Assembly: GCF_014705615.1 (NCBI RefSeq)
Contig: NZ_JACXJA010000031.1
Coordinates: forward strand, 53,205-117,204
From: Paenibacillus oceani
GTDB lineage: Bacteria > Bacillota > Bacilli > Paenibacillales > NBRC-103111
Direction of reading: 5' to 3'
DNA length: 64,000 nt
The position numbers and the translations under genes are program-made. Under the pieces are notes generated by a model, which worked only from the letters and a program-made list of their open reading frames with translations, made no database searches and was not told the DNA's origin. Each line of letters starts with the position of its first letter. Within the stretch, counting starts at the first letter, position 1. Of the stretch, positions 1 to 64,000 are shown in pieces.

Positions 1-271
1 CGAATCCCATCTTCGTCCGGCGCAGATCGGACAGCTCCTTTTCCCCGATCTCGGATAAATCCTTGCCGTCAACCACGACCTTTCCGCCATTCACACCATC
101 CGTCCCGCTCAGCGCAAACAGCAACGTTGATTTCCCCGAACCCGAAGGCCCCATAACCGCAACGAACTCGCCCTCGCCGATTTCGACCGAAACTCCGTCA
201 AGCACCTTGCACGTTTCATCGCCCGCTCCGAAAGACTTGACGATACGATCGCCGATAATCACCTTCTTCAT
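1..271 (-). CDS. ABC transporter ATP-binding protein (3' end outside window)
   Basis: The first 90 codons of an ABC ATPase are present; the rest lies beyond base 1. The start is the ATG at 271, four bases after the stop of the permease gene, so the two are translated as a pair. Visible are the usual first strand (MKKVIIGDRIVKSFG), and a Walker A loop GPSGSGKST at about residues 41-49, followed by the LSDLRRTKMGF stretch that precedes the Q-loop. This is the LolD/MacB/YxdL-like subclass that works with FtsX-type permeases in exporting lipids, peptides or antibiotics, hydrolysing ATP on the cytoplasmic side. The substrate cannot be told from sequence. Confidence 0.9.
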   Translation of the reverse strand, partial: MKKVIIGDRIVKSFGAGDETCKVLDGVSVEIGEGEFVAVMGPSGSGKSTLLFALSGTDGVNGGKVVVDGKDLSEIGEKELSDLRRTKMGF

Positions 272-275
272 CTGC

Positions 276-2594
276 CTACCCCTTCATACTTTCCGAAATG
301 TGGATGCGTCCCGCGCCTGAGATGCCGATCCGTGTCGCGAGAAGCACCGTGCCTATCATCAACAGCGGACTAAGCAGATACGCCGAAAGCGGATTGGCCG
401 TAAACTGAAACGCCGACGCTCCAAAGGAGGAAATCATCGCGCCCGCAAGGCTTTCTCCGAGCGTGTTCGCCAGCAGCGTGCCGAGAACCATTCCGACTAT
501 CAGGACGAAGACCGCACGCGAAACATACTGCGCCGTCAGATCCGAGTTGGTAAAACCGAACGCCTTCAAAACGGCAATGGAATATTTGTCTTTCGCGACA
601 AGCATTTTCATAAACAGCAACGTGATCAGCCCTGTTATGATCAGCGCGATTGCAATTGCGGAATAGGCAGCTTTTTCAACCGCGCTTATGGTCGGGCCGT
701 ATGTCTGTGCCATATACTCATCGATGTCCGAAACTTTCGCATACTCAAACCTGCCCGCATATTCAGAAACTTTGCTGTCGACCAGGGCTTGATCCGTAAG
801 CTCCGCGCTGATTACGTACCACATGACAGCCGCCGACCGATCGGTGAAGACGGCCTTTGCGGTTTTGCCTCCATTCGTGATGTCGGAGTAAATCCCGCTG
901 ATCTTGAGCTTTCGTTCCTTCCCCTCAACCAACAGCGTAAGAGAATCGCCAACCTGCTTCCTTAGCTCACTCGCGTTCATCGCAGAAAGCGCCATTTCGT
1001 CTTCCGCGGCAGGCGCTCTGCCCTCGGCATATTGCACCGGGAACACGGAATGGTCGCCAAGCTCAACTTTTAACCTCTCCTCCGAGCCGTCCTCCATCCG
1101 GGCTTGGAACGATTGCGTGGTAAGCACGGCATACTTGGAGATCGTGCTGTCGCCGCTCATCGTTTTAACGATATCTGCGGCTTTCTCGGACATCCGGTCG
1201 GTCTGCTGAATATCGATGCGCATATCGCTGTTGCCGATCCCCATGTATTGGCTGAAGCTTTTGGAGGATATCGTATGATACAGATTCTGCGGAACGATCA
1301 TGATAAAGGCCGAGATCATCAGCACCGCCAGATTCGTGACATATAGTTTTTTTCTTGCGAGCACATCTTTGACGCCAAGGAACACATTCGTGCTGAGCAG
1401 CCTGTTGCCGCTTAAAGTCAATCGTCTGGCTCCCGCTGTTTGTTCCGGAGAAGTGCCTGCGCGGATCGCTTCGGCGGCGGATATTTTCCGGAAACGTCTC
1501 AACACTCCGCTTACATAAGCAAGGACGGCAGCGAATACAAGCAGGATGCCGATCATTCCGAACAGCGAAGCGTAAGAACCCTGTTCGCTCTCCCCCATAT
1601 TCAGCCGGATATTTTCAAGAAGCAGGTCCTGCAGCAGGAACGCAAGCAGCAGACCAGCGATACATCCGGCCGCCGCAATCACTGTATATTTCGCCACGTA
1701 AATCTTCTTAATGTCGGAGAGCCGCAGCCCGATCGCCTTCATCACGCCGATCTCTCGGTAATCGTCTTCGATTTTGGCCAGAAGCGTAAAGCGGATGCAC
1801 ATCAAGGCGATGGCCACGACCAGCACGCTGACTAGAAGGATTACCCCGATCATCATACCGTCGGAAAGGGCGTTAATCGTTCTGAACAGCGGGTATGTAA
1901 TCGTCGGTCCATTCGCTTCAAGCCCCGAGGACGCATAAGCCGTTTCGAATTCGCCGAGCTTCGACATATCCTTTAAGCGAAATTCGATCAGATACTCGAT
2001 GTTCCCGAGTCCTTTTAATGCCTCGAAATCGCGTTCGCTGAGCAGAAACCGTTTGGAAGAGGCCAGCGTAGAGTTCATCTGCGAATCCCGGAGGAAACCC
2101 GCAACCGTTAATTCGTTGCCGGCAATCATCGCTTTATCGCCAATTTTCGCGGTACCATCCTTCATATAGCTGACCGGAACATACAGCTCACCATCGGATA
2201 CGCGTATGATGTGCCCCTCAAGGTCAAGCAGATAATCAAACTTCCCGCTCTGGGTGATGAAGCCGTTATCCTGTACGCTGCCTGCCAGCGAACGATCGCC
2301 GAATCGGATACGCGAGCCGTCCATGTTCAGAAATTCAACCACTTGAAACTTTTCCACATTGCGGTTCTGTTCCGCAAAAGCGGCCAGCCGCGCACGATCC
2401 AGACCGCCCGAATGCATCTGCATAAAATGCGGGGTGACCGCCTTCGTCATCAGCGTATCGATCGCACCCGATAGATGGACGACGAGGATCGCCGCCAGCG
2501 ATACCAGCATAGCGGCCGCAGCAACAAATAGCATCGTTGTGAATGTGACCAGTTTGCTTGCCGATATATCATTGCGGATTATTCTGTAGTACAT
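276..2594 (-). CDS. FtsX-family ABC transporter permease, large duplicated form
   Basis: A 772-residue integral membrane protein with an N-terminal hydrophobic segment (about residues 17-45), a long extracytoplasmic domain, three membrane segments around residues 255-380, a fourth near 420, a second extracytoplasmic domain, and three C-terminal segments. This is the duplicated FtsX/MacB layout seen in permeases such as those of bacitracin or lantibiotic exporters. The start has a good ribosome site (AGAGGTG) seven bases upstream. It lies between the TetR gene (46 bases upstream) and the ATPase gene (4 bases downstream), so all three probably form one operon. Likely role: transmembrane half of an export or mechanotransmission ABC complex; substrate unknown. 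Confidence 0.9.
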   Translation of the reverse strand: MYYRIIRNDISASKLVTFTTMLFVAAAAMLVSLAAILVVHLSGAIDTLMTKAVTPHFMQMHSGGLDRARLAAFAEQNRNVEKFQVVEFLNMDGSRIRFGDRSLAGSVQDNGFITQSGKFDYLLDLEGHIIRVSDGELYVPVSYMKDGTAKIGDKAMIAGNELTVAGFLRDSQMNSTLASSKRFLLSERDFEALKGLGNIEYLIEFRLKDMSKLGEFETAYASSGLEANGPTITYPLFRTINALSDGMMIGVILLVSVLVVAIALMCIRFTLLAKIEDDYREIGVMKAIGLRLSDIKKIYVAKYTVIAAAGCIAGLLLAFLLQDLLLENIRLNMGESEQGSYASLFGMIGILLVFAAVLAYVSGVLRRFRKISAAEAIRAGTSPEQTAGARRLTLSGNRLLSTNVFLGVKDVLARKKLYVTNLAVLMISAFIMIVPQNLYHTISSKSFSQYMGIGNSDMRIDIQQTDRMSEKAADIVKTMSGDSTISKYAVLTTQSFQARMEDGSEERLKVELGDHSVFPVQYAEGRAPAAEDEMALSAMNASELRKQVGDSLTLLVEGKERKLKISGIYSDITNGGKTAKAVFTDRSAAVMWYVISAELTDQALVDSKVSEYAGRFEYAKVSDIDEYMAQTYGPTISAVEKAAYSAIAIALIITGLITLLFMKMLVAKDKYSIAVLKAFGFTNSDLTAQYVSRAVFVLIVGMVLGTLLANTLGESLAGAMISSFGASAFQFTANPLSAYLLSPLLMIGTVLLATRIGISGAGRIHISESMKG

Positions 2595-2640
2595 AGGTCA
2601 CCTCTGCCGAGTCAAATTCCAATGGGTTACCGCCGAACCC

Positions 2641-3264
2641 TTAGCCAAACATGTTCATCGTGTCCATCAGACTTCCGCTCTCCGCACCGAGCAGCCTTTC
2701 CACATTGCCTATAAAAGCCACCATCCGCGCAACGCGCTCCTCGTCCGTCATAGCCACGATATCATCATCAAAAACGGTAATCGCATAGATCACAACCATC
2801 TCCATACACTCATACGGATACGGTGTGCGGAACATCCCCTGCTCGATGCCCTCGCGGATAATTCCCGTCAGGATCGGTGTCACGCCGTTGATGATGACCT
2901 TCTGGATTTTCTGATGCATCAGCGCGTTCTGCGGCTTGTGAATGTGATCCATGATTTCACCGCTGCTTCCGCCGCTTATGTTCAGCGCCGCCACAACCCG
3001 GACGATACGCTCGACTATGGGGATGCCCTTGTCTTCGGCTATTTCCCGGGCCGCTCCCAAGAGGCGGGCATTATACCGCTCAATCAGCGCATCCATAATC
3101 TCTTCCTTCGACTTGAAGTGATGATACAGGGTTCCCCGCGCAATTCCGACCTTATGGAGAATATCGTTTGTACTTGTGCCGTCAAAGCCCTTCTGACCGA
3201 ACAGCTCATCCGCCGCGTCCAGAATTTCGTTTCTGCGCTCTTCCGCTTCTTTTACTACTCTCAT
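2641..3264 (-). CDS. TetR/AcrR-family transcriptional regulator
   Basis: A 207-residue protein with an N-terminal TetR helix-turn-helix (about residues 10-56, containing TSTNDILHKVGIARGTLYHHF, the typical recognition-helix pattern) and a ligand-binding C-terminal domain. It is the first gene of an operon with an ABC permease and ATPase, so it most likely represses this exporter and its own synthesis until a ligand (perhaps the exported compound) binds. A perfect inverted repeat sits at the transcription start of its promoter, which fits autoregulation. Ligand unknown. Confidence 0.92.
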   Translation of the reverse strand: MRVVKEAEERRNEILDAADELFGQKGFDGTSTNDILHKVGIARGTLYHHFKSKEEIMDALIERYNARLLGAAREIAEDKGIPIVERIVRVVAALNISGGSSGEIMDHIHKPQNALMHQKIQKVIINGVTPILTGIIREGIEQGMFRTPYPYECMEMVVIYAITVFDDDIVAMTDEERVARMVAFIGNVERLLGAESGSLMDTMNMFG

Positions 3265-3284
3265 TTGTATCCCCCCTCACACCG

Positions 3285-3301
3285 ACCGACTGCCTGTCGG
3301 T
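3285..3301. promoter_or_regulatory. Probable TetR-regulator operator
   Basis: Perfect inverted repeat ACCGAC-TGCCT-GTCGGT, 17 bp, lying immediately downstream of the -10 box of the regulator's own promoter and 21 bases before its start codon. A further ACCG copy abuts it at 3281. Position and symmetry are those of a TetR-family operator; binding by the adjacent regulator is inferred. Confidence 0.75.
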
Positions 3302-3304
3302 TTA

Positions 3305-3333
3305 ATCGTAACATGTTTTTTAGCAATGTTCAA
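3305..3333 (-). promoter_or_regulatory. Promoter of the tetR-permease-ATPase operon
   Basis: On the minus strand, TTGAAC (3333-3328) and TACGAT (3310-3305) are separated by exactly 17 bases, a good vegetative sigma-factor promoter. The inverted repeat at 3285-3301 would cover the transcription start, so a bound repressor would block initiation. Confidence 0.75.
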
Positions 3334-3513
3334 GCTTTCTCTTCTTCTATAACCGGGCAAGTACGTTGGCAGGATTCAACTGTAGCGCGCCGTCCACTTG
3401 CAAGTCCGTTGACGAACGCCTCCCGCCCCCCTCTTCTACGCTGAGGTTCTCTCCACAAGCTTATTTTGCACCTCACACGGTTTTGATGCCTCAGCGTGAC
3501 ATGGTGTGCAGGC

Positions 3514-3557
3514 AAAAGGACGCTCCATCCACTTCTGCCGTGGTGTTGGAAGCGTCC
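3514..3557 (-). terminator. Rho-independent terminator after the coiled-coil protein gene
   Basis: Read on the minus strand, GGACGCTTCCA pairs with TGGAGCGTCC and is followed by TTTT. It lies 26 bases after the stop at 3583. Confidence 0.65.
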
Positions 3558-3582
3558 CTGCCAGCCGCGGGGCACCGTCCGA

Positions 3583-4566
3583 TTAATTCAGATGCTCATA
3601 GCCGTCCTCGAACCGCAGCATCCATTCAAAGGAAATTTGCTCCGCCAAATCCCGGTTAAGCTTCAATTCCGGGTAATCTTTAGCAAATTCGATCGTATAA
3701 AGCAGCGAATACTGCGTATAGGGCGACGGCTCACCCGCCGTAGCGGTCGGAACGTACCGATCGGGATCGAAGCCTTTGTCGCGGGCGAATTGCTCCAGCG
3801 TCACGGAATTGTTGATCTGACCGGAAGCGCGCGCTACTTTGTAATGATCCTCAATCTCCCCGTACAGGCCCGAGCGCGGCGTCGCTTGCTCCGTCACATC
3901 GATCTCGTCATATACCTCGCCGCCTTTTCGGATTCGAAGCCATGCCTGCTCCAGCCCGGTTCCCGGTATCCCCAAATCTTTTAATAAAAAGGAAAAGTCC
4001 GCATTCAGCCGGTCATTGGAAAGGCCGGTCCCCGTACTCGCCTTGGTCACACGGTTGCGATACATATCGTCCATCAGCGGCAGCCGGCGCGTCTGGGCGT
4101 TCAGCTGCTTCTGTCCTGTGCCGCTTCGTTCCCACACGGTCAGCTCGTAATTATGCTCCAGAGACAGTTCCAGCTCGGTTCCATACTGCATGCCCCCTTG
4201 AGGCTCCAGCACCGCTTCCAGCGGCTTCACCTGGCCGTCGCCGCGCACAGACACCGCAATGACGGCGGAGGGCGACACTTCCTTCAACGCCACCTGCAAA
4301 CCAACCTTCGCTTTCTTCTGAGCCAGATCCGCTTCGGTTAATTCATAGTCGAGCCGTTCCACCTTGTCGGCCTGGGCGGTCAGCTCACGGCTGATCCCGT
4401 TTACAATCTGGCTTTCCAGCATCTGCACCTGCTGCTGCAGGATGTGGAGTTGCGAGTCTGTCTGGCTGCTCTGGCTGCGAATTTCGCCGTTATGCTTGTA
4501 TCCGATATATAGAACAGCCAACAAGTTCACGACCAGCAGCGTCACTATCGCTTTGGATTGGTCCAT
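3583..4566 (-). CDS. Unknown membrane-anchored coiled-coil protein
   Basis: I do not recognise this 327-residue protein. It has one N-terminal membrane segment (about residues 6-24, KAIVTLLVVNLLAVLYIGY) with a short cytoplasmic tail, then a heptad-like, glutamine-rich stretch (about residues 30-70) likely to form a coiled coil, then a soluble domain of about 240 residues outside the membrane. The start at 4566 is chosen because AAGGAGGAGG sits six bases before it; a longer reading frame starts 21 bases upstream, before that ribosome site. A terminator follows. It stands alone between the exporter operon and the YitT gene, so context gives no function. Confidence 0.7.
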   Translation of the reverse strand: MDQSKAIVTLLVVNLLAVLYIGYKHNGEIRSQSSQTDSQLHILQQQVQMLESQIVNGISRELTAQADKVERLDYELTEADLAQKKAKVGLQVALKEVSPSAVIAVSVRGDGQVKPLEAVLEPQGGMQYGTELELSLEHNYELTVWERSGTGQKQLNAQTRRLPLMDDMYRNRVTKASTGTGLSNDRLNADFSFLLKDLGIPGTGLEQAWLRIRKGGEVYDEIDVTEQATPRSGLYGEIEDHYKVARASGQINNSVTLEQFARDKGFDPDRYVPTATAGEPSPYTQYSLLYTIEFAKDYPELKLNRDLAEQISFEWMLRFEDGYEHLN

Positions 4567-4776
4567 AGCGCCTCCTCCTTGTCTCATGTGATGGGTGCGG
4601 AGCGAAAAGAACGGTACGCGCTTGCCCCAGGAAAACTCTTGTCCGGGCTATACAACAACACATTCTGTATCCAGAGTGCCTTATTCTAGCGGCATCCGTC
4701 AAACCTTTGGAAGCAGATTTTGCATTCGGATGCGCGCCCGGCGGGCCAGAAGGATGCATGTTATCGTATATTACGC

Positions 4777-4812
4777 GAAAAAGCACCGGGAGTTTCTAGC
4801 TGCCCAGTGCTT
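4777..4812 (-). terminator. Terminator of the YitT-family gene
   Basis: On the minus strand AAGCACTGGGC...CCCGGTGCTT forms a stem followed by a T-rich run, 54 bases after the stop at 4866. Confidence 0.75.
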
Positions 4813-4865
4813 CCTTGTATCATTGCGATGACTATGTCGCCATTAGCGTCGTCACCACCCTCCGT

Positions 4866-5735
4866 TTAGTGGATATCGCGCTTACGGAAGTTGCCGCCTT
4901 TCACTTCCGCTATATCATATACGATAATGAACGCTTTATCGTCGATCTCATTAATAATCTCCCTCATTTTGCTTTCCTCAAGCCGGTTGATCACGCATGT
5001 GATTTCTTTGAACTGCTCGTTGGAATAACCGCCGTGCACGAATGTGTAGGTGGAGCTGCGCCCCAACCGGTCGCGGATCGTCTCAATCATCTCATCCGCC
5101 TGGCTGGTTATGATCTTGTACGTTTTGGAGCCGCTTAATCCTTCTTCCACAATATGAATGACCTTGGAAGCGATAAAATAAGCGATACCCGACAAGATCG
5201 CGCCTTGAAGCCCAAATACCGTCGAGACCACTATAAATACGAACAAGTTCAGAAACAAAATCAGATCGCTCGTTCCGAACGGCAGCTTGCGAGCCAGCAG
5301 CACAGCAAGCATGTCAATCCCGTCCAACGCACCGCCGTTACGCAGCGCCAGCCCCATGCCAAAACCGATAATAATGCCGCCGACCACGGTAACCAGCAAC
5401 GTATCCCCCTGCACAATCGTCGGGATATGGTGCATCACCGTCGTACCGATCGCAAGCGATGCGATACCCAGCACCGAGAAAATCGCAAAGCTCTTGCCAA
5501 TCTGCTTGTAACCCAAAAAAATGAAAGGAATGTTAATCACGGCTATCAGCAGAGCAAGCGGCAGACCGCTCCATTGCGAGCCGACGATGCTCAGGCCGGT
5601 CACGCCCCCGTCCGATACGTTGTTGGGGATTAGCACGGCCTCCAAACCATATGCTGTAATAAAACCGCCAATGATTACAGAAACTGCCTTTACGATCTTT
5701 CTTCGAATGATTGCTTTCCTGGATACTGCTCCCAC
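4866..5735 (-). CDS. YitT family membrane protein (DUF2179 C-terminal domain)
   Basis: A 289-residue protein with five or six membrane segments (first near residues 15-40, AVSVIIGGFITAYGLEAVLI, last near 165-195) followed by a cytoplasmic ferredoxin-like DUF2179 domain of about 80 residues. This is the layout of the YitT/YpjC family, which is widespread in Firmicutes; transport of small molecules has been suggested but no substrate is known. The start is GTG, six bases after AGAGAGGAAC. The final residues after the conserved domain are basic. It is monocistronic, with its own terminator. Confidence 0.88.
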   Translation of the reverse strand: MGAVSRKAIIRRKIVKAVSVIIGGFITAYGLEAVLIPNNVSDGGVTGLSIVGSQWSGLPLALLIAVINIPFIFLGYKQIGKSFAIFSVLGIASLAIGTTVMHHIPTIVQGDTLLVTVVGGIIIGFGMGLALRNGGALDGIDMLAVLLARKLPFGTSDLILFLNLFVFIVVSTVFGLQGAILSGIAYFIASKVIHIVEEGLSGSKTYKIITSQADEMIETIRDRLGRSSTYTFVHGGYSNEQFKEITCVINRLEESKMREIINEIDDKAFIIVYDIAEVKGGNFRKRDIH

Positions 5736-6222
5736 TTTAGTTCCTCTCTTCTTTATCGTGTCAAACCGAACCCGGGGAAACGCTAGAATCAGTCTGCCAT
5801 AGAATGAGATGGTGCCGGCAGTAACCTCGACTCGTCTGAATCCCTATTGTAACGACATAACACAGTTCGTTGTCTTTCAATTTTATTCGACAAACCTGTG
5901 CAGCCGCAATATTTTTTGAAAAAAATGTATCGGCCTTCGGGAAATTTTCTTCTATTTGAGTCGAACGTGATTGGATTTTTTTAGTGTGCCCCGAAACGGC
6001 TCCCTGAACTCCACCACAACGAAAAAGCAACAACCTGATGCCCGCTCCGCTCCGTGCCGTTCTCTCTTTGTGTCTATTTCCGTTTAATTCTGATCTCCCT
6101 ATTGGGTTAATAAATGACTTTAGGGGAAGGAGTGCCGCCGTCTGCCTTAAGACATCTTTTACTCGCTTGTCCTTATAGTTATAATGAACATAAATACAGT
6201 ACGTTACGGAAGGGGCATCGCT
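5736..6222. other. Intergenic region between divergent genes, no gene seen
   Basis: About 490 bases separating the YitT gene (minus) from the zinc-cluster gene (plus). The stretch just before the zinc-cluster gene holds an A+T-rich segment with TATAGTTATAAT near 6173-6184 that may act as its -10 region. No convincing coding frame, RNA or repeat is visible elsewhere. Confidence 0.4.
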
Positions 6223-6876
6223 ATGGGCAAAACGACTAAAGGAATTTGTACCAGCTGCGAAAAAGAAGTTGGCAAAAGCGCCATTGGGAAGCATCTGCAA
6301 ACTTGTCCCAAACGAGTACTGCAGGACGGAAACAACCGATATTTTCTGATTCGTGTGCAAGACCGCTACTTGCCTAAGTACTGGCTGTACCTGGAAGCAA
6401 GCGCTGACGCGACGTTAACCGATCTGGACCATTTCCTAAGGGATCTCTGGCTGGAATGCTGCGGACATCTGAGTCTGTTCATCGTGAGGGATCGTACTTA
6501 TGGCTCTTCACCGGATGAAGAGTTCGGCGACAAAAGCATGCAGATCCGATTGGGGAAGGTGCTGAAAAAAGACCTGTCTTTCCTGCATGAGTACGATATG
6601 GGATCAACGACGGAATTGAGCCTGAAGGTGGTGGAGGAACGTTTAGGAACCAAACACGATTCGCCCGGCATCGAGCTCCTCGCCCGCAACGTAGCTCCCG
6701 ATATCTCCTGCACCGAATGCGGAGACGCCGAGGCGGAATACATCTGCTCCGAATGCCAATACGAGGAGTCCGGCTGGTTGTGCGATACCTGCGCGGAAAA
6801 CCACCAATGCGGTGAGGACATGCTCCTCCCGGTCGTCAACTCCCCGCGCACAGGCGTATGCGGGTTTATGGGATAA
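6223..6876 (+). CDS. Zinc-cluster protein, resembles pRiA4b ORF-3-like proteins
   Basis: A 217-residue protein. The start at 6223 is preferred over an earlier ATG at 6184 because GGAAGGGG lies before it. It opens with a probable C2HC zinc site (C9, C12, H24, C28), followed by a segment (about residues 50-90) with the pattern YWLYLEASADATLTDLDHFL then LWLECCGHLSLF that resembles the pRiA4b ORF-3-like domain. The C-terminal 60 residues carry four or more Cys pairs (CTEC, CSEC, CDTC and a final HQC), a second metal-binding cluster. Similar proteins are usually called hypothetical. Function is unknown; the Cys clusters suggest nucleic-acid or protein binding. Confidence 0.7.
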   Translation: MGKTTKGICTSCEKEVGKSAIGKHLQTCPKRVLQDGNNRYFLIRVQDRYLPKYWLYLEASADATLTDLDHFLRDLWLECCGHLSLFIVRDRTYGSSPDEEFGDKSMQIRLGKVLKKDLSFLHEYDMGSTTELSLKVVEERLGTKHDSPGIELLARNVAPDISCTECGDAEAEYICSECQYEESGWLCDTCAENHQCGEDMLLPVVNSPRTGVCGFMG

Positions 6877-6906
6877 GAAATTCATGAGAGTGATTTATTA
6901 ATTTCG

Positions 6907-6944
6907 TTGAATGCTGAATCGGAAATTGTATAATTGTTATAACA
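6907..6944 (+). promoter_or_regulatory. Promoter and probable operator of the AbrB-Doc pair
   Basis: TTGAAT (6907-6912) and TATAAT (6929-6934) are 16 bases apart. Immediately after the -10 box is the perfect palindrome TGTTATAACA (6935-6944), well placed for autoregulation by the AbrB-type antitoxin encoded downstream. Confidence 0.65.
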
Positions 6945-6973
6945 GTTGAATACTATGATAAGGAGAAAATCCA

Positions 6974-7237
6974 ATGAATAGGATGATTGAGATGGAACGA
7001 AAAGTTACGAAATTTGGTAATAGTCTAGGCATAACTATGACTGATGCCCTTAAACAAATTGGATTAGAACAAGGAGATACAGTTAGTATCGATGTTAATC
7101 AAGCCACTGGAGAGATCATAATTAAGAAATCAACGAAAGTCGCTTTGCCCGAGGGAATCAGCGAGGACTTCATGGATACCCTTACAGATGTAATTGAAAA
7201 ATACGATCAAACATTGCAAGGTCTTAAAGATAGATGA
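6974..7237 (+). CDS. AbrB/MazE-type antitoxin
   Basis: An 87-residue protein with a SpoVT-AbrB swapped-hairpin DNA-binding domain in the first 50 residues (RKVTKFGNSLGITMTDALKQIGL, then a beta-rich QGDTVSIDV stretch) and an acidic C-terminal tail of the kind that wraps a toxin. The start at 6974 has AAGGAG nine bases upstream. Its stop overlaps the start of the Doc-type toxin gene by four bases (ATGA), the usual arrangement of a toxin-antitoxin operon. It most likely neutralises the toxin and represses the promoter through the adjacent palindrome. Confidence 0.88.
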   Translation: MNRMIEMERKVTKFGNSLGITMTDALKQIGLEQGDTVSIDVNQATGEIIIKKSTKVALPEGISEDFMDTLTDVIEKYDQTLQGLKDR

Positions 7238-7641
7238 TACCGATCCGTTATTTATCCGTCCAAGAAGTCATAGCCATTAATCTCGCCATGATTAAACGAT
7301 ATAGCCCGGGAGAACTTATTGGGGTAAAAGACCCTGGACTACTCGAATCTGCAGTGCTCCGACCACAATCCTCCGCTTTTGGAGAGGATGCTTACCAAAC
7401 AATTTTCGATAAATCAGTTGCCTTGTTTGAGTCACTCGGTCAAAACCACCCTTTTCACAACGCAAATAAACGAACTGCTTTCACAGCACTTGTCATTTTT
7501 CTACGATTTAACGGCCTGCACTTTAAGATGGACACACGAAAAGCAGAAGACTTTACAGTTGATATGGTAAATCACAGATATGAGTTTCAAGAATTAGTTG
7601 CGGTCGTTCAATTCCATTGTATCCAATCGACTGACTCCTAA
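7234..7641 (+). CDS. Doc-type Fic-fold toxin (death on curing)
   Basis: A 135-residue Doc-family protein. The catalytic signature HPFHNANKR spans residues 72-80, close to the H-x-F-x-(D/N)-(A/G)-N-K-R pattern of Fic/Doc enzymes. Phage P1 Doc phosphorylates and inactivates EF-Tu; the same activity is expected here but not shown. The N-terminal helices (residues 1-45, with the conserved KDPGLLESAVLRP) match the family, and length is normal. Translation is coupled to the upstream AbrB-type antitoxin by a four-base overlap. The signature is intact, so the toxin is probably active. Confidence 0.9.
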   Translation: MIPIRYLSVQEVIAINLAMIKRYSPGELIGVKDPGLLESAVLRPQSSAFGEDAYQTIFDKSVALFESLGQNHPFHNANKRTAFTALVIFLRFNGLHFKMDTRKAEDFTVDMVNHRYEFQELVAVVQFHCIQSTDS

Positions 7642-7738
7642 TAAATCAATAGCCTCTCGGAATTAGTCTGGGGTTGAGGAGCAGGTTCGCCGAAAATGTT
7701 CGTAATGGAACTGGAAACTGTGGTAAATGAAAGCCAGT

Positions 7739-9376
7739 TTCAAAAATGGGCAGACTTCGCCAATTTCGCAAACGTGGTTTTCAAAAATTCAGACTGCTGA
7801 AGGGCACACCGTGGATTTCAGTTTGTCCCATTCGTCCTTCTGGCTGACGTACCAAGCGTCCACGTGTTGGCAGATCATAATGCCGTAAATGCGCATGTAC
7901 CACACCAGAGTGGAGCGATGCCGACCGGATTCCAGCTTGTAATCTACTTTTTCCCGCTTGTTGGAGCGTTCAATGGATGTGCGGCGCTTGTAAATCAGCT
8001 TCAACTTTTCCGAATCGCGCGGCGTTTTTGGAAACAACCGTGGATCATCGCTGGTTTTGGTGTAGTAGGTGCGCCCGAATTTGGCAGTTGAACAGCTACA
8101 GTCGGGAGAGCATCTCCACTTCCGACGATGAAGCTTGCGATCCGTGCCGTTCGGTTTCATTTCCTTTCCCTTCGGGCAAATGGGAATCCCCTTAGGGGAA
8201 ATTTGAATATCGCTCGCGGTTTTGCTCGCGCTGTTCTTCTTGGAACGAATATTTAAATCAATAAAGGGCTCCATGCCTTGGTGTTCCAAGAGAAGATAGA
8301 TCGATTCCGCATCATGAGCGGCATCGAGCAACATCTTATCCACCGTGCCCAAAGTGAAACGTTGCTTGAATTCAATCGTGCTCATGACCAGGCTGACAGC
8401 ATCGTGCCGGGAAGCCGGCTGCAGTCTGGGATACAAGGGCAAATCGTACTTGCTGTCCGCCGCTGAGATCATGTACAGGTGGTACCCGTTGAAGTACTTT
8501 TCTCTGGCGCTGTCCCAGCCCGAGTTGCAATCGGGTTGGGAGTAAATACGAGGATGGTTGCATTCGGCTATACCGAGGGCACGACAATCGCAAGTGGATT
8601 TGCTCCGGGGATAGGCAGCGGTGATGATCGGTGTGCCATCACCGGCCGCACTAAGCGCCGAAAGATCCCCGAGCAAACCTAAATTCGCGGATACGGAAAG
8701 AATCTGGGAATTGGAAGAAGTCGAACAGCCGGTCGGCAGGCTGCGCGGTTTTCTTGTCGGCGTGGCGAATCATCCACTTCACCAGACGCTGAACCCTGCC
8801 GGGCGTGGTGGTAGGGGCCTTCTCTCCTTTCTTCTTGCCTTTCTTGGCTTTTCTCTTGCGCCGCTGTGACTGGTGGCATGAGGTTCTTGTCCACAGCAGG
8901 CCAAAGGCGGCTGAAGAAGTCGTAGAACGTTCCGACGCCGGGAAGATCGTCTAAGCGGAAGCCGCTCAGAATGGCATAAATCGGTGTGCGTTGCATCTCA
9001 TTGATCCATTCGGTTAGTCCCATACCCGGGTTAGTCATGAGGAGAATCAGGTAGGAACGCAGTAGGGATGCCGGATCCCGGGGTTTAGGTCCTCGATCCG
9101 AGTATTCGCCCGCAAGCAAGGTTGTAAGGGCGGAAAGATCCGACATCCACAGTTTAGCCGCGAGTGGCCAATCCTTGTTGATGAGAACAACGCCGGGACC
9201 GAAGGAGTCGCGAAGGTGTTGGAGAACAAAAGCTTGGTAGTCCGAATGTGGAACAAGAACAGGTTTCAAAAAGCAACACTCCAATCGCGAGTAGCAAGGG
9301 TCATACCCTTCACGCGATTTTGGAGAATTTTAGGATTTGTCAAGTGTTTTTTTTGAGGAATCCGCCACATTTTGAA
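7739..9376 (-). mobile_element. Decayed insertion sequence (DDE transposase type)
   Basis: The transposase pseudogene is bracketed by two imperfect inverted ends: about 7739-7758 (starting TTCAAAAATGGGCAGACTTC) and 9357-9376 (reverse complement TTCAAAATGTGGCGGATTCC), 14 of 20 matching. Exact boundaries and target duplications are not certain. Because the transposase is frameshifted the copy is probably immobile unless helped in trans. Confidence 0.5.
7789..9284 (-). pseudogene. Frameshifted DDE transposase
   Basis: The N-terminal part (codons from 9284) reads well to about 8860 (through LDDLPGVGTFYDFFSRLW and LMPPVTAAQEKSQ), after which coding similarity moves to a second frame (KRKAKKGKKKGEKAP, then LVKWMIRHADKKTAQPADRLFDFF) to about 8715, and then to a third frame (ILSVSANLGLLGDLSALSAAGDGTPI) running to the stop at 7789. 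The last part contains the SAAGDGTPI strand and DCNSGWDSAREKYFNGYHLY, typical of IS4/IS1182-like DDE enzymes. Two frameshifts therefore break the gene. C-terminal Cys-x-Pro-Asp-Cys residues suggest the family's zinc site. Confidence 0.7.
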
Positions 9377-9407
9377 TATATTTTTTTCAGTTCAAGCTGT
9401 GGCTGAA

Positions 9408-9435
9408 ATAAAAAAACCTCCTACGAAAGTGGAGG
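9408..9435 (-). terminator. Rho-independent terminator (minus strand)
   Basis: On the minus strand CCTCC-ACTTTCGTA-GGAGG is followed by a run of seven T. No clear gene lies directly upstream (9436-9730), so it may be left over from a lost gene or guard the insertion sequence from incoming transcription. Confidence 0.6.
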
Positions 9436-9730
9436 AAGCAAACAGTCAGGGGTATAGGAAAACCCTTGCCCTGTATGGCTCGGCGAATGCCGAGAGGCTA
9501 TATCATGCAAAAGAGGACCTTACAAAGTCGCTTTTCTAATGGTATTGGTGGAGGAGAGGAGATTATTCGACAAACTCTTGCTACCGAAACCCATTCGACG
9601 ACGCAGACCGCAGCGGATGTTTTCGATTGCATGCTTCTGCGCTTCGCTCTGGCCTGAGCGCTCCGCCCCCCTCCTCCCAGTGTCCTCCTTCGAACCGGGT
9701 TCTGGCTCCTCAGCCGCCTTTTGTATAAAT
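9436..9730. other. No gene recognised
   Basis: About 300 bases between a terminator and a hairpin repeat. The small open frames here have no ribosome sites or recognisable products; I see nothing else in it. Confidence 0.35.
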
Positions 9731-9808
9731 TAAAAGACACCTCTCGGGTGTCCTTTTAGTCTGTATGGAGGCAACGCGTGGACTAGTAATTCCACCATTC
9801 GTCGTGCC
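9731..9808. repeat. Composite hairpin module, copy 1
   Basis: A terminator-like hairpin GACACC-tctc-GGGTGTC flanked by AAAA and TTTT (9731-9757), then TATGGAGGC (9764-9772), then a second hairpin GTGGA...TCCAC (about 9777-9794). The same arrangement, with changed stem sequences but the same TATGGAGGC link, recurs at 14731-14815. On the minus strand it lies at the end of the esterase-like gene, so the first hairpin can act as its terminator. Confidence 0.5.
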
Positions 9809-9871
9809 ACCGAACGTGCTATCGAACGAGCCCAGAACCGAGTAGTTTTTTCTAACGGCAACAGGGATTGC

Positions 9872-10637
9872 TTAATTTCGATCGTATTTCATATTCGGAC
9901 CCGGATATATGAATCTCATCGCATGAGGGAAATACCGGTTGAAGAAACGATGATCGTGTACCCCCTCGGGGTCCGTCTCTAGTACGAGATGATCGGCTCC
10001 GCCGGGAACCTTATCTTTTAAAATAACGTAGACCTTCTTCGTATGGGAAACCATATACTGCTGCAAGTTGGCCCTCCCTACGCCCTCCTGCTCGCCGACA
10101 TACAGGTATAAGCGTATTTCATCTTGAGCAAAAGAGTTGTTCTCCACAAACTCCACGATGTTCTCAAACCAAAGTGATGCGGACATTAAAGCGAAACGAC
10201 CGAAATGTTCCGGCTTTCGAAAAGCCGCATAAAGAGAAATCAGCGCCCCCCAAGGAGCCCCCTGTAATGCCCGTCTGGGATGCGTCGTCCGCAATCCGAT
10301 ACCGTTCCCTGACAAAAGGCTTCACTTTCTCCGTCACGAAGCTTAAATAAGCGTCGCCCTCGCCGCCAAAGTGTTCACCCTTCATTAAAGGCGCCGCCTC
10401 CCAAGGCGTATATTCACAAGTACGTTCGACAGGTTCGATGCCGACAAAAATAACTTCTTGCGTCACGCCCCGGGCAAAATCCGCCTCCAGCTCTTCCATC
10501 GAGTCCGCAAACAAATAGCTGCCGTCTTGGACGAACACGGCCGGAAACAACGCCGAAGCATCATCAGAATAAGTTGGCGGTGTATAGACGTGGATATTCC
10601 TATTCTCAAACTGCCAAGTTTCATGGTTCCCCTGCAT
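9872..10637 (-). pseudogene. Siderophore-esterase-like alpha/beta hydrolase, frameshifted
   Basis: Two overlapping frames together encode one Fes/YbbA-type esterase. From the ATG at 10637 (ribosome site AGGAGAT) the frame runs through FPAVFVQDGSYLF and GITGGSLGG, the nucleophile elbow; it then leaves the frame, while the next frame continues with ALISLYAAFRKPEHFGRFALMSAS and ends at 9872. The shift is at a run of six C (plus strand 10246-10251), one base too long. These enzymes hydrolyse ferric-siderophore trilactones or peptides in the cytoplasm to release iron. A Fur-type box lies 180 bases upstream. The shift may be real decay, phase variation or a sequencing error. Confidence 0.75.
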
Positions 10638-10817
10638 GCTTTTATCTCCTCTTATGCTTTTTCTTAATAAAGATCACAATTAACGCCGATCGGCAAAAAG
10701 TTCAAGATGCTGACCCGTGGCTTTGTCAAAGGCTAATCCAGGAACGCTGCATGCCAACAGAGTCAGTATTTAGGGAACACAGCGTTGCCACGCCCCAGTC
10801 AAAAATGCAATTAATAT

Positions 10818-10832
10818 TGATATTCATTATCA
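10818..10832. promoter_or_regulatory. Fur box
   Basis: TGATATTCATTATCA matches the 7-1-7 Fur consensus TGATAAT-N-ATTATCA at all but one position. It lies upstream of the esterase-like gene on the minus strand; no plus-strand gene follows closely. It supports iron control of that gene, although the distance (about 180 bases to the start codon) implies a long leader or a lost gene between. Confidence 0.7.
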
Positions 10833-11012
10833 TTAAATGATGATAGCATAGAGCTTTCTCTCTGTATATATTCAATGAGCATGAGCACAAGATAAGCGGA
10901 CTCTATGTAGGTAGTATGAGAAGAGCGGGGTAGTCATCCCCTTACTAGAATTCGACCATCACAACATTAATCAACAGCCTTCCTATGTGGGCAAAGCAAA
11001 TGCGACGTAACA

Positions 11013-11059
11013 GAAAAAGGAGCCAAAATCCTACTTCAAGGGGATGGCTCCTTCTTTTT
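11013..11059 (-). terminator. Terminator after the small unknown genes
   Basis: AAGGAGCCA pairs with TGGCTCCTT across about 19 bases, with T runs on the minus strand, 50 bases after the stop at 11109. It may work in both directions. Confidence 0.65.
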
Positions 11060-11108
11060 CATGTTCGCGGACAGCTTTTAGAGGCGGCAATATATCGCTC
11101 TGAGTTTA

Positions 11109-11375
11109 TCACATATTCGGAAAAGCCTTTATGAACTCTAAATCGCGATCAAATGTCCTATGTAATTCAGACCTGTCATACTGATCCAAGTACGAAATCA
11201 TAGTCTCTAACGCTGCGATCCGCATCATAGTAGAGATATCACCAAAAGATTCGATATCAATCGATAAGCGCCTTTTCTTCTCCAATTCAATCATTCTTAC
11301 AATAACTTCTCTAAGCCCCCGTAACGATTTCTCATTCCTAAACATAAACGATCTTTCAAGATCGACATGCTTCAA
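11109..11375 (-). CDS. Small protein of unknown function (88 aa)
   Basis: I do not recognise this protein. It is helix-rich and charged (RNEKSLRGLREVIVRMIELEKKR, then an MMRIAALETMISYLDQYDR segment), soluble, with no membrane segment. It starts 24 bases after the stop of the 78-residue frame upstream and is followed by a terminator, so the two are probably co-transcribed. Lying in the accessory block, it may be part of a small-protein cassette such as an immunity or toxin-antitoxin pair, but the sequence does not show this. Confidence 0.5.
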   Translation of the reverse strand: MKHVDLERSFMFRNEKSLRGLREVIVRMIELEKKRRLSIDIESFGDISTMMRIAALETMISYLDQYDRSELHRTFDRDLEFIKAFPNM

Positions 11376-11399
11376 CTCATCCTTGTATTCATCAAGAGT

Positions 11400-11618
11400 T
11401 TAATTCCTCATATCTGCCGCAAAGTCCGCTCTTCTTTGATCGGGCCCCAAACGGAATTTGGTCCTCCAAGCTACAAATGTTTCTTTGGGCACTCCTAACT
11501 CCGATGAGCCGTTCCACTGGTCCATATGACGTTCTACAATAAGCTCATGCATGATATCTTTTAATGACCGCCCGTACCTTTCCTCAACCTCTTGTTGATA
11601 TTCCCTATTTGTTTTCAT
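11400..11618 (-). CDS. Small protein of unknown function (72 aa)
   Basis: Starting at the ATG at 11618, which has AGGAAGG five bases upstream (an earlier ATG at 11636 lacks one), the frame gives a 72-residue charged protein beginning MKTNREYQQEVEERYGRSL. A central segment (MHELIVERHMDQWNGSSELGVPKETFVAWRTKF, seen as residues about 23-55) has the spacing of a helix-turn-helix with the turn at SSELGVPKETF, so it may bind DNA. Probably co-transcribed with the 88-residue gene downstream. No family assigned. Confidence 0.5.
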   Translation of the reverse strand: MKTNREYQQEVEERYGRSLKDIMHELIVERHMDQWNGSSELGVPKETFVAWRTKFRLGPDQRRADFAADMRN

Positions 11619-11643
11619 GAATTCCTTCCTCAGCATTTTTCAC

Positions 11644-11998
11644 TCAAATAGCATTTTCAATGTGAATGTTCACATACTTATTTCTTTTCTTCCCTTCCAG
11701 AGCCGCCCAAACAAAACGGATCTCGTTCCCGGCCTCATCTGTGGACCATAGGGCGTTTGGGTCGGCCACAATTGCTCTAAGCCCAACTTTATCTGAATAA
11801 TCATCCAAGATAGCATCTACAGCACACCCTATGCCCGATTATTATTTTATCACCTCGCCATTAGTGGCAAGAAGTACATTGCGAAGCCCTTCAAATAAAT
11901 TCACGATCTCCTCCCTACTTACAGCACCATTATAGATTAATTCATTACTGGCTGTACTTATCTTAATAGACAAGATTTCATCCCTGTCAGTGCTTTTT
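11644..11998 (-). pseudogene. Remnant small open frames upstream of the two small genes
   Basis: One continuous minus-strand frame holds two protein-like stretches split by TAATAA at 11839-11844. The first (before the stops) contains NELIYNGAVSREEIVNLFEGL; the second contains DDYSDKVGLRAIVADPNALW and ends KKRNKYVNIHIENAI at the stop 11644. Neither has an ATG with a ribosome site; a TTG near 11965 could start the first. Codon use looks protein-like, so these are either tiny genes with weak starts or fragments of decayed genes. They precede the 78- and 88-residue genes in the same direction. Confidence 0.35.
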
Positions 11999-12191
11999 CG
12001 ACGCTAACGGCATATTTGCGTAGAAAAAATAAACAGAGGTATTTTAGACCAGACCGATGATTATATAGGTCTAACACTTTATGTTCTTTGAACAGAAATA
12101 GTTAGTAGAACAAATCAAGTATTTCTTCGGTAAACTATTCCAAATTGGTAGCCTTTATGCGAATATATGAGGAGTATAACTACACAAGAAA

Positions 12192-13133
12192 ATGAGGTAT
12201 CTACTAGTGGTATTAAGCAGTGAAGAGACAAAAAGGCTAAGGACAATCACACTTATTGCTTTATTTTCAGACGATGATCTGTTAGAAACTTTGGTCTTAA
12301 AAGGCGGCAATGCTTTAGAAATTGGTTATGGTTTCAACTCACGAGCATCCATGGATCTCGATTTTTCCATGTCTCAGGATTTTGAAGACATAGGCCTAAC
12401 TGATCTGGAACAAGTTAAAAACAGACTTGAAAAAGTTCTATCAAACACATTCATTGAATACGGATATCAAGTTTTTGAGGTGCGCATCAAAACTAAACCA
12501 AAAAGACTAATCCCAGAAACCCAAGAATTTTGGGCTGGTTATGAAGTCAACTTTAAGATTATTGAACCAGAAAAATTTGAGGCCAATAAAGACAACTTGG
12601 TTTGGTTATCTGCTAAAGCAATAGCTACAAGCGAAATGAAAAAGAATATAACAATTGACTTGGGCAGATTCGAATATACTGGCAGCAAACAATTTATTGA
12701 TAACATTGAGGGATTTGAAGGGTACCTTATCCCTATTTATACTCCCACGTTAATTGTATTAGAAAAATTACGCGCTATTTGCCAACAGATGGAGGATTAT
12801 TTAGTTCGTATAGGTAAAGACCCCAAATTCGGAAAACCAAGACCTAGGGATTTTTATGATATTTATACCATATTGGAAAGCCCAAAAGTCGAGGTGAATT
12901 TTAATGACCCAGAGACTCTGGTCCATCTAACAGAATGTTTCAAGGCTAAACGAGTGCCTATTAATTTGCTTTCTAGAGTTTGGGAAACAAGAAGCTTTCA
13001 TAAACTTGATGAACCTAGATTAAAGGAAACTATTCAGATCGAAGAGAGCTATCAAGGCTTCGATTTCTATTTTGACTATGTATTGGAACTTCTAAAGCAA
13101 AATAATCTTCTTTCCATGGAAGAAACAGCATAA
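12192..13133 (+). CDS. AbiEii/AbiGii-type nucleotidyltransferase toxin
   Basis: A 313-residue protein of the AbiEii (DUF1814, MenA-like) toxin family. The nucleotidyltransferase core appears early: LKGGNALEIGY (about residues 37-47), then the R-x-S-x-D-x-D region RASMDLDFSM (about 52-61) with the metal-binding Asp pair, and further C-terminal family residues (LEKLRAICQQMEDY and GKPRPRDFYDIYTIL). Family members add nucleotides to tRNA acceptor ends and stop growth on phage infection. The ATG at 12192 has only a distant GAGGAG; the GTG at 12207 is an alternative start. The stop abuts an IS1182-like remnant; the matching antitoxin-like gene lies on the other side, in opposite orientation. Confidence 0.85.
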   Translation: MRYLLVVLSSEETKRLRTITLIALFSDDDLLETLVLKGGNALEIGYGFNSRASMDLDFSMSQDFEDIGLTDLEQVKNRLEKVLSNTFIEYGYQVFEVRIKTKPKRLIPETQEFWAGYEVNFKIIEPEKFEANKDNLVWLSAKAIATSEMKKNITIDLGRFEYTGSKQFIDNIEGFEGYLIPIYTPTLIVLEKLRAICQQMEDYLVRIGKDPKFGKPRPRDFYDIYTILESPKVEVNFNDPETLVHLTECFKAKRVPINLLSRVWETRSFHKLDEPRLKETIQIEESYQGFDFYFDYVLELLKQNNLLSMEETA

Positions 13134-13137
13134 AAAA

Positions 13138-13477
13138 GGGGCTGTCCAATAAGTCCCTAAAATAAAAAAGTTGGAGGGACCCCATAGAGTGTCCGCTCCA
13201 ACTTTTTTTGTGGAACTGCTTGTGCAGGAAAGTAGCGAGGCGGATGCCTGCTACTTTCAGAAGATTGTGGGCCAAAGCCACAATCCCAAACTCGACGTAA
13301 ACCTTTTCCAAACCCCGCAAGGAAAAACGTCGGAACGACCGATTGCCCTTGATGTGACCAAACACGCTCCCCACCTCCACTTTACGCCGAGCATAGATCG
13401 CGGATTTTTCGTCATCCTCAAGGGCTGTTTTGGCTTTCGCCTTTAAGTCAGCTATTACTGACTTTCTGGACAGCCTT
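13138..13477 (-). mobile_element. IS1182-like remnant, internally deleted
   Basis: About 340 bases bounded by inverted ends GGCTGTCCAATAAGTC (from 13140) and GGCTGTCCAGAAAGTC (reverse complement, ending at 13475). Inside, the minus strand encodes only the C-terminal part of an IS1182 transposase (EVGSVFGHIKGNRSF, then RRFSLRGLEKVYVEF and GIVALAHNLLK). The N-terminal catalytic part is missing, so this is a non-autonomous derivative. It lies exactly between the stop codons of the convergent AbiEii- and AbiEi-type genes. Confidence 0.8.
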
Positions 13478-13480
13478 CTT

Positions 13481-14362
13481 TTAAATGGAAAAATTTTTGG
13501 GGTAATATAACCGCCAGCGTTTAGAATACTCGCGATCGGGAATGTTATAGGTCAAATAAAAATCGTTAAACATTGGAAAAGACTCCATAATTTTTAACGC
13601 TGTTTCGCTAAAGCCTGCACATTCCATATAGAATCCAATGGCCTGATGATACGGATATACATATTTCAAGTTCTTCAGATACATTCTCAACTTATTCGCT
13701 GAGATTTTGCCTTTGGCGCGTTCATAAATACTTAAAACTTCATATACACCGCCACTGTAATCCGGTCGGACAGCAATATCAATTAATGTTCTTTCCAAAT
13801 CAGTAACAGCTAACCCGTTAATTTTTTTGACACCTAAATTGTCCGTATATCCACCATTTATAACGTAAATACGCTGCCCTTCGTAATCGAAGAAATTGTT
13901 TGTTTTACGCATGGGTTTAGAAAAAGCATTATCAATATTTTCTTGGATCAGCCCCGTGCTCAATGAAGTTCTCCTTCCTTTATCAGATTGCTCTTTATTA
14001 ATATAAATTGATTTAACATTTTCGTTAGTTAAATCGTGAAAATAAACAGCAGAATAATGGCTTAGATAAACTTTAGGATAAAGAGATAACGCAAGCTCTG
14101 TAGGGGTTACTTTCTGATTTCTAAAAACATATCGATAGTTATCAGCTATATAAACTTCTTTTAAAATTTTCTTTTGATTTACAAGAAACTCTAGAAACTC
14201 AGATGGAGTAGTTGTTTTAGGAAGTCTCCATTCTTTCTCATATGTCATTAGAACGCCATTTATTTCCGCAAAATTCAGAACTTTTTTTCCAGGCTCATTT
14301 AATGCGGCAACTATATCTTCTTGATATAATTCCATGATTTGATAACGGTTTAAACGGCCCAT
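13481..14362 (-). CDS. AbiEi-type antitoxin / transcriptional repressor
   Basis: A 293-residue protein of the AbiEi family (type IV-like toxin-antitoxin partner of AbiEii). The N-terminal winged-helix part (about residues 1-90) is followed by the family core: YPKVYLSHYSAVYFHDL (about 120-136), INGLAVTDLERTLIDIAV (about 183-200), then GGVYEVLSIYERAKGKIS. AbiEi proteins bind inverted repeats in their own promoter. Two large palindromes sharing one core lie at and upstream of this gene's promoter, matching that role. The start at 14362 has AAGGAG eight bases before it. Unusually, it faces the toxin gene instead of preceding it in one operon. Confidence 0.82.
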   Translation of the reverse strand: MGRLNRYQIMELYQEDIVAALNEPGKKVLNFAEINGVLMTYEKEWRLPKTTTPSEFLEFLVNQKKILKEVYIADNYRYVFRNQKVTPTELALSLYPKVYLSHYSAVYFHDLTNENVKSIYINKEQSDKGRRTSLSTGLIQENIDNAFSKPMRKTNNFFDYEGQRIYVINGGYTDNLGVKKINGLAVTDLERTLIDIAVRPDYSGGVYEVLSIYERAKGKISANKLRMYLKNLKYVYPYHQAIGFYMECAGFSETALKIMESFPMFNDFYLTYNIPDREYSKRWRLYYPKNFSI

Positions 14363-14391
14363 AAGAGGACTCCTTTTTCAAAATGAAAGAA

Positions 14392-14419
14392 TACAATATG
14401 GTGTATACACCATATTGTA
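14392..14419. promoter_or_regulatory. Operator O1 of the AbiEi-type gene
   Basis: A perfect 28-bp palindrome with half-site TACAATATGGTGTA. It includes the -10 box (TACAAT, minus strand 14419-14414) and covers the start point. Its core GGTGTATACACC is shared with a second palindrome 85 bases upstream. Confidence 0.85.
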
Positions 14420-14442
14420 CCGGAATGTTTGTCGAAAGTCAA
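14414..14442 (-). promoter_or_regulatory. Promoter of the AbiEi-type gene
   Basis: Minus strand TTGACT (14442-14437), 17-base spacer, TACAAT (14419-14414). The -10 box is inside operator O1, so binding there should block transcription directly. Confidence 0.8.
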
Positions 14443-14478
14443 CACCTAAAGGGGTTTTAATCAAAAAAACAACCGAAT

Positions 14479-14502
14479 AGATGGGGTGTATACACCCCAT
14501 CT
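14479..14502. promoter_or_regulatory. Operator O2 of the AbiEi-type gene
   Basis: A perfect 24-bp palindrome with half-site AGATGGGGTGTA, upstream of the promoter. Centre-to-centre distance to O1 is 85 bp, about eight helical turns, so proteins on both sites could meet on the same face of DNA. A further half-site-like TACACCAT follows at 14503-14510. Confidence 0.8.
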
Positions 14503-14591
14503 TACACCATTTATTTTTCAAAGTCAAATCCTCTCCCACTGCGTTGTACATATAAAATCCCCATTAAACTTGCTGCCGCTGTCCCCTTTTT

Positions 14592-14726
14592 CCCGTCTCC
14601 TGATCGAATTCGTGCAGATAGATGTTGGCTAGTAGCGGCGGACACCCTTGCCCTTGGCTAACAGTTCCTACTGCCAAGCCTGTAGCGGACTTTCACCGCC
14701 AAGTTAATCGGTCATGCCGAGCGCAC
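14592..14726 (-). mobile_element. Group II intron remnant (class C-like)
   Basis: On the minus strand the sequence opens GTGCGCTCGGCATG at 14726, the usual 5' end of bacterial group II introns, and continues with the domain I pattern GGTGAAAGTCC, GGCAGTAGGAACTGTTAGCC and GCAAGGGTGTCCG to about 14640. It then joins directly to a short piece of the intron reverse transcriptase, PLLANIYLHEFDQE (14638-14597). The rest of the ribozyme and protein is missing, so the intron is dead. Its 5' end lies immediately after a terminator hairpin and T-run, the target preferred by class C introns. Confidence 0.75.
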
Positions 14727-14730
14727 AAAA

Positions 14731-14763
14731 AAAGCACCCTTAAGGGCCCTTAAGGGGTGCTTT
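14731..14763 (-). terminator. Terminator of the DUF262-ATPase operon
   Basis: Strong stem AAAGCACCCCTTAAGG...CCTTAAGGGTGCTTT with seven T on the minus strand; it lies about 70 bases after the ATPase stop at 14835. The group II intron remnant begins at the first base after the T-run. The A-run on the other side makes it potentially bidirectional. Confidence 0.8.
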
Positions 14764-14770
14764 CGTTTGG

Positions 14771-14815
14771 TATGGAGGCGAGATGCGGATTGCTAAATCC
14801 ACAATTCGCCATAGC
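14771..14815. repeat. Composite hairpin module, copy 2
   Basis: TATGGAGGC followed by a hairpin GGATT-gcta-AATCC inside GGCGA...TTCGCC. It aligns without gaps to 9764-9808 at 31 of 45 positions and, as there, is preceded by a terminator hairpin. The bases ATGGAGGCGAG (14772-14782) also equal the 3' end of ssrA plus one flanking base (17632-17642). Confidence 0.5.
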
Positions 14816-14834
14816 ATATTGTTGATGAACAAAA

Positions 14835-16274
14835 TTAATTAATATTTAGGTAACTTAACAAATTATCAAAGCTATTTTTTGCCGATGCAGAATTACTATC
14901 ACAACTATGCCATGTTTCAAACAATAAAAAGACTAACTGCTCATAAGTAATTCCAAGTTTTCTATGAAATTCCACTAACCAATCATGATGATTTAATCCA
15001 TCTATCTCCGATAAAACCATATGTATCATATCGAGGCTTCTATTTGATATTTCAGCAAGATATTCCGGTTTGGCATATGCCGAATTCCGAAGTTCCTCCT
15101 CAGGGGATTTAACCCCTGGTAAAAAAATGTATGGCCAATTGAACGTTTCATTTACACGTTGTGATTGGTCAGCATCAAACACTCCAATTATTTTTAACCA
15201 TCCTTCAAATGTGGGAAAGTCATTTAATATACCTTTAATCTTGCTCTCGGAATTAATATCTCTAATCTCTAATTGTGAAACAAGTTGAGGGGCATAACGA
15301 GATAACCAGACTTTAGTAAACTCCCGCGCCGCCCTATCTTCAACAAATAATATCCCTAACTTTCTGATAGGGATACCTAAGCTATTCAAATAGGATTGAT
15401 CTTGTGGAACTATAACCCTAACATTATTTCTTAATCTTGAGACCAATCTAACATGCTTTGGAGGAATCCTACTTAGTATATTGGGAGAATGAGTTGATAA
15501 AATAAACCATAGTCCCTTTTCCTCACTAAACTTTGCAAATACGTTTAAAAGAGCTTCCTGTGCATGCGGAGAAAGAAAAGTCTCCGGCTCTTCAATTAAC
15601 AGTACTGAATTATTGTTTACCCTTTGTAGCTGCCAAAGGATAAACAATACTGAAATCTCGCCAGCCCCCATTAGTTCTGAACCATACTCAACTCCATCAC
15701 AATTTACCTTAAAATATGGAACAACCTTATCGACTTCTAGTTCCAGTTCATATGTCATAATTGAATTATATGTCTTTCCTATTATGTATGAAGTAAGATT
15801 AATTTCTTCGTAAGATGATAGTCTAGGCTCATGTTGATCCAATAATTCCTCTATGTTACGCATATCTTGAAATAAACTGACCATTTCATTACCGTATGTT
15901 GAACTATCAATCCAAGCAGAGCTAACTTCGGTCCCCTCTTGAGTTACTTCTATTTTATCTCCAATGACATCAATTCCACGGGAGAAAGATTCATTATTTA
16001 TTTGTAAATCCCCTAAAATCGAGGAATTTTGAATTTTCAGTAAGTGAATATTAGAATTTTCAATAAAGTTTGGCTGCAACATTCCAAGTATCGCGGATAA
16101 AAATGTCGTTTTTCCTGCTCCATTTATTCCACATATTGCAGTTATTCCACCGTTAAAGTTTATATTCCCAGAACCAAGACCAGGGATATTTTCATATTTT
16201 ATTGAATTAATTTTATTGGGATAGTTTCTATTGTATGTCCTTCGCCAATGATCATTAATTTTTGCATTTCTCAT
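14835..16274 (-). CDS. OLD-like ATPase with TOPRIM-type C-terminal domain
   Basis: A 479-residue AAA/ABC-type ATPase. Walker A GINGAGKT is at residues 49-56, an ABC-signature-like MGAGEIS near 205, Walker B VLLIEEPE near 226-233, and a switch His in STHSPN near 262. The C-terminal half contains LFVEDRAAREF (acidic residue of a TOPRIM fold) and GVFDADQS (D-x-D), so an OLD-family nuclease is likely. It is translationally coupled to the DUF262 gene by a four-base overlap. OLD-type proteins act in phage defence (for example Gabija GajA and PARIS); partner and mechanism here are inferred. A strong terminator follows. AT-rich relative to the core genes. Confidence 0.8.
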   Translation of the reverse strand: MRNAKINDHWRRTYNRNYPNKINSIKYENIPGLGSGNINFNGGITAICGINGAGKTTFLSAILGMLQPNFIENSNIHLLKIQNSSILGDLQINNESFSRGIDVIGDKIEVTQEGTEVSSAWIDSSTYGNEMVSLFQDMRNIEELLDQHEPRLSSYEEINLTSYIIGKTYNSIMTYELELEVDKVVPYFKVNCDGVEYGSELMGAGEISVLFILWQLQRVNNNSVLLIEEPETFLSPHAQEALLNVFAKFSEEKGLWFILSTHSPNILSRIPPKHVRLVSRLRNNVRVIVPQDQSYLNSLGIPIRKLGILFVEDRAAREFTKVWLSRYAPQLVSQLEIRDINSESKIKGILNDFPTFEGWLKIIGVFDADQSQRVNETFNWPYIFLPGVKSPEEELRNSAYAKPEYLAEISNRSLDMIHMVLSEIDGLNHHDWLVEFHRKLGITYEQLVFLLFETWHSCDSNSASAKNSFDNLLSYLNIN

Positions 16275-17482
16275 ATGAATTTACCCCATATGCCAAAGTT
16301 AGTCACTTCATCGATAAGATCATTTAGATCTTTTCTTGTAGACCGAGTTTCCACATTCTTGATTAAATCCCTCAAAGTATCCTCTCTGTGGGAATTCAAA
16401 ACATTTATCGATATCCCTTTTGATACTAAATACTTATAAAAGAAAATCCATAAAATTAGATCCCTTGTTACAATAGAGCTGACATCCGCCACTCTCGAAC
16501 TAGCTCTATCATTGAATATCTGCAATAAATGCTCCTCATATTGAGCTAATTCCTGATAGTTGCTACTAAATAAGTTAAATAGAGGTTGTTTATTAACTTG
16601 TCTAATGTTTTCGAAATAAGAAATATAGTCGCCTAGTATTTCTATATTACTAAATATAGCTTCCATAGATTCCATCTCTGCGATAAAGCACAACCATGAA
16701 TATAAAGTTGCCTTATTGAATCTTATTGAAGGATCGAAATACAGGCAGGCTTTGCCAAGTGCCTTTATTGATTCCTGCGCACGTAACATAGCACTATCTT
16801 CAAACCTATCTTGTGATCTGTATTTATTAGTTATATCGTTGGCTTTTATTTTTTCATATAAAGTACCAATTTCTAGGGTGTAACACAGTTTTGCAATAAT
16901 ATCATCATAAGCCATTCTTGAATTCGAAAACTTTAATACTTCTTCAGTTAGGCCATATTTATCAAAACTATCAACAAGCTCCTTAATTTGTTGCCTTGCA
17001 GGACCAAAAAAGGCATTTCTTTGTTCAGCTGAAGTTAGGTTTGTAGGCTGATTTAATCTAAAAAATAATTCTCCAGGCTCCTCTGGTCTATAATCGGTAA
17101 TCTTAAACAGTCGGATAGTAAATTGGTCAAATCTTCTACGCCAAACCTCTGGTAATTGTAAATACTTGTACCCATGTATCTCTTGGATATTTCTATCTAA
17201 TGGTTCAATAAAGCCATCTATAGTAAACTTCCCTTCAACAAAGTCTCTAATAGCCACTAACCTTTGTTGACCATCAAGTACCTCCTGCCGTCTTGTTTCA
17301 AATACTTCAACTACATGAATAGGAGGAACATGCCAATCACGTAGGATGCTATCAATTAATCTTTTCTTCTTTATATCGCTCCATACCTCACCCCTCTGAA
17401 AATCTGGCTGAAGATCGATATCTCCATTTTTTATTCTTTGTACTATAGTATAAATATCCGGGTCAGACGGAATTAACCTCAT
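16271..17482 (-). CDS. DUF262 (ParB/GmrS-like) domain protein
   Basis: A 403-residue protein. DUF262 motifs are clear: DLQPDFQRGEVW (residues 23-34), a following LIDSILRDWHVPPI, and DGQQRL (70-75), which in the GmrSD family binds or hydrolyses nucleotides. No HNH (DUF1524) nuclease motif is seen in the C-terminal half, which ends in a helical region (about 320-380, with RVADVSSIVTRDLILWIF). It is the first gene of a two-gene operon with an OLD-like ATPase. The start follows GGAGGGG with eight bases. Likely a sensor or effector in phage defence; the C-terminal function is unknown. Confidence 0.82.
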   Translation of the reverse strand: MRLIPSDPDIYTIVQRIKNGDIDLQPDFQRGEVWSDIKKKRLIDSILRDWHVPPIHVVEVFETRRQEVLDGQQRLVAIRDFVEGKFTIDGFIEPLDRNIQEIHGYKYLQLPEVWRRRFDQFTIRLFKITDYRPEEPGELFFRLNQPTNLTSAEQRNAFFGPARQQIKELVDSFDKYGLTEEVLKFSNSRMAYDDIIAKLCYTLEIGTLYEKIKANDITNKYRSQDRFEDSAMLRAQESIKALGKACLYFDPSIRFNKATLYSWLCFIAEMESMEAIFSNIEILGDYISYFENIRQVNKQPLFNLFSSNYQELAQYEEHLLQIFNDRASSRVADVSSIVTRDLILWIFFYKYLVSKGISINVLNSHREDTLRDLIKNVETRSTRKDLNDLIDEVTNFGIWGKFI

Positions 17483-17598
17483 TAAAGATTCCCCTCCACT
17501 AACAGATACACTATCGAGTACTTGCTACAATACATGAAAAATTATACAACAACTGGTACTCATGATCTAGTAGATGATGTAAATTAAAAATATAGCAA

Positions 17599-17626
17599 AA
17601 ATCCACAACCATCAGGTTGTGGATTT
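17599..17626 (-). terminator. ssrA terminator
   Basis: AAATCCACAACC-ATCA-GGTTGTGGATTT, a 12-bp perfect stem followed on the minus strand by a T-rich stretch, six bases after the tmRNA 3' end. Confidence 0.85.
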
Positions 17627-17632
17627 GGCTAA

Positions 17633-17994
17633 TGGAGGCGAGGGGAGTCGAACCCCTGTCCGAAGATAACGCCACACCAGCTTCTACGGGTGTAGTGACA
17701 GATTTGATGTCACCCTAGAGTCGCCCCGTCACCGGCTACTCTTCAGGTCAGCCTGATTGTCTTCTTCAGCTAGCCCCAGGCGGAGACTAGACAGCGTATC
17801 CCACTAAGGTTGAGCCCCTATCCCGGCACATGGGCGATGCAGGGTAGAAGCCGCATCACAGGTTATTAAGCTGCGAAAGCGAGTTTTGGTTGTTGTTTGC
17901 CAGTTAAATTGGCGTTCGCGTTGTTGAAGTGGACGCAGCCCCACTACCCGCTACTCATGCTCGAACTATCCCCGTCGAATCCAAAAACGCCCCC
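17633..17994 (-). ncRNA. ssrA: Transfer-messenger RNA (tmRNA)
   Basis: The minus strand starts GGGGGCG at 17994, followed by the conserved GGATTCGACGGGGATAG, and ends with the T-arm GGGGTTCGACTCCCC and CGCCTCC plus discriminator A at 17633; the two ends pair as a seven-base acceptor stem with one G-U. The CCA tail is not encoded (TTA follows). The tag frame (17901-17869) reads GKQQPKLAFAA followed by two TAA stops. tmRNA with SmpB frees ribosomes stalled on broken mRNAs and marks the products for proteolysis. smpB and rnr lie directly upstream, as in Bacillus. Confidence 0.95.
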
Positions 17995-18205
17995 GTGATC
18001 GGAAGTCTCGTCTGGAACGAGGTGCTTCGCAAGTTCGGCTTGCGGAGCCGAAAACCGACAGCGCATCGTATCGCTGTATACACAGTATATCACATTTGGC
18101 TGCTTCCGACACCGCTTCTTGATGGAAACGAAGGTTCACTCTGACAACGATCCCATGAAAAAAACCATGGCGATCTTACCGGCGAATCCCAACGCACCTG
18201 TCTGC

Positions 18206-18691
18206 CTAGCGGGCAATCTTCTGCTTCTCACGCAACGCGCGCTGGATATCGCGCTGAGCATCCCGCTTCGCGTCGCTTTCGCGCTTGTCGAACTGCTTCT
18301 TCCCTTTGCCGACGCCGATCAACAACTTGGCATAGCCGTTACGCACGTAGATCTTGAGCGGTACGATCGTGTAACCCTGCTGCTTCGCCAAGCCTAGCAG
18401 CTTGTGAATCTGTACCTTCTTCAACAACAGCTTCCTCGCTCGGGTGGGATCGGACGGATTGTGGCGGTTCCCTTGCTCAAACGGGCTGATATGCATATTG
18501 TTCACGAACGCTTCGCCGTTACGGATCGTACAGAACGCGTCGGATATGTTGGCCCGGCCGCCTCGCAGCGACTTGATCTCGGTACCGGTCAGTACAAGTC
18601 CGGCTTCATACGTATCCTCGATAAAGTAATCGTAGGACGCCTTCTTGTTCTGAGCCAGCTGCTTGCCATCGTTTTTCTTGGTCAATTCCAT
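18206..18691 (-). CDS. smpB: SsrA-binding protein SmpB
   Basis: A 161-residue SmpB. The N-terminal core contains the family stretch [20 protein letters not shown] and [18 protein letters not shown], and the C-terminal tail is basic ([16 protein letters not shown], then REKQKIAR), which becomes helical in the ribosomal A site. It binds tmRNA and presents it to stalled ribosomes. It lies between rnr (120 bases upstream) and ssrA (about 210 bases downstream), the conserved trans-translation cluster. Length is normal. Confidence 0.97.
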
Positions 18692-18811
18692 CCCCTCCTT
18701 CCGAGTAAGGAACGGACGAACCTTGCGGTCCGTCCGATACCGTTCGTACTACGCTAGGAATTCATTGTATCAACTTCCCTGCGCAAAATCAATGAGGGGC
18801 TACCGCTATAA

Positions 18812-21391
18812 TCATTTTTTCCCGCGCTTTTTGCCGCCTGCCAAAGCGCCGCCTTTCACACCGCCGCCCGGCTTGCGCGACGCGCCAAAGCCGCCTCCGC
18901 GCTTACCGCCGCTTCCGCTGCCACCGCCGCGCGCGCTGCCTCCGGTGCCGGTGCGCCCGCGTCCGCCCCGGCTGCCTCCGCCTGCTGCTGCGCCGCGCTT
19001 GCCTCCCGGCCGCACATTGGTCCACTCGCCGCCGTCGCCGGTCTCGCTCGCCCGGCCGCTTCCGGCCGCTCCCGCGCCTGCGCCACCTGCTCCCGCACCG
19101 CCGCCAGCCCGCGCGCCGCGATCGCCACGCTTGCCTCCGCCGCCGCGGCTAAAGCCCCACATGTCGACGCCGCCCCGTCCGCGTTCGCGGTCCTTGCCTT
19201 CGTCGCCGCGCTTGCCCCGTTGTCCGCGGTTCCCGTCGACGAAATTCACCTTTTGCCCGCGCGGCTGCGCATCTACCATTTCAAAATCGATGTTGTGCTC
19301 CTCCAGGTTGACCCGGGCTACGCGCACCTTCACTTCGTCGCCGATCCGGTAAATCTTCGACGTCCGCTCGCCGATCAGCGCATGCTGCAGCTCATGATAA
19401 TGATAATAATCGTCGGACAGATCGCTTAGCCGGATCAGCCCTTCGACCGTATTTTGCAGCTCTACGAAAATACCGAAGTTGGTCACGCTGCTGATGATCC
19501 CCTCGAACTCTTCGCCGACCTTGTCCAGCATATATTCGGCTTTTTTCAGAGCCTCGGTGTCCCGCTCCGCATCCGCCGCCAGCCGTTCCCGCTCCGACGA
19601 CTGCTTCGCAATATCGTCCATCCGTCCGCCCAAATACTCATGACGCAGCTCGCTCAGCGAACCGTTCTCCAGCACCTCGCGGATCACCCGGTGGATGATC
19701 AAGTCCGGATAACGCCGGATCGGCGACGTAAAGTGCGAGTAATACTCGGCGGCCAAACCGAAGTGGCCGAGGCTGTTCGCATCGTACTTGGCCTGCTTCA
19801 TCGAGCGCAGCATCACGGTGCTGATAATCGTCTCTTCCTTCGTCCCGCGAATTTCCTCCAGCAGCGTCTGCAGCGCTCTAGGATGAACCGTATTCCCTTT
19901 CCCGCGCACGACGTAGCCGAAATTCGTTATGAACTCCATGAAATGCTGCAGCTTGTCGCCGTCCGGATTTTCGTGAATCCGGTACAGGAAAGGCACCTTC
20001 AGCCAGTGGAAATGTTCGGCTACCGTCTCATTCGCGGCCAGCATGAACTCTTCGATAATCTGCTCGGCGATCGAACGGTCCCGTTTGACGATATCCGTCG
20101 GCTTGCCGTTTTCGTCCACGAGTATTTTCGACTCCTGGAAATCGAAATCGATCGCTCCGCGTTTCATCCGTTTCCGGCGAAGCTTCATCGCCAGCTCTTC
20201 CATCAGCTTGAAGAAATCCACGAGATCGGCATACCGATTGGTCACCTCTTCGTCTTCACCGGCCAATATTTTGCGCACATTCGTATAGGTCATGCGCTCC
20301 GTCGTCTTAATCACGCTCGTGAACACATCGTGGCGCACCACATTGGCGTCTGCGTCGAACTCCATCTCGCACGACATCGTCAGCCGGTCCACCTTCGGGT
20401 TCAAGCTGCAGATTCCGTTCGACAGCCGGTGCGGAAGCATCGGAATGACACGGTCGACCAAATAAACGCTGCAGCCGCGATTGTACGCTTCCCGGTCGAG
20501 CGGGGAGTTCTCGCGCACGTAGTAACTGACGTCGGCAATATGAACGCCCAGCAAATAGTTGCCGTTCGGCAGCAGCTCTACGTTGACCGCGTCGTCGAGA
20601 TCCTTGGCGTCTTCGCCGTCGATCGTCACAATCGTCCGATCCCGCAAATCCCGGCGTCCGCGCAGGTCGTCCTCGCTGATCGAATCCGGCACGCCTTCCG
20701 CCTCGGCGGTCACTTCCTCCGGGAATGCTTCCGGCAGCTGGTATTTGCGGATAATGGACAAAATGTCCACGCCCGGATCGTCCTTATGCCCGAGAATTTC
20801 CACAACCCGGCCTTCCGCCGCTGCACGCCCTTGCGGGTACGTGACGATATCGACGACGACCTTCTGACCGGTTACCGCGCCTTCGAAATAATCTTTCGGG
20901 ATAAAAATATCTTTCGTAATCCGTTTGTCGTCCGGAATAACGAACGCATAACTTTCGAAGCTCTGGAACGTCCCGACGATTTGCTTGATCGCGCGTGTAA
21001 CGATCCGGACAACTTCCCCCTCCAGCCTGCCTCCGGCCGCACTTTTGGAGGTAATGCGGGCCAGCACGATATCCCCGTTCATCGCCCCGTTCATGTCGTT
21101 CGCATGAATATAAATATCCGGATGTTCTTTGTCGTCCGGCAGCAAAAACCCGAACCCTTTGGCGTGAGCCTGAAGCTTGCCCTTCAGCAAATTCATCCGC
21201 TCGGGAACCCCGTAGCGCTCCGTCCGGGTGCGAATAATCTCTCCGGCTTCCTCCAACTGATTCAGCAGTTTCAGAAACTGCTTAAACGCATCGGCATCTG
21301 CAATCTCAAAATGCTTCTCCAGCTCCTGATACGTCATCGGCTTGTACGCTTTCTCGCGCATAAAATCAAGCAATAGCTCGGCTGTCATCAT
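18812..21391 (-). CDS. rnr: Ribonuclease R with long Gly/Arg tail
   Basis: An 859-residue RNase R: an N-terminal winged-helix RNA-binding domain (about 1-75), two cold-shock domains, the RNB catalytic domain with the Asp-rich site [14 protein letters not shown] (about 275), and an S1 domain near 640-720 ([20 protein letters not shown]). It degrades structured RNA 3' to 5' and removes tmRNA-released messages. After the S1 domain there is a tail of about 130 residues made almost entirely of Gly, Arg, Lys, Ala and Ser, with RGG/GGR runs; B. subtilis RNase R is shorter by about 80 residues. The start ATG has AGGTGA upstream. Confidence 0.97.
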
Positions 21392-21670
21392 AAAATCACC
21401 TGTTTCCTGTCATTAATTACTCTGTATGTTAGTATTGACGTTTTCGACCCGCTCATCCCCCTAATCATGACGTTCTCCGATAAAGAATGTTCTCTTTGCT
21501 TTTACACGATAACCAAGCACTTTAAACATTCGATACAGCTACGGCCAGTTTCCGAAGGAGGGACTGCCTGCGCAGCCGCACCATCTTGGTGGTAGAGACA
21601 GCCTATTCCCGGCAACCCGTGCCGCCCGCAGCCTTCGTCCGCTTGTAAGGGCAACCACGATTTGCCAACT
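21392..21670. other. Intergenic region upstream of rnr, no gene recognised
   Basis: About 280 bases between the secG terminator and rnr. The B. subtilis locus has an esterase gene here; none is visible. A 71-codon frame has no ribosome site. The promoter of rnr is presumably within it. Confidence 0.4.
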
Positions 21671-21703
21671 AAAAAACAGCAGGAGCTTAGCACCCCTGCT
21701 GCG
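21671..21703 (-). terminator. secG terminator
   Basis: On the minus strand CAGCAGGG...CCTGCTG is followed by six T, 15 bases after the secG stop. Confidence 0.85.
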
Positions 21704-21717
21704 TTCGATGTCGACAT

Positions 21718-21954
21718 TTAAGCTTTTACCACGTATGCTACGATAAGGGACAACAGGAAAAACGATACGGCAAATCCGACCGTTACCCGGGACAGAAGCA
21801 ATTCCAATCCGCGTGCTTTCTGTTTGCCGAAGAGGTGTTCCGCACCGCCCGAGATGGCACCGGATAATCCCGCACTCTTCCCTTTTTGCAAAAGAACGAT
21901 AGCGATCAGGCCAATCGATGCGATGACGAGCAAAATTTTCAGAAAAATTTCCAC
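21718..21954 (-). CDS. secG: Preprotein translocase subunit SecG
   Basis: A 78-residue membrane protein with two membrane segments (residues 3-22 and 56-76) linked by the conserved glycine-rich loop LQKGKSAGLSGAISGGAEHLFG. It is the small accessory subunit of the SecYEG channel. The start is the GTG at 21954 with GGAGGTG six bases upstream; the longer open frame reaching 22038 would add residues not found in SecG. It is followed by its own terminator. Confidence 0.96.
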   Translation of the reverse strand: MEIFLKILLVIASIGLIAIVLLQKGKSAGLSGAISGGAEHLFGKQKARGLELLLSRVTVGFAVSFFLLSLIVAYVVKA

Positions 21955-22043
21955 TTGATCCACCTCCAGTTCGAAATCCCTATGTATCTGCGTACATGAT
22001 CTTACGATCAAATGTTTCAAACCCACAGTACAAAGCAATATTT

Positions 22044-22072
22044 ATTGTATCACAAACGGCTTCCCAAGACAA
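22044..22072 (-). promoter_or_regulatory. Probable secG promoter
   Basis: Minus strand TTGTCT (22072-22067), 17 bases, TACAAT (22049-22044), about 90 bases upstream of the secG GTG. Confidence 0.6.
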
Positions 22073-22287
22073 GTTCATCATCCGGCATTTCACCTCGGAA
22101 CGAAGCGCGAATCCGCATCTCTGCCTATCCGCCTTGTCTGCAGCCGATTATTGTCGCTCGTTATAGGATCCATGTATGCCGTCACACGCGATAAGCCGAG
22201 ATCCTTTACGATATGAATCGTACGCCTCATTAATAAACAAACGAAGCTAATCCTTCACATCTTTAAATGATAGCCGAACCCATCTGA

Positions 22288-22992
22288 TCAAACCTGGCTT
22301 TCCCAACGGGGAGCCGGCGTTTTACGGGCACGGTTGACCGCCATAAAATCGGCGATCGCTTTTCTGGCGCACAGCAGCGCAAAAATCAGGAACACAATCG
22401 CCCACAACATCGCGGGCAGTCCCGTCGAACGGCTTAATCCGCTTGCATCTCCGGCCCGGCTCGGATCAAAAACCGACATGTAGATCAAGTTGATCGGCCC
22501 CATGACCGATTCCTCAAGACAGATAAACGAAACGAGCAAATAATAAAACTTGCGCAGAAACGGGAACGGTACGAACATCGCGATCCCATTCACCACGATA
22601 AACCCGATCAGCCATACAACGCCGAACGTATTGTTGACGAAAAAGGCGAGCGACAGAACGGCCAGCAGCGACATCGCTACAAAACCAAGCCCCAGCTTTC
22701 CCTTCCTGTAGCAGTTGAACAAAAAGACGGCGAACAGCGACGCGGTTACATACCCCGCCAGCCCGAGCGGTATCGTCTTCCACCCTTGCTCGATGTACGA
22801 ATACGTCACGCCCGCATGATTCGAATACAGCTCAATGTACAGCACCTGGCCGGACAATACCAGCGTAGCGACCGCATGACCGAGCTCATGTACCATCGTA
22901 TCGACATTGCGAAAAAAAGAAGAAAAGGGGATCCACCCCGTCAGTATGGCTGACCCCACCAAAAACAGTATCGTTGTCATCCACCGACTCAT
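22288..22992 (-). CDS. M50-family membrane metalloprotease-like protein
   Basis: A 234-residue protein with about six membrane segments. The zinc-binding motif HELGH (residues 37-41) lies at the start of the second segment, as in M50B-type (site-2-protease-like) proteins; a second ligand Asp/His motif is not obvious, so proteolytic activity is not assured. It lies 76 bases after eno in the same direction with no clear terminator between, so it may be read from the glycolytic operon. The start is the ATG at 22992 after AGTAGGGG. Substrate unknown. Confidence 0.7.
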   Translation of the reverse strand: MSRWMTTILFLVGSAILTGWIPFSSFFRNVDTMVHELGHAVATLVLSGQVLYIELYSNHAGVTYSYIEQGWKTIPLGLAGYVTASLFAVFLFNCYRKGKLGLGFVAMSLLAVLSLAFFVNNTFGVVWLIGFIVVNGIAMFVPFPFLRKFYYLLVSFICLEESVMGPINLIYMSVFDPSRAGDASGLSRSTGLPAMLWAIVFLIFALLCARKAIADFMAVNRARKTPAPRWESQV

Positions 22993-23068
22993 CCGGATCC
23001 CCTACTTTCCGAGAGTTACCCTGTACATTCGCTGAATTTACAAGTATTCCGCAGTGCGGGAAAGCTTC

Positions 23069-24382
<1,314 letters not shown>

Positions 24383-24499
24383 TTAGATAAAGTATGTAGC
24401 CTGCCGGTGAAGCAGAAGCAGACCGTATAAACGCGAGACCGGGACTTCCAAGAGAAGTCCGGACCCGCGAATGTTTACCTGAAACCGCTCTTGCCCGAA

Positions 24500-26038
24500 T
24501 TACTTGCTCAGCATCGATCGTCCGGTCATCTGCTCCGGCTTCGCCACCTGCAGCAGCTCAAGTATCGTCGGGGCGATATCCGCCAGGATGCCGTCGTTTC
24601 TTAGTGTAACAGATTTGTCGGTCACAATGAAAGGCACCGGATTCGTCGTATGCGCGGTGAACGGACGGCCGTTCTCGTCAAATACCATATCCGCGTTGCC
24701 ATGGTCGGCTGTAATGATCGCGACTCCGCCTTTGGCAAGCACCGCCTCGACCACCTGGCCGAGACAATCGTCCGTCGCTTCGACCGCCTTGATCGTAGGC
24801 TCCAGCATGCCGGAGTGGCCGACCATATCCGGGTTGGCGAAGTTCAGGATGATCGCATCATGGTTCTCGGCTTCGATCTCTTTCACAGCCGCCGCAGCCA
24901 CTTCATAAGCGCTCATCTCCGGCTTCAGATCGTACGTCGCTACCTTCGGCGAATTGATCAAGATCCGGGTCTCGCCCGGAAGCTCGACGTCGCGGCCGCC
25001 GCTGAAGAAAAACGTCACATGCGGGTATTTCTCCGTCTCGGCGATCCGGAGCTGCTTCAAGCCGTTTTGCACGAGCACCTCGCCCAGCGTGTTATCGAGG
25101 TCTTTCGGTTTGTACGCAACAAAGCCGCCTACGGTTTCACTGAATAACGTTAAACAAACGAAATACAAGTCCTGAGGGGCCCGGTCGCCCCGGTCGAAGC
25201 CGCGGAAGTCGCTGTTCGTGAACACTTGGGACAGCTGGATGGCACGGTCCGGACGGAAGTTGAAGAAAACGACCGCATCGCCCGATTCAACCAGTCCAGC
25301 CGGCTTGCCAGCCGCATCCGTAATGACCGTCGGCATGACGAACTCGTCATAAACCGACTTCTCGTACGATTCGGCGACCGCCTGCAAAGGATCGGTATAC
25401 TGAGGACCTTCTCCATACACCATCGCGCGGTAAGACTTCTCGGTCCGCTCCCAGCGTTTGTCGCGGTCCATGGCGTAATAACGGCCTTGAACCGTGGCAA
25501 TCGTGCCGATCCCGACTTTGGCGATGTGAGCTTGTACCCGCTCGATGTAGCCTTTCGCGCTGTCCGGAGCCACGTCGCGGCCGTCGAGAAACGCATGGAT
25601 ATAGACGTTGTCGAGCCCTTCCTTCTTCGCCAGGTCAATCAGCGCGAGCAGGTGCTCGATATGGCTGTGTACGCCGCCGTCGGACAGCAGTCCGTACAGA
25701 TGAAGCTTCTTTCCTTGCTCCTTCGCATGCCGAACCGCACCGATAATCGTCTCGTTTTCGAAAAATTCGCCTTCACGGATCGACTTGGAGATCCGGGTCA
25801 AATCCTGATACACGATACGGCCTGCGCCGATGTTCAGATGACCGACCTCGGAGTTGCCCATCTGCCCTTCAGGAAGCCCTACGGCTTCGCCGCAGGCGGT
25901 CAGCGTCGTATTCGGATAGGTCGCCATGTAACGGTCGTAATTCGGCTTCTTAGCCTGCGCTACGGCGTTGCCTGCGGTTTGCTCCCGCAAGCCGAAGCCG
26001 TCCAGGATGATCAGCGCAACCGGTTTCGGTCTGGCCAT
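24500..26038 (-). CDS. gpmI: 2,3-bisphosphoglycerate-independent phosphoglycerate mutase
   Basis: 512 residues. An alkaline-phosphatase-fold enzyme that interconverts 3- and 2-phosphoglycerate using two Mn ions. The N-terminus [12 protein letters not shown] carries a metal Asp, [14 protein letters not shown] the catalytic Ser, [11 protein letters not shown] and the C-terminal [12 protein letters not shown] and [11 protein letters not shown] further ligands. Start ATG at 26038, one base after the tpiA stop, with GAGGGGG upstream; the longer frame adds residues from within tpiA. The Mn requirement makes this enzyme pH- and spore-state sensitive in bacilli. Confidence 0.98.
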
Positions 26039-26039
26039 C

Positions 26040-26792
26040 TTAGCGCGCCCCCTCGACGAGCTGGACATAAGAAGCCGGCTCCAGGCTGGCGCCGCCTACG
26101 AGTGCGCCGTCGATATCTTCTTTTTGCATAAATTCGCGGATATTGTTCGGTTTGACGCTGCCTCCGTATTGAATCCGCACTTTGCCCGCGACTTCGCCGC
26201 CGAACACTGCCGAGATTCTTTCGCGGATGTAGCCGATCACGTCAGCCGCATCTTGAGCCGTCGACGTTTTGCCCGTACCGATCGCCCAGATCGGCTCGTA
26301 AGCGACAACGACTTGTGCCGCCTGCTCCGCGCTAAGGCCCTGCAGAGCCGCTTCCGTCTGTACGCGGCAGACATCCTTCGTTTTGCCCGCTTCACGCTCT
26401 TCAAGGCTCTCCCCGACGCATACGATCGGCAAAAGTCCGTGCTTGAACGCCGCATGGACTTTTTTATTGACGTTCTCATCCGTCTCGGCGAAGTAAGCCC
26501 GGCGCTCGGAGTGGCCGATGATGACGTAGTCGACGCCCAGATCTTTCAGCATGGCGCCGCTGATCTCGCCCGTGAACGCGCCGCTGTCTTCCCAATGAAG
26601 GTTTTGCGCTCCGACTTTGAGCGTTGTGCCTTTCACAGCTTGGACCAGAGCCGGCAAGCTCGTATAAGGCGCGCAAATGACGCTTTCCACGCCGTCCACT
26701 TCCGCCTTGCCTTTCACTTCCTGAATGAATGCAGTCGCTTCGGCGACCGTTTTGAACATTTTCCAGTTGCCTGCAATAATCGGAGTTCTCAT
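26040..26792 (-). CDS. tpiA: Triosephosphate isomerase
   Basis: 250 residues, normal TIM-barrel length. It interconverts dihydroxyacetone phosphate and glyceraldehyde 3-phosphate. Active-site residues: Asn and Lys in AGNWKMFK (residues 8-12), His in IIGHSERR, and the catalytic Glu in [13 protein letters not shown]. The phosphate-binding GGSVKPNN and VGGASL are present. It sits between pgk (119 bases upstream) and gpmI (1 base downstream) in the glycolytic operon. The start follows AGAGGAG. Confidence 0.98.
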
Positions 26793-26911
26793 CGGATTTT
26801 CGAACGCTCCTCTCGAATGTAAAGTGGGGACGTCCCCTTGGTAAAACTACATGCTATATTCATCGTGATGCGCGAATGTGTATGTGAAATGTGAAAAGCG
26901 TAACGCCATTC

Positions 26912-28093
26912 TTACTTGTCGTTCAGAGCAACAACGCCCGGAAGCGCCTTGCCTTCCATAAATTCGAGCGATGCGCCGCCGCCGGTGGAGATATGATCCA
27001 TCTTGTCCGCCAGGTGGAACTTCTCGGCTGCCGCTGCGGAGTCGCCGCCGCCGATTACGGTATAGCCTTGCGTAACCGCACAAGCTTCCGCGACCGCTTT
27101 GGTTCCGTTCAGGTACGGATTCAGTTCGAATACGCCCATCGGTCCGTTCCAGACGACCAGCTTCGATTTGGCGATGACGTCCGCGTACAGCTCGCGGGTT
27201 TTCGGTCCAATATCGAAGCCCTCCCAGTCCGCCGGAATTTCGTTGATCGGCACGACGCGGGTATTGGCGTTATTGCTGAAATCGTCCCCGATCACGATAT
27301 CGACCGGCAGCATCAGATTGCAGCCTTTTTCCTTCGCTTTTTTCAGGAAGCCCAGCGCCAGGTCGAGCTTCTCGTTGTCGACGAGCGATTTGCCGATTTC
27401 GTAGCCTTGAGCTTTCAGGAACGTGTACGATAAACCTCCACCGATGAGCAGGTTATCGGCAATACCGAGCAGATGTTCGATCACGCCGATTTTGTCTTTG
27501 ACTTTGGAGCCCCCGACGATCGCGGTGAACGGACGATCCGGGTTGTTCAGCGCTTTGCCCAGAACTTCCAGCTCTTTCTCCATCAGCAGTCCCGATACGG
27601 CCGGCAAATGATGCGCGATCCCTTCCGTGGATGCATGAGCGCGGTGAGCGGCGCCGAAAGCGTCGTTTACGTACAGCTCGGCCAGCTCGGCGAACGCTTT
27701 TGCCAGCTCCGGATCGTTTTTCTCTTCGCCTTCGTAGAAACGTACGTTCTCGAGCAGCAATACATCGCCGTCGTTCAGACTGGCGATTTGCGCCTTGACC
27801 GATTCACCGATCGCTTCATCCGATTTGACCACCGGTTTGCCCAGAAGTTCCGACAGACGTGCCGCTACCGGAGTCAGTCTCATCTCCTCGACGACTTGTC
27901 CCTTCGGACGTCCCAGATGGCTCGCGAGGATGACCTTCGCGCCTTGCTCCGTCAGAAAGCGAATCGTCGGCAGCGTCTCGCGGATGCGGGTATCGTCGGT
28001 AATTTGGCCGTTTTCCAGCGGTACGTTGAAGTCGACGCGGACGAATACTTTCTTGCCGGCCGTCTGAACGTCCCGAACGCTTTTCTTATTCAT
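26912..28093 (-). CDS. pgk: Phosphoglycerate kinase
   Basis: 393 residues. It transfers the acyl phosphate of 1,3-bisphosphoglycerate to ADP. The N-terminal signature [33 protein letters not shown] and the C-terminal nucleotide-binding loop with [10 protein letters not shown] and [12 protein letters not shown] are intact. The start at 28093 is set by AGAGGGGGAG before ATG; the open frame extends 17 codons upstream without a ribosome site. Third gene of the cggR operon. Confidence 0.98.
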
Positions 28094-28237
28094 GGGAACT
28101 CCCCCTCTTGTAAAGTGTCTACCGTCAAACAAGGAGGCACACACAGGGAAAGAGGAGAATCGCTTCTCCCCTTCCCTTGCCTTCTTACGCGGGCGGAACG
28201 TACGAGAGCGTCCCGCCTGTAGCGCGGTTATTCGATA

Positions 28238-29290
<1,053 letters not shown>

Positions 29291-29312
29291 TTAGTGAGCT
29301 TGTCAAGATAAC

Positions 29313-30335
29313 CTAGATAAACTTCAGCAGCTCGGTGGCCGCCGCTTCGTCCGTTACGAGCACATCCTCGTGTCCGAACTTCATAACCGCCGCGATCGCT
29401 TCGCCCTTGCTCTTGCCCCCGGCTACCGCGATGACGACTTCCGTCTCCTGGATGTCTTCCAGCCGCAGTCCGACCGTTTGCATCTTGTGCACGACATTGC
29501 CTTCGCGATCGAAGTAATAGCCGAACGCTTCCGCAAGCGCACCTTCTGCCATCAGCTCTTGAATCGTCTGGGAGTCTACCTTTCTCCGTCTCGCCATGAC
29601 CATGGCGTCGCCGATTCCGTGAACGACGATCCGCGCGCTGCGAATAACCTCGACGATTTCCAGTATGTTCGGATCCTGCATGAGAGATACATAGGCTTCC
29701 TCGCCCAAATGATCGGGCACGTGCAGCAGCCGGTATTGTCCGCCTGCTTTCTTCGCCATCGTCGATGCGATCGAGTTCGCCTGCAGCTCGACGCTTTCGC
29801 CCAAACCGCCTCTTGCGGGTACGAACATGCAACCTTTCATCTGAACCGACGGGGTCAAAAAGTTCGCCACTTCCGCAAGCGTAGATCCGCCCGCCACAGC
29901 CACGACATCGTTTTTCGATGCGTATCTCCGCAGCGCGGCCGCTCCGGCCCGGCCCACTTCCTTCTTCGTCAGTTCGGATACATCCGAATCCCCCGGTACG
30001 ATCACAACCTGGCGCAGCGAAAACCGCGTACGCAGCGTTTCCTCCAGATCGGACAACCCGAGCAGTTCCTTAACGATCGGCTCCATATCCTCCAGCAGCT
30101 GTCTGCCCGAGTCGCTGAGCTTCATCCCGGACGATTCCGTCTCGAGCAGTCCTTGCTCGCGCAGAAAATCGACCTCGCCCCGCAGCACCCGTTCGCTTAG
30201 CTCCAGATGAGTGGCCAAAGCGCGACGGCCCACAACTCCAGTCGTTGAAATATGATGCAAGATGGTGTAGCGTTTCTTCAAGACGTCCGTCAAATCCGGC
30301 AACAGCCTCTTTTGAATATCCAAAATCTGCCTCAT
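29313..30335 (-). CDS. cggR: Central glycolytic genes regulator CggR
   Basis: 340 residues of the SorC/DeoR family. The N-terminus MRQILDIQKRLLPDLTDVLKK and the winged helix-turn-helix (about residues 20-70, with GRRALATHLELSERVLRGEV) resemble B. subtilis CggR; the C-terminal domain (about 90-340) is the sugar-phosphate-binding fold with VVAVAGGSTLAEV and GIGDAM. It represses the gap operon until fructose 1,6-bisphosphate rises. A matching operator lies upstream. The ATG at 30335 is chosen by similarity; a GTG at 30350 is possible. Confidence 0.95.
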   Translation of the reverse strand: MRQILDIQKRLLPDLTDVLKKRYTILHHISTTGVVGRRALATHLELSERVLRGEVDFLREQGLLETESSGMKLSDSGRQLLEDMEPIVKELLGLSDLEETLRTRFSLRQVVIVPGDSDVSELTKKEVGRAGAAALRRYASKNDVVAVAGGSTLAEVANFLTPSVQMKGCMFVPARGGLGESVELQANSIASTMAKKAGGQYRLLHVPDHLGEEAYVSLMQDPNILEIVEVIRSARIVVHGIGDAMVMARRRKVDSQTIQELMAEGALAEAFGYYFDREGNVVHKMQTVGLRLEDIQETEVVIAVAGGKSKGEAIAAVMKFGHEDVLVTDEAAATELLKFI

Positions 30336-30387
30336 GGATCGCGGACACACTCCCGAATCGGATTGCAGCTGGCGGGATTTTCATCGG

Positions 30388-30423
30388 GACATATTTCGTC
30401 CCGCACTTTCATTTTCCGTCCCG
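30388..30423 (-). promoter_or_regulatory. CggR operator
   Basis: On the minus strand: CGGGAC-N6-TGAA-N4-CGGGAC-N6-TGTC. This is the B. subtilis CggR operator layout (CGGGAC-N6-TGTC twice, 4 bases apart), with two mismatches in the first half. It begins 14 bases downstream of the -10 box and ends about 50 bases before cggR, so bound CggR would act as a roadblock. Confidence 0.88.
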
Positions 30424-30436
30424 CAACTTCCACTTT

Positions 30437-30465
30437 ATTATATGCATCTTTTTCTGAAAATGCAA
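30437..30465 (-). promoter_or_regulatory. Promoter of the cggR-gapA-pgk-tpiA-gpmI-eno operon
   Basis: Minus strand TTGCAT (30465-30460), 17-base spacer, TATAAT (30442-30437). It lies about 100 bases upstream of cggR, just before the CggR operator. Confidence 0.85.
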
Positions 30466-30601
30466 GGCGACATTTGTTCGCATCTTTTGTCGAAACGGTA
30501 GGGCTTAAAAATTACCCGAAAGAAACAGCTTGCTTTTTTTTTATCGATGTCCTATAATAACCTTTGCGTCCGAAAAACAGTTATGACGCAAACAACAATA
30601 T

Positions 30602-30676
30602 GCGCTCGTGGTCCAATGGATATGACGTAGGCCTCCGGAGCCTGAGATCAAGGTTCGATTCCTTGCGAGCGCGCCA
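30602..30676 (+). tRNA. tRNA-Arg (CCG)
   Basis: Complete cloverleaf: acceptor GCGCTCG/CGAGCGC, discriminator G, CCA encoded. The anticodon loop CTCCGGA gives anticodon CCG (arginine). A terminator follows at 30693. A tRNA-Arg next to clpP is also found in Bacillus. Confidence 0.95.
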
Positions 30677-30692
30677 TATATGACACCGACAG

Positions 30693-30713
30693 ACGTCCTT
30701 TGGACGTTTTTTT
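30693..30713 (+). terminator. tRNA-Arg terminator
   Basis: ACGTCC-TTT-GGACGT followed by a run of seven T. Confidence 0.85.
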
Positions 30714-30907
30714 GCATTATAGGGCTTTCTTTCACGATTCGGCCTGCCCGCTTCAATCCAAGGTTTCAAATGTAGCCTCCAGTCCTGTTTATGGAGCGGG
30801 CTGCTCCTCCCTGCGATCCTTGGAGTATCCGGTGGGCTTGGCCTTATAAACTGCCAAACCAGTGGCTATACTGGAAAAGCAGCCGGAATAAACATCGTTT
30901 TAATTGA

Positions 30908-30947
30908 TTTGACCTTTCTTGACCTTTAGCCCATTTTCCGTTATGAT
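30908..30947 (+). promoter_or_regulatory. clpP promoter with CtsR box
   Basis: Promoter TTGACC (30919-30924), 17 bases, TATGAT (30942-30947). Overlapping the -35 box on the minus strand is GGTCAAG-AAA-GGTCAAA (30924-30908), the tandem heptad of the class III heat-shock repressor CtsR with one mismatch. clpP should therefore be derepressed on heat or protein damage. Confidence 0.85.
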
Positions 30948-31002
30948 AGAGGTAGTTTCCACCCCGAGTGGACGATCCGTTTCAATTAAGGAGGCTTTAG
31001 CT

Positions 31003-31584
31003 ATGAGTTTTATCCCTATGGTAGTCGAACAGGACGCACGCGGTGAACGCGGGTACGATATTTATTCCCGTCTGCTCAAGGACCGGATCATCTTCCTCGG
31101 CACGCCCGTAAACGACGCAATCGCCAATGCGATTATCGCCCAGATGCTGTTTCTGGCGGCGCAAGACTCGGATAAAGACATAAGCCTGTACATCAATAGC
31201 CCCGGCGGTTCGATTACGGCCGGTATGGCGATATTCGATACGATGCAATTTATTAAACCGGACGTATCCACGATCTGCGTCGGCATGGCCGCTTCGATGG
31301 GCGCGTTCCTGCTCGCCGCAGGCGCCAAGGGCAAGCGCTACGCGCTGCCGAACAGCGAAGTGATGATTCACCAACCGCTCGGCGGGGCCGAAGGCCAGGC
31401 CAGCGATATCGAGATCCGCGCGAAGCGCATCATCAAGCTGCGTGAGAAGCTGAACGGCATCTTGTCCGAACGTACGGGCCAACCGCTCGAGCGGATCGAC
31501 AAGGATACCGACCGCGACTATTTCATGAGCGCGGAAGAAGCCGCCCAATACGGCATCATCGATAAAGTCGTCTCCAAAATTTAA
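31003..31584 (+). CDS. clpP: ATP-dependent Clp protease proteolytic subunit
   Basis: 193 residues, with the catalytic triad at the canonical sites: Ser98 (GMAASMG), His123 (MIHQPLGG) and Asp172 (DKDTDRDYF). ClpP forms a tetradecamer that degrades substrates fed by ClpC, ClpX or ClpE, including tmRNA-tagged proteins and CtsR-linked quality-control targets. The start at 31003 has AAGGAGG eight bases upstream. Monocistronic, with its own CtsR-controlled promoter and terminator. Confidence 0.98.
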
Positions 31585-31608
31585 TCATTTCAAACTTCAC
31601 TAACCCAG

Positions 31609-31653
31609 AAAAGAGCTCGCTGAACCGGACCGGTTTGGCGAACTCTTTTTTTA
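31609..31653 (+). terminator. clpP terminator
   Basis: AAGAGCTCGC pairs with GCGAACTCTT across a loop that itself contains ACCGGACCGGT, followed by a run of seven T. Confidence 0.8.
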
Positions 31654-31899
31654 TAGACTGGAATGGGCAGGAAGCGCCCATAAGAGCGGTTTACACCCTT
31701 TATTTTGTCCGAAACCCGCTCCAACGAAGACATAAGAGCGATTTGTAGCTGCTAATATCCGCGAAAAGAGTGCAGCCCCCACCAGTTGGTTGAAATAAGG
31801 GGTACGAACCACCTTTATTCGTCGCTGTTTCCCTCATATGCCGAAAATAGAGGCCGCTAAAGCGCTAAAGACTCTTATATTATTCAGTGCCTGCCTACC

Positions 31900-31931
31900 A
31901 AAAAAAGCCGGGAGCCGTTTAAGCTCCAGGC
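31900..31931 (-). terminator. Terminator of the stalk-domain protein gene
   Basis: Minus strand GCCTGGAGC-TTAAACG-GCTCCCGGC followed by seven T, 10 bases after the stop at 31942. The stretch 31654-31899, between two convergent terminators, holds no recognisable gene. Confidence 0.85.
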
Positions 31932-31941
31932 TATGGTTCGA

Positions 31942-33711
31942 TTAATCGAGCGGATAGAAGATCAGGTTCATCGGGAATGCCGAACCGGCCGGCGGCGTAA
32001 ATTCGATATCGAGCGATGGCTCTTCGCCTGTCGTTCTGGCGAGAATTTGCACGCTTTCGAACGCCGTAATGACACCGGACGGCGGCGCCAGTACGAATTC
32101 GCCATTAATTTTGAGCGGGCCTTTGAACGGACCTCCCCGCGCCTGCAGCAAGATCGCCATCTTCCGCGGCTTGTCCGAATGGATTTTGTAGACGACCCCG
32201 TAGTTGCCGTCATCGGTCACTTCCGCATTCAGCGTCGGGTCGATTCCCTTCTGCCACTCGTCGTAGTCGTTATCGCCGAAGATCAGCCGGGTCGGCTTCG
32301 TAAAGGCGCTTGCATCGATATCCCAACGTTTCTCGGTTACCGGGAACGTCCCCCGGATGTGCCCGTCTCCCGGCAGCTGCTTGTACAGCAGCGGATACGT
32401 GGAGGTCGGAGACTCGATGCTGGAATCGATCGCCATGAAGGAAAATTCGATCAGACCGTCGGTTTCTACATCGTATATGACGTTAACGCCTTGTCCCGGC
32501 AGGAATTCCGGCATTTGCACATACACCCGGGATTGCCCCGGCGGCACTTCCAGCTCCCGGCTTGTCGGATCGGCGAGCAGAAACTCGACCGATGCCTCAT
32601 GGCCGATCAGATTCGCATAAATCGACGGATACACTTCGCCTTTGTTGGTCGTTTTGACTTTGACCGGCTTCGTGCCCGGGTTTGTAGCCATAATAACGAA
32701 CTGCACTTTCTCATCCGAACCGTTAATATGATCCGCATACAGCCGCGCTTTGCCCTGTACCTTGTCCGCATACAGAATGCCCTTGTCCTCGAACGTCTCC
32801 GGGCTGTCGCTGACGAGCAGCTTGCGGGAGCGGTCTTCGGTCACCTTCTTCTCGAAGGCCGGCAAATCGTTGAAGTACGCATACACTTCCGTCCAGTTCG
32901 TCGGTACGAGCGTCTGAAGCGGGTAGACGTGAAGCTTGTAGTCCATCGGAGACTTGTACATCACTTCCGAGCTGATCTGAATGTAGCGGGAATATGTCTC
33001 GCTGACGAGCCCTTTCCCGTCCTTGACCTTCAGCGTGATCAGATGTTTGCCTGATGAGAAGAAAGCTTCCTCCTTGCCCGCCCACTCGTACACGAGCCCT
33101 TCGGCGTCCGGATCGTAGCTCAGGTCGATATACTGGATCGGCTCACCGATTTTGTACACGGGCTTCCCGAATGTAAACCTGGCGACCGGACGGGAGTTCC
33201 CGTCTTTGTCGACGATCGACGGCGGCCGTTTGACATACGTGATCTCCAGCCGTTTCTGCTCGGCATTAAACGTGTACTTGGCTCCGAAAAAGTCCATCAG
33301 CCAGCTTTCCTTCACCATCAACTTGTCGTTGAACATCCGGGCGACAGAGTCGAACGGCAAGTACACGCCATTAATAAATACCGACTTGTTCACCGAGTCC
33401 AGCTCGATGACCGCCCGGGACGTCTTCACTTCCACCCGGTGCGACTTATCGTTCCATTTCACTTCAAACCCCATCTTCTCGCCCAAAAACTTGATCGGCA
33501 CAAACCGCATGTTGCCGTCTTTCAAGACCCCCGGCGTGTCCAGATCCACCTTGGCCGAATCGACGTAAGCGACCGGCTCATCCAAGTGCAGCCAGATGTT
33601 CATCGTGGTCGTAGATACTCCCCCCGCTCCGGATACCGGAACGACAGCCGCCGCCATAAGCACGCACAGCAAAGCAAGCCCCATCCACTTGCGCAAACCT
33701 CTCCTGTTCAA
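31942..33711 (-). CDS. Secreted protein with copper-amine-oxidase N-terminal (stalk) domain
   Basis: A 589-residue exported protein. It has a signal peptide (basic MNRRGLRKW, hydrophobic GLALLCVLMAAAVVPV, cleavage near residue 28-30). Residues about 50-150 form a Cu_amine_oxidN1 stalk domain (FVPIKFLGEKMGFEVKW, then SVFINGVYLPFDSVARMF), a non-enzymatic wall-associated module expanded in Paenibacillus. A PKD-like domain follows (about 165-245), then two further beta-rich regions with no family I recognise. It is monocistronic. Probable role: cell-surface or wall protein; ligand unknown. Confidence 0.8.
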   Translation of the reverse strand: MNRRGLRKWMGLALLCVLMAAAVVPVSGAGGVSTTTMNIWLHLDEPVAYVDSAKVDLDTPGVLKDGNMRFVPIKFLGEKMGFEVKWNDKSHRVEVKTSRAVIELDSVNKSVFINGVYLPFDSVARMFNDKLMVKESWLMDFFGAKYTFNAEQKRLEITYVKRPPSIVDKDGNSRPVARFTFGKPVYKIGEPIQYIDLSYDPDAEGLVYEWAGKEEAFFSSGKHLITLKVKDGKGLVSETYSRYIQISSEVMYKSPMDYKLHVYPLQTLVPTNWTEVYAYFNDLPAFEKKVTEDRSRKLLVSDSPETFEDKGILYADKVQGKARLYADHINGSDEKVQFVIMATNPGTKPVKVKTTNKGEVYPSIYANLIGHEASVEFLLADPTSRELEVPPGQSRVYVQMPEFLPGQGVNVIYDVETDGLIEFSFMAIDSSIESPTSTYPLLYKQLPGDGHIRGTFPVTEKRWDIDASAFTKPTRLIFGDNDYDEWQKGIDPTLNAEVTDDGNYGVVYKIHSDKPRKMAILLQARGGPFKGPLKINGEFVLAPPSGVITAFESVQILARTTGEEPSLDIEFTPPAGSAFPMNLIFYPLD

Positions 33712-33822
33712 CTTCTCTCTCCACTCTTTCTATGTATAATGTAGGTTGTCTGTACATTTAGACGCGATGCAGGGAGAAAGGTTGCACGTAATTTTTAAAG
33801 GTTTATTTGCCGCCGACACGCC

Positions 33823-33853
33823 AAAAAAGCCTCCTCGATAAAAGGAAGCTTTC
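33823..33853 (-). terminator. Terminator of the rapZ-yvcK-whiA-HPr operon
   Basis: Minus strand AAAGCTTCCT...AGGAGGCTTT followed by a T-run, about 50 bases after the HPr-like gene stop. Confidence 0.75.
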
Positions 33854-33903
33854 GGATATTTCGGATGAAGCGGCGGGCCGGTTTACGGCCCGGGGAGAAC
33901 GTC

Positions 33904-34173
33904 TTATTGGTTCTCCAGTTCTTCTTTGCCGACCAGGGCGACTAAAGCGGTTACAGCCTGTTCTGCGTCCGAACCTTCCGCGCTGATGTGTACTTCCGTG
34001 CCGGAGCTGATGGCCAGGCTCATAATGCCCATAATGCTTTTGGCATTTACTTTCTTATCGTCCTTCTCGACGAAAATTTCCGACGAAAACTTGTTCGCTT
34101 CTTGGACAAACAATGCCGCCGGTCTTGCGTGCAATCCCGTTCTCAGTCGTACGACTGCTGGACGTCTGGTCAT
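33904..34173 (-). CDS. HPr-family phosphocarrier at the crh position
   Basis: 89 residues. His15 lies in TGLHARPAA and Ser46 in KSIMGIMSLA, both at canonical HPr positions. In Bacillus the gene after yvcJ-yvcK-whiA is crh, whose product lacks His15 and acts only as a CcpA corepressor after HprK phosphorylates Ser46. Here His15 is kept, so the protein may also carry PEP-derived phosphate, or be the sole HPr-like regulator at this locus. No enzyme I gene is near. It follows whiA by 114 bases and ends the operon at a terminator. Confidence 0.9.
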   Translation of the reverse strand: MTRRPAVVRLRTGLHARPAALFVQEANKFSSEIFVEKDDKKVNAKSIMGIMSLAISSGTEVHISAEGSDAEQAVTALVALVGKEELENQ

Positions 34174-34287
34174 GTAACCGATACCCCCTACATCTTATGA
34201 TCAACGTTCCGTTGAAATTCGTTATTGACATATTATATCATTTATTACCGAACAGTTAAAGGAAAGTTCCCCATGATTTCAAACTGT

Positions 34288-35217
34288 TCAGGAATTTCTC
34301 ATTTTTTCGGCGAGTTCGTCCAGCTTGCGGAGTCTGTGATTCACTCCGGACTTGCTGACACTGCCCTTCAGCAGCTCCCCGACTTCCTTCAGATTCATAT
34401 CCGGGTGAAGCAGGCGAACCTCCGCCACTTCCCTCAGTTTCTCCGGCAAATTCTCCAGACCCAGCTCTTGCTTCAAATACCGGATATTCTCGATTTGTCT
34501 GACGGCCGCCCCAATCGTCTTATTCAAATTGGCCGTCTCGCAGTTGACGATCCGGTTGACCGAGTTGCGCATATCCTTCATGATGCGGACGTCTTCGAAT
34601 CGCAGCAGCGCCTGATGCGCGCCGATCAGATTCAAAAACTGGATAATCTTCTCGCCTTCCTTCATATAAAACACGTACCCTTTTTTTCGTTCGATGCAGC
34701 GCGCGTTCAAGTGAAACTTGTTGGCCAGCTGACACAAGGCGTGGCAGTGCTCCTCGTACATCGAAGCGATCTCGAGGTGATACGAGGAACCCTCGGGATT
34801 GTTGACCGAACCTCCGGCCATGAAGGCCCCCCGCAAATACGCTCGCTTGCAGCAGTTGCCGCGCACGATCCGCCGGTCGATGCCCGGGGTAAACTGAAAC
34901 CCTTCGGATACGATGCGGAGGCTGCCAAGCACTTCCTGAACCTGATTCGGCACTCGGACGATATATACGTTGTTTTTTTTGAGTCTCATCTTTTTGCGGA
35001 CGAGCAGCTCGGTATGAAGGTTGAAATTTTTCTTGATCAGCATATAAATACGCCGGGCGATGGCCGCATTTTCAGTGGAGATGTCAAGCACGATGCGCTG
35101 GTTCGTCAGCTGGACGGTCCCGTTCATCCGGATGAGCGCTGCCATTTCCGCTTTCTCACAGCACTCCTCGGCCTCAACCATGGTCAGCTCTTTTTTCGTT
35201 TGCGCCGCAAAAGACAT
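34288..35217 (-). CDS. whiA: WhiA, LAGLIDADG-fold DNA-binding protein
   Basis: 309 residues. The N-terminal half is the degenerate homing-endonuclease fold ([13 protein letters not shown], then [22 protein letters not shown]), and the C-terminal third is a helix-turn-helix with [14 protein letters not shown] and [12 protein letters not shown]. In bacilli WhiA supports cell division and chromosome segregation; in Streptomyces it is a sporulation regulator. It follows yvcK with a 6-base gap in the conserved operon. Confidence 0.96.
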
Positions 35218-35223
35218 CCCTTG

Positions 35224-36210
35224 TCACCTCTTTCGCACCATCCAGCTTTCCACCAGTTGAAAAATATGGTGGCTCAGCCTCGCCGCGTCATGGCGCAAGT
35301 AAGTCCGGAACAGAACAAGCCGGTCGGCGATCACCTTGTAACCCCGTCGGGTCACTTCCTCCATATCGAGGTGTACCGCTTTCGCGCCTTTCTCCGCATA
35401 CTTGCTCTGAACTTGCGGCGGAATTTCTCCATTATTCACGATGACATAGTCGAACAGATGGTGTCCCACATGATCGTATACGGCCTGCAAATGGTCGCTG
35501 ACCGTAAAATCGTCGGTTTCACCGGGCTGTGTCATCACGTTGCAGACAAAGATTTTGACCGCCTCGGAACGCATAATCTCTTCCGCCAGCTTAGGGACGA
35601 GCAGATTCGGCAAAATGCTCGTATACAAGCTTCCCGGGCCGACCAGAATCGCGTCCGCCTCACGGATCGCCTCCACCGCTTCTTCGAGCGGTGAAACGTC
35701 CGCCGGTTCGATGAATACCCGATTAATTTTTCCTCCGGCGTTCGGAATATTCGACTCGCCTTCAATAATCGTCCCGTCCTTCATCTCGGCCTTCAGGATA
35801 ATCTGGTGATCGCTTGCCGGCAGCACGCGGCCCCGGACAGCAAGCACCCGGCTGAGCTCCTTGACTCCGGTTACGAAATCGCCGGTAATATCCTTCATCG
35901 CGGCCAGCATCAGATTGCCCAGACTGTGCCCGGCGAGGCCCGCTCCGCTCGAGAACCGGTGCTGAAGCAGCTTCGACAGCAGCGGCTCTACGTCAGCCAA
36001 GGCGATCAGCACGTTGCGAATATCGCCCGGAGGCGGGATTTGCAGCTCGTTGCGAAGCACACCGGAGCTTCCTCCGTCGTCCGCCACCGTGACGATCGCC
36101 GTAATATCGAGAGGCTTCTCCTTCAGTCCCCGGAGCATGACGGACAGACCGGTACCACCACCAATGACGACAATTCGGGGAAGGCTGCCCTCCTGCACAT
36201 TTTCGCTCAT
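35224..36210 (-). CDS. yvcK: YvcK/GlmR, UDP-sugar-binding regulator
   Basis: 328 residues of the YvcK/CofD-like family. The N-terminus [19 protein letters not shown] and ADDGGSSG form the nucleotide-sugar-binding site. The Bacillus protein binds UDP-GlcNAc and steers carbon into cell-wall precursors, being needed for growth on gluconeogenic substrates. The start is set by GAGGTGAGCCG before the ATG at 36210, which overlaps the rapZ stop by four bases (ATGA). The open frame extends far upstream but only across rapZ. Confidence 0.95.
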
Positions 36211-37109
36211 CGGCTCACCTCGGGACGGCGATCCCGATCCGCGTCCCGATGACTGATCCGCGTCACTTCGGTTTCGCTGCTGCCGAGCATTTTGCCCAAG
36301 TATTCGGCGATTGCCACTGAACGGTGCTTGCCTCCCGTACAGCCGATCCCGACGACAACCTGGCTTTTGCCTTCCTTCGCATACTGCGGGATGAGAAATT
36401 GGAGCAAATCGATCAGTTTCGTCAGAAACTCCTGCGTCTCGCTCCATTTCATCACATAATCGTAGACGTCCGGATCAAGACCGGTGTTCGGTCTCAGGTG
36501 TTCCACATAATGCGGATTCGGCAAAAAACGGACGTCGAAAATAAGGTCGGCGTCAATCGGGATTCCGTACTTAAATCCGAAGGAAATCACGTTAACCGAG
36601 ATGCTTCCTTTACCCATGCTCGTAAATCGGGAAATAATCCGTTCCTTCAACTCGGCCGGCTTCAGACTGCTCGTATCGATCACTTGATTGGCCATGCCTT
36701 TGAGCTCTTCAAGCAGCTTGCGCTCGAGATGGATGCCGTCCAGCGGAAGTCCGTCCGGAGCGAGCGGATGACGGCGGCGGCTTTCCTTGTAACGCTGAAC
36801 GAGCGTCGAATCGGTAGCGTCCAGGAACAGGATTTCGTACGTAATCGTATAGTTTTCCTTGATCGTGCGCAGCGATTCGGACAACGAAGTAAAAAATTCG
36901 CGTCCCCGCAGGTCGATGACGAGGGCCACTTTGCCGATCCGTCCCTTGGACTGGTCGATCAACTCCGCGAACTTCGGGATGAGTACGGGAGGCAAATTGT
37001 CCACGCAGAAAAAGCCGAGGTCTTCCAGACTTTGCACCGCGATCGTTTTCCCCGCTCCCGACATGCCCGTAATGATGACTAGTCTTGCAACGTTCGCCAT
37101 GTCCTCCAT
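36207..37109 (-). CDS. rapZ: RapZ/YvcJ nucleotide-binding protein
   Basis: 300 residues. The Walker A loop GMSGAGKT is at residues 15-22, and the C-terminal domain carries [12 protein letters not shown], typical of the RapZ family. The E. coli protein is an adaptor that directs decay of the small RNA GlmZ; in Bacillus it is a nucleotide-hydrolysing protein linked to competence. It overlaps yvcK by four bases. GGAGGGG lies six bases before the ATG at 37109. First gene of the rapZ-yvcK-whiA-HPr operon; its neighbour upstream is glucokinase. Confidence 0.95.
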
Positions 37110-37171
37110 ACGTTTCCCCTCCCATCGCTTGAGAGAACCGCCGGGCGCTGCGGACGCTCTATTCTCTCTAT

Positions 37172-37252
37172 TAGAGGTTGTTCATAAAGCCCATTTCCTA
37201 GCTTCATCCGATCTTCTCGGTGCTGAAAACCGGACTTATTGAACTCGCTCTA
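37172..37252. repeat. MITE-like inverted repeat, copy 1
   Basis: Begins TAGAGGTTGTTCA and ends with a partly complementary sequence (reverse complement GAGCGAGTTCAATAAGTCC), so the 80 bases can fold back on themselves. A close copy of the first 22 bases is at 54296-54317. It lies between glucokinase and rapZ. Confidence 0.45.
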
Positions 37253-37266
37253 CTACTGTATGAGGC

Positions 37267-38214
37267 TTACTTCAAATTTAATCCGGCCGCTCCCACAACA
37301 CCCGCGTCGTTTCCAAGCGTAGCCGGAACGATATCAACACCTTGAGCGAACACTTCAGGAACGTTCTGAACGTACACTTTGCGGATCTCATCGAACAAAA
37401 TATCGCCGGCTTTGGATACGCCGCCGCCAATGACAAACCTTTGCGGATTCAATACAACCGCCACAGCCGCCATCGCTTTGCCCAAATAATACGCTGCCCG
37501 CTTCACGATGCGGATCGCCACTTCATCCCCGTCTTTGGCCGCATCGAATACGTCCTTCGCCGAGATTGTTTCATTCAGCGATAGCGAAGTCGCTTCGCCG
37601 CGGCCAACTGCATCCTTGGCCATCCGGACGATGCCTGTAGCAGACGAAACCGTTTCCACACAGCCCAGCTGGCCGCATCCGCACTGGATCGCTTCCAGGT
37701 CGGGAACGACCTTAATGTGACCCAGCTCCCCGGCCATTCCCCGGAAGCCTTGATAGATCCGGCCGTCGATAATAATGCCGCCGCCTACCCCCGTTCCAAG
37801 CGTGAAAGCAACGATATGTTTGAGGCCTGCGCCCGCTCCGCTCCAAGCTTCTCCGAGCGCCGCCACGTTTGCGTCATTGTCCAGCGCTACCGGAAGCCCA
37901 AGTCGCGATTCCAGCTCGCTCTTCACGGCAACGTCTTTCCATTTCAAGTTCGGTGCGAACAGGACGACTCCGTTTGCCAAATCGATAAATCCGGCAATTC
38001 CAGCTCCAACGCCGGCCACCTGTTCCCACTGGTAGGTCGAGTCGGACACGATCTTCTTTACATATTGCGCAATACGGTCAAGCACCGCTTCGGGACCGTC
38101 TTCTGCTCCAGTAGGCCCTTCATAAGTGTGAAGCAGCTTACCTTGCTCGTCGCAAATGCCCACCTTAATATTGGTGCCGCCCAAATCCACTCCGACATAA
38201 ATCTTCTCCGACAT
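37267..38214 (-). CDS. glcK: ROK-family glucokinase
   Basis: 315 residues of the ROK family. The ATP-binding motif VGVDLGGTNIKVG is near the start; the catalytic region is ALDNDANVAALGEAW, and the ROK zinc site is CGCGQLGCVETV. It phosphorylates glucose with ATP in the cytoplasm. The ATG at 38214 is preferred because GAGGTGA lies eight bases before it. Close to yvcK, CggR and HprK functions in sugar control, but no operator is visible here. Confidence 0.94.
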   Translation of the reverse strand: MSEKIYVGVDLGGTNIKVGICDEQGKLLHTYEGPTGAEDGPEAVLDRIAQYVKKIVSDSTYQWEQVAGVGAGIAGFIDLANGVVLFAPNLKWKDVAVKSELESRLGLPVALDNDANVAALGEAWSGAGAGLKHIVAFTLGTGVGGGIIIDGRIYQGFRGMAGELGHIKVVPDLEAIQCGCGQLGCVETVSSATGIVRMAKDAVGRGEATSLSLNETISAKDVFDAAKDGDEVAIRIVKRAAYYLGKAMAAVAVVLNPQRFVIGGGVSKAGDILFDEIRKVYVQNVPEVFAQGVDIVPATLGNDAGVVGAAGLNLK

Positions 38215-38345
38215 TCCCAATGTCACCTCAACCGAAATTGTATTCTACTGTTCCAACTATAAGCCAACCCACCTATTAGGTCAAGTAAAGCGGGAGGCTC
38301 CAAAAGGGCGGAAAAGTCCGTCTCCGCACCCGTGCAACTATTGGA

Positions 38346-38374
38346 AAAGGAAAAGGGAGAACCCGGGTTCTCCC
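38346..38374 (-). terminator. trxB terminator
   Basis: Perfect stem GGGAGAACCC/GGGTTCTCCC followed on the minus strand by TTTTCC, 17 bases after the trxB stop. Confidence 0.85.
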
Positions 38375-38391
38375 TACGATTCGTTGTCCAA

Positions 38392-39339
38392 TTACAGCGA
38401 CTTGCTCCAGTCGTGAACCGCGTTTCCTTCCAGAAACTTCTCGCAATCGAGCGCCGCCATACAGCCGCTGCCCGCTGCCGTAATCGCTTGGCGGTACTTG
38501 TGATCCTGCACGTCTCCGCAAGCGAACACGCCGGGCACGTTGGTCTCGGACGTTCCTGGAGTAACGAGCAGATAGCCGATCTCGTCGGTTTTCAGCTGGC
38601 CGTTAAGGAATCGCGTATTCGGCGTATGCCCGATCGCTACGAAGATACCGTCCGTCTCGATGATCTCTTCCACTCCGGTCGTGCTGTCTTTCACTTTCAG
38701 GCCCGTAACTCCCTTGTCGCCCGACACGACTTCGACCGGAGCCTTGTTCAAGCTCCAAGTAATCTTCGAGTTTTCGCGGGCGCGGTCCTGCATGATTTTG
38801 GAAGCGCGAAGCTCGTCGCGGCGATGCACGATGCGTACTTCGGTAGCGAAGCGGGTCAGGAAGTTCGCTTCTTCCATCGCGGAGTCTCCGCCGCCGACCA
38901 CGATAATCTTTTTGCCGCGGAAGAAAAATCCGTCGCAGGTGGCGCAGGTGCTGACGCCGCGTCCCATGCTTTCCTTCTCGTTAGGAATGCCGAGCAGCTT
39001 GGCTGATGCTCCGGTGGATATAATAAGCGTCTCGGCAACAAGCTCCTCGCCGCCTTCGATCTTCAGCTTGAACGGACGGTTCGACATGTCGACCTCGTTC
39101 ACCCAGCCGGTGCGGAATTGCGCGCCGAACCGTTCGGCCTGCTTGCGCATATTATCCATCAGCTCAGGACCCATGATGCCTTCCGGAAAGCCCGGGAAAT
39201 TTTCTACTTCCGTCGTCGTGGTCAGCTGTCCGCCCGGCTCCGGTCCTTCGATAACGAGCGGATTCAGGTTGGCCCGAGCCAAATAGATAGCGGCTGTAAG
39301 TCCCGCAGGACCTGTGCCGATTACAATCGTTTTGTACAT
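38392..39339 (-). CDS. trxB: Thioredoxin reductase
   Basis: 315 residues. The FAD-binding GTGPAGLTAAIYLARA is at the start, the redox pair is C132/C135 in CATCDG, and the NADPH-binding GGGDSAMEEA follows. The C-terminal GVFACGDVQDHKYRQAITAAG is the FAD-contacting signature. It passes electrons from NADPH to thioredoxin. The start has GAAGGAGGAG upstream. Alone between glucokinase and the TPR protein, as in Bacillus. Confidence 0.98.
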   Translation of the reverse strand: MYKTIVIGTGPAGLTAAIYLARANLNPLVIEGPEPGGQLTTTTEVENFPGFPEGIMGPELMDNMRKQAERFGAQFRTGWVNEVDMSNRPFKLKIEGGEELVAETLIISTGASAKLLGIPNEKESMGRGVSTCATCDGFFFRGKKIIVVGGGDSAMEEANFLTRFATEVRIVHRRDELRASKIMQDRARENSKITWSLNKAPVEVVSGDKGVTGLKVKDSTTGVEEIIETDGIFVAIGHTPNTRFLNGQLKTDEIGYLLVTPGTSETNVPGVFACGDVQDHKYRQAITAAGSGCMAALDCEKFLEGNAVHDWSKSL

Positions 39340-39407
39340 GCTTATTCTCCTCCTTCGCTTCCTGCTTGTGATTGGCTGTATATCCCCTTCAAACGCATGG
39401 GGTTGGA

Positions 39408-41150
39408 TCAGAACGGCTCCGAGCTGGTCAGCTTCGGAAAGATCGCGTCCATTTTTTCTTTAAGGCCGCAGGCGACGTCGATTACTTTGACGTTTTTGCT
39501 TACGGTGGTGACGGATACGCCGTAACGGATTGCGACTTCATGGTAAGAGATCGCTCTGCGGTGCATTTTGGCCGTCAAATATTCCAGCGCGGCGGCCCAG
39601 CCTTCCACTTTGCCGATTCGGGGAGCGTCCGGGTACACCCGGGTTAGAAACTCTACCCATAGCGTCTCCAAGTCGTGCTGTTGAATCATGTCGTACCGTT
39701 TATCCATTTTTCGGAGGGCGGCTTCCATGACATCCTGCCACTTGTCCTTCCACACCGGCAGATGCGGCGACCATGGCGAAGACTGCAATGGCGTCTCCCG
39801 GCCGTCCAGATTGACGTAGATCGGCTCCTTCGCGCGCATGCTGCGCAGCACGAAGATAGCGACCTTCTTTAAATATTCGTCTTCCTCCGGATCGAGCAAA
39901 AATTCGCGAAGCGCGTCCTCCACCTCGCTGTCGGCAATAATGCCGAACGCCTGAATGACTTGAAGCTTCGTCTCTACGTCGCCATGCCGCAGTGCCCAGA
40001 AAAACGAAGAACGCACGAGCGGGTCCCGCTTCAGATGATCGGGAATGCCGTCCGTCGCTGTCTCCAGCACGCGAAACTGCTCTTCGAACGGTAGATGGTA
40101 ATGATAACCGACCGATTTCTTATTCCCTGCTTCCGCATCCCTCAACTGAGTCAAGTAATACCGGGGAATATCCGTGCCCGGATCGAGCTTCTCGACGGTC
40201 CGCCACAGCTTCTCCGCTTCGGCGTATTTGCCGATATTATAAGCCGCCACCGCGGTGTAGTGATAAAGACAAGGATCAAGACCGGACTCGCCGGATTTGA
40301 GCAGTCGCCGGAACAACCGGTGGGCGGTTTCGTGCTCGGATAGTATGCCCATTGTCGTCGCCAGCTTGAAGATGTGATCATGGTGCATCGGATACGTTTT
40401 CCGCAAGCTTACGAGCAGTTCGCCGAGTTCCTCCCGGTTCCCGCTATGCTGGTGGAAGATGGCGAGGTTGCACAAGGCGTGCAAATTCCCCGGGTCCAGC
40501 TCCAGCACTTGATGGATCGACGTCATCGCTTTGTCGAACAAGCCCATATAATAATAGGCAAGCGCGAGATTGTTGCGGGCGGCCATAAAGTCCGGCGACT
40601 TTTTCACCAGCTTCTCGAGAATGCGCACCGCCTCGGAAAATTTGCCTTCTTCCAGCAGCGTACGCGCCCGGTCATGCTCAAACAGCCCTTCCCTGCTTTT
40701 GATCGAGGTGAGCTTCGTCGGCCGTTCCAGCTCATATCCGAGCAGGTCCATCATTTCTTCCGCTTCGTCCAGATACTGGCCGTTCGGATCGTGTTCCAAA
40801 TAATAAACGAGCGCCTCTTCGGCCGCTTCGTAGTTTTCCATGTTGGCGTAATTGTTTGCCATATAAAAATAACATTCCGTCATGGACGGATCGATTTGTT
40901 CGACAATATGCTGCAGAATCCGGTTCGATTCCTCATAATCGCCCGTTTCCGACAATACGCCGGCCAGGTTGCAATGGTTGACCGGATTATCCGGTTCGAA
41001 CTCGACGGCCCGCCGGAAGTATTTCAACGCCTTATCGTAACGGTGACGGTCCAAAGACTGGACGGCTCTTTCGAAAAAGAACGTGGCATCCATTTCGACC
41101 GTGATGACGTTGCGCTTTTTCGTCTTGGCCACATGCTTTTTCTTTGCCAT
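39408..41150 (-). CDS. Tetratricopeptide-repeat protein (YvcD-like)
   Basis: 580 residues, soluble. Several TPR units are visible in the first 300 residues (YDKALKYFRRAVEFEPDNP, YEAAEEALVYYLEHDP, FSEAVRILEKLVKKSPDF, DKAMTSIHQVLELDP), and a less regular C-terminal half ends in a helix-turn-helix-like stretch (ISYHEVAIRYGVSVTTVSKN). A TPR protein occupies the same place in B. subtilis (yvcD), between trxB and the his operon. It probably mediates protein contacts; the C-terminal motif suggests it might also touch DNA. Function not known. Confidence 0.85.
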   Translation of the reverse strand: MAKKKHVAKTKKRNVITVEMDATFFFERAVQSLDRHRYDKALKYFRRAVEFEPDNPVNHCNLAGVLSETGDYEESNRILQHIVEQIDPSMTECYFYMANNYANMENYEAAEEALVYYLEHDPNGQYLDEAEEMMDLLGYELERPTKLTSIKSREGLFEHDRARTLLEEGKFSEAVRILEKLVKKSPDFMAARNNLALAYYYMGLFDKAMTSIHQVLELDPGNLHALCNLAIFHQHSGNREELGELLVSLRKTYPMHHDHIFKLATTMGILSEHETAHRLFRRLLKSGESGLDPCLYHYTAVAAYNIGKYAEAEKLWRTVEKLDPGTDIPRYYLTQLRDAEAGNKKSVGYHYHLPFEEQFRVLETATDGIPDHLKRDPLVRSSFFWALRHGDVETKLQVIQAFGIIADSEVEDALREFLLDPEEDEYLKKVAIFVLRSMRAKEPIYVNLDGRETPLQSSPWSPHLPVWKDKWQDVMEAALRKMDKRYDMIQQHDLETLWVEFLTRVYPDAPRIGKVEGWAAALEYLTAKMHRRAISYHEVAIRYGVSVTTVSKNVKVIDVACGLKEKMDAIFPKLTSSEPF

Positions 41151-41282
41151 ACTTCAGACACCTCCGGCAACTCTACTTATTACCTCAAAGTATAACACAC
41201 ATCCGGCGAGTTTACCTACTGCTTTGCTGGCATTTCGCGGCGGCGTCCGGCCGGAGGTCGGCCTGATTGCAATAGGCGAGCC

Positions 41283-42233
41283 TTACACGCCGCCGTATTT
41301 GAACAGCGTGCTGATCGATCCGCCCTCGCGGATGATCCGTATGGCGTCGGAGAACAAGTGGGCGAGCGACAGCACTTTGAACCGCTCCGGATGTCCGTCC
41401 GGAAGCGCGATCGAATCGGTAATGACCACTTCCCGGATATTCGGGTGATCCAGCCGCTGAAGCGCCGGTCCCGAGAAGATCGGATGCGTCGCACAGACGA
41501 AGCAGTCCTCCGCTCCCCGTTCCTTGAGACCTTCCACGACTTTAATAATCGAATTGCCGGTGTCGATCATGTCTTCAATAATGATCGGAGTGCGGCCTTC
41601 CACGTCGCCGATGACGTGCGTAATCGTCGCTTCGTTGTGGGCATGGCGCTTCTTGATCATGATCGCGAACGGAGCGTTGAGAATGTTCGCCAAATTTTCG
41701 GCGGTAGACGCACGTCCGACGTCCGGAGAGACGACGACCGGGTTCGGAATCTTTTTGTTGCGGATATAATCGCTGATCAGATCCAGCGAGGTCATGTGGT
41801 TAACCGGTATATTAAAGAAGCCCTGAATGGCCGGCGCATGCAGATCGACCGTCACGATGCTGCTGGCGCCCGCGGTCGTCAACAGATCGGCTACCAGCTT
41901 GGCCGATATCGGTTCGCGAGGAGCGGCTTTGCGTTCCTGTCTGGAATAACCATAGTACGGGATGACAAGGTTGATCGTTCTGGCGGATGCCCTCTTAGCC
42001 GCATCGATCATAACAAGCAGCTCTACGAAATGATCGTTGATCGGATGCGAGAACGTCTGTACCAGGAAGACGTCGCAATTTCGGACCGACTCCTCGTACA
42101 GGCAGTACACTTCGCCGCTCTTGAAGCGGGAAAGCTTGATTTGACCGAGCGGAATACCCAGTTCGGCGCAGATGCTTGCGGCGAGCTTCGGATTGGACGA
42201 TCCGGAAAAAATTTTACAATTGTCCTTGTACAT
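41283..42233 (-). CDS. prs: Ribose-phosphate pyrophosphokinase
   Basis: 316 residues. Class I PRPP synthetase: VIPYYGYSRQERK is the catalytic flexible loop region, VTVDLHAPAIQGFF the metal site, and IIEDMIDTGNSI the ribose-5-phosphate loop. It makes PRPP from ribose 5-phosphate and ATP for nucleotide, NAD, tryptophan and histidine synthesis. A copy next to the his operon makes sense because HisG consumes PRPP; in many Paenibacillaceae a second, general prs lies elsewhere. AGGAGGTAACC precedes the ATG. Confidence 0.95.
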   Translation of the reverse strand: MYKDNCKIFSGSSNPKLAASICAELGIPLGQIKLSRFKSGEVYCLYEESVRNCDVFLVQTFSHPINDHFVELLVMIDAAKRASARTINLVIPYYGYSRQERKAAPREPISAKLVADLLTTAGASSIVTVDLHAPAIQGFFNIPVNHMTSLDLISDYIRNKKIPNPVVVSPDVGRASTAENLANILNAPFAIMIKKRHAHNEATITHVIGDVEGRTPIIIEDMIDTGNSIIKVVEGLKERGAEDCFVCATHPIFSGPALQRLDHPNIREVVITDSIALPDGHPERFKVLSLAHLFSDAIRIIREGGSISTLFKYGGV

Positions 42234-42662
42234 GGTTACCTCCTAGAAATGGTTGAAGCCTTCCAGCACGTTTCATCAATTATTAACTTGTTTCGACAAT
42301 ACCCAGGCGTGCCTGTCCAAGCACTATTATACTCCCTCGACAAGTTTTTTCAAAAGCTTTCAGTTCCGCATTTCATCAATTCGTCACAAATAGCCCTGTT
42401 TTACTTCCAAATCCGACCGAAAAAAAGTCAAGTTTAAGCATCTTCTGGAAATAAAGGCGAATCCACCGGCTGGACTGCGCATCTTCCTTAGTCGGTTAGC
42501 ATCTCCATCCCGGCCCGGATTACGTATCGGATATAAGAAAAGCTTCTAAACGAAGCCTTTTCCACGACGCAGCCCCCTGCGTAAGAGGTCGCTTTCCTAG
42601 GTTCAAAATGTCTCGATTCGCTTTAACACTTTAGCGAACTCAAACTTTCTGGCGTAAATCGT
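42234..42662. other. Long intergenic region between prs and the his operon
   Basis: About 430 bases without a convincing gene. It contains a hairpin AAAAGCTTC...GAAGCCTTTT near 42537-42562, which may be a bidirectional terminator, and presumably the prs promoter. No riboswitch or T-box pattern was recognised. Confidence 0.4.
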
Positions 42663-42707
42663 AAAAAAACACCCACCCTTACTCCATAATGACAAGTCTC
42701 GGGTGGG
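42663..42707 (-). terminator. his operon terminator
   Basis: Minus strand CCCACCC and GGGTGGG around a 22-base loop, followed by a T-run; 27 bases after the hisIE stop. Confidence 0.8.
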
Positions 42708-42733
42708 ATCGTCCTATTCGATACGTTTCAGGC

Positions 42734-43423
42734 TCAACTGATCGCGTAATCGCTTTTTTGTTTCATATACCGGCGCTCGAGCTCTCCGAGCAGGTCGTCG
42801 AGCGGCAGCTTCTGCTCGCGCAGCAGCACCATCAGATGGAAGATCAGGTCGCTCGCTTCATAGCGTAGCTCTTCGTGGCTGCGGTTTTTGGCTGCGATGA
42901 TCACTTCGCCCGCTTCTTCGCCGACTTTCTTCAATATTTTATCGACGCCTTTCTCGAACAAATACGTCGTGTACGCCCCTTCCGGACGTTCCGCGTCGCG
43001 CTGGGCGATCGTCGCCTCCAGCTTCTCGAGAATCTCGAACCGGTTCTTCGGCTCGGAAGTTGCCTCGCTTCCTTCCGCTCCGCTCACACCCGCGACATTA
43101 TAGAAGCAGCTGTACTTGCCGGTATGGCAAGCCGGCCCCGTCTGCTCCACCGTCACGAGCAGCGTATCGCCGTCACAGTCGTAGCGCAGCGAGCGAACCT
43201 TCTGGATATGTCCGGATGTCGCCCCTTTATGCCACAGCTCCGAACGGGAACGGCTCCAAAACCAGGTTTCCCCGGACTCGGCCGTAAGCTTCAGCGATTC
43301 CCGGTTCATGTAGGCGAGCATGAGCACTTCCTTGCTGACCGCATCCTGCACGATAGCCGGAACTAGCCCCGCCTCATCCCATTTGATCGCATCCGCCAGC
43401 TGTTCAGATGTTTGACCGCTCAT
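42734..43423 (-). CDS. hisI: HisIE: phosphoribosyl-AMP cyclohydrolase and phosphoribosyl-ATP pyrophosphatase
   Basis: 229 residues in two domains. The N-terminal cyclohydrolase (about 1-120) has the metal site YDCDGDTLL and [11 protein letters not shown]; the C-terminal pyrophosphatase (about 130-225) has [12 protein letters not shown] with the Mg-binding Glu residues. It catalyses steps two and three of histidine synthesis. Last gene of the operon; its start overlaps the hisF stop by four bases. Confidence 0.96.
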
Positions 43424-44178
43424 CGGACCTCCACTCCTTTGCCTCTCAGATCGTCCTTAACCTCTTGAATCGTCATCTCTTTATAGTGAAAAATCGTCGC
43501 GGCAAGTCCGGCGTCGGCTTTGCCTTGCGTGAAAACGTCGTAGAAATGCTCCTTGCTTCCCGCTCCGCCTGAGGCGATAACCGGAATGCCGAGGCTTTCC
43601 GATACCGCCTTCGTCAGCGCCAGGTCGAAGCCGTCCTTCGTACCGTCCGCATCCATGCTCGTCAGCAGAATCTCCCCCGCTCCAAGCGCTTCCGCCTGCT
43701 GCGCCCATTCGAGCGCCTTGATGCCCGTCGCATTGCGTCCGCCGTGCGTGTACACTTCCCATTCGCCCCAAGACTCGTTGTACTTGGCGTCAATCGCGAC
43801 GACGATACATTGCGATCCGAATTTGGACGCGCCCTCTTCGATCAGACGCGGATTTTTGATCGCGGCCGTGTTGATCCCGATCTTGTCCGCGCCTGCGCGC
43901 AGAAGCCGCTTCATATCGTCCGTGCTGGAGATGCCGCCGCCGACCGTGAACGGAATCGTAATCTCCCCTGCCGTTTTCTTCACAACCTCGATCATCGTCG
44001 CGCGTCCCTCCACCGAGGCGGAGATATCGAGAAATACGAGTTCGTCCGCGCCTTCCCGGTCATACACGGCCGCAAGCTCGACCGGATCGCCGGCATCCCG
44101 CAGGTTGACAAAATTGACGCCTTTTACGACCCGTCCGTCCTTCACGTCCAGACAAGGTATAATCCGTTTCGCCAGCAT
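43420..44178 (-). CDS. hisF: Imidazole glycerol phosphate synthase, cyclase subunit
   Basis: 252 residues, a TIM barrel. [21 protein letters not shown] begins the first strand (catalytic Asp11-type residue), and [13 protein letters not shown] carries the second Asp. Together with HisH it makes imidazole glycerol phosphate and AICAR from PRFAR and ammonia. The start at 44178 is set by similarity; the longer frame adds residues not in the family. It directly follows hisH with only about 100 bases between, where hisA normally lies. Confidence 0.96.
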
Positions 44179-44281
44179 AGTCTCTTCCCCCCGCTTTTCT
44201 TCCATAGTGAACTGACAACACTTCTCTCCCCGTCAAGGCAATCTGCCCTCACCGGATAAAACGGATAAACAGCCGACGTCG

Positions 44282-44884
44282 TCAGCGGCAAAGCTTCAGG
44301 AACCGCTCCAGCAGCTTCATGCCGAGATCACTGCTCTTCTCCGGATGAAACTGCATCCCGTACACGTTACCCCGTCCGACAATCGCCGTGACCGCCTGGT
44401 AATAATCCGTCGTAGCGAGCAGATCGTTCGTTTCCTCCGGAATGACATGGTACGAGTGGACAAAGTAAACGTGTCCTTCCTCCAGCCCTTCCAGCAATGG
44501 CGAGGAGCGGCGGAACGACAACCGGTTCCAGCCCATATGCGGCACTTTGTAAGGCCCGCGGAAGCGGACGACTTTGCCTGGCAGCAAATTCAGCCCGTTA
44601 TGCTGCCCGTGCTCCTCGCTTTCGGTGAACAGCAGCTGCATCCCGAGGCAAATGCCCAGCAGCGGCTTGCCGCTAGCGGCGTACTCCAGCACCGTTTCCT
44701 TCAACCCGGTCTCGCGAAGATTGCTCATCGCGTCGCCGAATGCACCGACACCCGGGAGCACCGCCCCGCTTGCAGACAGGATAACCTCAGGATCGGACGT
44801 TACGACCGCTTCAAACCCTAACCGCTCGACCGCTTTGCTTACGCTGTGCAAATTCCCCATGCCGTAATCGATAATGGCGATCAC
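44282..44884 (-). CDS. hisH: Imidazole glycerol phosphate synthase, glutaminase subunit
   Basis: 200 residues, a class I glutaminase. The nucleophile is C79 in LGICLGMQLLF, and the His/Glu pair lies in VYGMQFHPEKSSDLG. It makes ammonia for HisF. It lies four bases after the hisB stop, so translation is probably coupled. Start ATG (MIAIIDYGMGNL) matches the family exactly. Confidence 0.97.
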   Translation of the reverse strand: MIAIIDYGMGNLHSVSKAVERLGFEAVVTSDPEVILSASGAVLPGVGAFGDAMSNLRETGLKETVLEYAASGKPLLGICLGMQLLFTESEEHGQHNGLNLLPGKVVRFRGPYKVPHMGWNRLSFRRSSPLLEGLEEGHVYFVHSYHVIPEETNDLLATTDYYQAVTAIVGRGNVYGMQFHPEKSSDLGMKLLERFLKLCR

Positions 44885-44887
44885 GCG

Positions 44888-45496
44888 TTAGAGCACTCCC
44901 TTCGTAGACGGAACGCCCTGAACGCGCGGATCGATCGTGGTCGCCTCGTCAAGCGCACGGCCCAGCGCCTTGAAGATCGCCTCCACCATATGGTGCGTAT
45001 TGCTACCGTAATGGACGATAACGTGCAGCGTCACTCGGGCTTCGAGCGCGAATTTCCACAAAAATTCGTGTACGAGCTCCGTCGTAAAGCTGCCTACCTG
45101 AGCGGAAGGGAACTCCGCCCGGTATTCAAGGTGAGGACGGTTGCTGATGTCGACCGCCACCTGGGCCAGCGCTTCGTCCATCGGCACGAATACGTTCGCA
45201 TAACGCTTAATCCCCCGCTTGTCGCCGAGCGCTTCGCGGAACGCCTGGCCGAGGCAGATGCCCATATCCTCCGTCGTATGGTGATCGTCGATCTCGATGT
45301 CGCCGTCGGCTTCGATCCGCAGATCGAACAGTCCGTGCTTCGTAAACAGGTCCAGCATATGGTTCATGAAATGGACATCGCTCTGAATCTCCGAAACCCC
45401 GGTACCGTCCACATTGAAAGCCAGCTTAATATTCGTTTCGTTTGTCTTCCGTTCGATGGCCGCCGTACGCGTTGGCCGATTCGCCGTATCGCTCAT
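44888..45496 (-). CDS. hisB: Imidazoleglycerol-phosphate dehydratase
   Basis: 202 residues, monofunctional (no N-terminal phosphatase as in enterobacteria). The two metal-binding His motifs are present: HFMNHMLDLFTKHG and DDHHTTEDMGICLG, and later HLVHEFLW-like and SNTHHMVEAIFKALG. It dehydrates imidazole glycerol phosphate. It overlaps hisD by four bases. Confidence 0.97.
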   Translation of the reverse strand: MSDTANRPTRTAAIERKTNETNIKLAFNVDGTGVSEIQSDVHFMNHMLDLFTKHGLFDLRIEADGDIEIDDHHTTEDMGICLGQAFREALGDKRGIKRYANVFVPMDEALAQVAVDISNRPHLEYRAEFPSAQVGSFTTELVHEFLWKFALEARVTLHVIVHYGSNTHHMVEAIFKALGRALDEATTIDPRVQGVPSTKGVL

Positions 45497-46785
45497 GTGC
45501 GCTTCCCTTCCTTTTCCAATCGAATTTGAACCGCCCTCGCGTGGGCTTCCAAGCCTTCGTGCTTCGCCAGCGTGATGATGTCCTCGCCGCTGCGCAGCAG
45601 CGCTTCCTTGCTGTAATGAATGACGCTCGACTTCTTCAGGAAGTCGTCGACGTTCAGCGGCGATGAGAACCGTGCCGTGCCGTTCGTCGGCAAAATATGG
45701 TTCGGTCCTGCATAATAGTCGCCTACAGGCTCCGTGCTGTACGGTCCGAGGAATATCGCGCCGGCATTTTCGATTCGCCCGAGCATGCCGAACGGCTCGC
45801 GGACGAGAATCTCCAGATGCTCCGGCGCCAGCCGGTTCGAGGTGGCGACCGCTTCCTCCTCGCTGTCCGCCATCAGGATCGCGCCCCGCTCGCGGATGGA
45901 GCGCTCGGCAATTTCTTTGCGCGGGAGCGACTCGAGCTGGCGGGCTACCTCTGCCTGAACCGACTCGGCGAGCGATTGCGAAGTGGTGACGAGGATGGAT
46001 GACGCCATCTCGTCATGCTCCGCCTGCGACAGCAGGTCGGCGGCGATATAAGCCGGGTCGGCGCTATCGTCGGCAAGCACCAGGATCTCGCTCGGGCCGG
46101 CGATACTGTCGATATCGACTACGCCGTACACGTACCGCTTCGCGAGAGCGACGTAGATGTTGCCCGGCCCGACGATCTTATCGACAGGCGGGATCGTAGC
46201 GGTGCCGTAGGCCAGTGCCCCGACCGCCTGAGCGCCTCCGACCCGGTACATTTCGCGAATGCCGGCTTCCGCCGCCGCGACCAGAATATACGGATCGATC
46301 CCTTCCTTGCCTCCCGTCGATGCCGGGGTCACCATCACGATCTCGGGCACTCCGGCCACTTGCGCCGGGATCGCGTTCATCAGCACGGACGACGGGTACG
46401 CCGCTTTGCCGCCCGGCACGTACAGTCCGACGCGCCGCAGCGGCCGGATGATCTGGCCGAGCGTCGTTCCGTCCGGCTGCACATCCATCCACGACGTACG
46501 CTTCTGCTTCTCGTGGAAGCTGCGGATATTGGCCGCCGCCCGTCTGAGCGCCTCGATAAACCGCGGCTCCACACGGTCATAAGCGGCCAGGATCTCCTGC
46601 TCCGTGACACGGAGCTGACCGGCCTCCAGCTTTACCCGGTCGAACCGCTCCGTATACCGCAGCACCGCGGCGTCTCCCTCCGTACGAACGGCATTCAAAA
46701 TCTCGTTAACCGCTGCATTCTGCTCCGGCGAGCCGTATTCCACTTCCCTCGCCAGCTTGAATTCGTTAGCCTTCATGATGCGCAC
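45493..46785 (-). CDS. hisD: Histidinol dehydrogenase
   Basis: 430 residues. It oxidises histidinol to histidine in two NAD-dependent steps. Signature IAGPSEILVLADDSADP, LLSQAEHDEMASSILVT and the later NAGAIFLGPYSTEPVGDYYAGPNHILPT (read as the segment near residues 335-365) are intact. The start is a GTG with AAAGGAGG eight bases upstream. It overlaps hisB by four bases and follows hisG closely. Confidence 0.97.
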   Translation of the reverse strand: MRIMKANEFKLAREVEYGSPEQNAAVNEILNAVRTEGDAAVLRYTERFDRVKLEAGQLRVTEQEILAAYDRVEPRFIEALRRAAANIRSFHEKQKRTSWMDVQPDGTTLGQIIRPLRRVGLYVPGGKAAYPSSVLMNAIPAQVAGVPEIVMVTPASTGGKEGIDPYILVAAAEAGIREMYRVGGAQAVGALAYGTATIPPVDKIVGPGNIYVALAKRYVYGVVDIDSIAGPSEILVLADDSADPAYIAADLLSQAEHDEMASSILVTTSQSLAESVQAEVARQLESLPRKEIAERSIRERGAILMADSEEEAVATSNRLAPEHLEILVREPFGMLGRIENAGAIFLGPYSTEPVGDYYAGPNHILPTNGTARFSSPLNVDDFLKKSSVIHYSKEALLRSGEDIITLAKHEGLEAHARAVQIRLEKEGKRT

Positions 46786-46804
46786 GTTGCCAGCCTCCTT
46801 TCGT

Positions 46805-47443
46805 TCATCGTACAGCCGCAGCGTTAATCGCCGACTGCAGCCGGTCGCACAGCTGCTGCACCGCTCCGTTTTTCATCCGGTAGCTGACCCGGTTGGCGAC
46901 GAGACGGCTCGTGATATCCGCTATTTTCTCCAGCTCCACCAGTCCGTTTTCCCGGATCGTATTGCCGGTCTCGACAAGATCGACGATCCGGTCCGCGAGG
47001 CCGATCAACGGCGCCAGCTCGACGTTCCCGTTCAGCTTGATCACTTCGACCTGCTGGCCCTTCTCGCGGAAATATTGCGATGCGACATTCGGAAACTTGC
47101 TCGCCACCCGCGGATTGAGCACCGGCTTCCAATCCGGCAGCCCGATGACCGAAAACCGGCAGCGCGCGATGCCCAGATCCAGCAGCTCGTACACGTTACG
47201 GTTCTCTTCCATCATGACGTCTTTCCCGGCGATTCCGATATCGGCGACCCCGTACTCTACGTACGTCGGCACATCGGCAGGTTTTGCCACTATAAATTCC
47301 ATGCCCATCTCGTGAGCGGGAATAATAAATTTCCGGGAGTCGTCCAGATCTTCCGGCAGCGGCATGCCCGCTTCCTGAAACAGCCGGTGAATATGCTTGA
47401 CGATTCTCCCTTTCGGAATCGCTACCTTCAACAGGTCCTGCAT
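46805..47443 (-). CDS. hisG: ATP phosphoribosyltransferase, short form
   Basis: 212 residues, the short HisG that lacks the C-terminal regulatory domain and needs HisZ. It joins ATP and PRPP, the first step of histidine synthesis. [18 protein letters not shown] begins the protein, [22 protein letters not shown] and [18 protein letters not shown] form the PRPP site. The ATG at 47443 is preferred because GAAAGG precedes it by nine bases; earlier ATGs are available. Confidence 0.95.
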
Positions 47444-47459
47444 CTCAACCATCCTTTCG

Positions 47460-48662
47460 TCAACCAAACTCGATGACTTCGCTGTACGCTTCGAGATTTA
47501 CCGGACTGGCCGCACGCTCTGTCAAGCTAGGACGGGAACCGTCCTTCTTGTCCGCATCCACGCGCAGCGTCTCCACCATCACATTCGGTCTGCTCCGCAG
47601 CTCCTGGGCATGCGCGAGCGCCTCTCCAACCTTCCGGGGGGTATACACCACGAGCACCCGGTACAGCTCCTCGGCCGGATCGCACACGGCGACCTCCAGC
47701 ATCCGGTTCGTCTTCAGGGCAAATCCGGTCGCAGCCGCCGGACGGTCGAACTGCTTCAGCAGATTGTCGTACCGGCCCCCGCTGCAGACGGGGAAGCCGA
47801 GATCCGCCGCATATCCTTCGAACGTCATCCCCGTGTAATAAGTAAAATCGCCGATCATCGTCAGATCGATCAGCACATGCTCGCTGACTCCGTACGCTTT
47901 CAGCACATCCCAAACCTCGCACAGATGCTGAATCGCATCCTGCGCCATCCGGTCGAGCGACAACCCTCTCGCCTGTTCGCATATTTCCTGACCGCCGCGC
48001 AAGCGCAAGATGCCCTCCAGCTCGGAGCGAATGCCGTCTTCAAGTCCGTATCCGGCAAGCAAGTTCCGGTAGCCGACGTGATCCCGCTGCAGCAGCCGTT
48101 CCTTAAGCGCGCTTTGCTCCTCGTCGCGTCCGGACAGCGCCTCCTGGAACAAGCCGTTCAAAAATCCGACGTGCCCGATCGCGATTTTGAAATCGCGTAC
48201 GCCCGCCGCCTTCAGGCAAGCGATCGCCAGCGCGACCACTTCCGCATCCGCATCGGCGGAGCCGTCTCCGACCAGCTCGACTCCGGTTTGGAAAAACTCC
48301 GCTTCCCGCCCCGCTTCCTCCTCGAAAGCCCGAAAAACGTTCGAATGGTAGGAAAGCCGCAGCGGGAACGGATGATCCTTCAGCAGCGATCCGACAACGC
48401 GTGCGATCGGTCCGGTCATTTCCGAGCGGAGCACGACCGTCGTCCCTTTTTTGTCCAGCAGCTTGAACAGTCTCCGGTCGGTCGTAGAGCTTGCCACTCC
48501 TACCGTGTCGTAATATTCCAATGTGGGCGTTATGATTTGGCGGTACCCCCACTTGTGCATGCATTCCAGCACATTCGTCTCGATGCGGCGCAGCTTGGCG
48601 ACCGTATCCGGCAAATAATCTTTTACGCCAGTCGGCTTTTCAAATACTTTTGGCTTTGACAT
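47460..48662 (-). CDS. hisZ: ATP phosphoribosyltransferase regulatory subunit HisZ
   Basis: 400 residues, related to histidyl-tRNA synthetase but without tRNA charging. It begins [22 protein letters not shown]; class II synthetase motif 2-like [16 protein letters not shown] and motif 3-like [13 protein letters not shown] are visible. It complexes with HisG to allow catalysis and histidine feedback. First gene of the operon; AGGGGAG precedes the ATG at 48662. A probable promoter TTGTTA-17-TACATT lies about 70-100 bases upstream. Confidence 0.93.
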
Positions 48663-48725
48663 GGGCCACTCCCCTTTTCCCCGACAGTTGTATCGTTTTC
48701 CCCCGCGCAATGTCGCTTTATCGCG

Positions 48726-48741
48726 TTAATGTATTACCAAT
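48726..48741 (-). promoter_or_regulatory. Repeated motif in the hisZ promoter, copy 1
   Basis: Minus strand ATTGGTAATACATTAA, 64 bases before the hisZ start codon and overlapping the likely -10 box (TACATT). The same 16-mer with one change (G for A) recurs at 49065-49080 upstream of the next minus-strand gene. Confidence 0.5.
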
Positions 48742-48841
48742 CTACCATGCTAACAAAATAAAGTAATTTATCTGATAGTGTACCACGGACGCTCTACAGC
48801 GTCAATTGCAGGTTACTTGACCGCTGTCTTTTTAAAGCCCA

Positions 48842-48988
48842 TCATTCGGAGCTGTTTTCTTTCTGTTTGGCCCTCTCTTGATCTCGTTTAAGCGCCTCTT
48901 GGATGTAGTCTCTGCCCGGCAGCTTGCTGTTTATATGCAGCAGCAGGAGTATAATGATAATTAATAAGATTACAATCAGGATCGTCAT
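48842..48988 (-). CDS. Small single-pass membrane protein (48 aa)
   Basis: A 48-residue protein: a hydrophobic N-terminal half (MTILIVILLIIIILLLLHI, residues 1-19) and a charged C-terminal half with a basic/acidic pattern (LPGRDYIQEALKRDQERAKQ). Ribosome site GGGGGA lies seven bases before the ATG. Such tiny tail-bearing membrane proteins are often regulatory partners of larger membrane proteins; partner here unknown. It shares the promoter-region motif of hisZ, but is followed by hisZ in the same direction with about 180 bases between. Confidence 0.6.
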   Translation of the reverse strand: MTILIVILLIIIILLLLHINSKLPGRDYIQEALKRDQERAKQKENSSE

Positions 48989-49064
48989 CCATATGTCCCC
49001 CTTGTTTGCTGTAACCAACCGTCTTTTGGACCGTTTTAATAAGGGATAGAACGATTCGGCCTCT

Positions 49065-49080
49065 TTAACGTATTACCAAT
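49065..49080 (-). promoter_or_regulatory. Repeated motif upstream of the small membrane protein, copy 2
   Basis: Minus strand ATTGGTAATACGTTAA, 77 bases before the start of the 48-residue gene. One mismatch to the copy in the hisZ promoter; same orientation and similar distance. On the plus strand it is also just upstream of the PH-domain operon. Confidence 0.5.
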
Positions 49081-49114
49081 AAGGATATACTACATCCAAG
49101 GAGTGACTGCATAT

Positions 49115-49594
49115 ATGGAACCTGATCTGACTCAGCGGCTTCACCCGGATTCGATCAAAGCTTCCCGCATTAGCGCAATGATCTTGAACGGTCTGCTGTT
49201 CCTCCTGTCGGCCGCTTATCTGGTCGCGGCAAGCCGGTGGGACTGGATACTGCTACCCGGCTGGATCGCCCTCGGTCTGTTCGCCCTGACGTTTGTCGTC
49301 TTTGTTTGGATCGTTCCGACTGTGGAATTCCGCCGTTTCGCCTATGAAGTGTTCGAGGAGGAGCTGGAGATCCGCTCCGGACTTCTCTTTATCAGCAACG
49401 TACTTGTTCCGATGGTACGGGTGCAGCACGTCGAGATCGAGAGCGGGCCGCTGATGCGGAATTACGGGCTGGCTGAAGTGAAAGTCGTCACCGCGGCGAC
49501 CACTCACCGGATCAGCGGTCTGAAGCAGGACGATGCGGAACGGTTGAAACGGCGCATAGGTGTGCTGGCGAAAGTGGTGGACGACGATGAATGA
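49115..49594 (+). CDS. PH-domain membrane protein, YdbS-like
   Basis: 159 residues with two adjacent N-terminal membrane segments (about residues 23-40 and 47-66) followed by a bacterial PH domain (bPH2, DUF304; VPTVEFRRFAYEVFEEELEIRSG, then VPMVRVQHVEIESGPLMRNYGL). YdbS/YdbT-type pairs in Bacillus are linked to resistance against certain bacteriocins. The start is the ATG at 49115; an upstream GTG lies too close to the AAGGAG site. It overlaps the YdbT-like gene by eight bases. Confidence 0.85.
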   Translation: MEPDLTQRLHPDSIKASRISAMILNGLLFLLSAAYLVAASRWDWILLPGWIALGLFALTFVVFVWIVPTVEFRRFAYEVFEEELEIRSGLLFISNVLVPMVRVQHVEIESGPLMRNYGLAEVKVVTAATTHRISGLKQDDAERLKRRIGVLAKVVDDDE

Positions 49595-51080
49595 GACGCG
49601 CCGGCTGCACCCCGTGTTTATTTTATTTACAACCGTTCAATGGATTAAAGCGATGCTCCCGCTAATTATTCTCATTCTCTTCAAAGACATTGACTGGAGC
49701 AATCCTCACTGGGCCGTGTACACCGTTGCTCCAGTACTTCTGATCGTGCTGATCGTTTTCGGCGTGTTGCAATGGAAAAAATTCGTTTATGTGCTTGAAG
49801 ACGACAAAATCGCAATTCGCAAAGGGGTCTTATTCCGCGAGGAAAAGTCCATCTATTTCGGCCGCATTCATTCCGTCAACACCGAACAGCCTCTGCTCCA
49901 GCGGCTGCTGGGCGTCGTTCAATTGAAGATCGAGACGCCCGGCGGCAAAGCCGATTCGGACGGAGTATTACCTGCGGTGGCTGTCGCGGACGCTGAGCGG
50001 TTGCAGCTCTGGCTCCGCGAAGCGAAAGCTGCCGCGGATCGTCATCCTGACCACGTCTCCGCCGAGAAGCCGGAGCTTGGCGACGCTTCTGCCGATGCTG
50101 CTGACAGCAGCCTGAGAGAGCCGAGCGATACGGATTCGGCTGCCGCCCCGATCGTCCGTCTATCGGCCGGTCAACTGGCAAAAGCCGCTTTTACCTCCAT
50201 GAACATCGGACTCGTTTTCGTGTTTATTGCCGGCGTCATGTCATTTGCCGACGACTTGCTACCGCAGCGGTTTTCCGATCGGATCTTCGAAGAAGCGACC
50301 GCCCTGATGCCTTCCGGCTGGGCGATCGTAATCGCCGTCCTGATCGGTTTGTTGCTCGCTTGGCTCTTATCCGTCGTCCTTTATGTCGTTAAATATGCCG
50401 GCTTTACCGTCACCCGCCAAGGCGAACAAATCGCGGTCACTTACGGTCTGCTGGAGAAAAAGAAACATCTCTTCTCGCCCGAACGCGTCCAGGCGGTTAT
50501 GGTCAAGGAAGGCTGGCTGCGACAAGCGCTCGGATACGGTCAGATGGAGCTCCGGGTCGTCGCTTCCGCCAAAGAAGACAAACTGATGTTCCATCCGCTT
50601 TTTCGAATGAGCGAGCTGCCCCGTATAATAGAAGCGTTTCTGCCTCAATTTGCCGCAACGCCGATCGAAGCACGGCCGCCGAAGCGGGCTTTCTTGTATT
50701 ACATCCGGATCGAACTGCTCCTGGCTGCCCTACTGAGCGCAGGACTCATCGCCTACTTTCGCATTCCCGGCATGTGGTCGCTTCTGCTGCTTCCGCTTGT
50801 TACAGCTTGGGCCACGAGACGATTCCTCGATTCCGGCATGACGTTGACGGACAAGCAGCTTACGATCCAGAACCGGTTGATCACCAAGACAACCTGTTAC
50901 GTGCGCAGACCTCAGATCATGTCGCTGCAAGTGAAAGGGTCCGTCACCCAACGCAAGAAGCGGGTGATGACGCTCAAAGTGAATCTGATGGGTCATACCG
51001 GAGACAATACGTGGAGTGTCGAACATATCGACAAGCAGGATATTGACCGGGTATGGAGCTGGTACAGCAGAAGGGTCTGA
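49587..51080 (+). CDS. PH-domain membrane protein, YdbT-like
   Basis: 497 residues with three bPH2 domains alternating with pairs of membrane segments (near residues 15-55, 200-265 and 345-390). The first PH domain has FVYVLEDDKIAIRKGVLF and FGRIHSVNTEQPLLQRLLGV, the last RQEIQ-like TIQNRLITKTTCYVRR. An acidic linker of about 60 residues (Ala/Asp/Ser-rich, near 140-200) follows the first domain. The start is ATG at 49587 inside the end of the YdbS-like gene, so the two are coupled. Probable cell-envelope function. Confidence 0.85.
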   Translation: MNETRRLHPVFILFTTVQWIKAMLPLIILILFKDIDWSNPHWAVYTVAPVLLIVLIVFGVLQWKKFVYVLEDDKIAIRKGVLFREEKSIYFGRIHSVNTEQPLLQRLLGVVQLKIETPGGKADSDGVLPAVAVADAERLQLWLREAKAAADRHPDHVSAEKPELGDASADAADSSLREPSDTDSAAAPIVRLSAGQLAKAAFTSMNIGLVFVFIAGVMSFADDLLPQRFSDRIFEEATALMPSGWAIVIAVLIGLLLAWLLSVVLYVVKYAGFTVTRQGEQIAVTYGLLEKKKHLFSPERVQAVMVKEGWLRQALGYGQMELRVVASAKEDKLMFHPLFRMSELPRIIEAFLPQFAATPIEARPPKRAFLYYIRIELLLAALLSAGLIAYFRIPGMWSLLLLPLVTAWATRRFLDSGMTLTDKQLTIQNRLITKTTCYVRRPQIMSLQVKGSVTQRKKRVMTLKVNLMGHTGDNTWSVEHIDKQDIDRVWSWYSRRV

Positions 51081-51099
51081 CGCCTCGCGCCAGACCCTT
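51071..51099. terminator. Bidirectional terminator between YdbT-like and acetyltransferase genes
   Basis: AAGGGTCTG pairs with CAGACCCTT; the stem includes the stop codon of the YdbT-like gene and lies 11 bases from the stop of the convergent acetyltransferase gene. It probably ends both transcripts. Confidence 0.7.
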
Positions 51100-51109
51100 C
51101 CTGTATGTA

Positions 51110-51589
51110 CTATTCTCGGATGACCTGAAGCGGATTGCCTGCTACAAAGCTTCCAGGCGCTACGTCCCGGTGAACGACGGCACCCGCTCCGACAATCGCG
51201 TTATCGCCGATCGTCACACCGGGCAATATCGTCGTATTGGCGCCGATCATCACGTTAGAGCCGATCTTCACATCCCCGAGCCGGTATTCTCCGATTAGAT
51301 ATTCATGAGCGAGTATCGTCGTATTATAACCAATAATCGAGTTGGACCCGACCTCGATCTTCTCCGGGAAGAAGACATCCACCATCACCATCAGCGCAAA
51401 TGCGGTATGTTCTCCTACCTTCATGCCGAGCACCCTTCGATAAATCCAGTTTTTTACCGGAAGCGAAGGACAGTACCGGGAGATTTGGATAAATACGAAG
51501 TTGCGCACCACTTTCCACTTGTTTACCGTTTTATACACTTGCCAGAGCGCGTTCGGCCCTTCTACCGGATACCGTTTGGTTTGTCTCAA
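51110..51589 (-). CDS. Left-handed beta-helix acetyltransferase (YvoF-like)
   Basis: 159 residues. Repeated hexapeptides ([LIV]-G-x4) over residues 70-150, with IGSNSIIGYNTTI, IGSNVMIGANTTI and IGDNAIVGAGAVV, mark a LbH acyltransferase; the GNPxxVIRE end is typical of maltose/galactoside O-acetyltransferases. It may modify a sugar or cell-wall component. Start is TTG with AGAGGG eight bases upstream. It lies 14 bases after ppaX, the same order as ppaX-yvoF in B. subtilis. Confidence 0.85.
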   Translation of the reverse strand: MRQTKRYPVEGPNALWQVYKTVNKWKVVRNFVFIQISRYCPSLPVKNWIYRRVLGMKVGEHTAFALMVMVDVFFPEKIEVGSNSIIGYNTTILAHEYLIGEYRLGDVKIGSNVMIGANTTILPGVTIGDNAIVGAGAVVHRDVAPGSFVAGNPLQVIRE

Positions 51590-51603
51590 TAGGGAATCCC
51601 TCT

Positions 51604-52242
51604 TTACCTTACGATTTCAAGCAGATCCTTCATATCGTGAATGATGTAATCCGGATCGAACGAACGAAGATGCTCCTCGCCCTTAAGCGACCAGGACACC
51701 CCGACGGTTTTCACTCCCGCATCGCGGCCGGCGATAATATCATACTTGCTGTCCCCGACCATCAGCGCTTCTTCCGGAGCGACTCCGAGCTGCTCCAGCG
51801 CCTTCAGTACTGCCTCAGGATCAGGCTTGCCCCTGGCGACATCGTCTGCCGTCACGATCGTCTCCATGTACGATTCGATTCCGCATAACCGGAGCCCCAT
51901 CAGCGTCGTCTGCCGGATCTTGTTCGTTACGACGCCCATCCGGATGCCCCTCCGTGCAAGCTCGGCCAATACTTCCGGGACATGGGGGAATTCCGTGACC
52001 AGTTCGTCATGTTTGCTTTGATTAAAGGTCCGGTATTTGACGGCAAGCTCGTCTACCTGCTCTTGGCCGGTGAAGAAACGAAGCTGTTCCATAAGCGCAA
52101 ATCCCATATGCGGAATAATATCTTCCCGGGTGAACGCTCTCTCCGTCTCTCCCTCCAGCGTATGTAAAAACGAACGGACGATCAGTTCATTCGTATCGAC
52201 GATCGTACCGTCAAGATCGAACAGAACAGTTGTAATCGGCAT
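51604..52242 (-). CDS. ppaX: Pyrophosphatase PpaX
   Basis: 212 residues, HAD family. The nucleophile motif TVLFDLDGTIVDT is at the start; motif III Lys near GKPDPEAV and the motif IV Asp pair in MVGDSKYDIIAGRDAG. In Bacillus it removes pyrophosphate made by HprK when it dephosphorylates HPr-Ser-P. It follows lgt and hprK in the conserved operon, so the three functions are likely co-expressed. Confidence 0.95.
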   Translation of the reverse strand: MPITTVLFDLDGTIVDTNELIVRSFLHTLEGETERAFTREDIIPHMGFALMEQLRFFTGQEQVDELAVKYRTFNQSKHDELVTEFPHVPEVLAELARRGIRMGVVTNKIRQTTLMGLRLCGIESYMETIVTADDVARGKPDPEAVLKALEQLGVAPEEALMVGDSKYDIIAGRDAGVKTVGVSWSLKGEEHLRSFDPDYIIHDMKDLLEIVR

Positions 52243-52284
52243 CCTAGGTCCAATCCCCCCGTTGTGTTGGTGTGCTGCAGTCGG

Positions 52285-53220
52285 TTAGTTCGCTTCCGTT
52301 GAGGCCGGAGGCGCAGATTTGGTCGAAATGATCGGGTCCGAATACTTCTCGGCGGACCAGCCCTTTTTACGGCGCAGTACGATCAGAATCACCGCCGCAA
52401 TGATAATGAGAATACCGATGAGCTGCGAGATCCGCACGTTGCCGTAATCCATCGAGCCCGGCTCGAATAAGACGAGCATCGGAGACCACAATCCGTTAAT
52501 GATTGAGGCGAACCATTCGGGAGCCGTAAAGGCCAAACTGTCGGTACGCAGTCCTTCGATGAAGAACCTTCCGATCGAATACCAGATAAAATAGCTGAAA
52601 AACAGCTCGCCCGCACGCAAGAAGCTTTGGCGCCGCAGGAAGAACAGCAGGAGCAGCCCTAGCAGGTTCCACATCGATTCGTACAAAAACGTCGGATGAT
52701 AAAACTGCCCGTCGATATACATCTGATCCGTAATCCAGGCGGGCAGATGGAGCGAGTCGCGCAGAAACGATTCCGTTACCGGTCCGCCGTGCGCTTCCTG
52801 GTTGACGTAGTTGCCCCAGCGGCCGATCATCTGGCCGGCGATTAACGATGGCGCGCATATGTCGGCGATTCGCCAGAAATCGTAACCTTTGCGCCGCATA
52901 TAGATATAACCGGCGATAATGGCGCCGATCAGCGCCCCATAGATGGCGATGCCGCCGTTCCATATTTTAAAGATTTCAAGCAAATCGTTTTTGTAGGCAT
53001 CCCATTTGAACGCTACATAATAGATCCGCGCTCCGATAATGGCCGAAGGAACTCCGATCAGCAGCAGATCCATGAAGAAATCAGGCGGGATTCGGAACCG
53101 TTTGCCTTCCATCACAGCGAGCCATAACCCGATAAGAGCCGCTGAGCCTAAAATGATGCCGTACCAGCGCACGGTAATCGGACCGAGCGAGAATGCGATG
53201 GGATCGAGTAAATAAGCCAT
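52285..53220 (-). CDS. lgt: Prolipoprotein diacylglyceryl transferase
   Basis: 311 residues, polytopic (about seven membrane segments). It moves diacylglycerol from phosphatidylglycerol to the lipobox Cys of prolipoproteins. The signature IGRWGNYVNQEAHGGPV (about 137-153, with the essential Arg and Asn/Glu), HPTFLYESMWN and YSIGRFFIEGLRTDSL are present. A short basic cytoplasmic tail of about 35 residues extends past the last segment. AGAGGAG precedes the ATG. Confidence 0.97.
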   Translation of the reverse strand: MAYLLDPIAFSLGPITVRWYGIILGSAALIGLWLAVMEGKRFRIPPDFFMDLLLIGVPSAIIGARIYYVAFKWDAYKNDLLEIFKIWNGGIAIYGALIGAIIAGYIYMRRKGYDFWRIADICAPSLIAGQMIGRWGNYVNQEAHGGPVTESFLRDSLHLPAWITDQMYIDGQFYHPTFLYESMWNLLGLLLLFFLRRQSFLRAGELFFSYFIWYSIGRFFIEGLRTDSLAFTAPEWFASIINGLWSPMLVLFEPGSMDYGNVRISQLIGILIIIAAVILIVLRRKKGWSAEKYSDPIISTKSAPPASTEAN

Positions 53221-53243
53221 GCTCCAACTCCTCTACACCAACA

Positions 53244-54182
53244 TTATTCCGAATCGTCCAAATCGCCGGATATCGACTCGGTCAGCTTGTTTGTAAACTG
53301 CAGGGCCGCATTGTAGCCCATTCGCTTCAACCGGTAATTCATCCCGGCCACCTCGATAATAACGGCCAGATTGCGTCCAGGCCTGACCGGGATCGTAACG
53401 AGCGGAATGTCGGTTTCGATAATTCTCGTCAATTCCTCGTCGATGCCCAGACGGTCGTATTCCTTGTCCTGCTGCCACGTCTCGAGACGGATCACCAGCG
53501 ATATTTTTTTATTGTTCCGGATAGCGCCCGCTCCGAACAGCGTCATAACGTTAATAATGCCGACTCCCCGTATCTCCAGCAGATGCTTGATCAGTTCCGG
53601 GGCGTTGCCGATCAGGACGTTGTCCGGCGTCTGCCGGATCTCTACGGCGTCGTCCGCAATTAGCCGGTGTCCCCGCTTGACGAGCTCCAGCGCCGTCTCG
53701 CTTTTGCCGATGCCGCTGGTGCCGGTGATGAGCATCCCGATACCGTACACTTCGACCAGTACCCCATGAATCGTCGTCGTAGGCGCCAGCTTGTTCTCCA
53801 GAAATCCGGTAATCCGGCTGACTAGCGTCGTTGTCGCCAGCGGGCTCCGGAGTACCGGCAGCCGGTGTTCCCCCGCCAGGCCGATCAACTCCTCCGGCAC
53901 ATTTAGCCCGCGCGTTACGATGATGCAGGGCGTCTCTTCATTGCAGAGCTTGGACATGCGCTCGTGCCGTTGTTCAGCCGACAACGTCTCGAAAAACGTC
54001 AGCTCTGTTCTTCCCAATATTTGAACCCGTTCCCGGGGGTGGTAGGCGAAGTATCCCGCCATTTCCAAGCCGGGCCGATAAATATCCGCCACCTTGATCA
54101 ATCGTCCGAGCCCTTCCTCCCCGGCTACGACCTCCAGATTAAAATGGTGGACAAGTTCGGATACTTTCGTCTTTTTCCCCAT
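53244..54182 (-). CDS. hprK: HPr kinase/phosphorylase
   Basis: 312 residues. Walker A GTSGIGKS is at residues 154-161, followed by the family-specific catalytic region ([19 protein letters not shown]). It phosphorylates Ser46 of HPr when fructose 1,6-bisphosphate is high and removes it when phosphate is high, setting carbon catabolite repression through CcpA. The HPr-like protein at 33904 has the target Ser46. First gene of the hprK-lgt-ppaX-acetyltransferase operon, which lacks the yvoD-type gene found in B. subtilis. Confidence 0.97.
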
Positions 54183-54295
54183 GCCTGACGTCTCCTTTTT
54201 GTTCCAATGTCATTATCGTAATGGAAATGCGGTTCGAAAGCAACCTTGTAACGCCTTGTAAGTTCAGTTAAACACCGATCGTCAGGCACCGCTAC

Positions 54296-54317
54296 TAGAG
54301 GTTGTTCAAAAAGTCCA
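54296..54317 (+). repeat. MITE-like repeat end, copy 2
   Basis: TAGAGGTTGTTCA followed by A-rich bases, matching 37172-37193 with two changes. It lies in the 290-base gap between msmX and hprK. A matching opposite end was not clearly found. Confidence 0.4.
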
Positions 54318-54423
54318 CTTTTGATTAAGAAGCCGATCCGAAGGCCTGCTCGACATCGAATATGGAATTCAGCAGGGTCTTAGCCTCAAAAAGACTCCGT
54401 TACTTGATACTTCCAGGCAAAAC

Positions 54424-54451
54424 AAAAAACCGGCGTTTCCACCGGTTTTTT
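54424..54451. terminator. msmX terminator, bidirectional
   Basis: AAAAAACCGG...CCGGTTTTTT, with A and T tails on both strands, about 27 bases after the msmX stop. Confidence 0.85.
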
Positions 54452-54477
54452 GTCCTGAACTATATAATTACAGCAAA

Positions 54478-55596
54478 TTACAGCAATACGTTAATTTCAG
54501 TCTCTTTGTCGAAGATATGGATTTTGTTCATATCCATCGCCAATTTAATCGTCATGCCATCCTTGAAGCCGGTACGTCCATCGACACGAGCGACGATCGT
54601 TTGTGTTCCGAGTCCGCTCAGGTGAAGCTGAACTTCGTGACCAAGGTTTTCCGATACTTCAATCGTTGCGGTCACGTGGCTGTCCGGGGAGCCTTCCAAG
54701 AAGATCGGCTCGTCGTGAAGATCTTCCGGACGGATACCGAACACGACTTCTTTGTTGATGTAGCCTTTATCGCGCAAGATTTGCGCTTTGCCTTCCGGCA
54801 GTACAACGTCGACACCTTGAGATTTGAAGCGGACTTTGCCGCCGGACTCTGACAAAGAACCGTGAATGAAGTTCATCGAAGGCGATCCGATAAAGCCGGC
54901 CACGTACATATTGGTCGGGAAGTTGTAGATCTCTTCCGGAGAAGCCGCTTGCTGGATAATGCCTTGGTGCATAACGACGATGCGGTCGCCCATGGTCATT
55001 GCTTCCGTCTGGTCATGCGTTACGTAGATAACGGTTGTTTCCAGACGTTTTGCCAATTTGCTGATCTCGGCGCGCATCTGTACGCGGAGTTTGGCGTCCA
55101 AGTTGGAAAGAGGTTCGTCCATCAGGAACACTTGCGGGTCCCGTACGATTGCGCGGCCCAAGGCGACACGCTGACGCTGACCGCCGGAGAGAGCCTTCGG
55201 CTTACGGTCGAGCAGGACTTCGATATCGAGAATTTTAGCCGCTTCGCGCACGCGTGCGTCGATTTCGGCTTTTTTGAATTTACGGAGTTTCAGACCGAAC
55301 GCCATGTTCTGATAAACGTTCATATGCGGGTACAAAGCATAGGATTGGAATACCATCGCGATGTCGCGATCTTTAGGAGCTACGTCGTTCACCAGACGGT
55401 CGCCGATGTACAGCTCGCCGGACGAAATTTCCTCAAGACCAGCGATCATACGGAGCGTCGTCGATTTACCGCATCCGGATGCGCCTACAAGCACCAAAAA
55501 CTCTTTGTCTTTAATTTCAAGGTTAAAGTCTTTAACGGTATCTTCTGCGGCCCCTGGATATTTCTTAACGATATGATTCAAACGTACGCCTGCCAT
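54478..55596 (-). CDS. msmX: Sugar ABC transporter ATPase, MsmX/UgpC type
   Basis: 372 residues. Walker A GASGCGKST (about 37-45), ABC signature ALSGGQRQRVALGRAIV, Walker B QVFLMDEPLSNLDA, and a C-terminal TOBE/OB domain (about 240-370) typical of sugar importers. In Bacillus MsmX is the shared ATPase that energises several carbohydrate ABC systems; no permease or binding protein lies next to this gene, which fits that multitask role. AGGAGG precedes the ATG. It has its own terminator. Confidence 0.93.
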   Translation of the reverse strand: MAGVRLNHIVKKYPGAAEDTVKDFNLEIKDKEFLVLVGASGCGKSTTLRMIAGLEEISSGELYIGDRLVNDVAPKDRDIAMVFQSYALYPHMNVYQNMAFGLKLRKFKKAEIDARVREAAKILDIEVLLDRKPKALSGGQRQRVALGRAIVRDPQVFLMDEPLSNLDAKLRVQMRAEISKLAKRLETTVIYVTHDQTEAMTMGDRIVVMHQGIIQQAASPEEIYNFPTNMYVAGFIGSPSMNFIHGSLSESGGKVRFKSQGVDVVLPEGKAQILRDKGYINKEVVFGIRPEDLHDEPIFLEGSPDSHVTATIEVSENLGHEVQLHLSGLGTQTIVARVDGRTGFKDGMTIKLAMDMNKIHIFDKETEINVLL

Positions 55597-55683
55597 GGAT
55601 CATTCCTCCTATAATCATCTATCACATACCTATATATTAACCTACGTCCACTTTCATGGCTATGCACATTGCTTACAAAAAAA

Positions 55684-56775
55684 TTAGGTTCTTTTCGTTA
55701 CTTTGTACAATAAGAGCGCCATGTGCACCAATAACGCGTGATGGAACGTACGGACATCGAGCCCCGTCTCCTGCTTGAACTTGTCCAGCCGGTACAGCAA
55801 CGTATTGCGGTGAATGAACAGCTTTTTGGCCGTTTCGCTGACACTGCAGTCCAGCGCAATAAACTGCTCCAGCGTCGTGACCGTCTCCGTATCCTTAAAC
55901 AGATCGACCCGTTTCAGCACTCTCTCCAGAAATAACTGCCGCGCCTCGTCGCCGATCGGATGAAGCAGCTTCTCAAGCTGCAGCTTCCACGGCATATGAA
56001 TATTATCCGACACATGATAAGTGCGGCCAAGCGTCATCGCCTCACGCAGCTTCACAACAGAGCCGAGCAGCGACTTCGAAGGCAGCAGCGGGTAGTCGAC
56101 GGCAATATGGCATTCGCCCATCCATTCGGTCGCGAGCATCTCGTGCAGCGCAAGTCCAAGCGAAGCGAGCGTATCCTCCGCCGTCTCCTCTTCCCCTTCT
56201 CCGCCTTCCTGCAACAGCGATTCGGGGCCCAAGATCAGCCACTCCTTATCCAGCAGCGGAATCAGGACGATCTCGCAATCGAAAAACGACTCGAGCAGCT
56301 TTTTCAAATCCTGAAATACGGCTTTGCGCTGATCGGAATAATCGCCGTATACGAGGAGCGGAATTTTCTGTGCGTACAAAGCGAATGTGGACGCAAGCGA
56401 CTCCGGCAGCTCCGCATCGGTAATTCCTTGCTCCAATTGTTGGCTGATCCAGCTTCGGATAAGTTGGGACTTCCGCTCGTCCTCCGAGTGAGCCGTTGCG
56501 GCGCCCCGTTTCTCCTGTACGCGATAAGCTTCCACGGTCAGTTCCACCAGCTGCTTCTCAGACGGTGTTAATACGGATTTCTCCACTGCTATCGTCTGGA
56601 CTTGTCCGCTTTCTTTCATCAGAAAAAAATGAACCCGGCTGCCGATATAGCGGCTCTTGCCCGACTTGCCCTCTTCCGCCGCCTCATTCCACTCGGTAAC
56701 GGGAATTCGGCCCAGTTTGAATTCGGCGCCCAGTATTTGTCCCAGTTGCTGCGTTAACCGCTCCCATTGCACCAT
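55684..56775 (-). CDS. PucR/CdaR-type transcriptional regulator
   Basis: 363 residues. The C-terminal PucR-type helix-turn-helix (about residues 305-355, ECSVSETAKKLFIHRNTLLYRLDKFKQETG) is of the kind found in CdaR and purine or sugar-acid regulators. The N-terminal two thirds have no recognised domain but keep the Paenibacillus-type layout often located next to msmX, so it may sense a sugar or metabolite and control carbohydrate genes. GGAGGGG precedes the ATG. Target genes unknown. Confidence 0.82.
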   Translation of the reverse strand: MVQWERLTQQLGQILGAEFKLGRIPVTEWNEAAEEGKSGKSRYIGSRVHFFLMKESGQVQTIAVEKSVLTPSEKQLVELTVEAYRVQEKRGAATAHSEDERKSQLIRSWISQQLEQGITDAELPESLASTFALYAQKIPLLVYGDYSDQRKAVFQDLKKLLESFFDCEIVLIPLLDKEWLILGPESLLQEGGEGEEETAEDTLASLGLALHEMLATEWMGECHIAVDYPLLPSKSLLGSVVKLREAMTLGRTYHVSDNIHMPWKLQLEKLLHPIGDEARQLFLERVLKRVDLFKDTETVTTLEQFIALDCSVSETAKKLFIHRNTLLYRLDKFKQETGLDVRTFHHALLVHMALLLYKVTKRT

Positions 56776-56887
56776 ATTGTAAACCCCTCCAAACTATAGT
56801 TTCATGATACACGTTTTGAAGGGGGATGAAAACCTTGCTGCGGGCGGGAATGAATCCTGGCTCCGGTCGCTGGAGGGATGCCGCGTT

Positions 56888-57478
56888 TTATTTAAGGAGC
56901 CTCCTTGCCGTTACGTACCGCTCCTCCCAGTAGCCGGAATCGATGCGGCTGTATTTGACTCCTCCGTCTCCGTACGTATGGATCATTCTCCCGCTGCCGG
57001 TATAGATGCCGACATGCCCGATCACCCCGTGCGTTTCATCCGTAGCGAAAAACACCAGATCCCCTACACTCAAATCGTCCCGTTCCACCGGTTCCCCCAG
57101 CTTCGCCTGATCGCGGGATACCCGGGGCAGTTCCATTCCATGTTCGGCGAATACAGTCTTGGCAAACGAGGAGCAGTCAAACGTATCCGTCTGTCCGTAC
57201 TTGGCGCCGTAAACATAAGGAGTTCCTAAATACTTTCGGGCTGTCAGCACGATGCGCAGCCGGTCCGAGTCCAGTGCGGCTCGCTTCTGGTTCATGGCTA
57301 TGATGCCTGCTTCGGCCGACTCCGTCCTGAAGCGGTCTTGGGCGACCGCAATAGCCGGTTCCGCCGGCTCCTGACGTTGCAAAGCGTGAACATGATGACA
57401 TAGATGGGCGGCTGCAGCTGTCAGTCCAATCAGAACAACAGTCACTCGCACCGGCAGCAACTTCTTCCTTCGAATCAA
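56888..57478 (-). CDS. NlpC/P60-family cell-wall hydrolase
   Basis: 196 residues if translation starts at the TTG at 57478, nine bases after GGAGGG; a longer frame reaches 57541 but lacks a ribosome site. An N-terminal signal or anchor segment (LIRRKKLLPVRVTVVLIGLT, about 1-20) exports it. The NlpC/P60 catalytic domain occupies the C-terminal 120 residues: Cys in TFDCSSFAKTV, His in VIGHVGIYTG, and a third polar residue near HTYGDGG. Probably a D,L-endopeptidase that trims peptidoglycan. Confidence 0.88.
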   Translation of the reverse strand: MIRRKKLLPVRVTVVLIGLTAAAAHLCHHVHALQRQEPAEPAIAVAQDRFRTESAEAGIIAMNQKRAALDSDRLRIVLTARKYLGTPYVYGAKYGQTDTFDCSSFAKTVFAEHGMELPRVSRDQAKLGEPVERDDLSVGDLVFFATDETHGVIGHVGIYTGSGRMIHTYGDGGVKYSRIDSGYWEERYVTARRLLK

Positions 57479-57560
57479 AACGATAGTCCCTCCACAGCTA
57501 TTTCCATACGTTTTATCAATAACAAGATTACCATTATCCATCCATTCTGATCGGTGTCAT

Positions 57561-58508
57561 TCAACCGATAACAAGCAGCAAAATAATCGACAACATGGAA
57601 AACAACATCCCGATCAAATACAGGAAAGAAACAGTTTGCGTCTGGGTCAGCCCCCAGCTCATCAGCGTATGATGGGTATGCAGCTTGTCGGCGCGATGCA
57701 GCCCTTTGCCGCTCCACAATCGCCTTGTCATCACAATTACCGAATCCATGATCGGCACCCCGATGGCAAATACGGGGACCAGCGTGGAGATCACCGTTGC
57801 GCTTTTGAACGAACCGTCTATCGCAAGCACCGCTAGCGTATAGCCGAGAAATACAGCGCCGGCATCCCCCATGAATATTCGTGCCGGATAAAAATTGAAC
57901 GCCAGAAAAGCAAGACAAGCTCCGGCCAGCGCTGCGGCCAAAATCGCGGTTCCGTGCTGCTCCTTGAAGATGGCTGCAATCAATAAAGTAAACGAGGAGA
58001 TGGTGACGATTCCGGAAGCAAGCCCGTCCACCCCGTCGATAAAATTGATCATGTTCGTGATGCCGAACACCCAGGCCATCGTTGCGATCCACGAAAGCCA
58101 CACGGGGAACAGCAGCATGCCTTGGCCGGCGACATTGGTAACCCCGATAATCTGAATCCCGAACCAGGCCGGAACGGCGGAGACGACTATGTATACGACT
58201 AACCTCGGCCATACGGGAAATTCTTTGCCCTTTACCTTATACCAATCGTCCAGCAAGCCCGTAGCGACAAGTAATGTTCCTCCGGTACAAACGGCAGCGA
58301 ACCGTGCCGAAGCTCCGTCAAAAGCGTAGATGGCGATCATACAGCCGAGATATAAAGCGATTCCGCCCATAAGCGGTATCGGGCTGGAATGAATTTTCCG
58401 TTTCGTAGGGGCATCCACAAAACCGATCCGCAGTGCAGTCCTCCGAATGAGCGGCACCAGTGCGTATACGATGCCGAAGCTGATAATCGCGGGAAATAAG
58501 TAAGCGAT
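57561..58508 (-). CDS. Undecaprenyl-phosphate sugar-1-phosphate transferase (TagO/WecA-like)
   Basis: 315 residues if the frame is read from 58508. MraY/WecA-family membrane enzyme with about ten segments: FVDAPTKRKIHSSPIPLMGG (first cytosolic loop), INFIDGVDGLASG (metal-binding Asp pair) and the C-terminal HTHHTLMSWG loop. It starts wall teichoic or other envelope polymers on undecaprenyl phosphate. The open frame with usual start codons begins only at a GTG at 58457, which would cut away the first membrane segment (YLFPAIISFGIVYALVP). The codon with a perfect ribosome site (GGGAGGG, seven bases) is ATC at 58508; see findings. Confidence 0.85.
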   Translation of the reverse strand: MAYLFPAIISFGIVYALVPLIRRTALRIGFVDAPTKRKIHSSPIPLMGGIALYLGCMIAIYAFDGASARFAAVCTGGTLLVATGLLDDWYKVKGKEFPVWPRLVVYIVVSAVPAWFGIQIIGVTNVAGQGMLLFPVWLSWIATMAWVFGITNMINFIDGVDGLASGIVTISSFTLLIAAIFKEQHGTAILAAALAGACLAFLAFNFYPARIFMGDAGAVFLGYTLAVLAIDGSFKSATVISTLVPVFAIGVPIMDSVIVMTRRLWSGKGLHRADKLHTHHTLMSWGLTQTQTVSFLYLIGMLFSMLSIILLLVIG

Positions 58509-58646
58509 ACGGTTTCCCTCCCTTGCAAGCAGTCATTTCCGTTAGGATATCCGATCGTCTCCGTTTCCATCCGGTTTATTAATGGTGCGCGATGGACATA
58601 ATTTTCCCATTCGAACTTTTCTTTTCGCAGAAAGGAGGCCGGACCG

Positions 58647-59888
58647 ATTTTACTTCCTTACGGGAAAGGCCGAATCGAGCTGGACGTTGATTTCATGTCG
58701 ACTCCGGCCGTGCTGGATTACCGGTCAGAAGCCGATTTACCGGCAGACCGCATCATTCGAAGTGCGCTGGAACAACCGGTCGCGGGAAAATCGTTGCGGG
58801 AAGCGGCTGCAGGAAGCAAGCGCGCCGTAATCCTAATCAGCGACAATACCCGGCTTTGTCCAAGCCGGCTCTTTTTACCCGCTCTTCTCGAACAATTAAA
58901 CGAAGCTGGCCTATCCGACGAACAGATCCGGATTGTCGTGGCCTTGGGCATGCACCGGAAACAGACGGAGGCGGAGTTGATTGAATTGGCCGGTGAAGAA
59001 GTGTTTCGTCGGGTAGCGGTTGTGAATCATTCCGCCCTATCGGAAGATTGCGTCTATGTGGGGACAACCAGCAGCGGCACCCCGATCGAGATCAATCGGA
59101 TCGTCGTGGAGGCCGACCTGCGTATCGCTACCGGCAATATCGAGCCGCACCGGCTCGTGGGCGTGTCCGGCGGGGTGAAAGCTCTGGTGCCAGGCACCGC
59201 TTCCAAGCGATGCATCGAAGCCAATCACGCACTCTCGCAAAAGTATAAAGCGAGACTTGGCGATCCGGACAACCCGGTTCACCGGGATTTGGAAGAGGTG
59301 ATGCGAGTCGTTCCGGTTCACTTTTTGTTTAACGTCATCGCGAACCATCGGCGTGAGATGCTGGAGGCGTTTGCCGGGGAGCTGATTCCGACGCACCGCC
59401 GGGGGCTGGAAGCGGCGCGAAGCCGTTTTTTTGTAAATGCCGATACGAAGTACGACCTAGTTATAGCTTCCACCGGCGGCTACCCGAAGGATATGCAGCT
59501 TTATCAGGCACTCAAGACGCTGCAAAACGCCGCGGCTTTCACCAAGCCCGGAGGTACGATTATTCTTGCCGCACGCTGCGAGGAGCTGTTCGGCAACGGG
59601 ATCTTTCAATACTGGATCGAGACCGTTCAGGACCGGAATACGATTATGTCCAGGCTGAACGAGCAGTTCGTGCTGGGTGCTCACAAGATCGCGCATATTC
59701 AAGAGATTGTCGGTCCGTATACGGTATACCTTCATACCGATATGCCTGACCCGCTTGTGGAACTTGCCGGATTCATCCCCGCACCTGATCTGAACGCGAC
59801 CATCCGGTCGCTCCGGTTCGGCGACGGTTGCGAGGTAGCCGTTATGCCTCACGGATCGCTTACGTTTCCACAGCCACAATCGCCCTGA
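58647..59888 (+). CDS. larA: LarA-family racemase (nickel-pincer enzyme homologue)
   Basis: About 413 residues. LarA-family features: SDNTRLCP, ALGMHRKQT, IATGNIEPHRLVGVSGGVK and the Lys/His-bearing region that holds the nickel-pincer nucleotide. Homologues racemise or epimerise lactate and other 2-hydroxyacids; genes for cofactor synthesis (larB, larC, larE) are not in the window. The family N-terminus ILLPYGKGRIELDVDF lies before the first ATG (58695) and starts with ATT at 58647, eight bases after AAAGGAGG. It heads an operon with a membrane protein, a GLDH-subunit-3-like protein and a GMC flavoprotein. Confidence 0.85.
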   Translation: MLLPYGKGRIELDVDFMSTPAVLDYRSEADLPADRIIRSALEQPVAGKSLREAAAGSKRAVILISDNTRLCPSRLFLPALLEQLNEAGLSDEQIRIVVALGMHRKQTEAELIELAGEEVFRRVAVVNHSALSEDCVYVGTTSSGTPIEINRIVVEADLRIATGNIEPHRLVGVSGGVKALVPGTASKRCIEANHALSQKYKARLGDPDNPVHRDLEEVMRVVPVHFLFNVIANHRREMLEAFAGELIPTHRRGLEAARSRFFVNADTKYDLVIASTGGYPKDMQLYQALKTLQNAAAFTKPGGTIILAARCEELFGNGIFQYWIETVQDRNTIMSRLNEQFVLGAHKIAHIQEIVGPYTVYLHTDMPDPLVELAGFIPAPDLNATIRSLRFGDGCEVAVMPHGSLTFPQPQSP

Positions 59889-59933
59889 CTCCTTTAAAGG
59901 ACAAGGCCCATACTTTTCGAAGGGGGAGTTTCT

Positions 59934-60326
59934 ATGTACTGGGATGCATGGTCGCTCGATCGTCTGCTTATTTTGTTCGTCAGCGCCGCTTTCGCCATGA
60001 TCGGCATTCAGGTAACGATGTTTCATTACCGGCAAAATTTCCATCATAAATCAATGTGGGTTCCCGTCGTATCGGCCCCCGTCTTTTTTGCGACAGGGCT
60101 TGCCCTTACGTTTTATAATGCAAACTGGCTGCGACTCTTATTCGTCGTGTTTATGGTGCTTGGGGCGATTGACGGCCTGGTCGGCGTTTATTTTCATGCC
60201 AAAGGAGTCGGCGTCCGTGTCGGAGGTTATGCGATGCGCAATTTCCTGATCGGTCCTCCGGTTGTGCTCCCGTTTCTGTTTACAGCGATAAGCGCCCTGG
60301 GACTACTGGCCGTATATTGGAGGTGA
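59934..60326 (+). CDS. Small four-segment membrane protein
   Basis: 130 residues with four membrane segments (about 9-30, 44-62, 68-90 and 105-128). No family recognised. AAGGGGGAG precedes the ATG. It lies between larA (45 bases upstream) and the subunit-3-like gene (6 bases downstream), so it is probably the membrane anchor or partner of the flavoprotein complex. It has two His near residues 35-41 and one in a loop (about 83), which could coordinate a metal or haem, but no CxxCH motif is present. Confidence 0.7.
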   Translation: MYWDAWSLDRLLILFVSAAFAMIGIQVTMFHYRQNFHHKSMWVPVVSAPVFFATGLALTFYNANWLRLLFVVFMVLGAIDGLVGVYFHAKGVGVRVGGYAMRNFLIGPPVVLPFLFTAISALGLLAVYWR

Positions 60327-60332
60327 GCTGCC

Positions 60333-60920
60333 TTGAAAAAAACCAAATATCCGAATTATGACGTGCTTGGCGAACAGGCGGCTTGGGACGATACGACGCG
60401 CTCCATCGTTTTGTCCCGGACCGAGGCCGATTTCACCTATGAATATTTGACGCTCGTCGAAGCCGAGATGCTGCGTGCGCTGTGCTCCATGCTGGCCGGG
60501 GATACCCGGGCCGATGTGATCCAGTTCGTCCTGCAGCACATCGATCAGACGGTAAACGGGCCAACGCCGGAAAGCGAACGCGGCACAACAGTTCCCCGGG
60601 CTGCCGAGCTCATCCGTACCGGCTTGAAGCTGATCGACCAGTGGTGCCTGACTACATTCAGCCGGCCGCTAATCGATCTGACGGAAAGTGAGCAGTACTC
60701 GATTGTTTCCGACCTTAGCGAGGACAAGCTTCCTTTGGCCGATCCCGCCTTTCCGCAAAAGGCTTTATTCCGTCGCCTGCTGAGCTGGACGGTCGAATCG
60801 TACTACTCGCATCCGACCGTATGGTCCGAAATCGGTTACGGCGGACCCGCTTATCCGAGAGGTTATGTGCGGACTCAGATCGGACAACTCGATCCTTGGG
60901 AGGCGAAGCCCGAACCATGA
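60333..60920 (+). CDS. Gluconate 2-dehydrogenase subunit 3-like protein
   Basis: 195 residues, matching the small-subunit family of membrane-bound gluconate and related dehydrogenases (segments VEAEMLRALCSMLAGDTRADVI and SWTVESYYSHPTVWSEIGYGG). In the known complexes this subunit holds the flavoprotein; many family members carry a Tat signal, not seen here. The start is TTG with GGAGGTGAGC upstream. It overlaps the GMC gene by four bases (ATGA), so the two are made together. Confidence 0.8.
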   Translation: MKKTKYPNYDVLGEQAAWDDTTRSIVLSRTEADFTYEYLTLVEAEMLRALCSMLAGDTRADVIQFVLQHIDQTVNGPTPESERGTTVPRAAELIRTGLKLIDQWCLTTFSRPLIDLTESEQYSIVSDLSEDKLPLADPAFPQKALFRRLLSWTVESYYSHPTVWSEIGYGGPAYPRGYVRTQIGQLDPWEAKPEP

Positions 60921-62494
60921 CACTTCAGCGTAAATACGGAAACGATCAGGTCGATGCGGTGATCGTAGGAGCCGGCGCGGCGGGAGGCGTGCTCGCCCAG
61001 CAATTAAGCGAGGCGGGGATGCGGGTCGTCGTCCTGGAGGCTGGACCGTTCCGGGACCCACAGCGGGATTTCGCCAGCGACGAACTCGCGATGCGATCGC
61101 TCGGCTGGGAGGAAACCCGTCTGGTAGACGGTGCCGATCCGCTTAAGATGGGACACAACAACTCAGGTCGGGGGGTGGGCGGGGGAACTACTCACTTTAC
61201 CGGCGTATTTTTGCGTTTTCACGAATCCGATTTTCGCACCCGGTCTCTGGATGGAGTCGGAGAAGACTGGCCGATTAGCTACTCGGACCTGGAGCCTTAT
61301 TATTCTCGGGTCGAGAAAGCGATAGCGGTGTCGGGACCGAAGTTTTTCCCTTGGGGAAACTATCATGGACCTTATCCTTACCCCGAGAGGGAGCCGCTTA
61401 GTCCCAATGCTTATTTGTTTATGAACGGCTGCGAGAAGCTTGGCATCCGCGCTTCAGTGCCACCTCTCGCGATTTTATCGGCTCCGTTCGAGGGGCGTCC
61501 TCCCTGCATCAACCGCGGGTTTTGCAACGAAGGCTGCATGCCTAACGCCAAATTCAGCACGTTGATTGTCCATATTCCGAAAGCAATCCGAGCAGGCGCA
61601 GAGGTGCTGGCCGACTGTACGGTAACCCGGGTATCGATGGGGAAAGACGGTAAAGCCCGCGGAGTCGAATTTATTCATGACGGGCAGCTGTACGAGCAAC
61701 AAGCTCGTATCGTCATCTTGTCCGCTTTCGCGGTGGAAACTCCCCGACTGCTGCTCAACTCGGCAAACTCCCAGTTTCCCGACGGATTGGCCAACAGCAG
61801 CGGTTGGGTCGGCAAAGCGATTATGCCCCACAGCAGTCATGACGTGTATGCCAAGTTCGATCAGGAGGTTCGCCTGTACAAAGGGACGCCCGTGCTGGCT
61901 ACGACTCAGGATTTCTATGAAACCGACCCGGCCAATCCCTTCGTTAGAGGATATACGCTCCATGCCCATGGCGCGCGGCCCGTCGGTTTTGCAGGCGGAA
62001 TTTCCTTATCGGAGCAAGGGCCTGTGTGGGGACAGCGGCTGAAGGAGACGCTCCTGGATTACAATCACTACGGTCGGATTACGATGGTTGGGGAAGTGCT
62101 GCCTTCCGAGCACAACCGGGTCACCCTATCCGATGAGACGGATCAGCACGGCGTTCCGAGAGCGAAAGTATCGTTCAGCTACGGCGATAACGATCGAAAG
62201 CTAATCCAACATGCCGTCGGAATGATGAGCTCGATTTTACGCGCGGCCGGCGGTGCTGTCGAATATGTAGTTCCGGATACGGCGCATCTAACGGGGGGCT
62301 GCCGGATGGGGAACAATTCGGATACGTCGGTAACGAACTCCTATGGACAAACGCATGACATCCCCAACCTGTTCGTATGCGATGCCAGCTTATTCGTCAC
62401 CTCCGGTGGCGGCAATCCGACGAATACCGTGATGGCTATCGCCTACAGAACGGCTGACTATATTCAGGAAAGGGCCAGTCTTAAAGAGCTGTAG
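60917..62494 (+). CDS. GMC-family FAD-dependent oxidoreductase
   Basis: 525 residues. The FAD-binding VDAVIVGAGAAGGVLAQQLSE opens the protein; GGGTTHFTG, then a middle substrate domain with a Cys cluster (CINRGFCNEGCMPNA, about residues 197-211), and the C-terminal catalytic GGCRMGNNSDTS with HLTGG and the GGGNPTNT loop (His/Asn pair). It is the flavoprotein subunit type of gluconate/sorbitol/2-ketogluconate dehydrogenases. Start ATG at 60917 by ribosome site GGGAGGC and overlap with the subunit-3 gene; an upstream ATG at 60821 lies inside that gene. Confidence 0.9.
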   Translation: MTLQRKYGNDQVDAVIVGAGAAGGVLAQQLSEAGMRVVVLEAGPFRDPQRDFASDELAMRSLGWEETRLVDGADPLKMGHNNSGRGVGGGTTHFTGVFLRFHESDFRTRSLDGVGEDWPISYSDLEPYYSRVEKAIAVSGPKFFPWGNYHGPYPYPEREPLSPNAYLFMNGCEKLGIRASVPPLAILSAPFEGRPPCINRGFCNEGCMPNAKFSTLIVHIPKAIRAGAEVLADCTVTRVSMGKDGKARGVEFIHDGQLYEQQARIVILSAFAVETPRLLLNSANSQFPDGLANSSGWVGKAIMPHSSHDVYAKFDQEVRLYKGTPVLATTQDFYETDPANPFVRGYTLHAHGARPVGFAGGISLSEQGPVWGQRLKETLLDYNHYGRITMVGEVLPSEHNRVTLSDETDQHGVPRAKVSFSYGDNDRKLIQHAVGMMSSILRAAGGAVEYVVPDTAHLTGGCRMGNNSDTSVTNSYGQTHDIPNLFVCDASLFVTSGGGNPTNTVMAIAYRTADYIQERASLKEL

Positions 62495-62667
62495 CCCTTC
62501 TTCCTGACTGCCTCGTGTCGTTCCCCCATTGGCGATTCGGGTGTACAATTAGAGAAGCGGCCATGTCTGCTGCTGCAATCAATCCATTACAGATCAGAAC
62601 GAATCGGTAACTAGCCGTTCATCGATCCACGGTTGCCGAGGATCGTCTAAGGGGAGGTACATACGGT

Positions 62668-62976
62668 ATGGCTATAGTCGAGGTTACGGTGATTCCGGTT
62701 GGAACCGGGACAACCAGTCTCAGTTCTTATGTTGCCGATATGCAGCGAATATTGGACAAAACGGGAAGCGCGATTCATTATCAGTTAACGCCGATGAGCA
62801 CGATCATAGAAGGGGACTTGTCCGTATTGCTGGACGTCGTGCGGCAGTTGCATGAATCTCCGTTCTCCGGCGGTGCACAGCGCGTCTGCACGTCCATCAA
62901 AATCGACGATCGGCGCGACTTGCCCTCCTCCATGGAGCAAAAAATGAGGTCGGTGGCAGCGAAGCTTCAAAGATAG
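62668..62976 (+). CDS. MTH1187/YqgV-family protein (possible thiamine binding)
   Basis: 102 residues of the MTH1187/DUF77 family: IVEVTVIPVGTGTTSLSSYV opens a ferredoxin-like fold, followed by YQLTPMSTIIEGDLSVLL. Structures of related proteins show small thiamine-like ligands; physiological role unclear. GGGGAGG lies before the ATG. A terminator follows. It stands between the GMC operon and the tRNA cluster. Confidence 0.85.
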   Translation: MAIVEVTVIPVGTGTTSLSSYVADMQRILDKTGSAIHYQLTPMSTIIEGDLSVLLDVVRQLHESPFSGGAQRVCTSIKIDDRRDLPSSMEQKMRSVAAKLQR

Positions 62977-63011
62977 CTAAGAAACAAAAGCAGCTAATCC
63001 AAGGAACAAAA

Positions 63012-63058
63012 AGAAGGTTGCTCCGGCTCGTAAAAAGAGCTTAGGGCAACCTTCTTTT
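63012..63058 (+). terminator. Terminator of the YqgV-like gene
   Basis: AGAAGGTTGC pairs with GCAACCTTCT, followed by TTTTCTTTTTG; 35 bases after the stop. Confidence 0.8.
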
Positions 63059-63128
63059 CTTTTTGTAGATGGCATTAATAGGTAGCTGTATTAAAGCAAA
63101 AACCTCTCCGGTTCTGGAGAGGTTTCGA

Positions 63129-63201
63129 TGAGCCATGTAGGACTCGAACCTACGACACCCTGATTAAAAGTCAGGTGCTCTACCAACTGAGCTAATGGCT
63201 C
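63129..63201 (-). tRNA. tRNA-Lys (TTT)
   Basis: Minus strand GAGCCAT acceptor, anticodon loop CTTTTAA in stem CCTGA/TCAGG, T-arm GTAGG-TTCGAGT-CCTAC, discriminator A; CCA not encoded. Confidence 0.95.
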
Positions 63202-63214
63202 ATGATGAAGGGAA

Positions 63215-63300
63215 TGGTGGAGGCTGATGGATTCGAACCACCGAACTCGTCAGAGAACAGATTTACAGTCTGCTGCGTTTGGCCACTTCGCTAAGCCTCC
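63215..63300 (-). tRNA. tRNA-Tyr (GTA)
   Basis: Minus strand acceptor GGAGGCT, anticodon loop CTGTAAA (GTA), long variable arm TTCTCTGACGAG, T-arm GGTGG-TTCGAAT-CCATC, CCA encoded. Confidence 0.95.
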
Positions 63301-63333
63301 ATGTGATGCAACCAGTAAAGGAAGCATGCAAGG

Positions 63334-63406
<73 letters not shown>

Positions 63407-63430
63407 AAATGTATGAAATTGTGAAAAGGA

Positions 63431-63507
63431 TGGCGGAGCTGACGGGATTCGAACCCGCGGTCTCCTGCGTGACAGGCAGGCATGTTAGGCCACTACACCA
63501 CAGCTCC
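63431..63507 (-). tRNA. tRNA-Asp (GTC)
   Basis: Minus strand acceptor GGAGCTG, anticodon loop CTGTCAC (GTC), T-arm GCGGG-TTCGAAT-CCCGT, discriminator G, CCA encoded. Confidence 0.95.
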
Positions 63508-63567
63508 GTGTTGATTCAATACTACTAATCGTTCCCCGCAAGCACTTAAACCATGCTTGGAGAAAGA

Positions 63568-63643
63568 TGGTGGACGCTGACGGGATCGAACCGCCGACCC
63601 TCTGCTTGTAAGGCAGATGCTCTCCCGGCTGAGCTAAGCGTCC
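63568..63643 (-). tRNA. tRNA-Val (TAC)
   Basis: Minus strand acceptor GGACGCT, anticodon loop CTTACAA (TAC), T-arm GGCGG-TTCGATC-CCGTC, CCA encoded. Confidence 0.95.
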
Positions 63644-63649
63644 TTAATA

Positions 63650-63726
63650 TGGTAGCGGCGGAGGGAGTCGAACCCACGACCTCACGGGTATGAACCGTAC
63701 GCTCTAGCCAGCTGAGCTACACCGCC
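63650..63726 (-). tRNA. tRNA-Met (CAT, elongator)
   Basis: Minus strand GGCGGTG acceptor, anticodon loop TTCATAC (CAT), T-arm GTGGG-TTCGACT-CCCTC, CCA encoded. The acceptor starts with a G-U pair (first base matched), which speaks for an elongator, not an initiator. Confidence 0.93.
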
Positions 63727-63742
63727 ATATTACAGGTTAAAA

Positions 63743-63828
63743 CGGAGAGAGAGGGATTCGAACCCTCGCGGCTGTTACACCCTAACGCTTTAGCAAAGCG
63801 CCCCCTTCGGCCTCTTGGGTACCTCTCC
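63743..63828 (-). tRNA. tRNA-Ser (GCT)
   Basis: Minus strand acceptor GGAGAGG, anticodon loop in CGCTTTGCTAAAGCG (GCT), long variable arm, T-arm GAGGG-TTCGAAT-CCCTC, discriminator G, CCA not encoded. First tRNA after the 23S rRNA gene. Confidence 0.95.
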
Positions 63829-63930
63829 ATAATTATTCCCTGAAAACTGAATGCGAACCGAAGAAGAGAGAGAGTGAAACGTTACCTCAAGGGCTCTTGA
63901 GGCCTCCACAAAAGTTCGTGAAGTATTAAT

Positions 63931-64000
63931 AGGATAAGCCCTCGACCGATTAGTATTCGTCAGCTCCACACATTGCTGCGCTTCCACCCCGAACCTATCA
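63931..64000 (-). rRNA. 23S ribosomal RNA, 3' end
   Basis: The last 70 bases, read on the minus strand, give the conserved 23S 3' end (GGTTCGGGGTGGAAGCGCAG, then GAGCTGACGAATACTAATCG and GGTCGAGGGCTTATCC). The gene continues beyond the window. Between it and tRNA-Ser (63829-63930) only spacer is seen, with no 5S rRNA. Confidence 0.95.

What the first reader, a model, noticed from the sequence alone, without database searches (positions are those of the whole stretch)
14835..17482. Two-gene DUF262 + OLD-like ATPase/TOPRIM module next to ssrA
A DUF262 protein without an HNH nuclease domain is translationally coupled (ATGA overlap) to an ATPase that carries Walker A/B, a switch His and TOPRIM-like acidic motifs (LFVEDRAA, GVFDADQ). 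OLD-type ATPase/TOPRIM proteins and DUF262 proteins each occur in defence systems (Gabija, PARIS, GmrSD), but I do not know this exact pair as a named system. It is AT-rich, sits at the tmRNA 3' end, a classical integration site, and is surrounded by toxin-antitoxin genes and mobile-element debris. If DUF262 is a sensor, the ATPase/TOPRIM could be the nuclease effector.
Basis: partly seen in the sequence, partly recalled or inferred. Interest (0 to 1): 0.8.

Follow-up and report, generated by a model that had tools for sequence, protein, structure and literature searches.

The report
Two-gene DUF262–TOPRIM phage-defence module
Beside a bacterium's tmRNA gene lie two overlapping genes that recur side by side in distantly related bacteria and in prophage-like contigs; they likely form an anti-phage defence in which a sensor-like protein would switch on its predicted nucleic-acid-cutting partner, a pairing for which no name was found in the searches made.

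Summary
A 403-aa DUF262 protein (16271-17482, -) overlaps by ATGA a 479-aa OLD-type ABC ATPase (14835-16274, -) whose C-terminus carries TOPRIM motifs, in AT-rich DNA 150 bp past ssrA. The two genes are a conserved unit: adjacent in 8 of 8 loci read, ATGA overlap in 6 of 8. In a 398-genome class sample both families occur in the same 3 genomes, adjacent in each. Distances co-vary over 21 pairs (r = 0.92, 0 of 9999 permutations; 13 pairs rest on equal contig length). The ATPase-TOPRIM is a diverged relative of HEC-04/IbfA, a single-gene abortive-infection protein; the DUF262 is a diverged relative of Menshen NsnA. It fits neither: the 5 solo relatives checked have no DUF262 nearby, and no NsnC was found. 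Most likely a GmrS-like NTPase switch controls an OLD-ABC-TOPRIM nuclease in trans. The nuclease keeps OLD's metal-A triad (E312, D367, D369) but not its metal-B acid. Function is untested. New variant of a known kind; papers that might already list the pair were not held.

The parts
16271..17482 (-). DUF262 (GmrS/ParB-CTPase-fold) protein, 403 aa, no DUF1524/HNH found; first gene of the unit
   Evidence: QR, DGQQR and FxxxN motifs at Q29-R30, D70-R74, F140/N144 conserved in 50 of 50 rows (Q72 in 49); AF2 model pLDDT 88 matches BrxU and SspE
14835..16274 (-). OLD-type ABC ATPase (about residues 1-303) with C-terminal TOPRIM-like nuclease domain (about 304-479), 479 aa; second gene
   Evidence: AF2 pLDDT 91; top PDB matches OLD nuclease and GajA; motif columns
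16271..16274 (-). ATGA stop/start overlap (translational coupling, inferred)
   Evidence: sequence at junction; same overlap in 6 of 8 loci, TAATG in L002, TAA|ATG in L031
16230..16268 (-). codons for the N-terminal helix of the ATPase (residues 3-15); the motif R-x-A-x3-D-x-W spans residues 2-10; proposed DUF262 docking site (inferred)
   Evidence: strict motif in 20 of 21 paired homologs and 0 of 5 solo relatives; a sixth, OLD-like relative, L077, also lacks it by eye; helix 3-15 in model
14835..15365 (-). codons for the TOPRIM part (residues 304-479 and stop) with E312, D313, D367, D369, E392 and the HHDW motif 429-432
14737..14756 (-). terminator-like hairpin about 80 nt past the ATPase stop; would end the two-gene transcript (pattern match only)
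   Evidence: 3 found against 1.7 expected, so weak
17633..17994 (-). ssrA (tmRNA) upstream of the unit; context, not part of the system
   Evidence: alignment with 4 congeners stops at 17624-17633, of which 3 are informative

Best explanation
The locus encodes a conserved two-gene unit, a DUF262 protein and an OLD-type ABC ATPase with a predicted C-terminal TOPRIM nuclease domain, that likely works as an anti-phage defence in which the DUF262 protein would sense infection and switch on the nuclease in trans. Shown by calls: the two genes are adjacent and co-directional in all 8 loci read, overlap by ATGA in 6, occur in the same three genomes of a class sample, and co-vary. Shown by conservation: the NTP-pocket motifs of GmrS-type DUF262 are intact, and the ATPase and TOPRIM metal-A residues are intact. 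Inferred: (1) the pair forms a complex, perhaps through the N-terminal R-x-A-x3-D-x-W helix of the ATPase, which the solo relatives lack; (2) the DUF262 module, which in GmrSD, BrxU and SspE is linked to an HNH nuclease that it controls by NTP binding and hydrolysis, here has no nuclease and instead controls a partner; (3) recognition of phage DNA (perhaps modified DNA) or of an infection signal changes the NTP state and lets the ABC ATPase dimer engage; (4) the TOPRIM domain then cleaves nucleic acid, giving restriction or abortive infection. The target, DNA or tRNA, is open; DNA is favoured because the nearest solved folds are the DNA nucleases OLD and GajA, but the OLD metal-B acid is replaced, so the chemistry may differ.
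Against: No experiment on this pair. TOPRIM is not called by Pfam; a profile of 8 C-termini finds no OLD or TOPRIM chain among PDB sequences up to E 10; the profile-profile probability is only 25.7% over 65 columns; whole-chain TM-scores to OLD and GajA are 0.33-0.35 and the structural second look covered residues 15-303 only. The OLD metal-B acid at E+4 is A/G/S in 37 of 37, so nuclease activity could be altered or lost. DUF262 homologs (2435 at E up to 1e-3) far outnumber the 45 ATPase relatives found, own included (43 cover at least 85% of the query; those searches scored only 7998 candidates), so DUF262 may also have other partners. Solo ATPase-TOPRIM relatives exist, so DUF262 may be an accessory. 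The strict N-terminal motif is missing in 10 of 22 tree rows of unknown context. The family is rare, own genome included: 3 of 398 class genomes, 1 of 398 phylum genomes.
Confidence: 0.6

Rival explanations
1. DUF262 is not the sensor but the restraint: the ATPase-TOPRIM protein senses infection by itself (as solo HEC-04/IbfA would) and is a toxin that the DUF262 protein holds inactive until phage disturbs the NTP pool or the complex.
For: Solo ATPase-TOPRIM relatives exist without DUF262 nearby (L075, L076, L084, L148, L149) and a solo member is antiviral, so sensing need not require DUF262. Tight coupling, co-variation and first-gene position would also suit an antitoxin.
Against: DUF262 keeps its NTP-pocket motifs in 50 of 50 rows, and in the characterised systems summarised in a review DUF262 promotes rather than inhibits the nuclease (PMC10952713 passages).
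Confidence: 0.2
2. A divergent Menshen: DUF262 (NsnA) plus an NsnB-like ATPase, with the NsnC effector replaced by, or corresponding to, a fused TOPRIM.
For: DUF262 best PADLOC hit is NsnA (E 7.4e-37) and the ATPase hits NsnB (E 8.8e-19); Menshen-type loci have the same DUF262-ATPase gene order with overlapping ORFs (L118, L119, L120). [quoted passage not shown]
Against: Scores are 125.5 and 66.4 bits against 386 and 335 for NsnA and NsnB of L118. No NsnC hit for the C-terminal half up to E 10, while the separate NsnC of L118 scores 141 bits and shows no TOPRIM motif by eye. The ATPase scores higher to HEC-04 (90.7) than to NsnB, and the C-terminal half hits HEC-04 only.
Confidence: 0.12
3. 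The pair serves a non-defence role, for example prophage or mobile-element maintenance, regulation, or inter-element competition.
For: It is carried by two viral-collection contigs, one Pf-like, and both proteins match PHROGs of unknown function.
Against: Both protein families have tested defence members (passages); phage accessory genes often serve superinfection defence (recalled).
Confidence: 0.08

Closest known systems
HEC-04 / IbfA (PADLOC candidate; single-gene ABC ATPase-TOPRIM abortive infection protein)
   Same: ABC ATPase-TOPRIM architecture; HHxW-type motif, and VED and DGD motifs in most solo relatives; PADLOC 90.7 bits, E 1.9e-26 here
   Different: The two HEC-04-like solo proteins tested score 207 and 187 bits; 5 of 5 solo genes have no DUF262 of this kind in the fetched flanks and lack the N-terminal R-x-A-x3-D-x-W motif
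Menshen (NsnABC)
   Same: DUF262 gene followed by an overlapping ABC ATPase gene
   Different: L118 has a separate 285-aa NsnC (141 bits) and a 383-aa NsnB (335 bits) too short for the TOPRIM tail
GmrSD / BrxU / SspE / GrwAB (Type IV-like DUF262 enzymes)
   Same: DUF262 NTPase module with QR, DGQQR, FxxxN motifs (motifs as given in PMC12137116 passages; columns)
   Different: No DUF1524/HNH nuclease found here; the predicted nuclease is a separate OLD-ABC-TOPRIM protein. A survey of the 20 most common enterobacterial GmrSD clusters names single-gene and two-gmrSD-gene architectures as the two predominant ones (PMC12373910 passages)
OLD nucleases and Gabija GajA
   Same: ABC ATPase followed by TOPRIM; metal-A E/DxD triad and spacing; top PDB fold matches
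   Different: No helicase hit among the four neighbours scanned; OLD metal-B acid at E+4 is A/G/S
Retron type I-B (class 3 OLD) effector and PARIS AriA/AriB
   Same: ATPase-Toprim_I-B profile E 6.3e-19 and AriA E 3.8e-17
   Different: No RT hit among the four neighbours scanned and no other unscanned ORF of more than 120 aa at 11000-17500; TOPRIM is in the same chain, unlike AriA plus AriB; DUF262 as a PARIS part is unknown to me (recalled)

Membership tests
Menshen (NsnABC) | NsnA DUF262 subunit | tested here: inconclusive
   Best hit is NsnA at 125.5 bits, against 386 for the NsnA of L118
Menshen (NsnABC) | NsnB ATPase | tested here: inconclusive
   66.4 bits to NsnB, below 90.7 to HEC-04; L118 NsnB scores 335; no tree of NsnB was made
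Menshen (NsnABC) | NsnC third subunit | tested here: not met
   No NsnC hit for the C-terminal half or for the two AbiE-like neighbours; ORFs beyond these were not scanned with PADLOC
HEC-04 / IbfA | ABC ATPase fused to TOPRIM, profile match | tested here: met
   90.7 bits, two stretches, best 159-405; the paired homolog of L086 aligns 7-484 to 5-486 of the 494-position model; more diverged than the two solo members tested (207, 187 bits)
HEC-04 / IbfA | encoded as a single gene | tested here: not met
   DUF262 partner adjacent in 8 of 8 loci
GmrSD Type IV restriction | DUF262 with QR, DGQQR, FxxxN motifs | tested here: met
   50 of 50 rows (Q72 in 49 of 50)
GmrSD Type IV restriction | DUF1524/HNH nuclease | tested here: not met
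   no such Pfam hit in either protein up to E 1
GmrSD Type IV restriction | cleavage of modified DNA | not testable with these tools
   needs phage and nuclease assays
OLD family nuclease | ABC ATPase domain with Walker A, Walker B, H-loop | tested here: met
   37 of 37 rows; OLD and GajA head the Foldseek list
OLD family nuclease | TOPRIM domain with metal-A E, DxD | tested here: met
   E312, D367 37 of 37, D369 33 of 37; predicted strand order. The domain was not superposed on its own, Pfam does not call it, and a PDB profile search was empty
OLD family nuclease | metal-B acid at E+4 (TsOLD D381, BpOLD E404) | tested here: not met
   A/G/S in 37 of 37; positions from PMC7049728 passages
Gabija | UvrD-like helicase GajB next door | tested here: not met
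   no helicase family in the pair or the four neighbours scanned
Retron type I-B | reverse transcriptase gene and ncRNA | tested here: not met
   no RT family among the proteins scanned and no unscanned ORF above 120 aa at 11000-17500; no Rfam family but tmRNA reached its cut-off in 11000-17700, which need not cover all retron RNAs

The most novel reading that the evidence does not exclude
A distinct class of Type IV-like defence: the GmrS sensor-NTPase has shed its HNH nuclease and works in trans on an OLD-ABC-TOPRIM nuclease, which it grips through a dedicated N-terminal R-x-A-x3-D-x-W helix; that nuclease has rebuilt its metal-B site (D313, E392 and H430 conserved instead of the OLD acid). 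Phages, including Pf-like filamentous ones, carry the module as a weapon against competitors.
Probability: 0.4. Interest if true: 0.7.

Novelty: new variant of a known kind. Interest (0 to 1): 0.55.

Why it matters
DUF262 and OLD-ABC-TOPRIM proteins are much-reused parts of bacterial immunity, but in the characterised cases seen here (review passages) the DUF262 NTPase controls an HNH nuclease domain. A two-gene version, with related solo ATPase-TOPRIM genes that lack the partner, would make one question directly testable: what does adding a DUF262 protein do to an OLD-type nuclease? It also links three systems usually listed apart (GmrSD, Menshen, HEC-04) and points to a candidate docking helix.

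Tried and rejected
Menshen membership: rejected on the missing NsnC and on scores, though a review gives Menshen an OLD nuclease. Gabija, retron I-B: no partner gene among the proteins scanned. att site: no second copy of the ssrA 3' end in the window (one search covers bases 1-30000), so integration at ssrA is suggested by the breakpoint only. PDB by sequence: DUF262 no match up to E 1; C-terminal profile only three unrelated weak hits. The structural second look listed SMC, cohesin, condensin, Rad50 and PtuA for residues 15-303 and left the TOPRIM part barely tested. The viral structure library gave 25 matches at E up to 0.001, mostly ABC ATPases; long alignments (671-710 columns) to giant-virus AAA or ATP-dependent endonuclease proteins have TMq 0.36-0.37. 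DUF262: no match in plasmids at 1e-20; no match of the L086 pair in E. coli genomes or of the L086 DUF262 in the phage records at 1e-20; the plasmid search with P0129 gave DUF262 proteins of 27-32% in the 20 rows shown. Viral scans with the window DUF262, P0107 and P0163 gave no relative, and with A3 three contigs with weak or short matches that were not followed; P0129 and P0114 gave the same two contigs again. Rows left out: A1 used 37 of the 44 relatives; A2 used 50 of the 120 listed of 2435; the four weaker matches of seven (G235, G374, G091, G096) are unpaired and were counted as relatives, not members, as were G713 and G526; G096 was checked with a flank of under 2 kb only. 22 of 48 tree rows have unknown neighbours, and two of the five solo rows are long branches. 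Papers: Li et al. 2025 on Menshen (gkaf357, seen only as a citation) and Krishnan et al. 2020 on ABC ATPases (title recalled) are not held; the Payne et al. 2024 preprint is known only through PMC12111858. Ten paper searches, several with capped lists and over open-licence papers only, and passages of 12 papers showed no description of the pair; no paper was read whole.
Full report
What is there. On the minus strand of an 8.0-Mb genome (window = G000:C25:53205-117204), a 403-aa DUF262 gene (16271-17482) is followed by a 479-aa ATPase gene (14835-16274) with an ATGA overlap. The pair starts 150 bp past the 3' end of ssrA (17633) and lies in DNA of 32-37% GC, against 48-71% in the steps from 17500 to 21749. 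A terminator-like hairpin follows the ATPase at 14756-14737 (weak against shuffles).

Domains. Pfam calls GmrSD_N (DUF262) in the first protein and AAA_21/AAA_15 in the second, and no DUF1524 or other nuclease. PADLOC's best hits are NsnA (125.5 bits) for the first and HEC-04 (90.7 bits) for the second, then ATPase-Toprim_I-B and NsnB. The isolated C-terminal half hits only HEC-04 (17 bits, E 4.2e-4). In 50 DUF262 homologs the QR, DGQQR and FxxxN motifs are kept (Q72 in 49); these are the motifs named for GrwAB and GmrSD (PMC12137116 and PMC10952713, passages). In 37 ATPase homologs Walker A, Walker B, the switch histidine, E312, D313, D367 and H430 are invariant, D369 is D in 33 and N in 4, E392 is E in 34 and D in 3, H429 and W432 are kept in 34 and D431 in 35.

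Is the pair real? In every locus read whose ATPase scores above 430 bits to profile A1, a DUF262 above 420 bits to A2 is the gene directly upstream: window, L002, L031, L078, L079, L085, L086, L137, 8 of 8. The junction is ATGA in 6, TAATG in L002 and TAA|ATG in L031. L085 and L086 come from the viral collection; L085 lies beside HNH, ParB-like and RusA-like phage genes and its DUF262 is 86% identical to one named for Paraburkholderia; 34% of the L086 locus matches Pseudomonas phage 62-2 at 90%, and 195 bp match Primolicivirus Pf1, hence 'Pf-like'. Named cellular members are Bacillota such as Cohnella, Rossellomorea and Paenibacillus. In 398 class genomes the strong ATPases are in G000, G186 and G289 and the DUF262 family is in G000, G186 and G289; if the two draws are the same, as their counts and handles indicate, the chance of that is about 1e-7. 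In 392 order genomes the three strong ATPases (G000, G016, G711) are all paired. As a contrast, 29 other NsnA-like DUF262 genes from 299 class genomes have no such ATPase-TOPRIM in the fetched flanks; five have another ATPase of 37-50 bits. Pairwise distances of the two proteins over 21 pairs correlate at 0.92, with 0 of 9999 permutations as high; eight of these pairs were read directly and 13 were taken from equal contig lengths in the two protein lists. Shared ancestry of the hosts also contributes to this correlation.

Relatives without the partner. Four genomes (G235, G374; G713, G526) and a Burkholderia glumae plasmid hold ATPase-TOPRIM genes of 159-181 bits to A1 with no DUF262 hit in the fetched flanks. 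The two tested match HEC-04 far better (207 and 187 bits), and the five lie apart from the 21 paired rows (100/100, ungrouped rows not counted). They lack the N-terminal motif R-x-A-x3-D-x-W that is strict in 20 of 21 paired rows (P0015 has P for A). Of the 22 tree rows with unknown context, 12 have the strict motif and 10 do not, so the motif is not absolute.

What is known nearby. HEC-04 is described as an ABC ATPase fused to TOPRIM that defends against T4 and T5, not T7 or lambda, and its homolog IbfA lowers phage productivity (PMC12111858 passages). Menshen combines a DUF262 protein with a predicted OLD nuclease according to a review (PMC10952713 passages). In L118 the three Menshen genes score 386 (NsnA), 335 (NsnB) and 141 bits (NsnC, 285 aa); L119, L120 and L123 look alike by eye. 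That NsnC shows no TOPRIM motif by eye, so the review's wording and this locus do not agree, and I could not read the 2025 Menshen paper. AriB of PARIS shows that a defence TOPRIM can be a tRNase (PMC12409363 passages), so the target of this TOPRIM stays open. No family listed by Pfam, NCBIfam, PADLOC or PHROGs and none of the paper listings or passages that I saw names the DUF262 + OLD-ABC-TOPRIM pair; the most relevant papers are not held.

How it most likely works. In GmrSD-type enzymes one system carries the DUF262 switch and an HNH nuclease. Here the switch is intact, that nuclease is absent, and the regular neighbour supplies a predicted ATPase-gated TOPRIM nuclease. The simplest reading is a split, two-protein version: DUF262 detects infection, perhaps modified DNA, and its NTP state releases the partner. 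The main rival is that the ATPase-TOPRIM senses infection as its solo relatives would have to, and DUF262 restrains it. Both predict a complex; they differ in what the second gene does alone.

Context. Alignment with four congeners runs through the smpB-ssrA stretch and stops at 17624-17633; in G002 the contig ends about 30 bases further, so three are informative. In those three no sequence of window bases 1-17600 is found in the 18-20 kb read downstream, and one has recombinase-like ORFs next to ssrA (the recombinase reading is by eye, not a family search). So the module sits at a variable spot, but no att repeat was found, and no integrase was seen among the ORFs listed between 11000 and 17500 (by eye).

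Verdict. A real, conserved two-gene variant built from known parts, unnamed in the sources searched; likely anti-phage; mechanism inferred.

Noticed in passing
12192-13133 (+) and 13481-14362 (-): AbiEii-like (Pfam AbiEii E 8.6e-21) and AbiEi-like (PADLOC AbiEi E 5.4e-18) genes lie tail to tail instead of in the usual AbiEi-AbiEii operon (usual order recalled).
   Followed up: no
14479-14502: A 24-bp perfect palindrome lies upstream of the AbiEi-like start; possibly its operator.
   Followed up: no
14590-14735: About 145 bp matching (87%) a stretch at a group II intron ltrA gene on a Paenibacillus sonchi plasmid, with roughly 95-bp matches in many Gram-positive plasmids; likely a group II intron remnant, though no Rfam hit.
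   Followed up: partly
ssrA 3' end, 17633; L167; G002:C36:74-220: Synteny stops at the ssrA 3' end in the three congeners that could be read; one has recombinase-like ORFs beside it, and another genome (G002) holds a second 147-base match (90%) to the ssrA end.
   Followed up: partly
L118:3002-6416 and 7054-8892: A Menshen operon (all three subunits by PADLOC) next to a 612-aa protein that looks like a GmrSD-type DUF262 with an HNH-like end (the second not family-searched).
   Followed up: no
L121:2869-6837: A different arrangement: ATPase, 187-aa protein with TOPRIM-like IVEGNSD and DQDGD motifs, DUF262, and a further 247-aa gene.
   Followed up: no
7789-9284 (-): Two adjoining frames that look like a broken transposase (by eye, not family-searched).
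   Followed up: no
L086:4998-7612: A Pf-like Pseudomonas prophage contig carries the pair; its DUF262 matches phrog_1583 (517 bits) and its ATPase phrog_3940 (117 bits), both of unknown function.
   Followed up: partly
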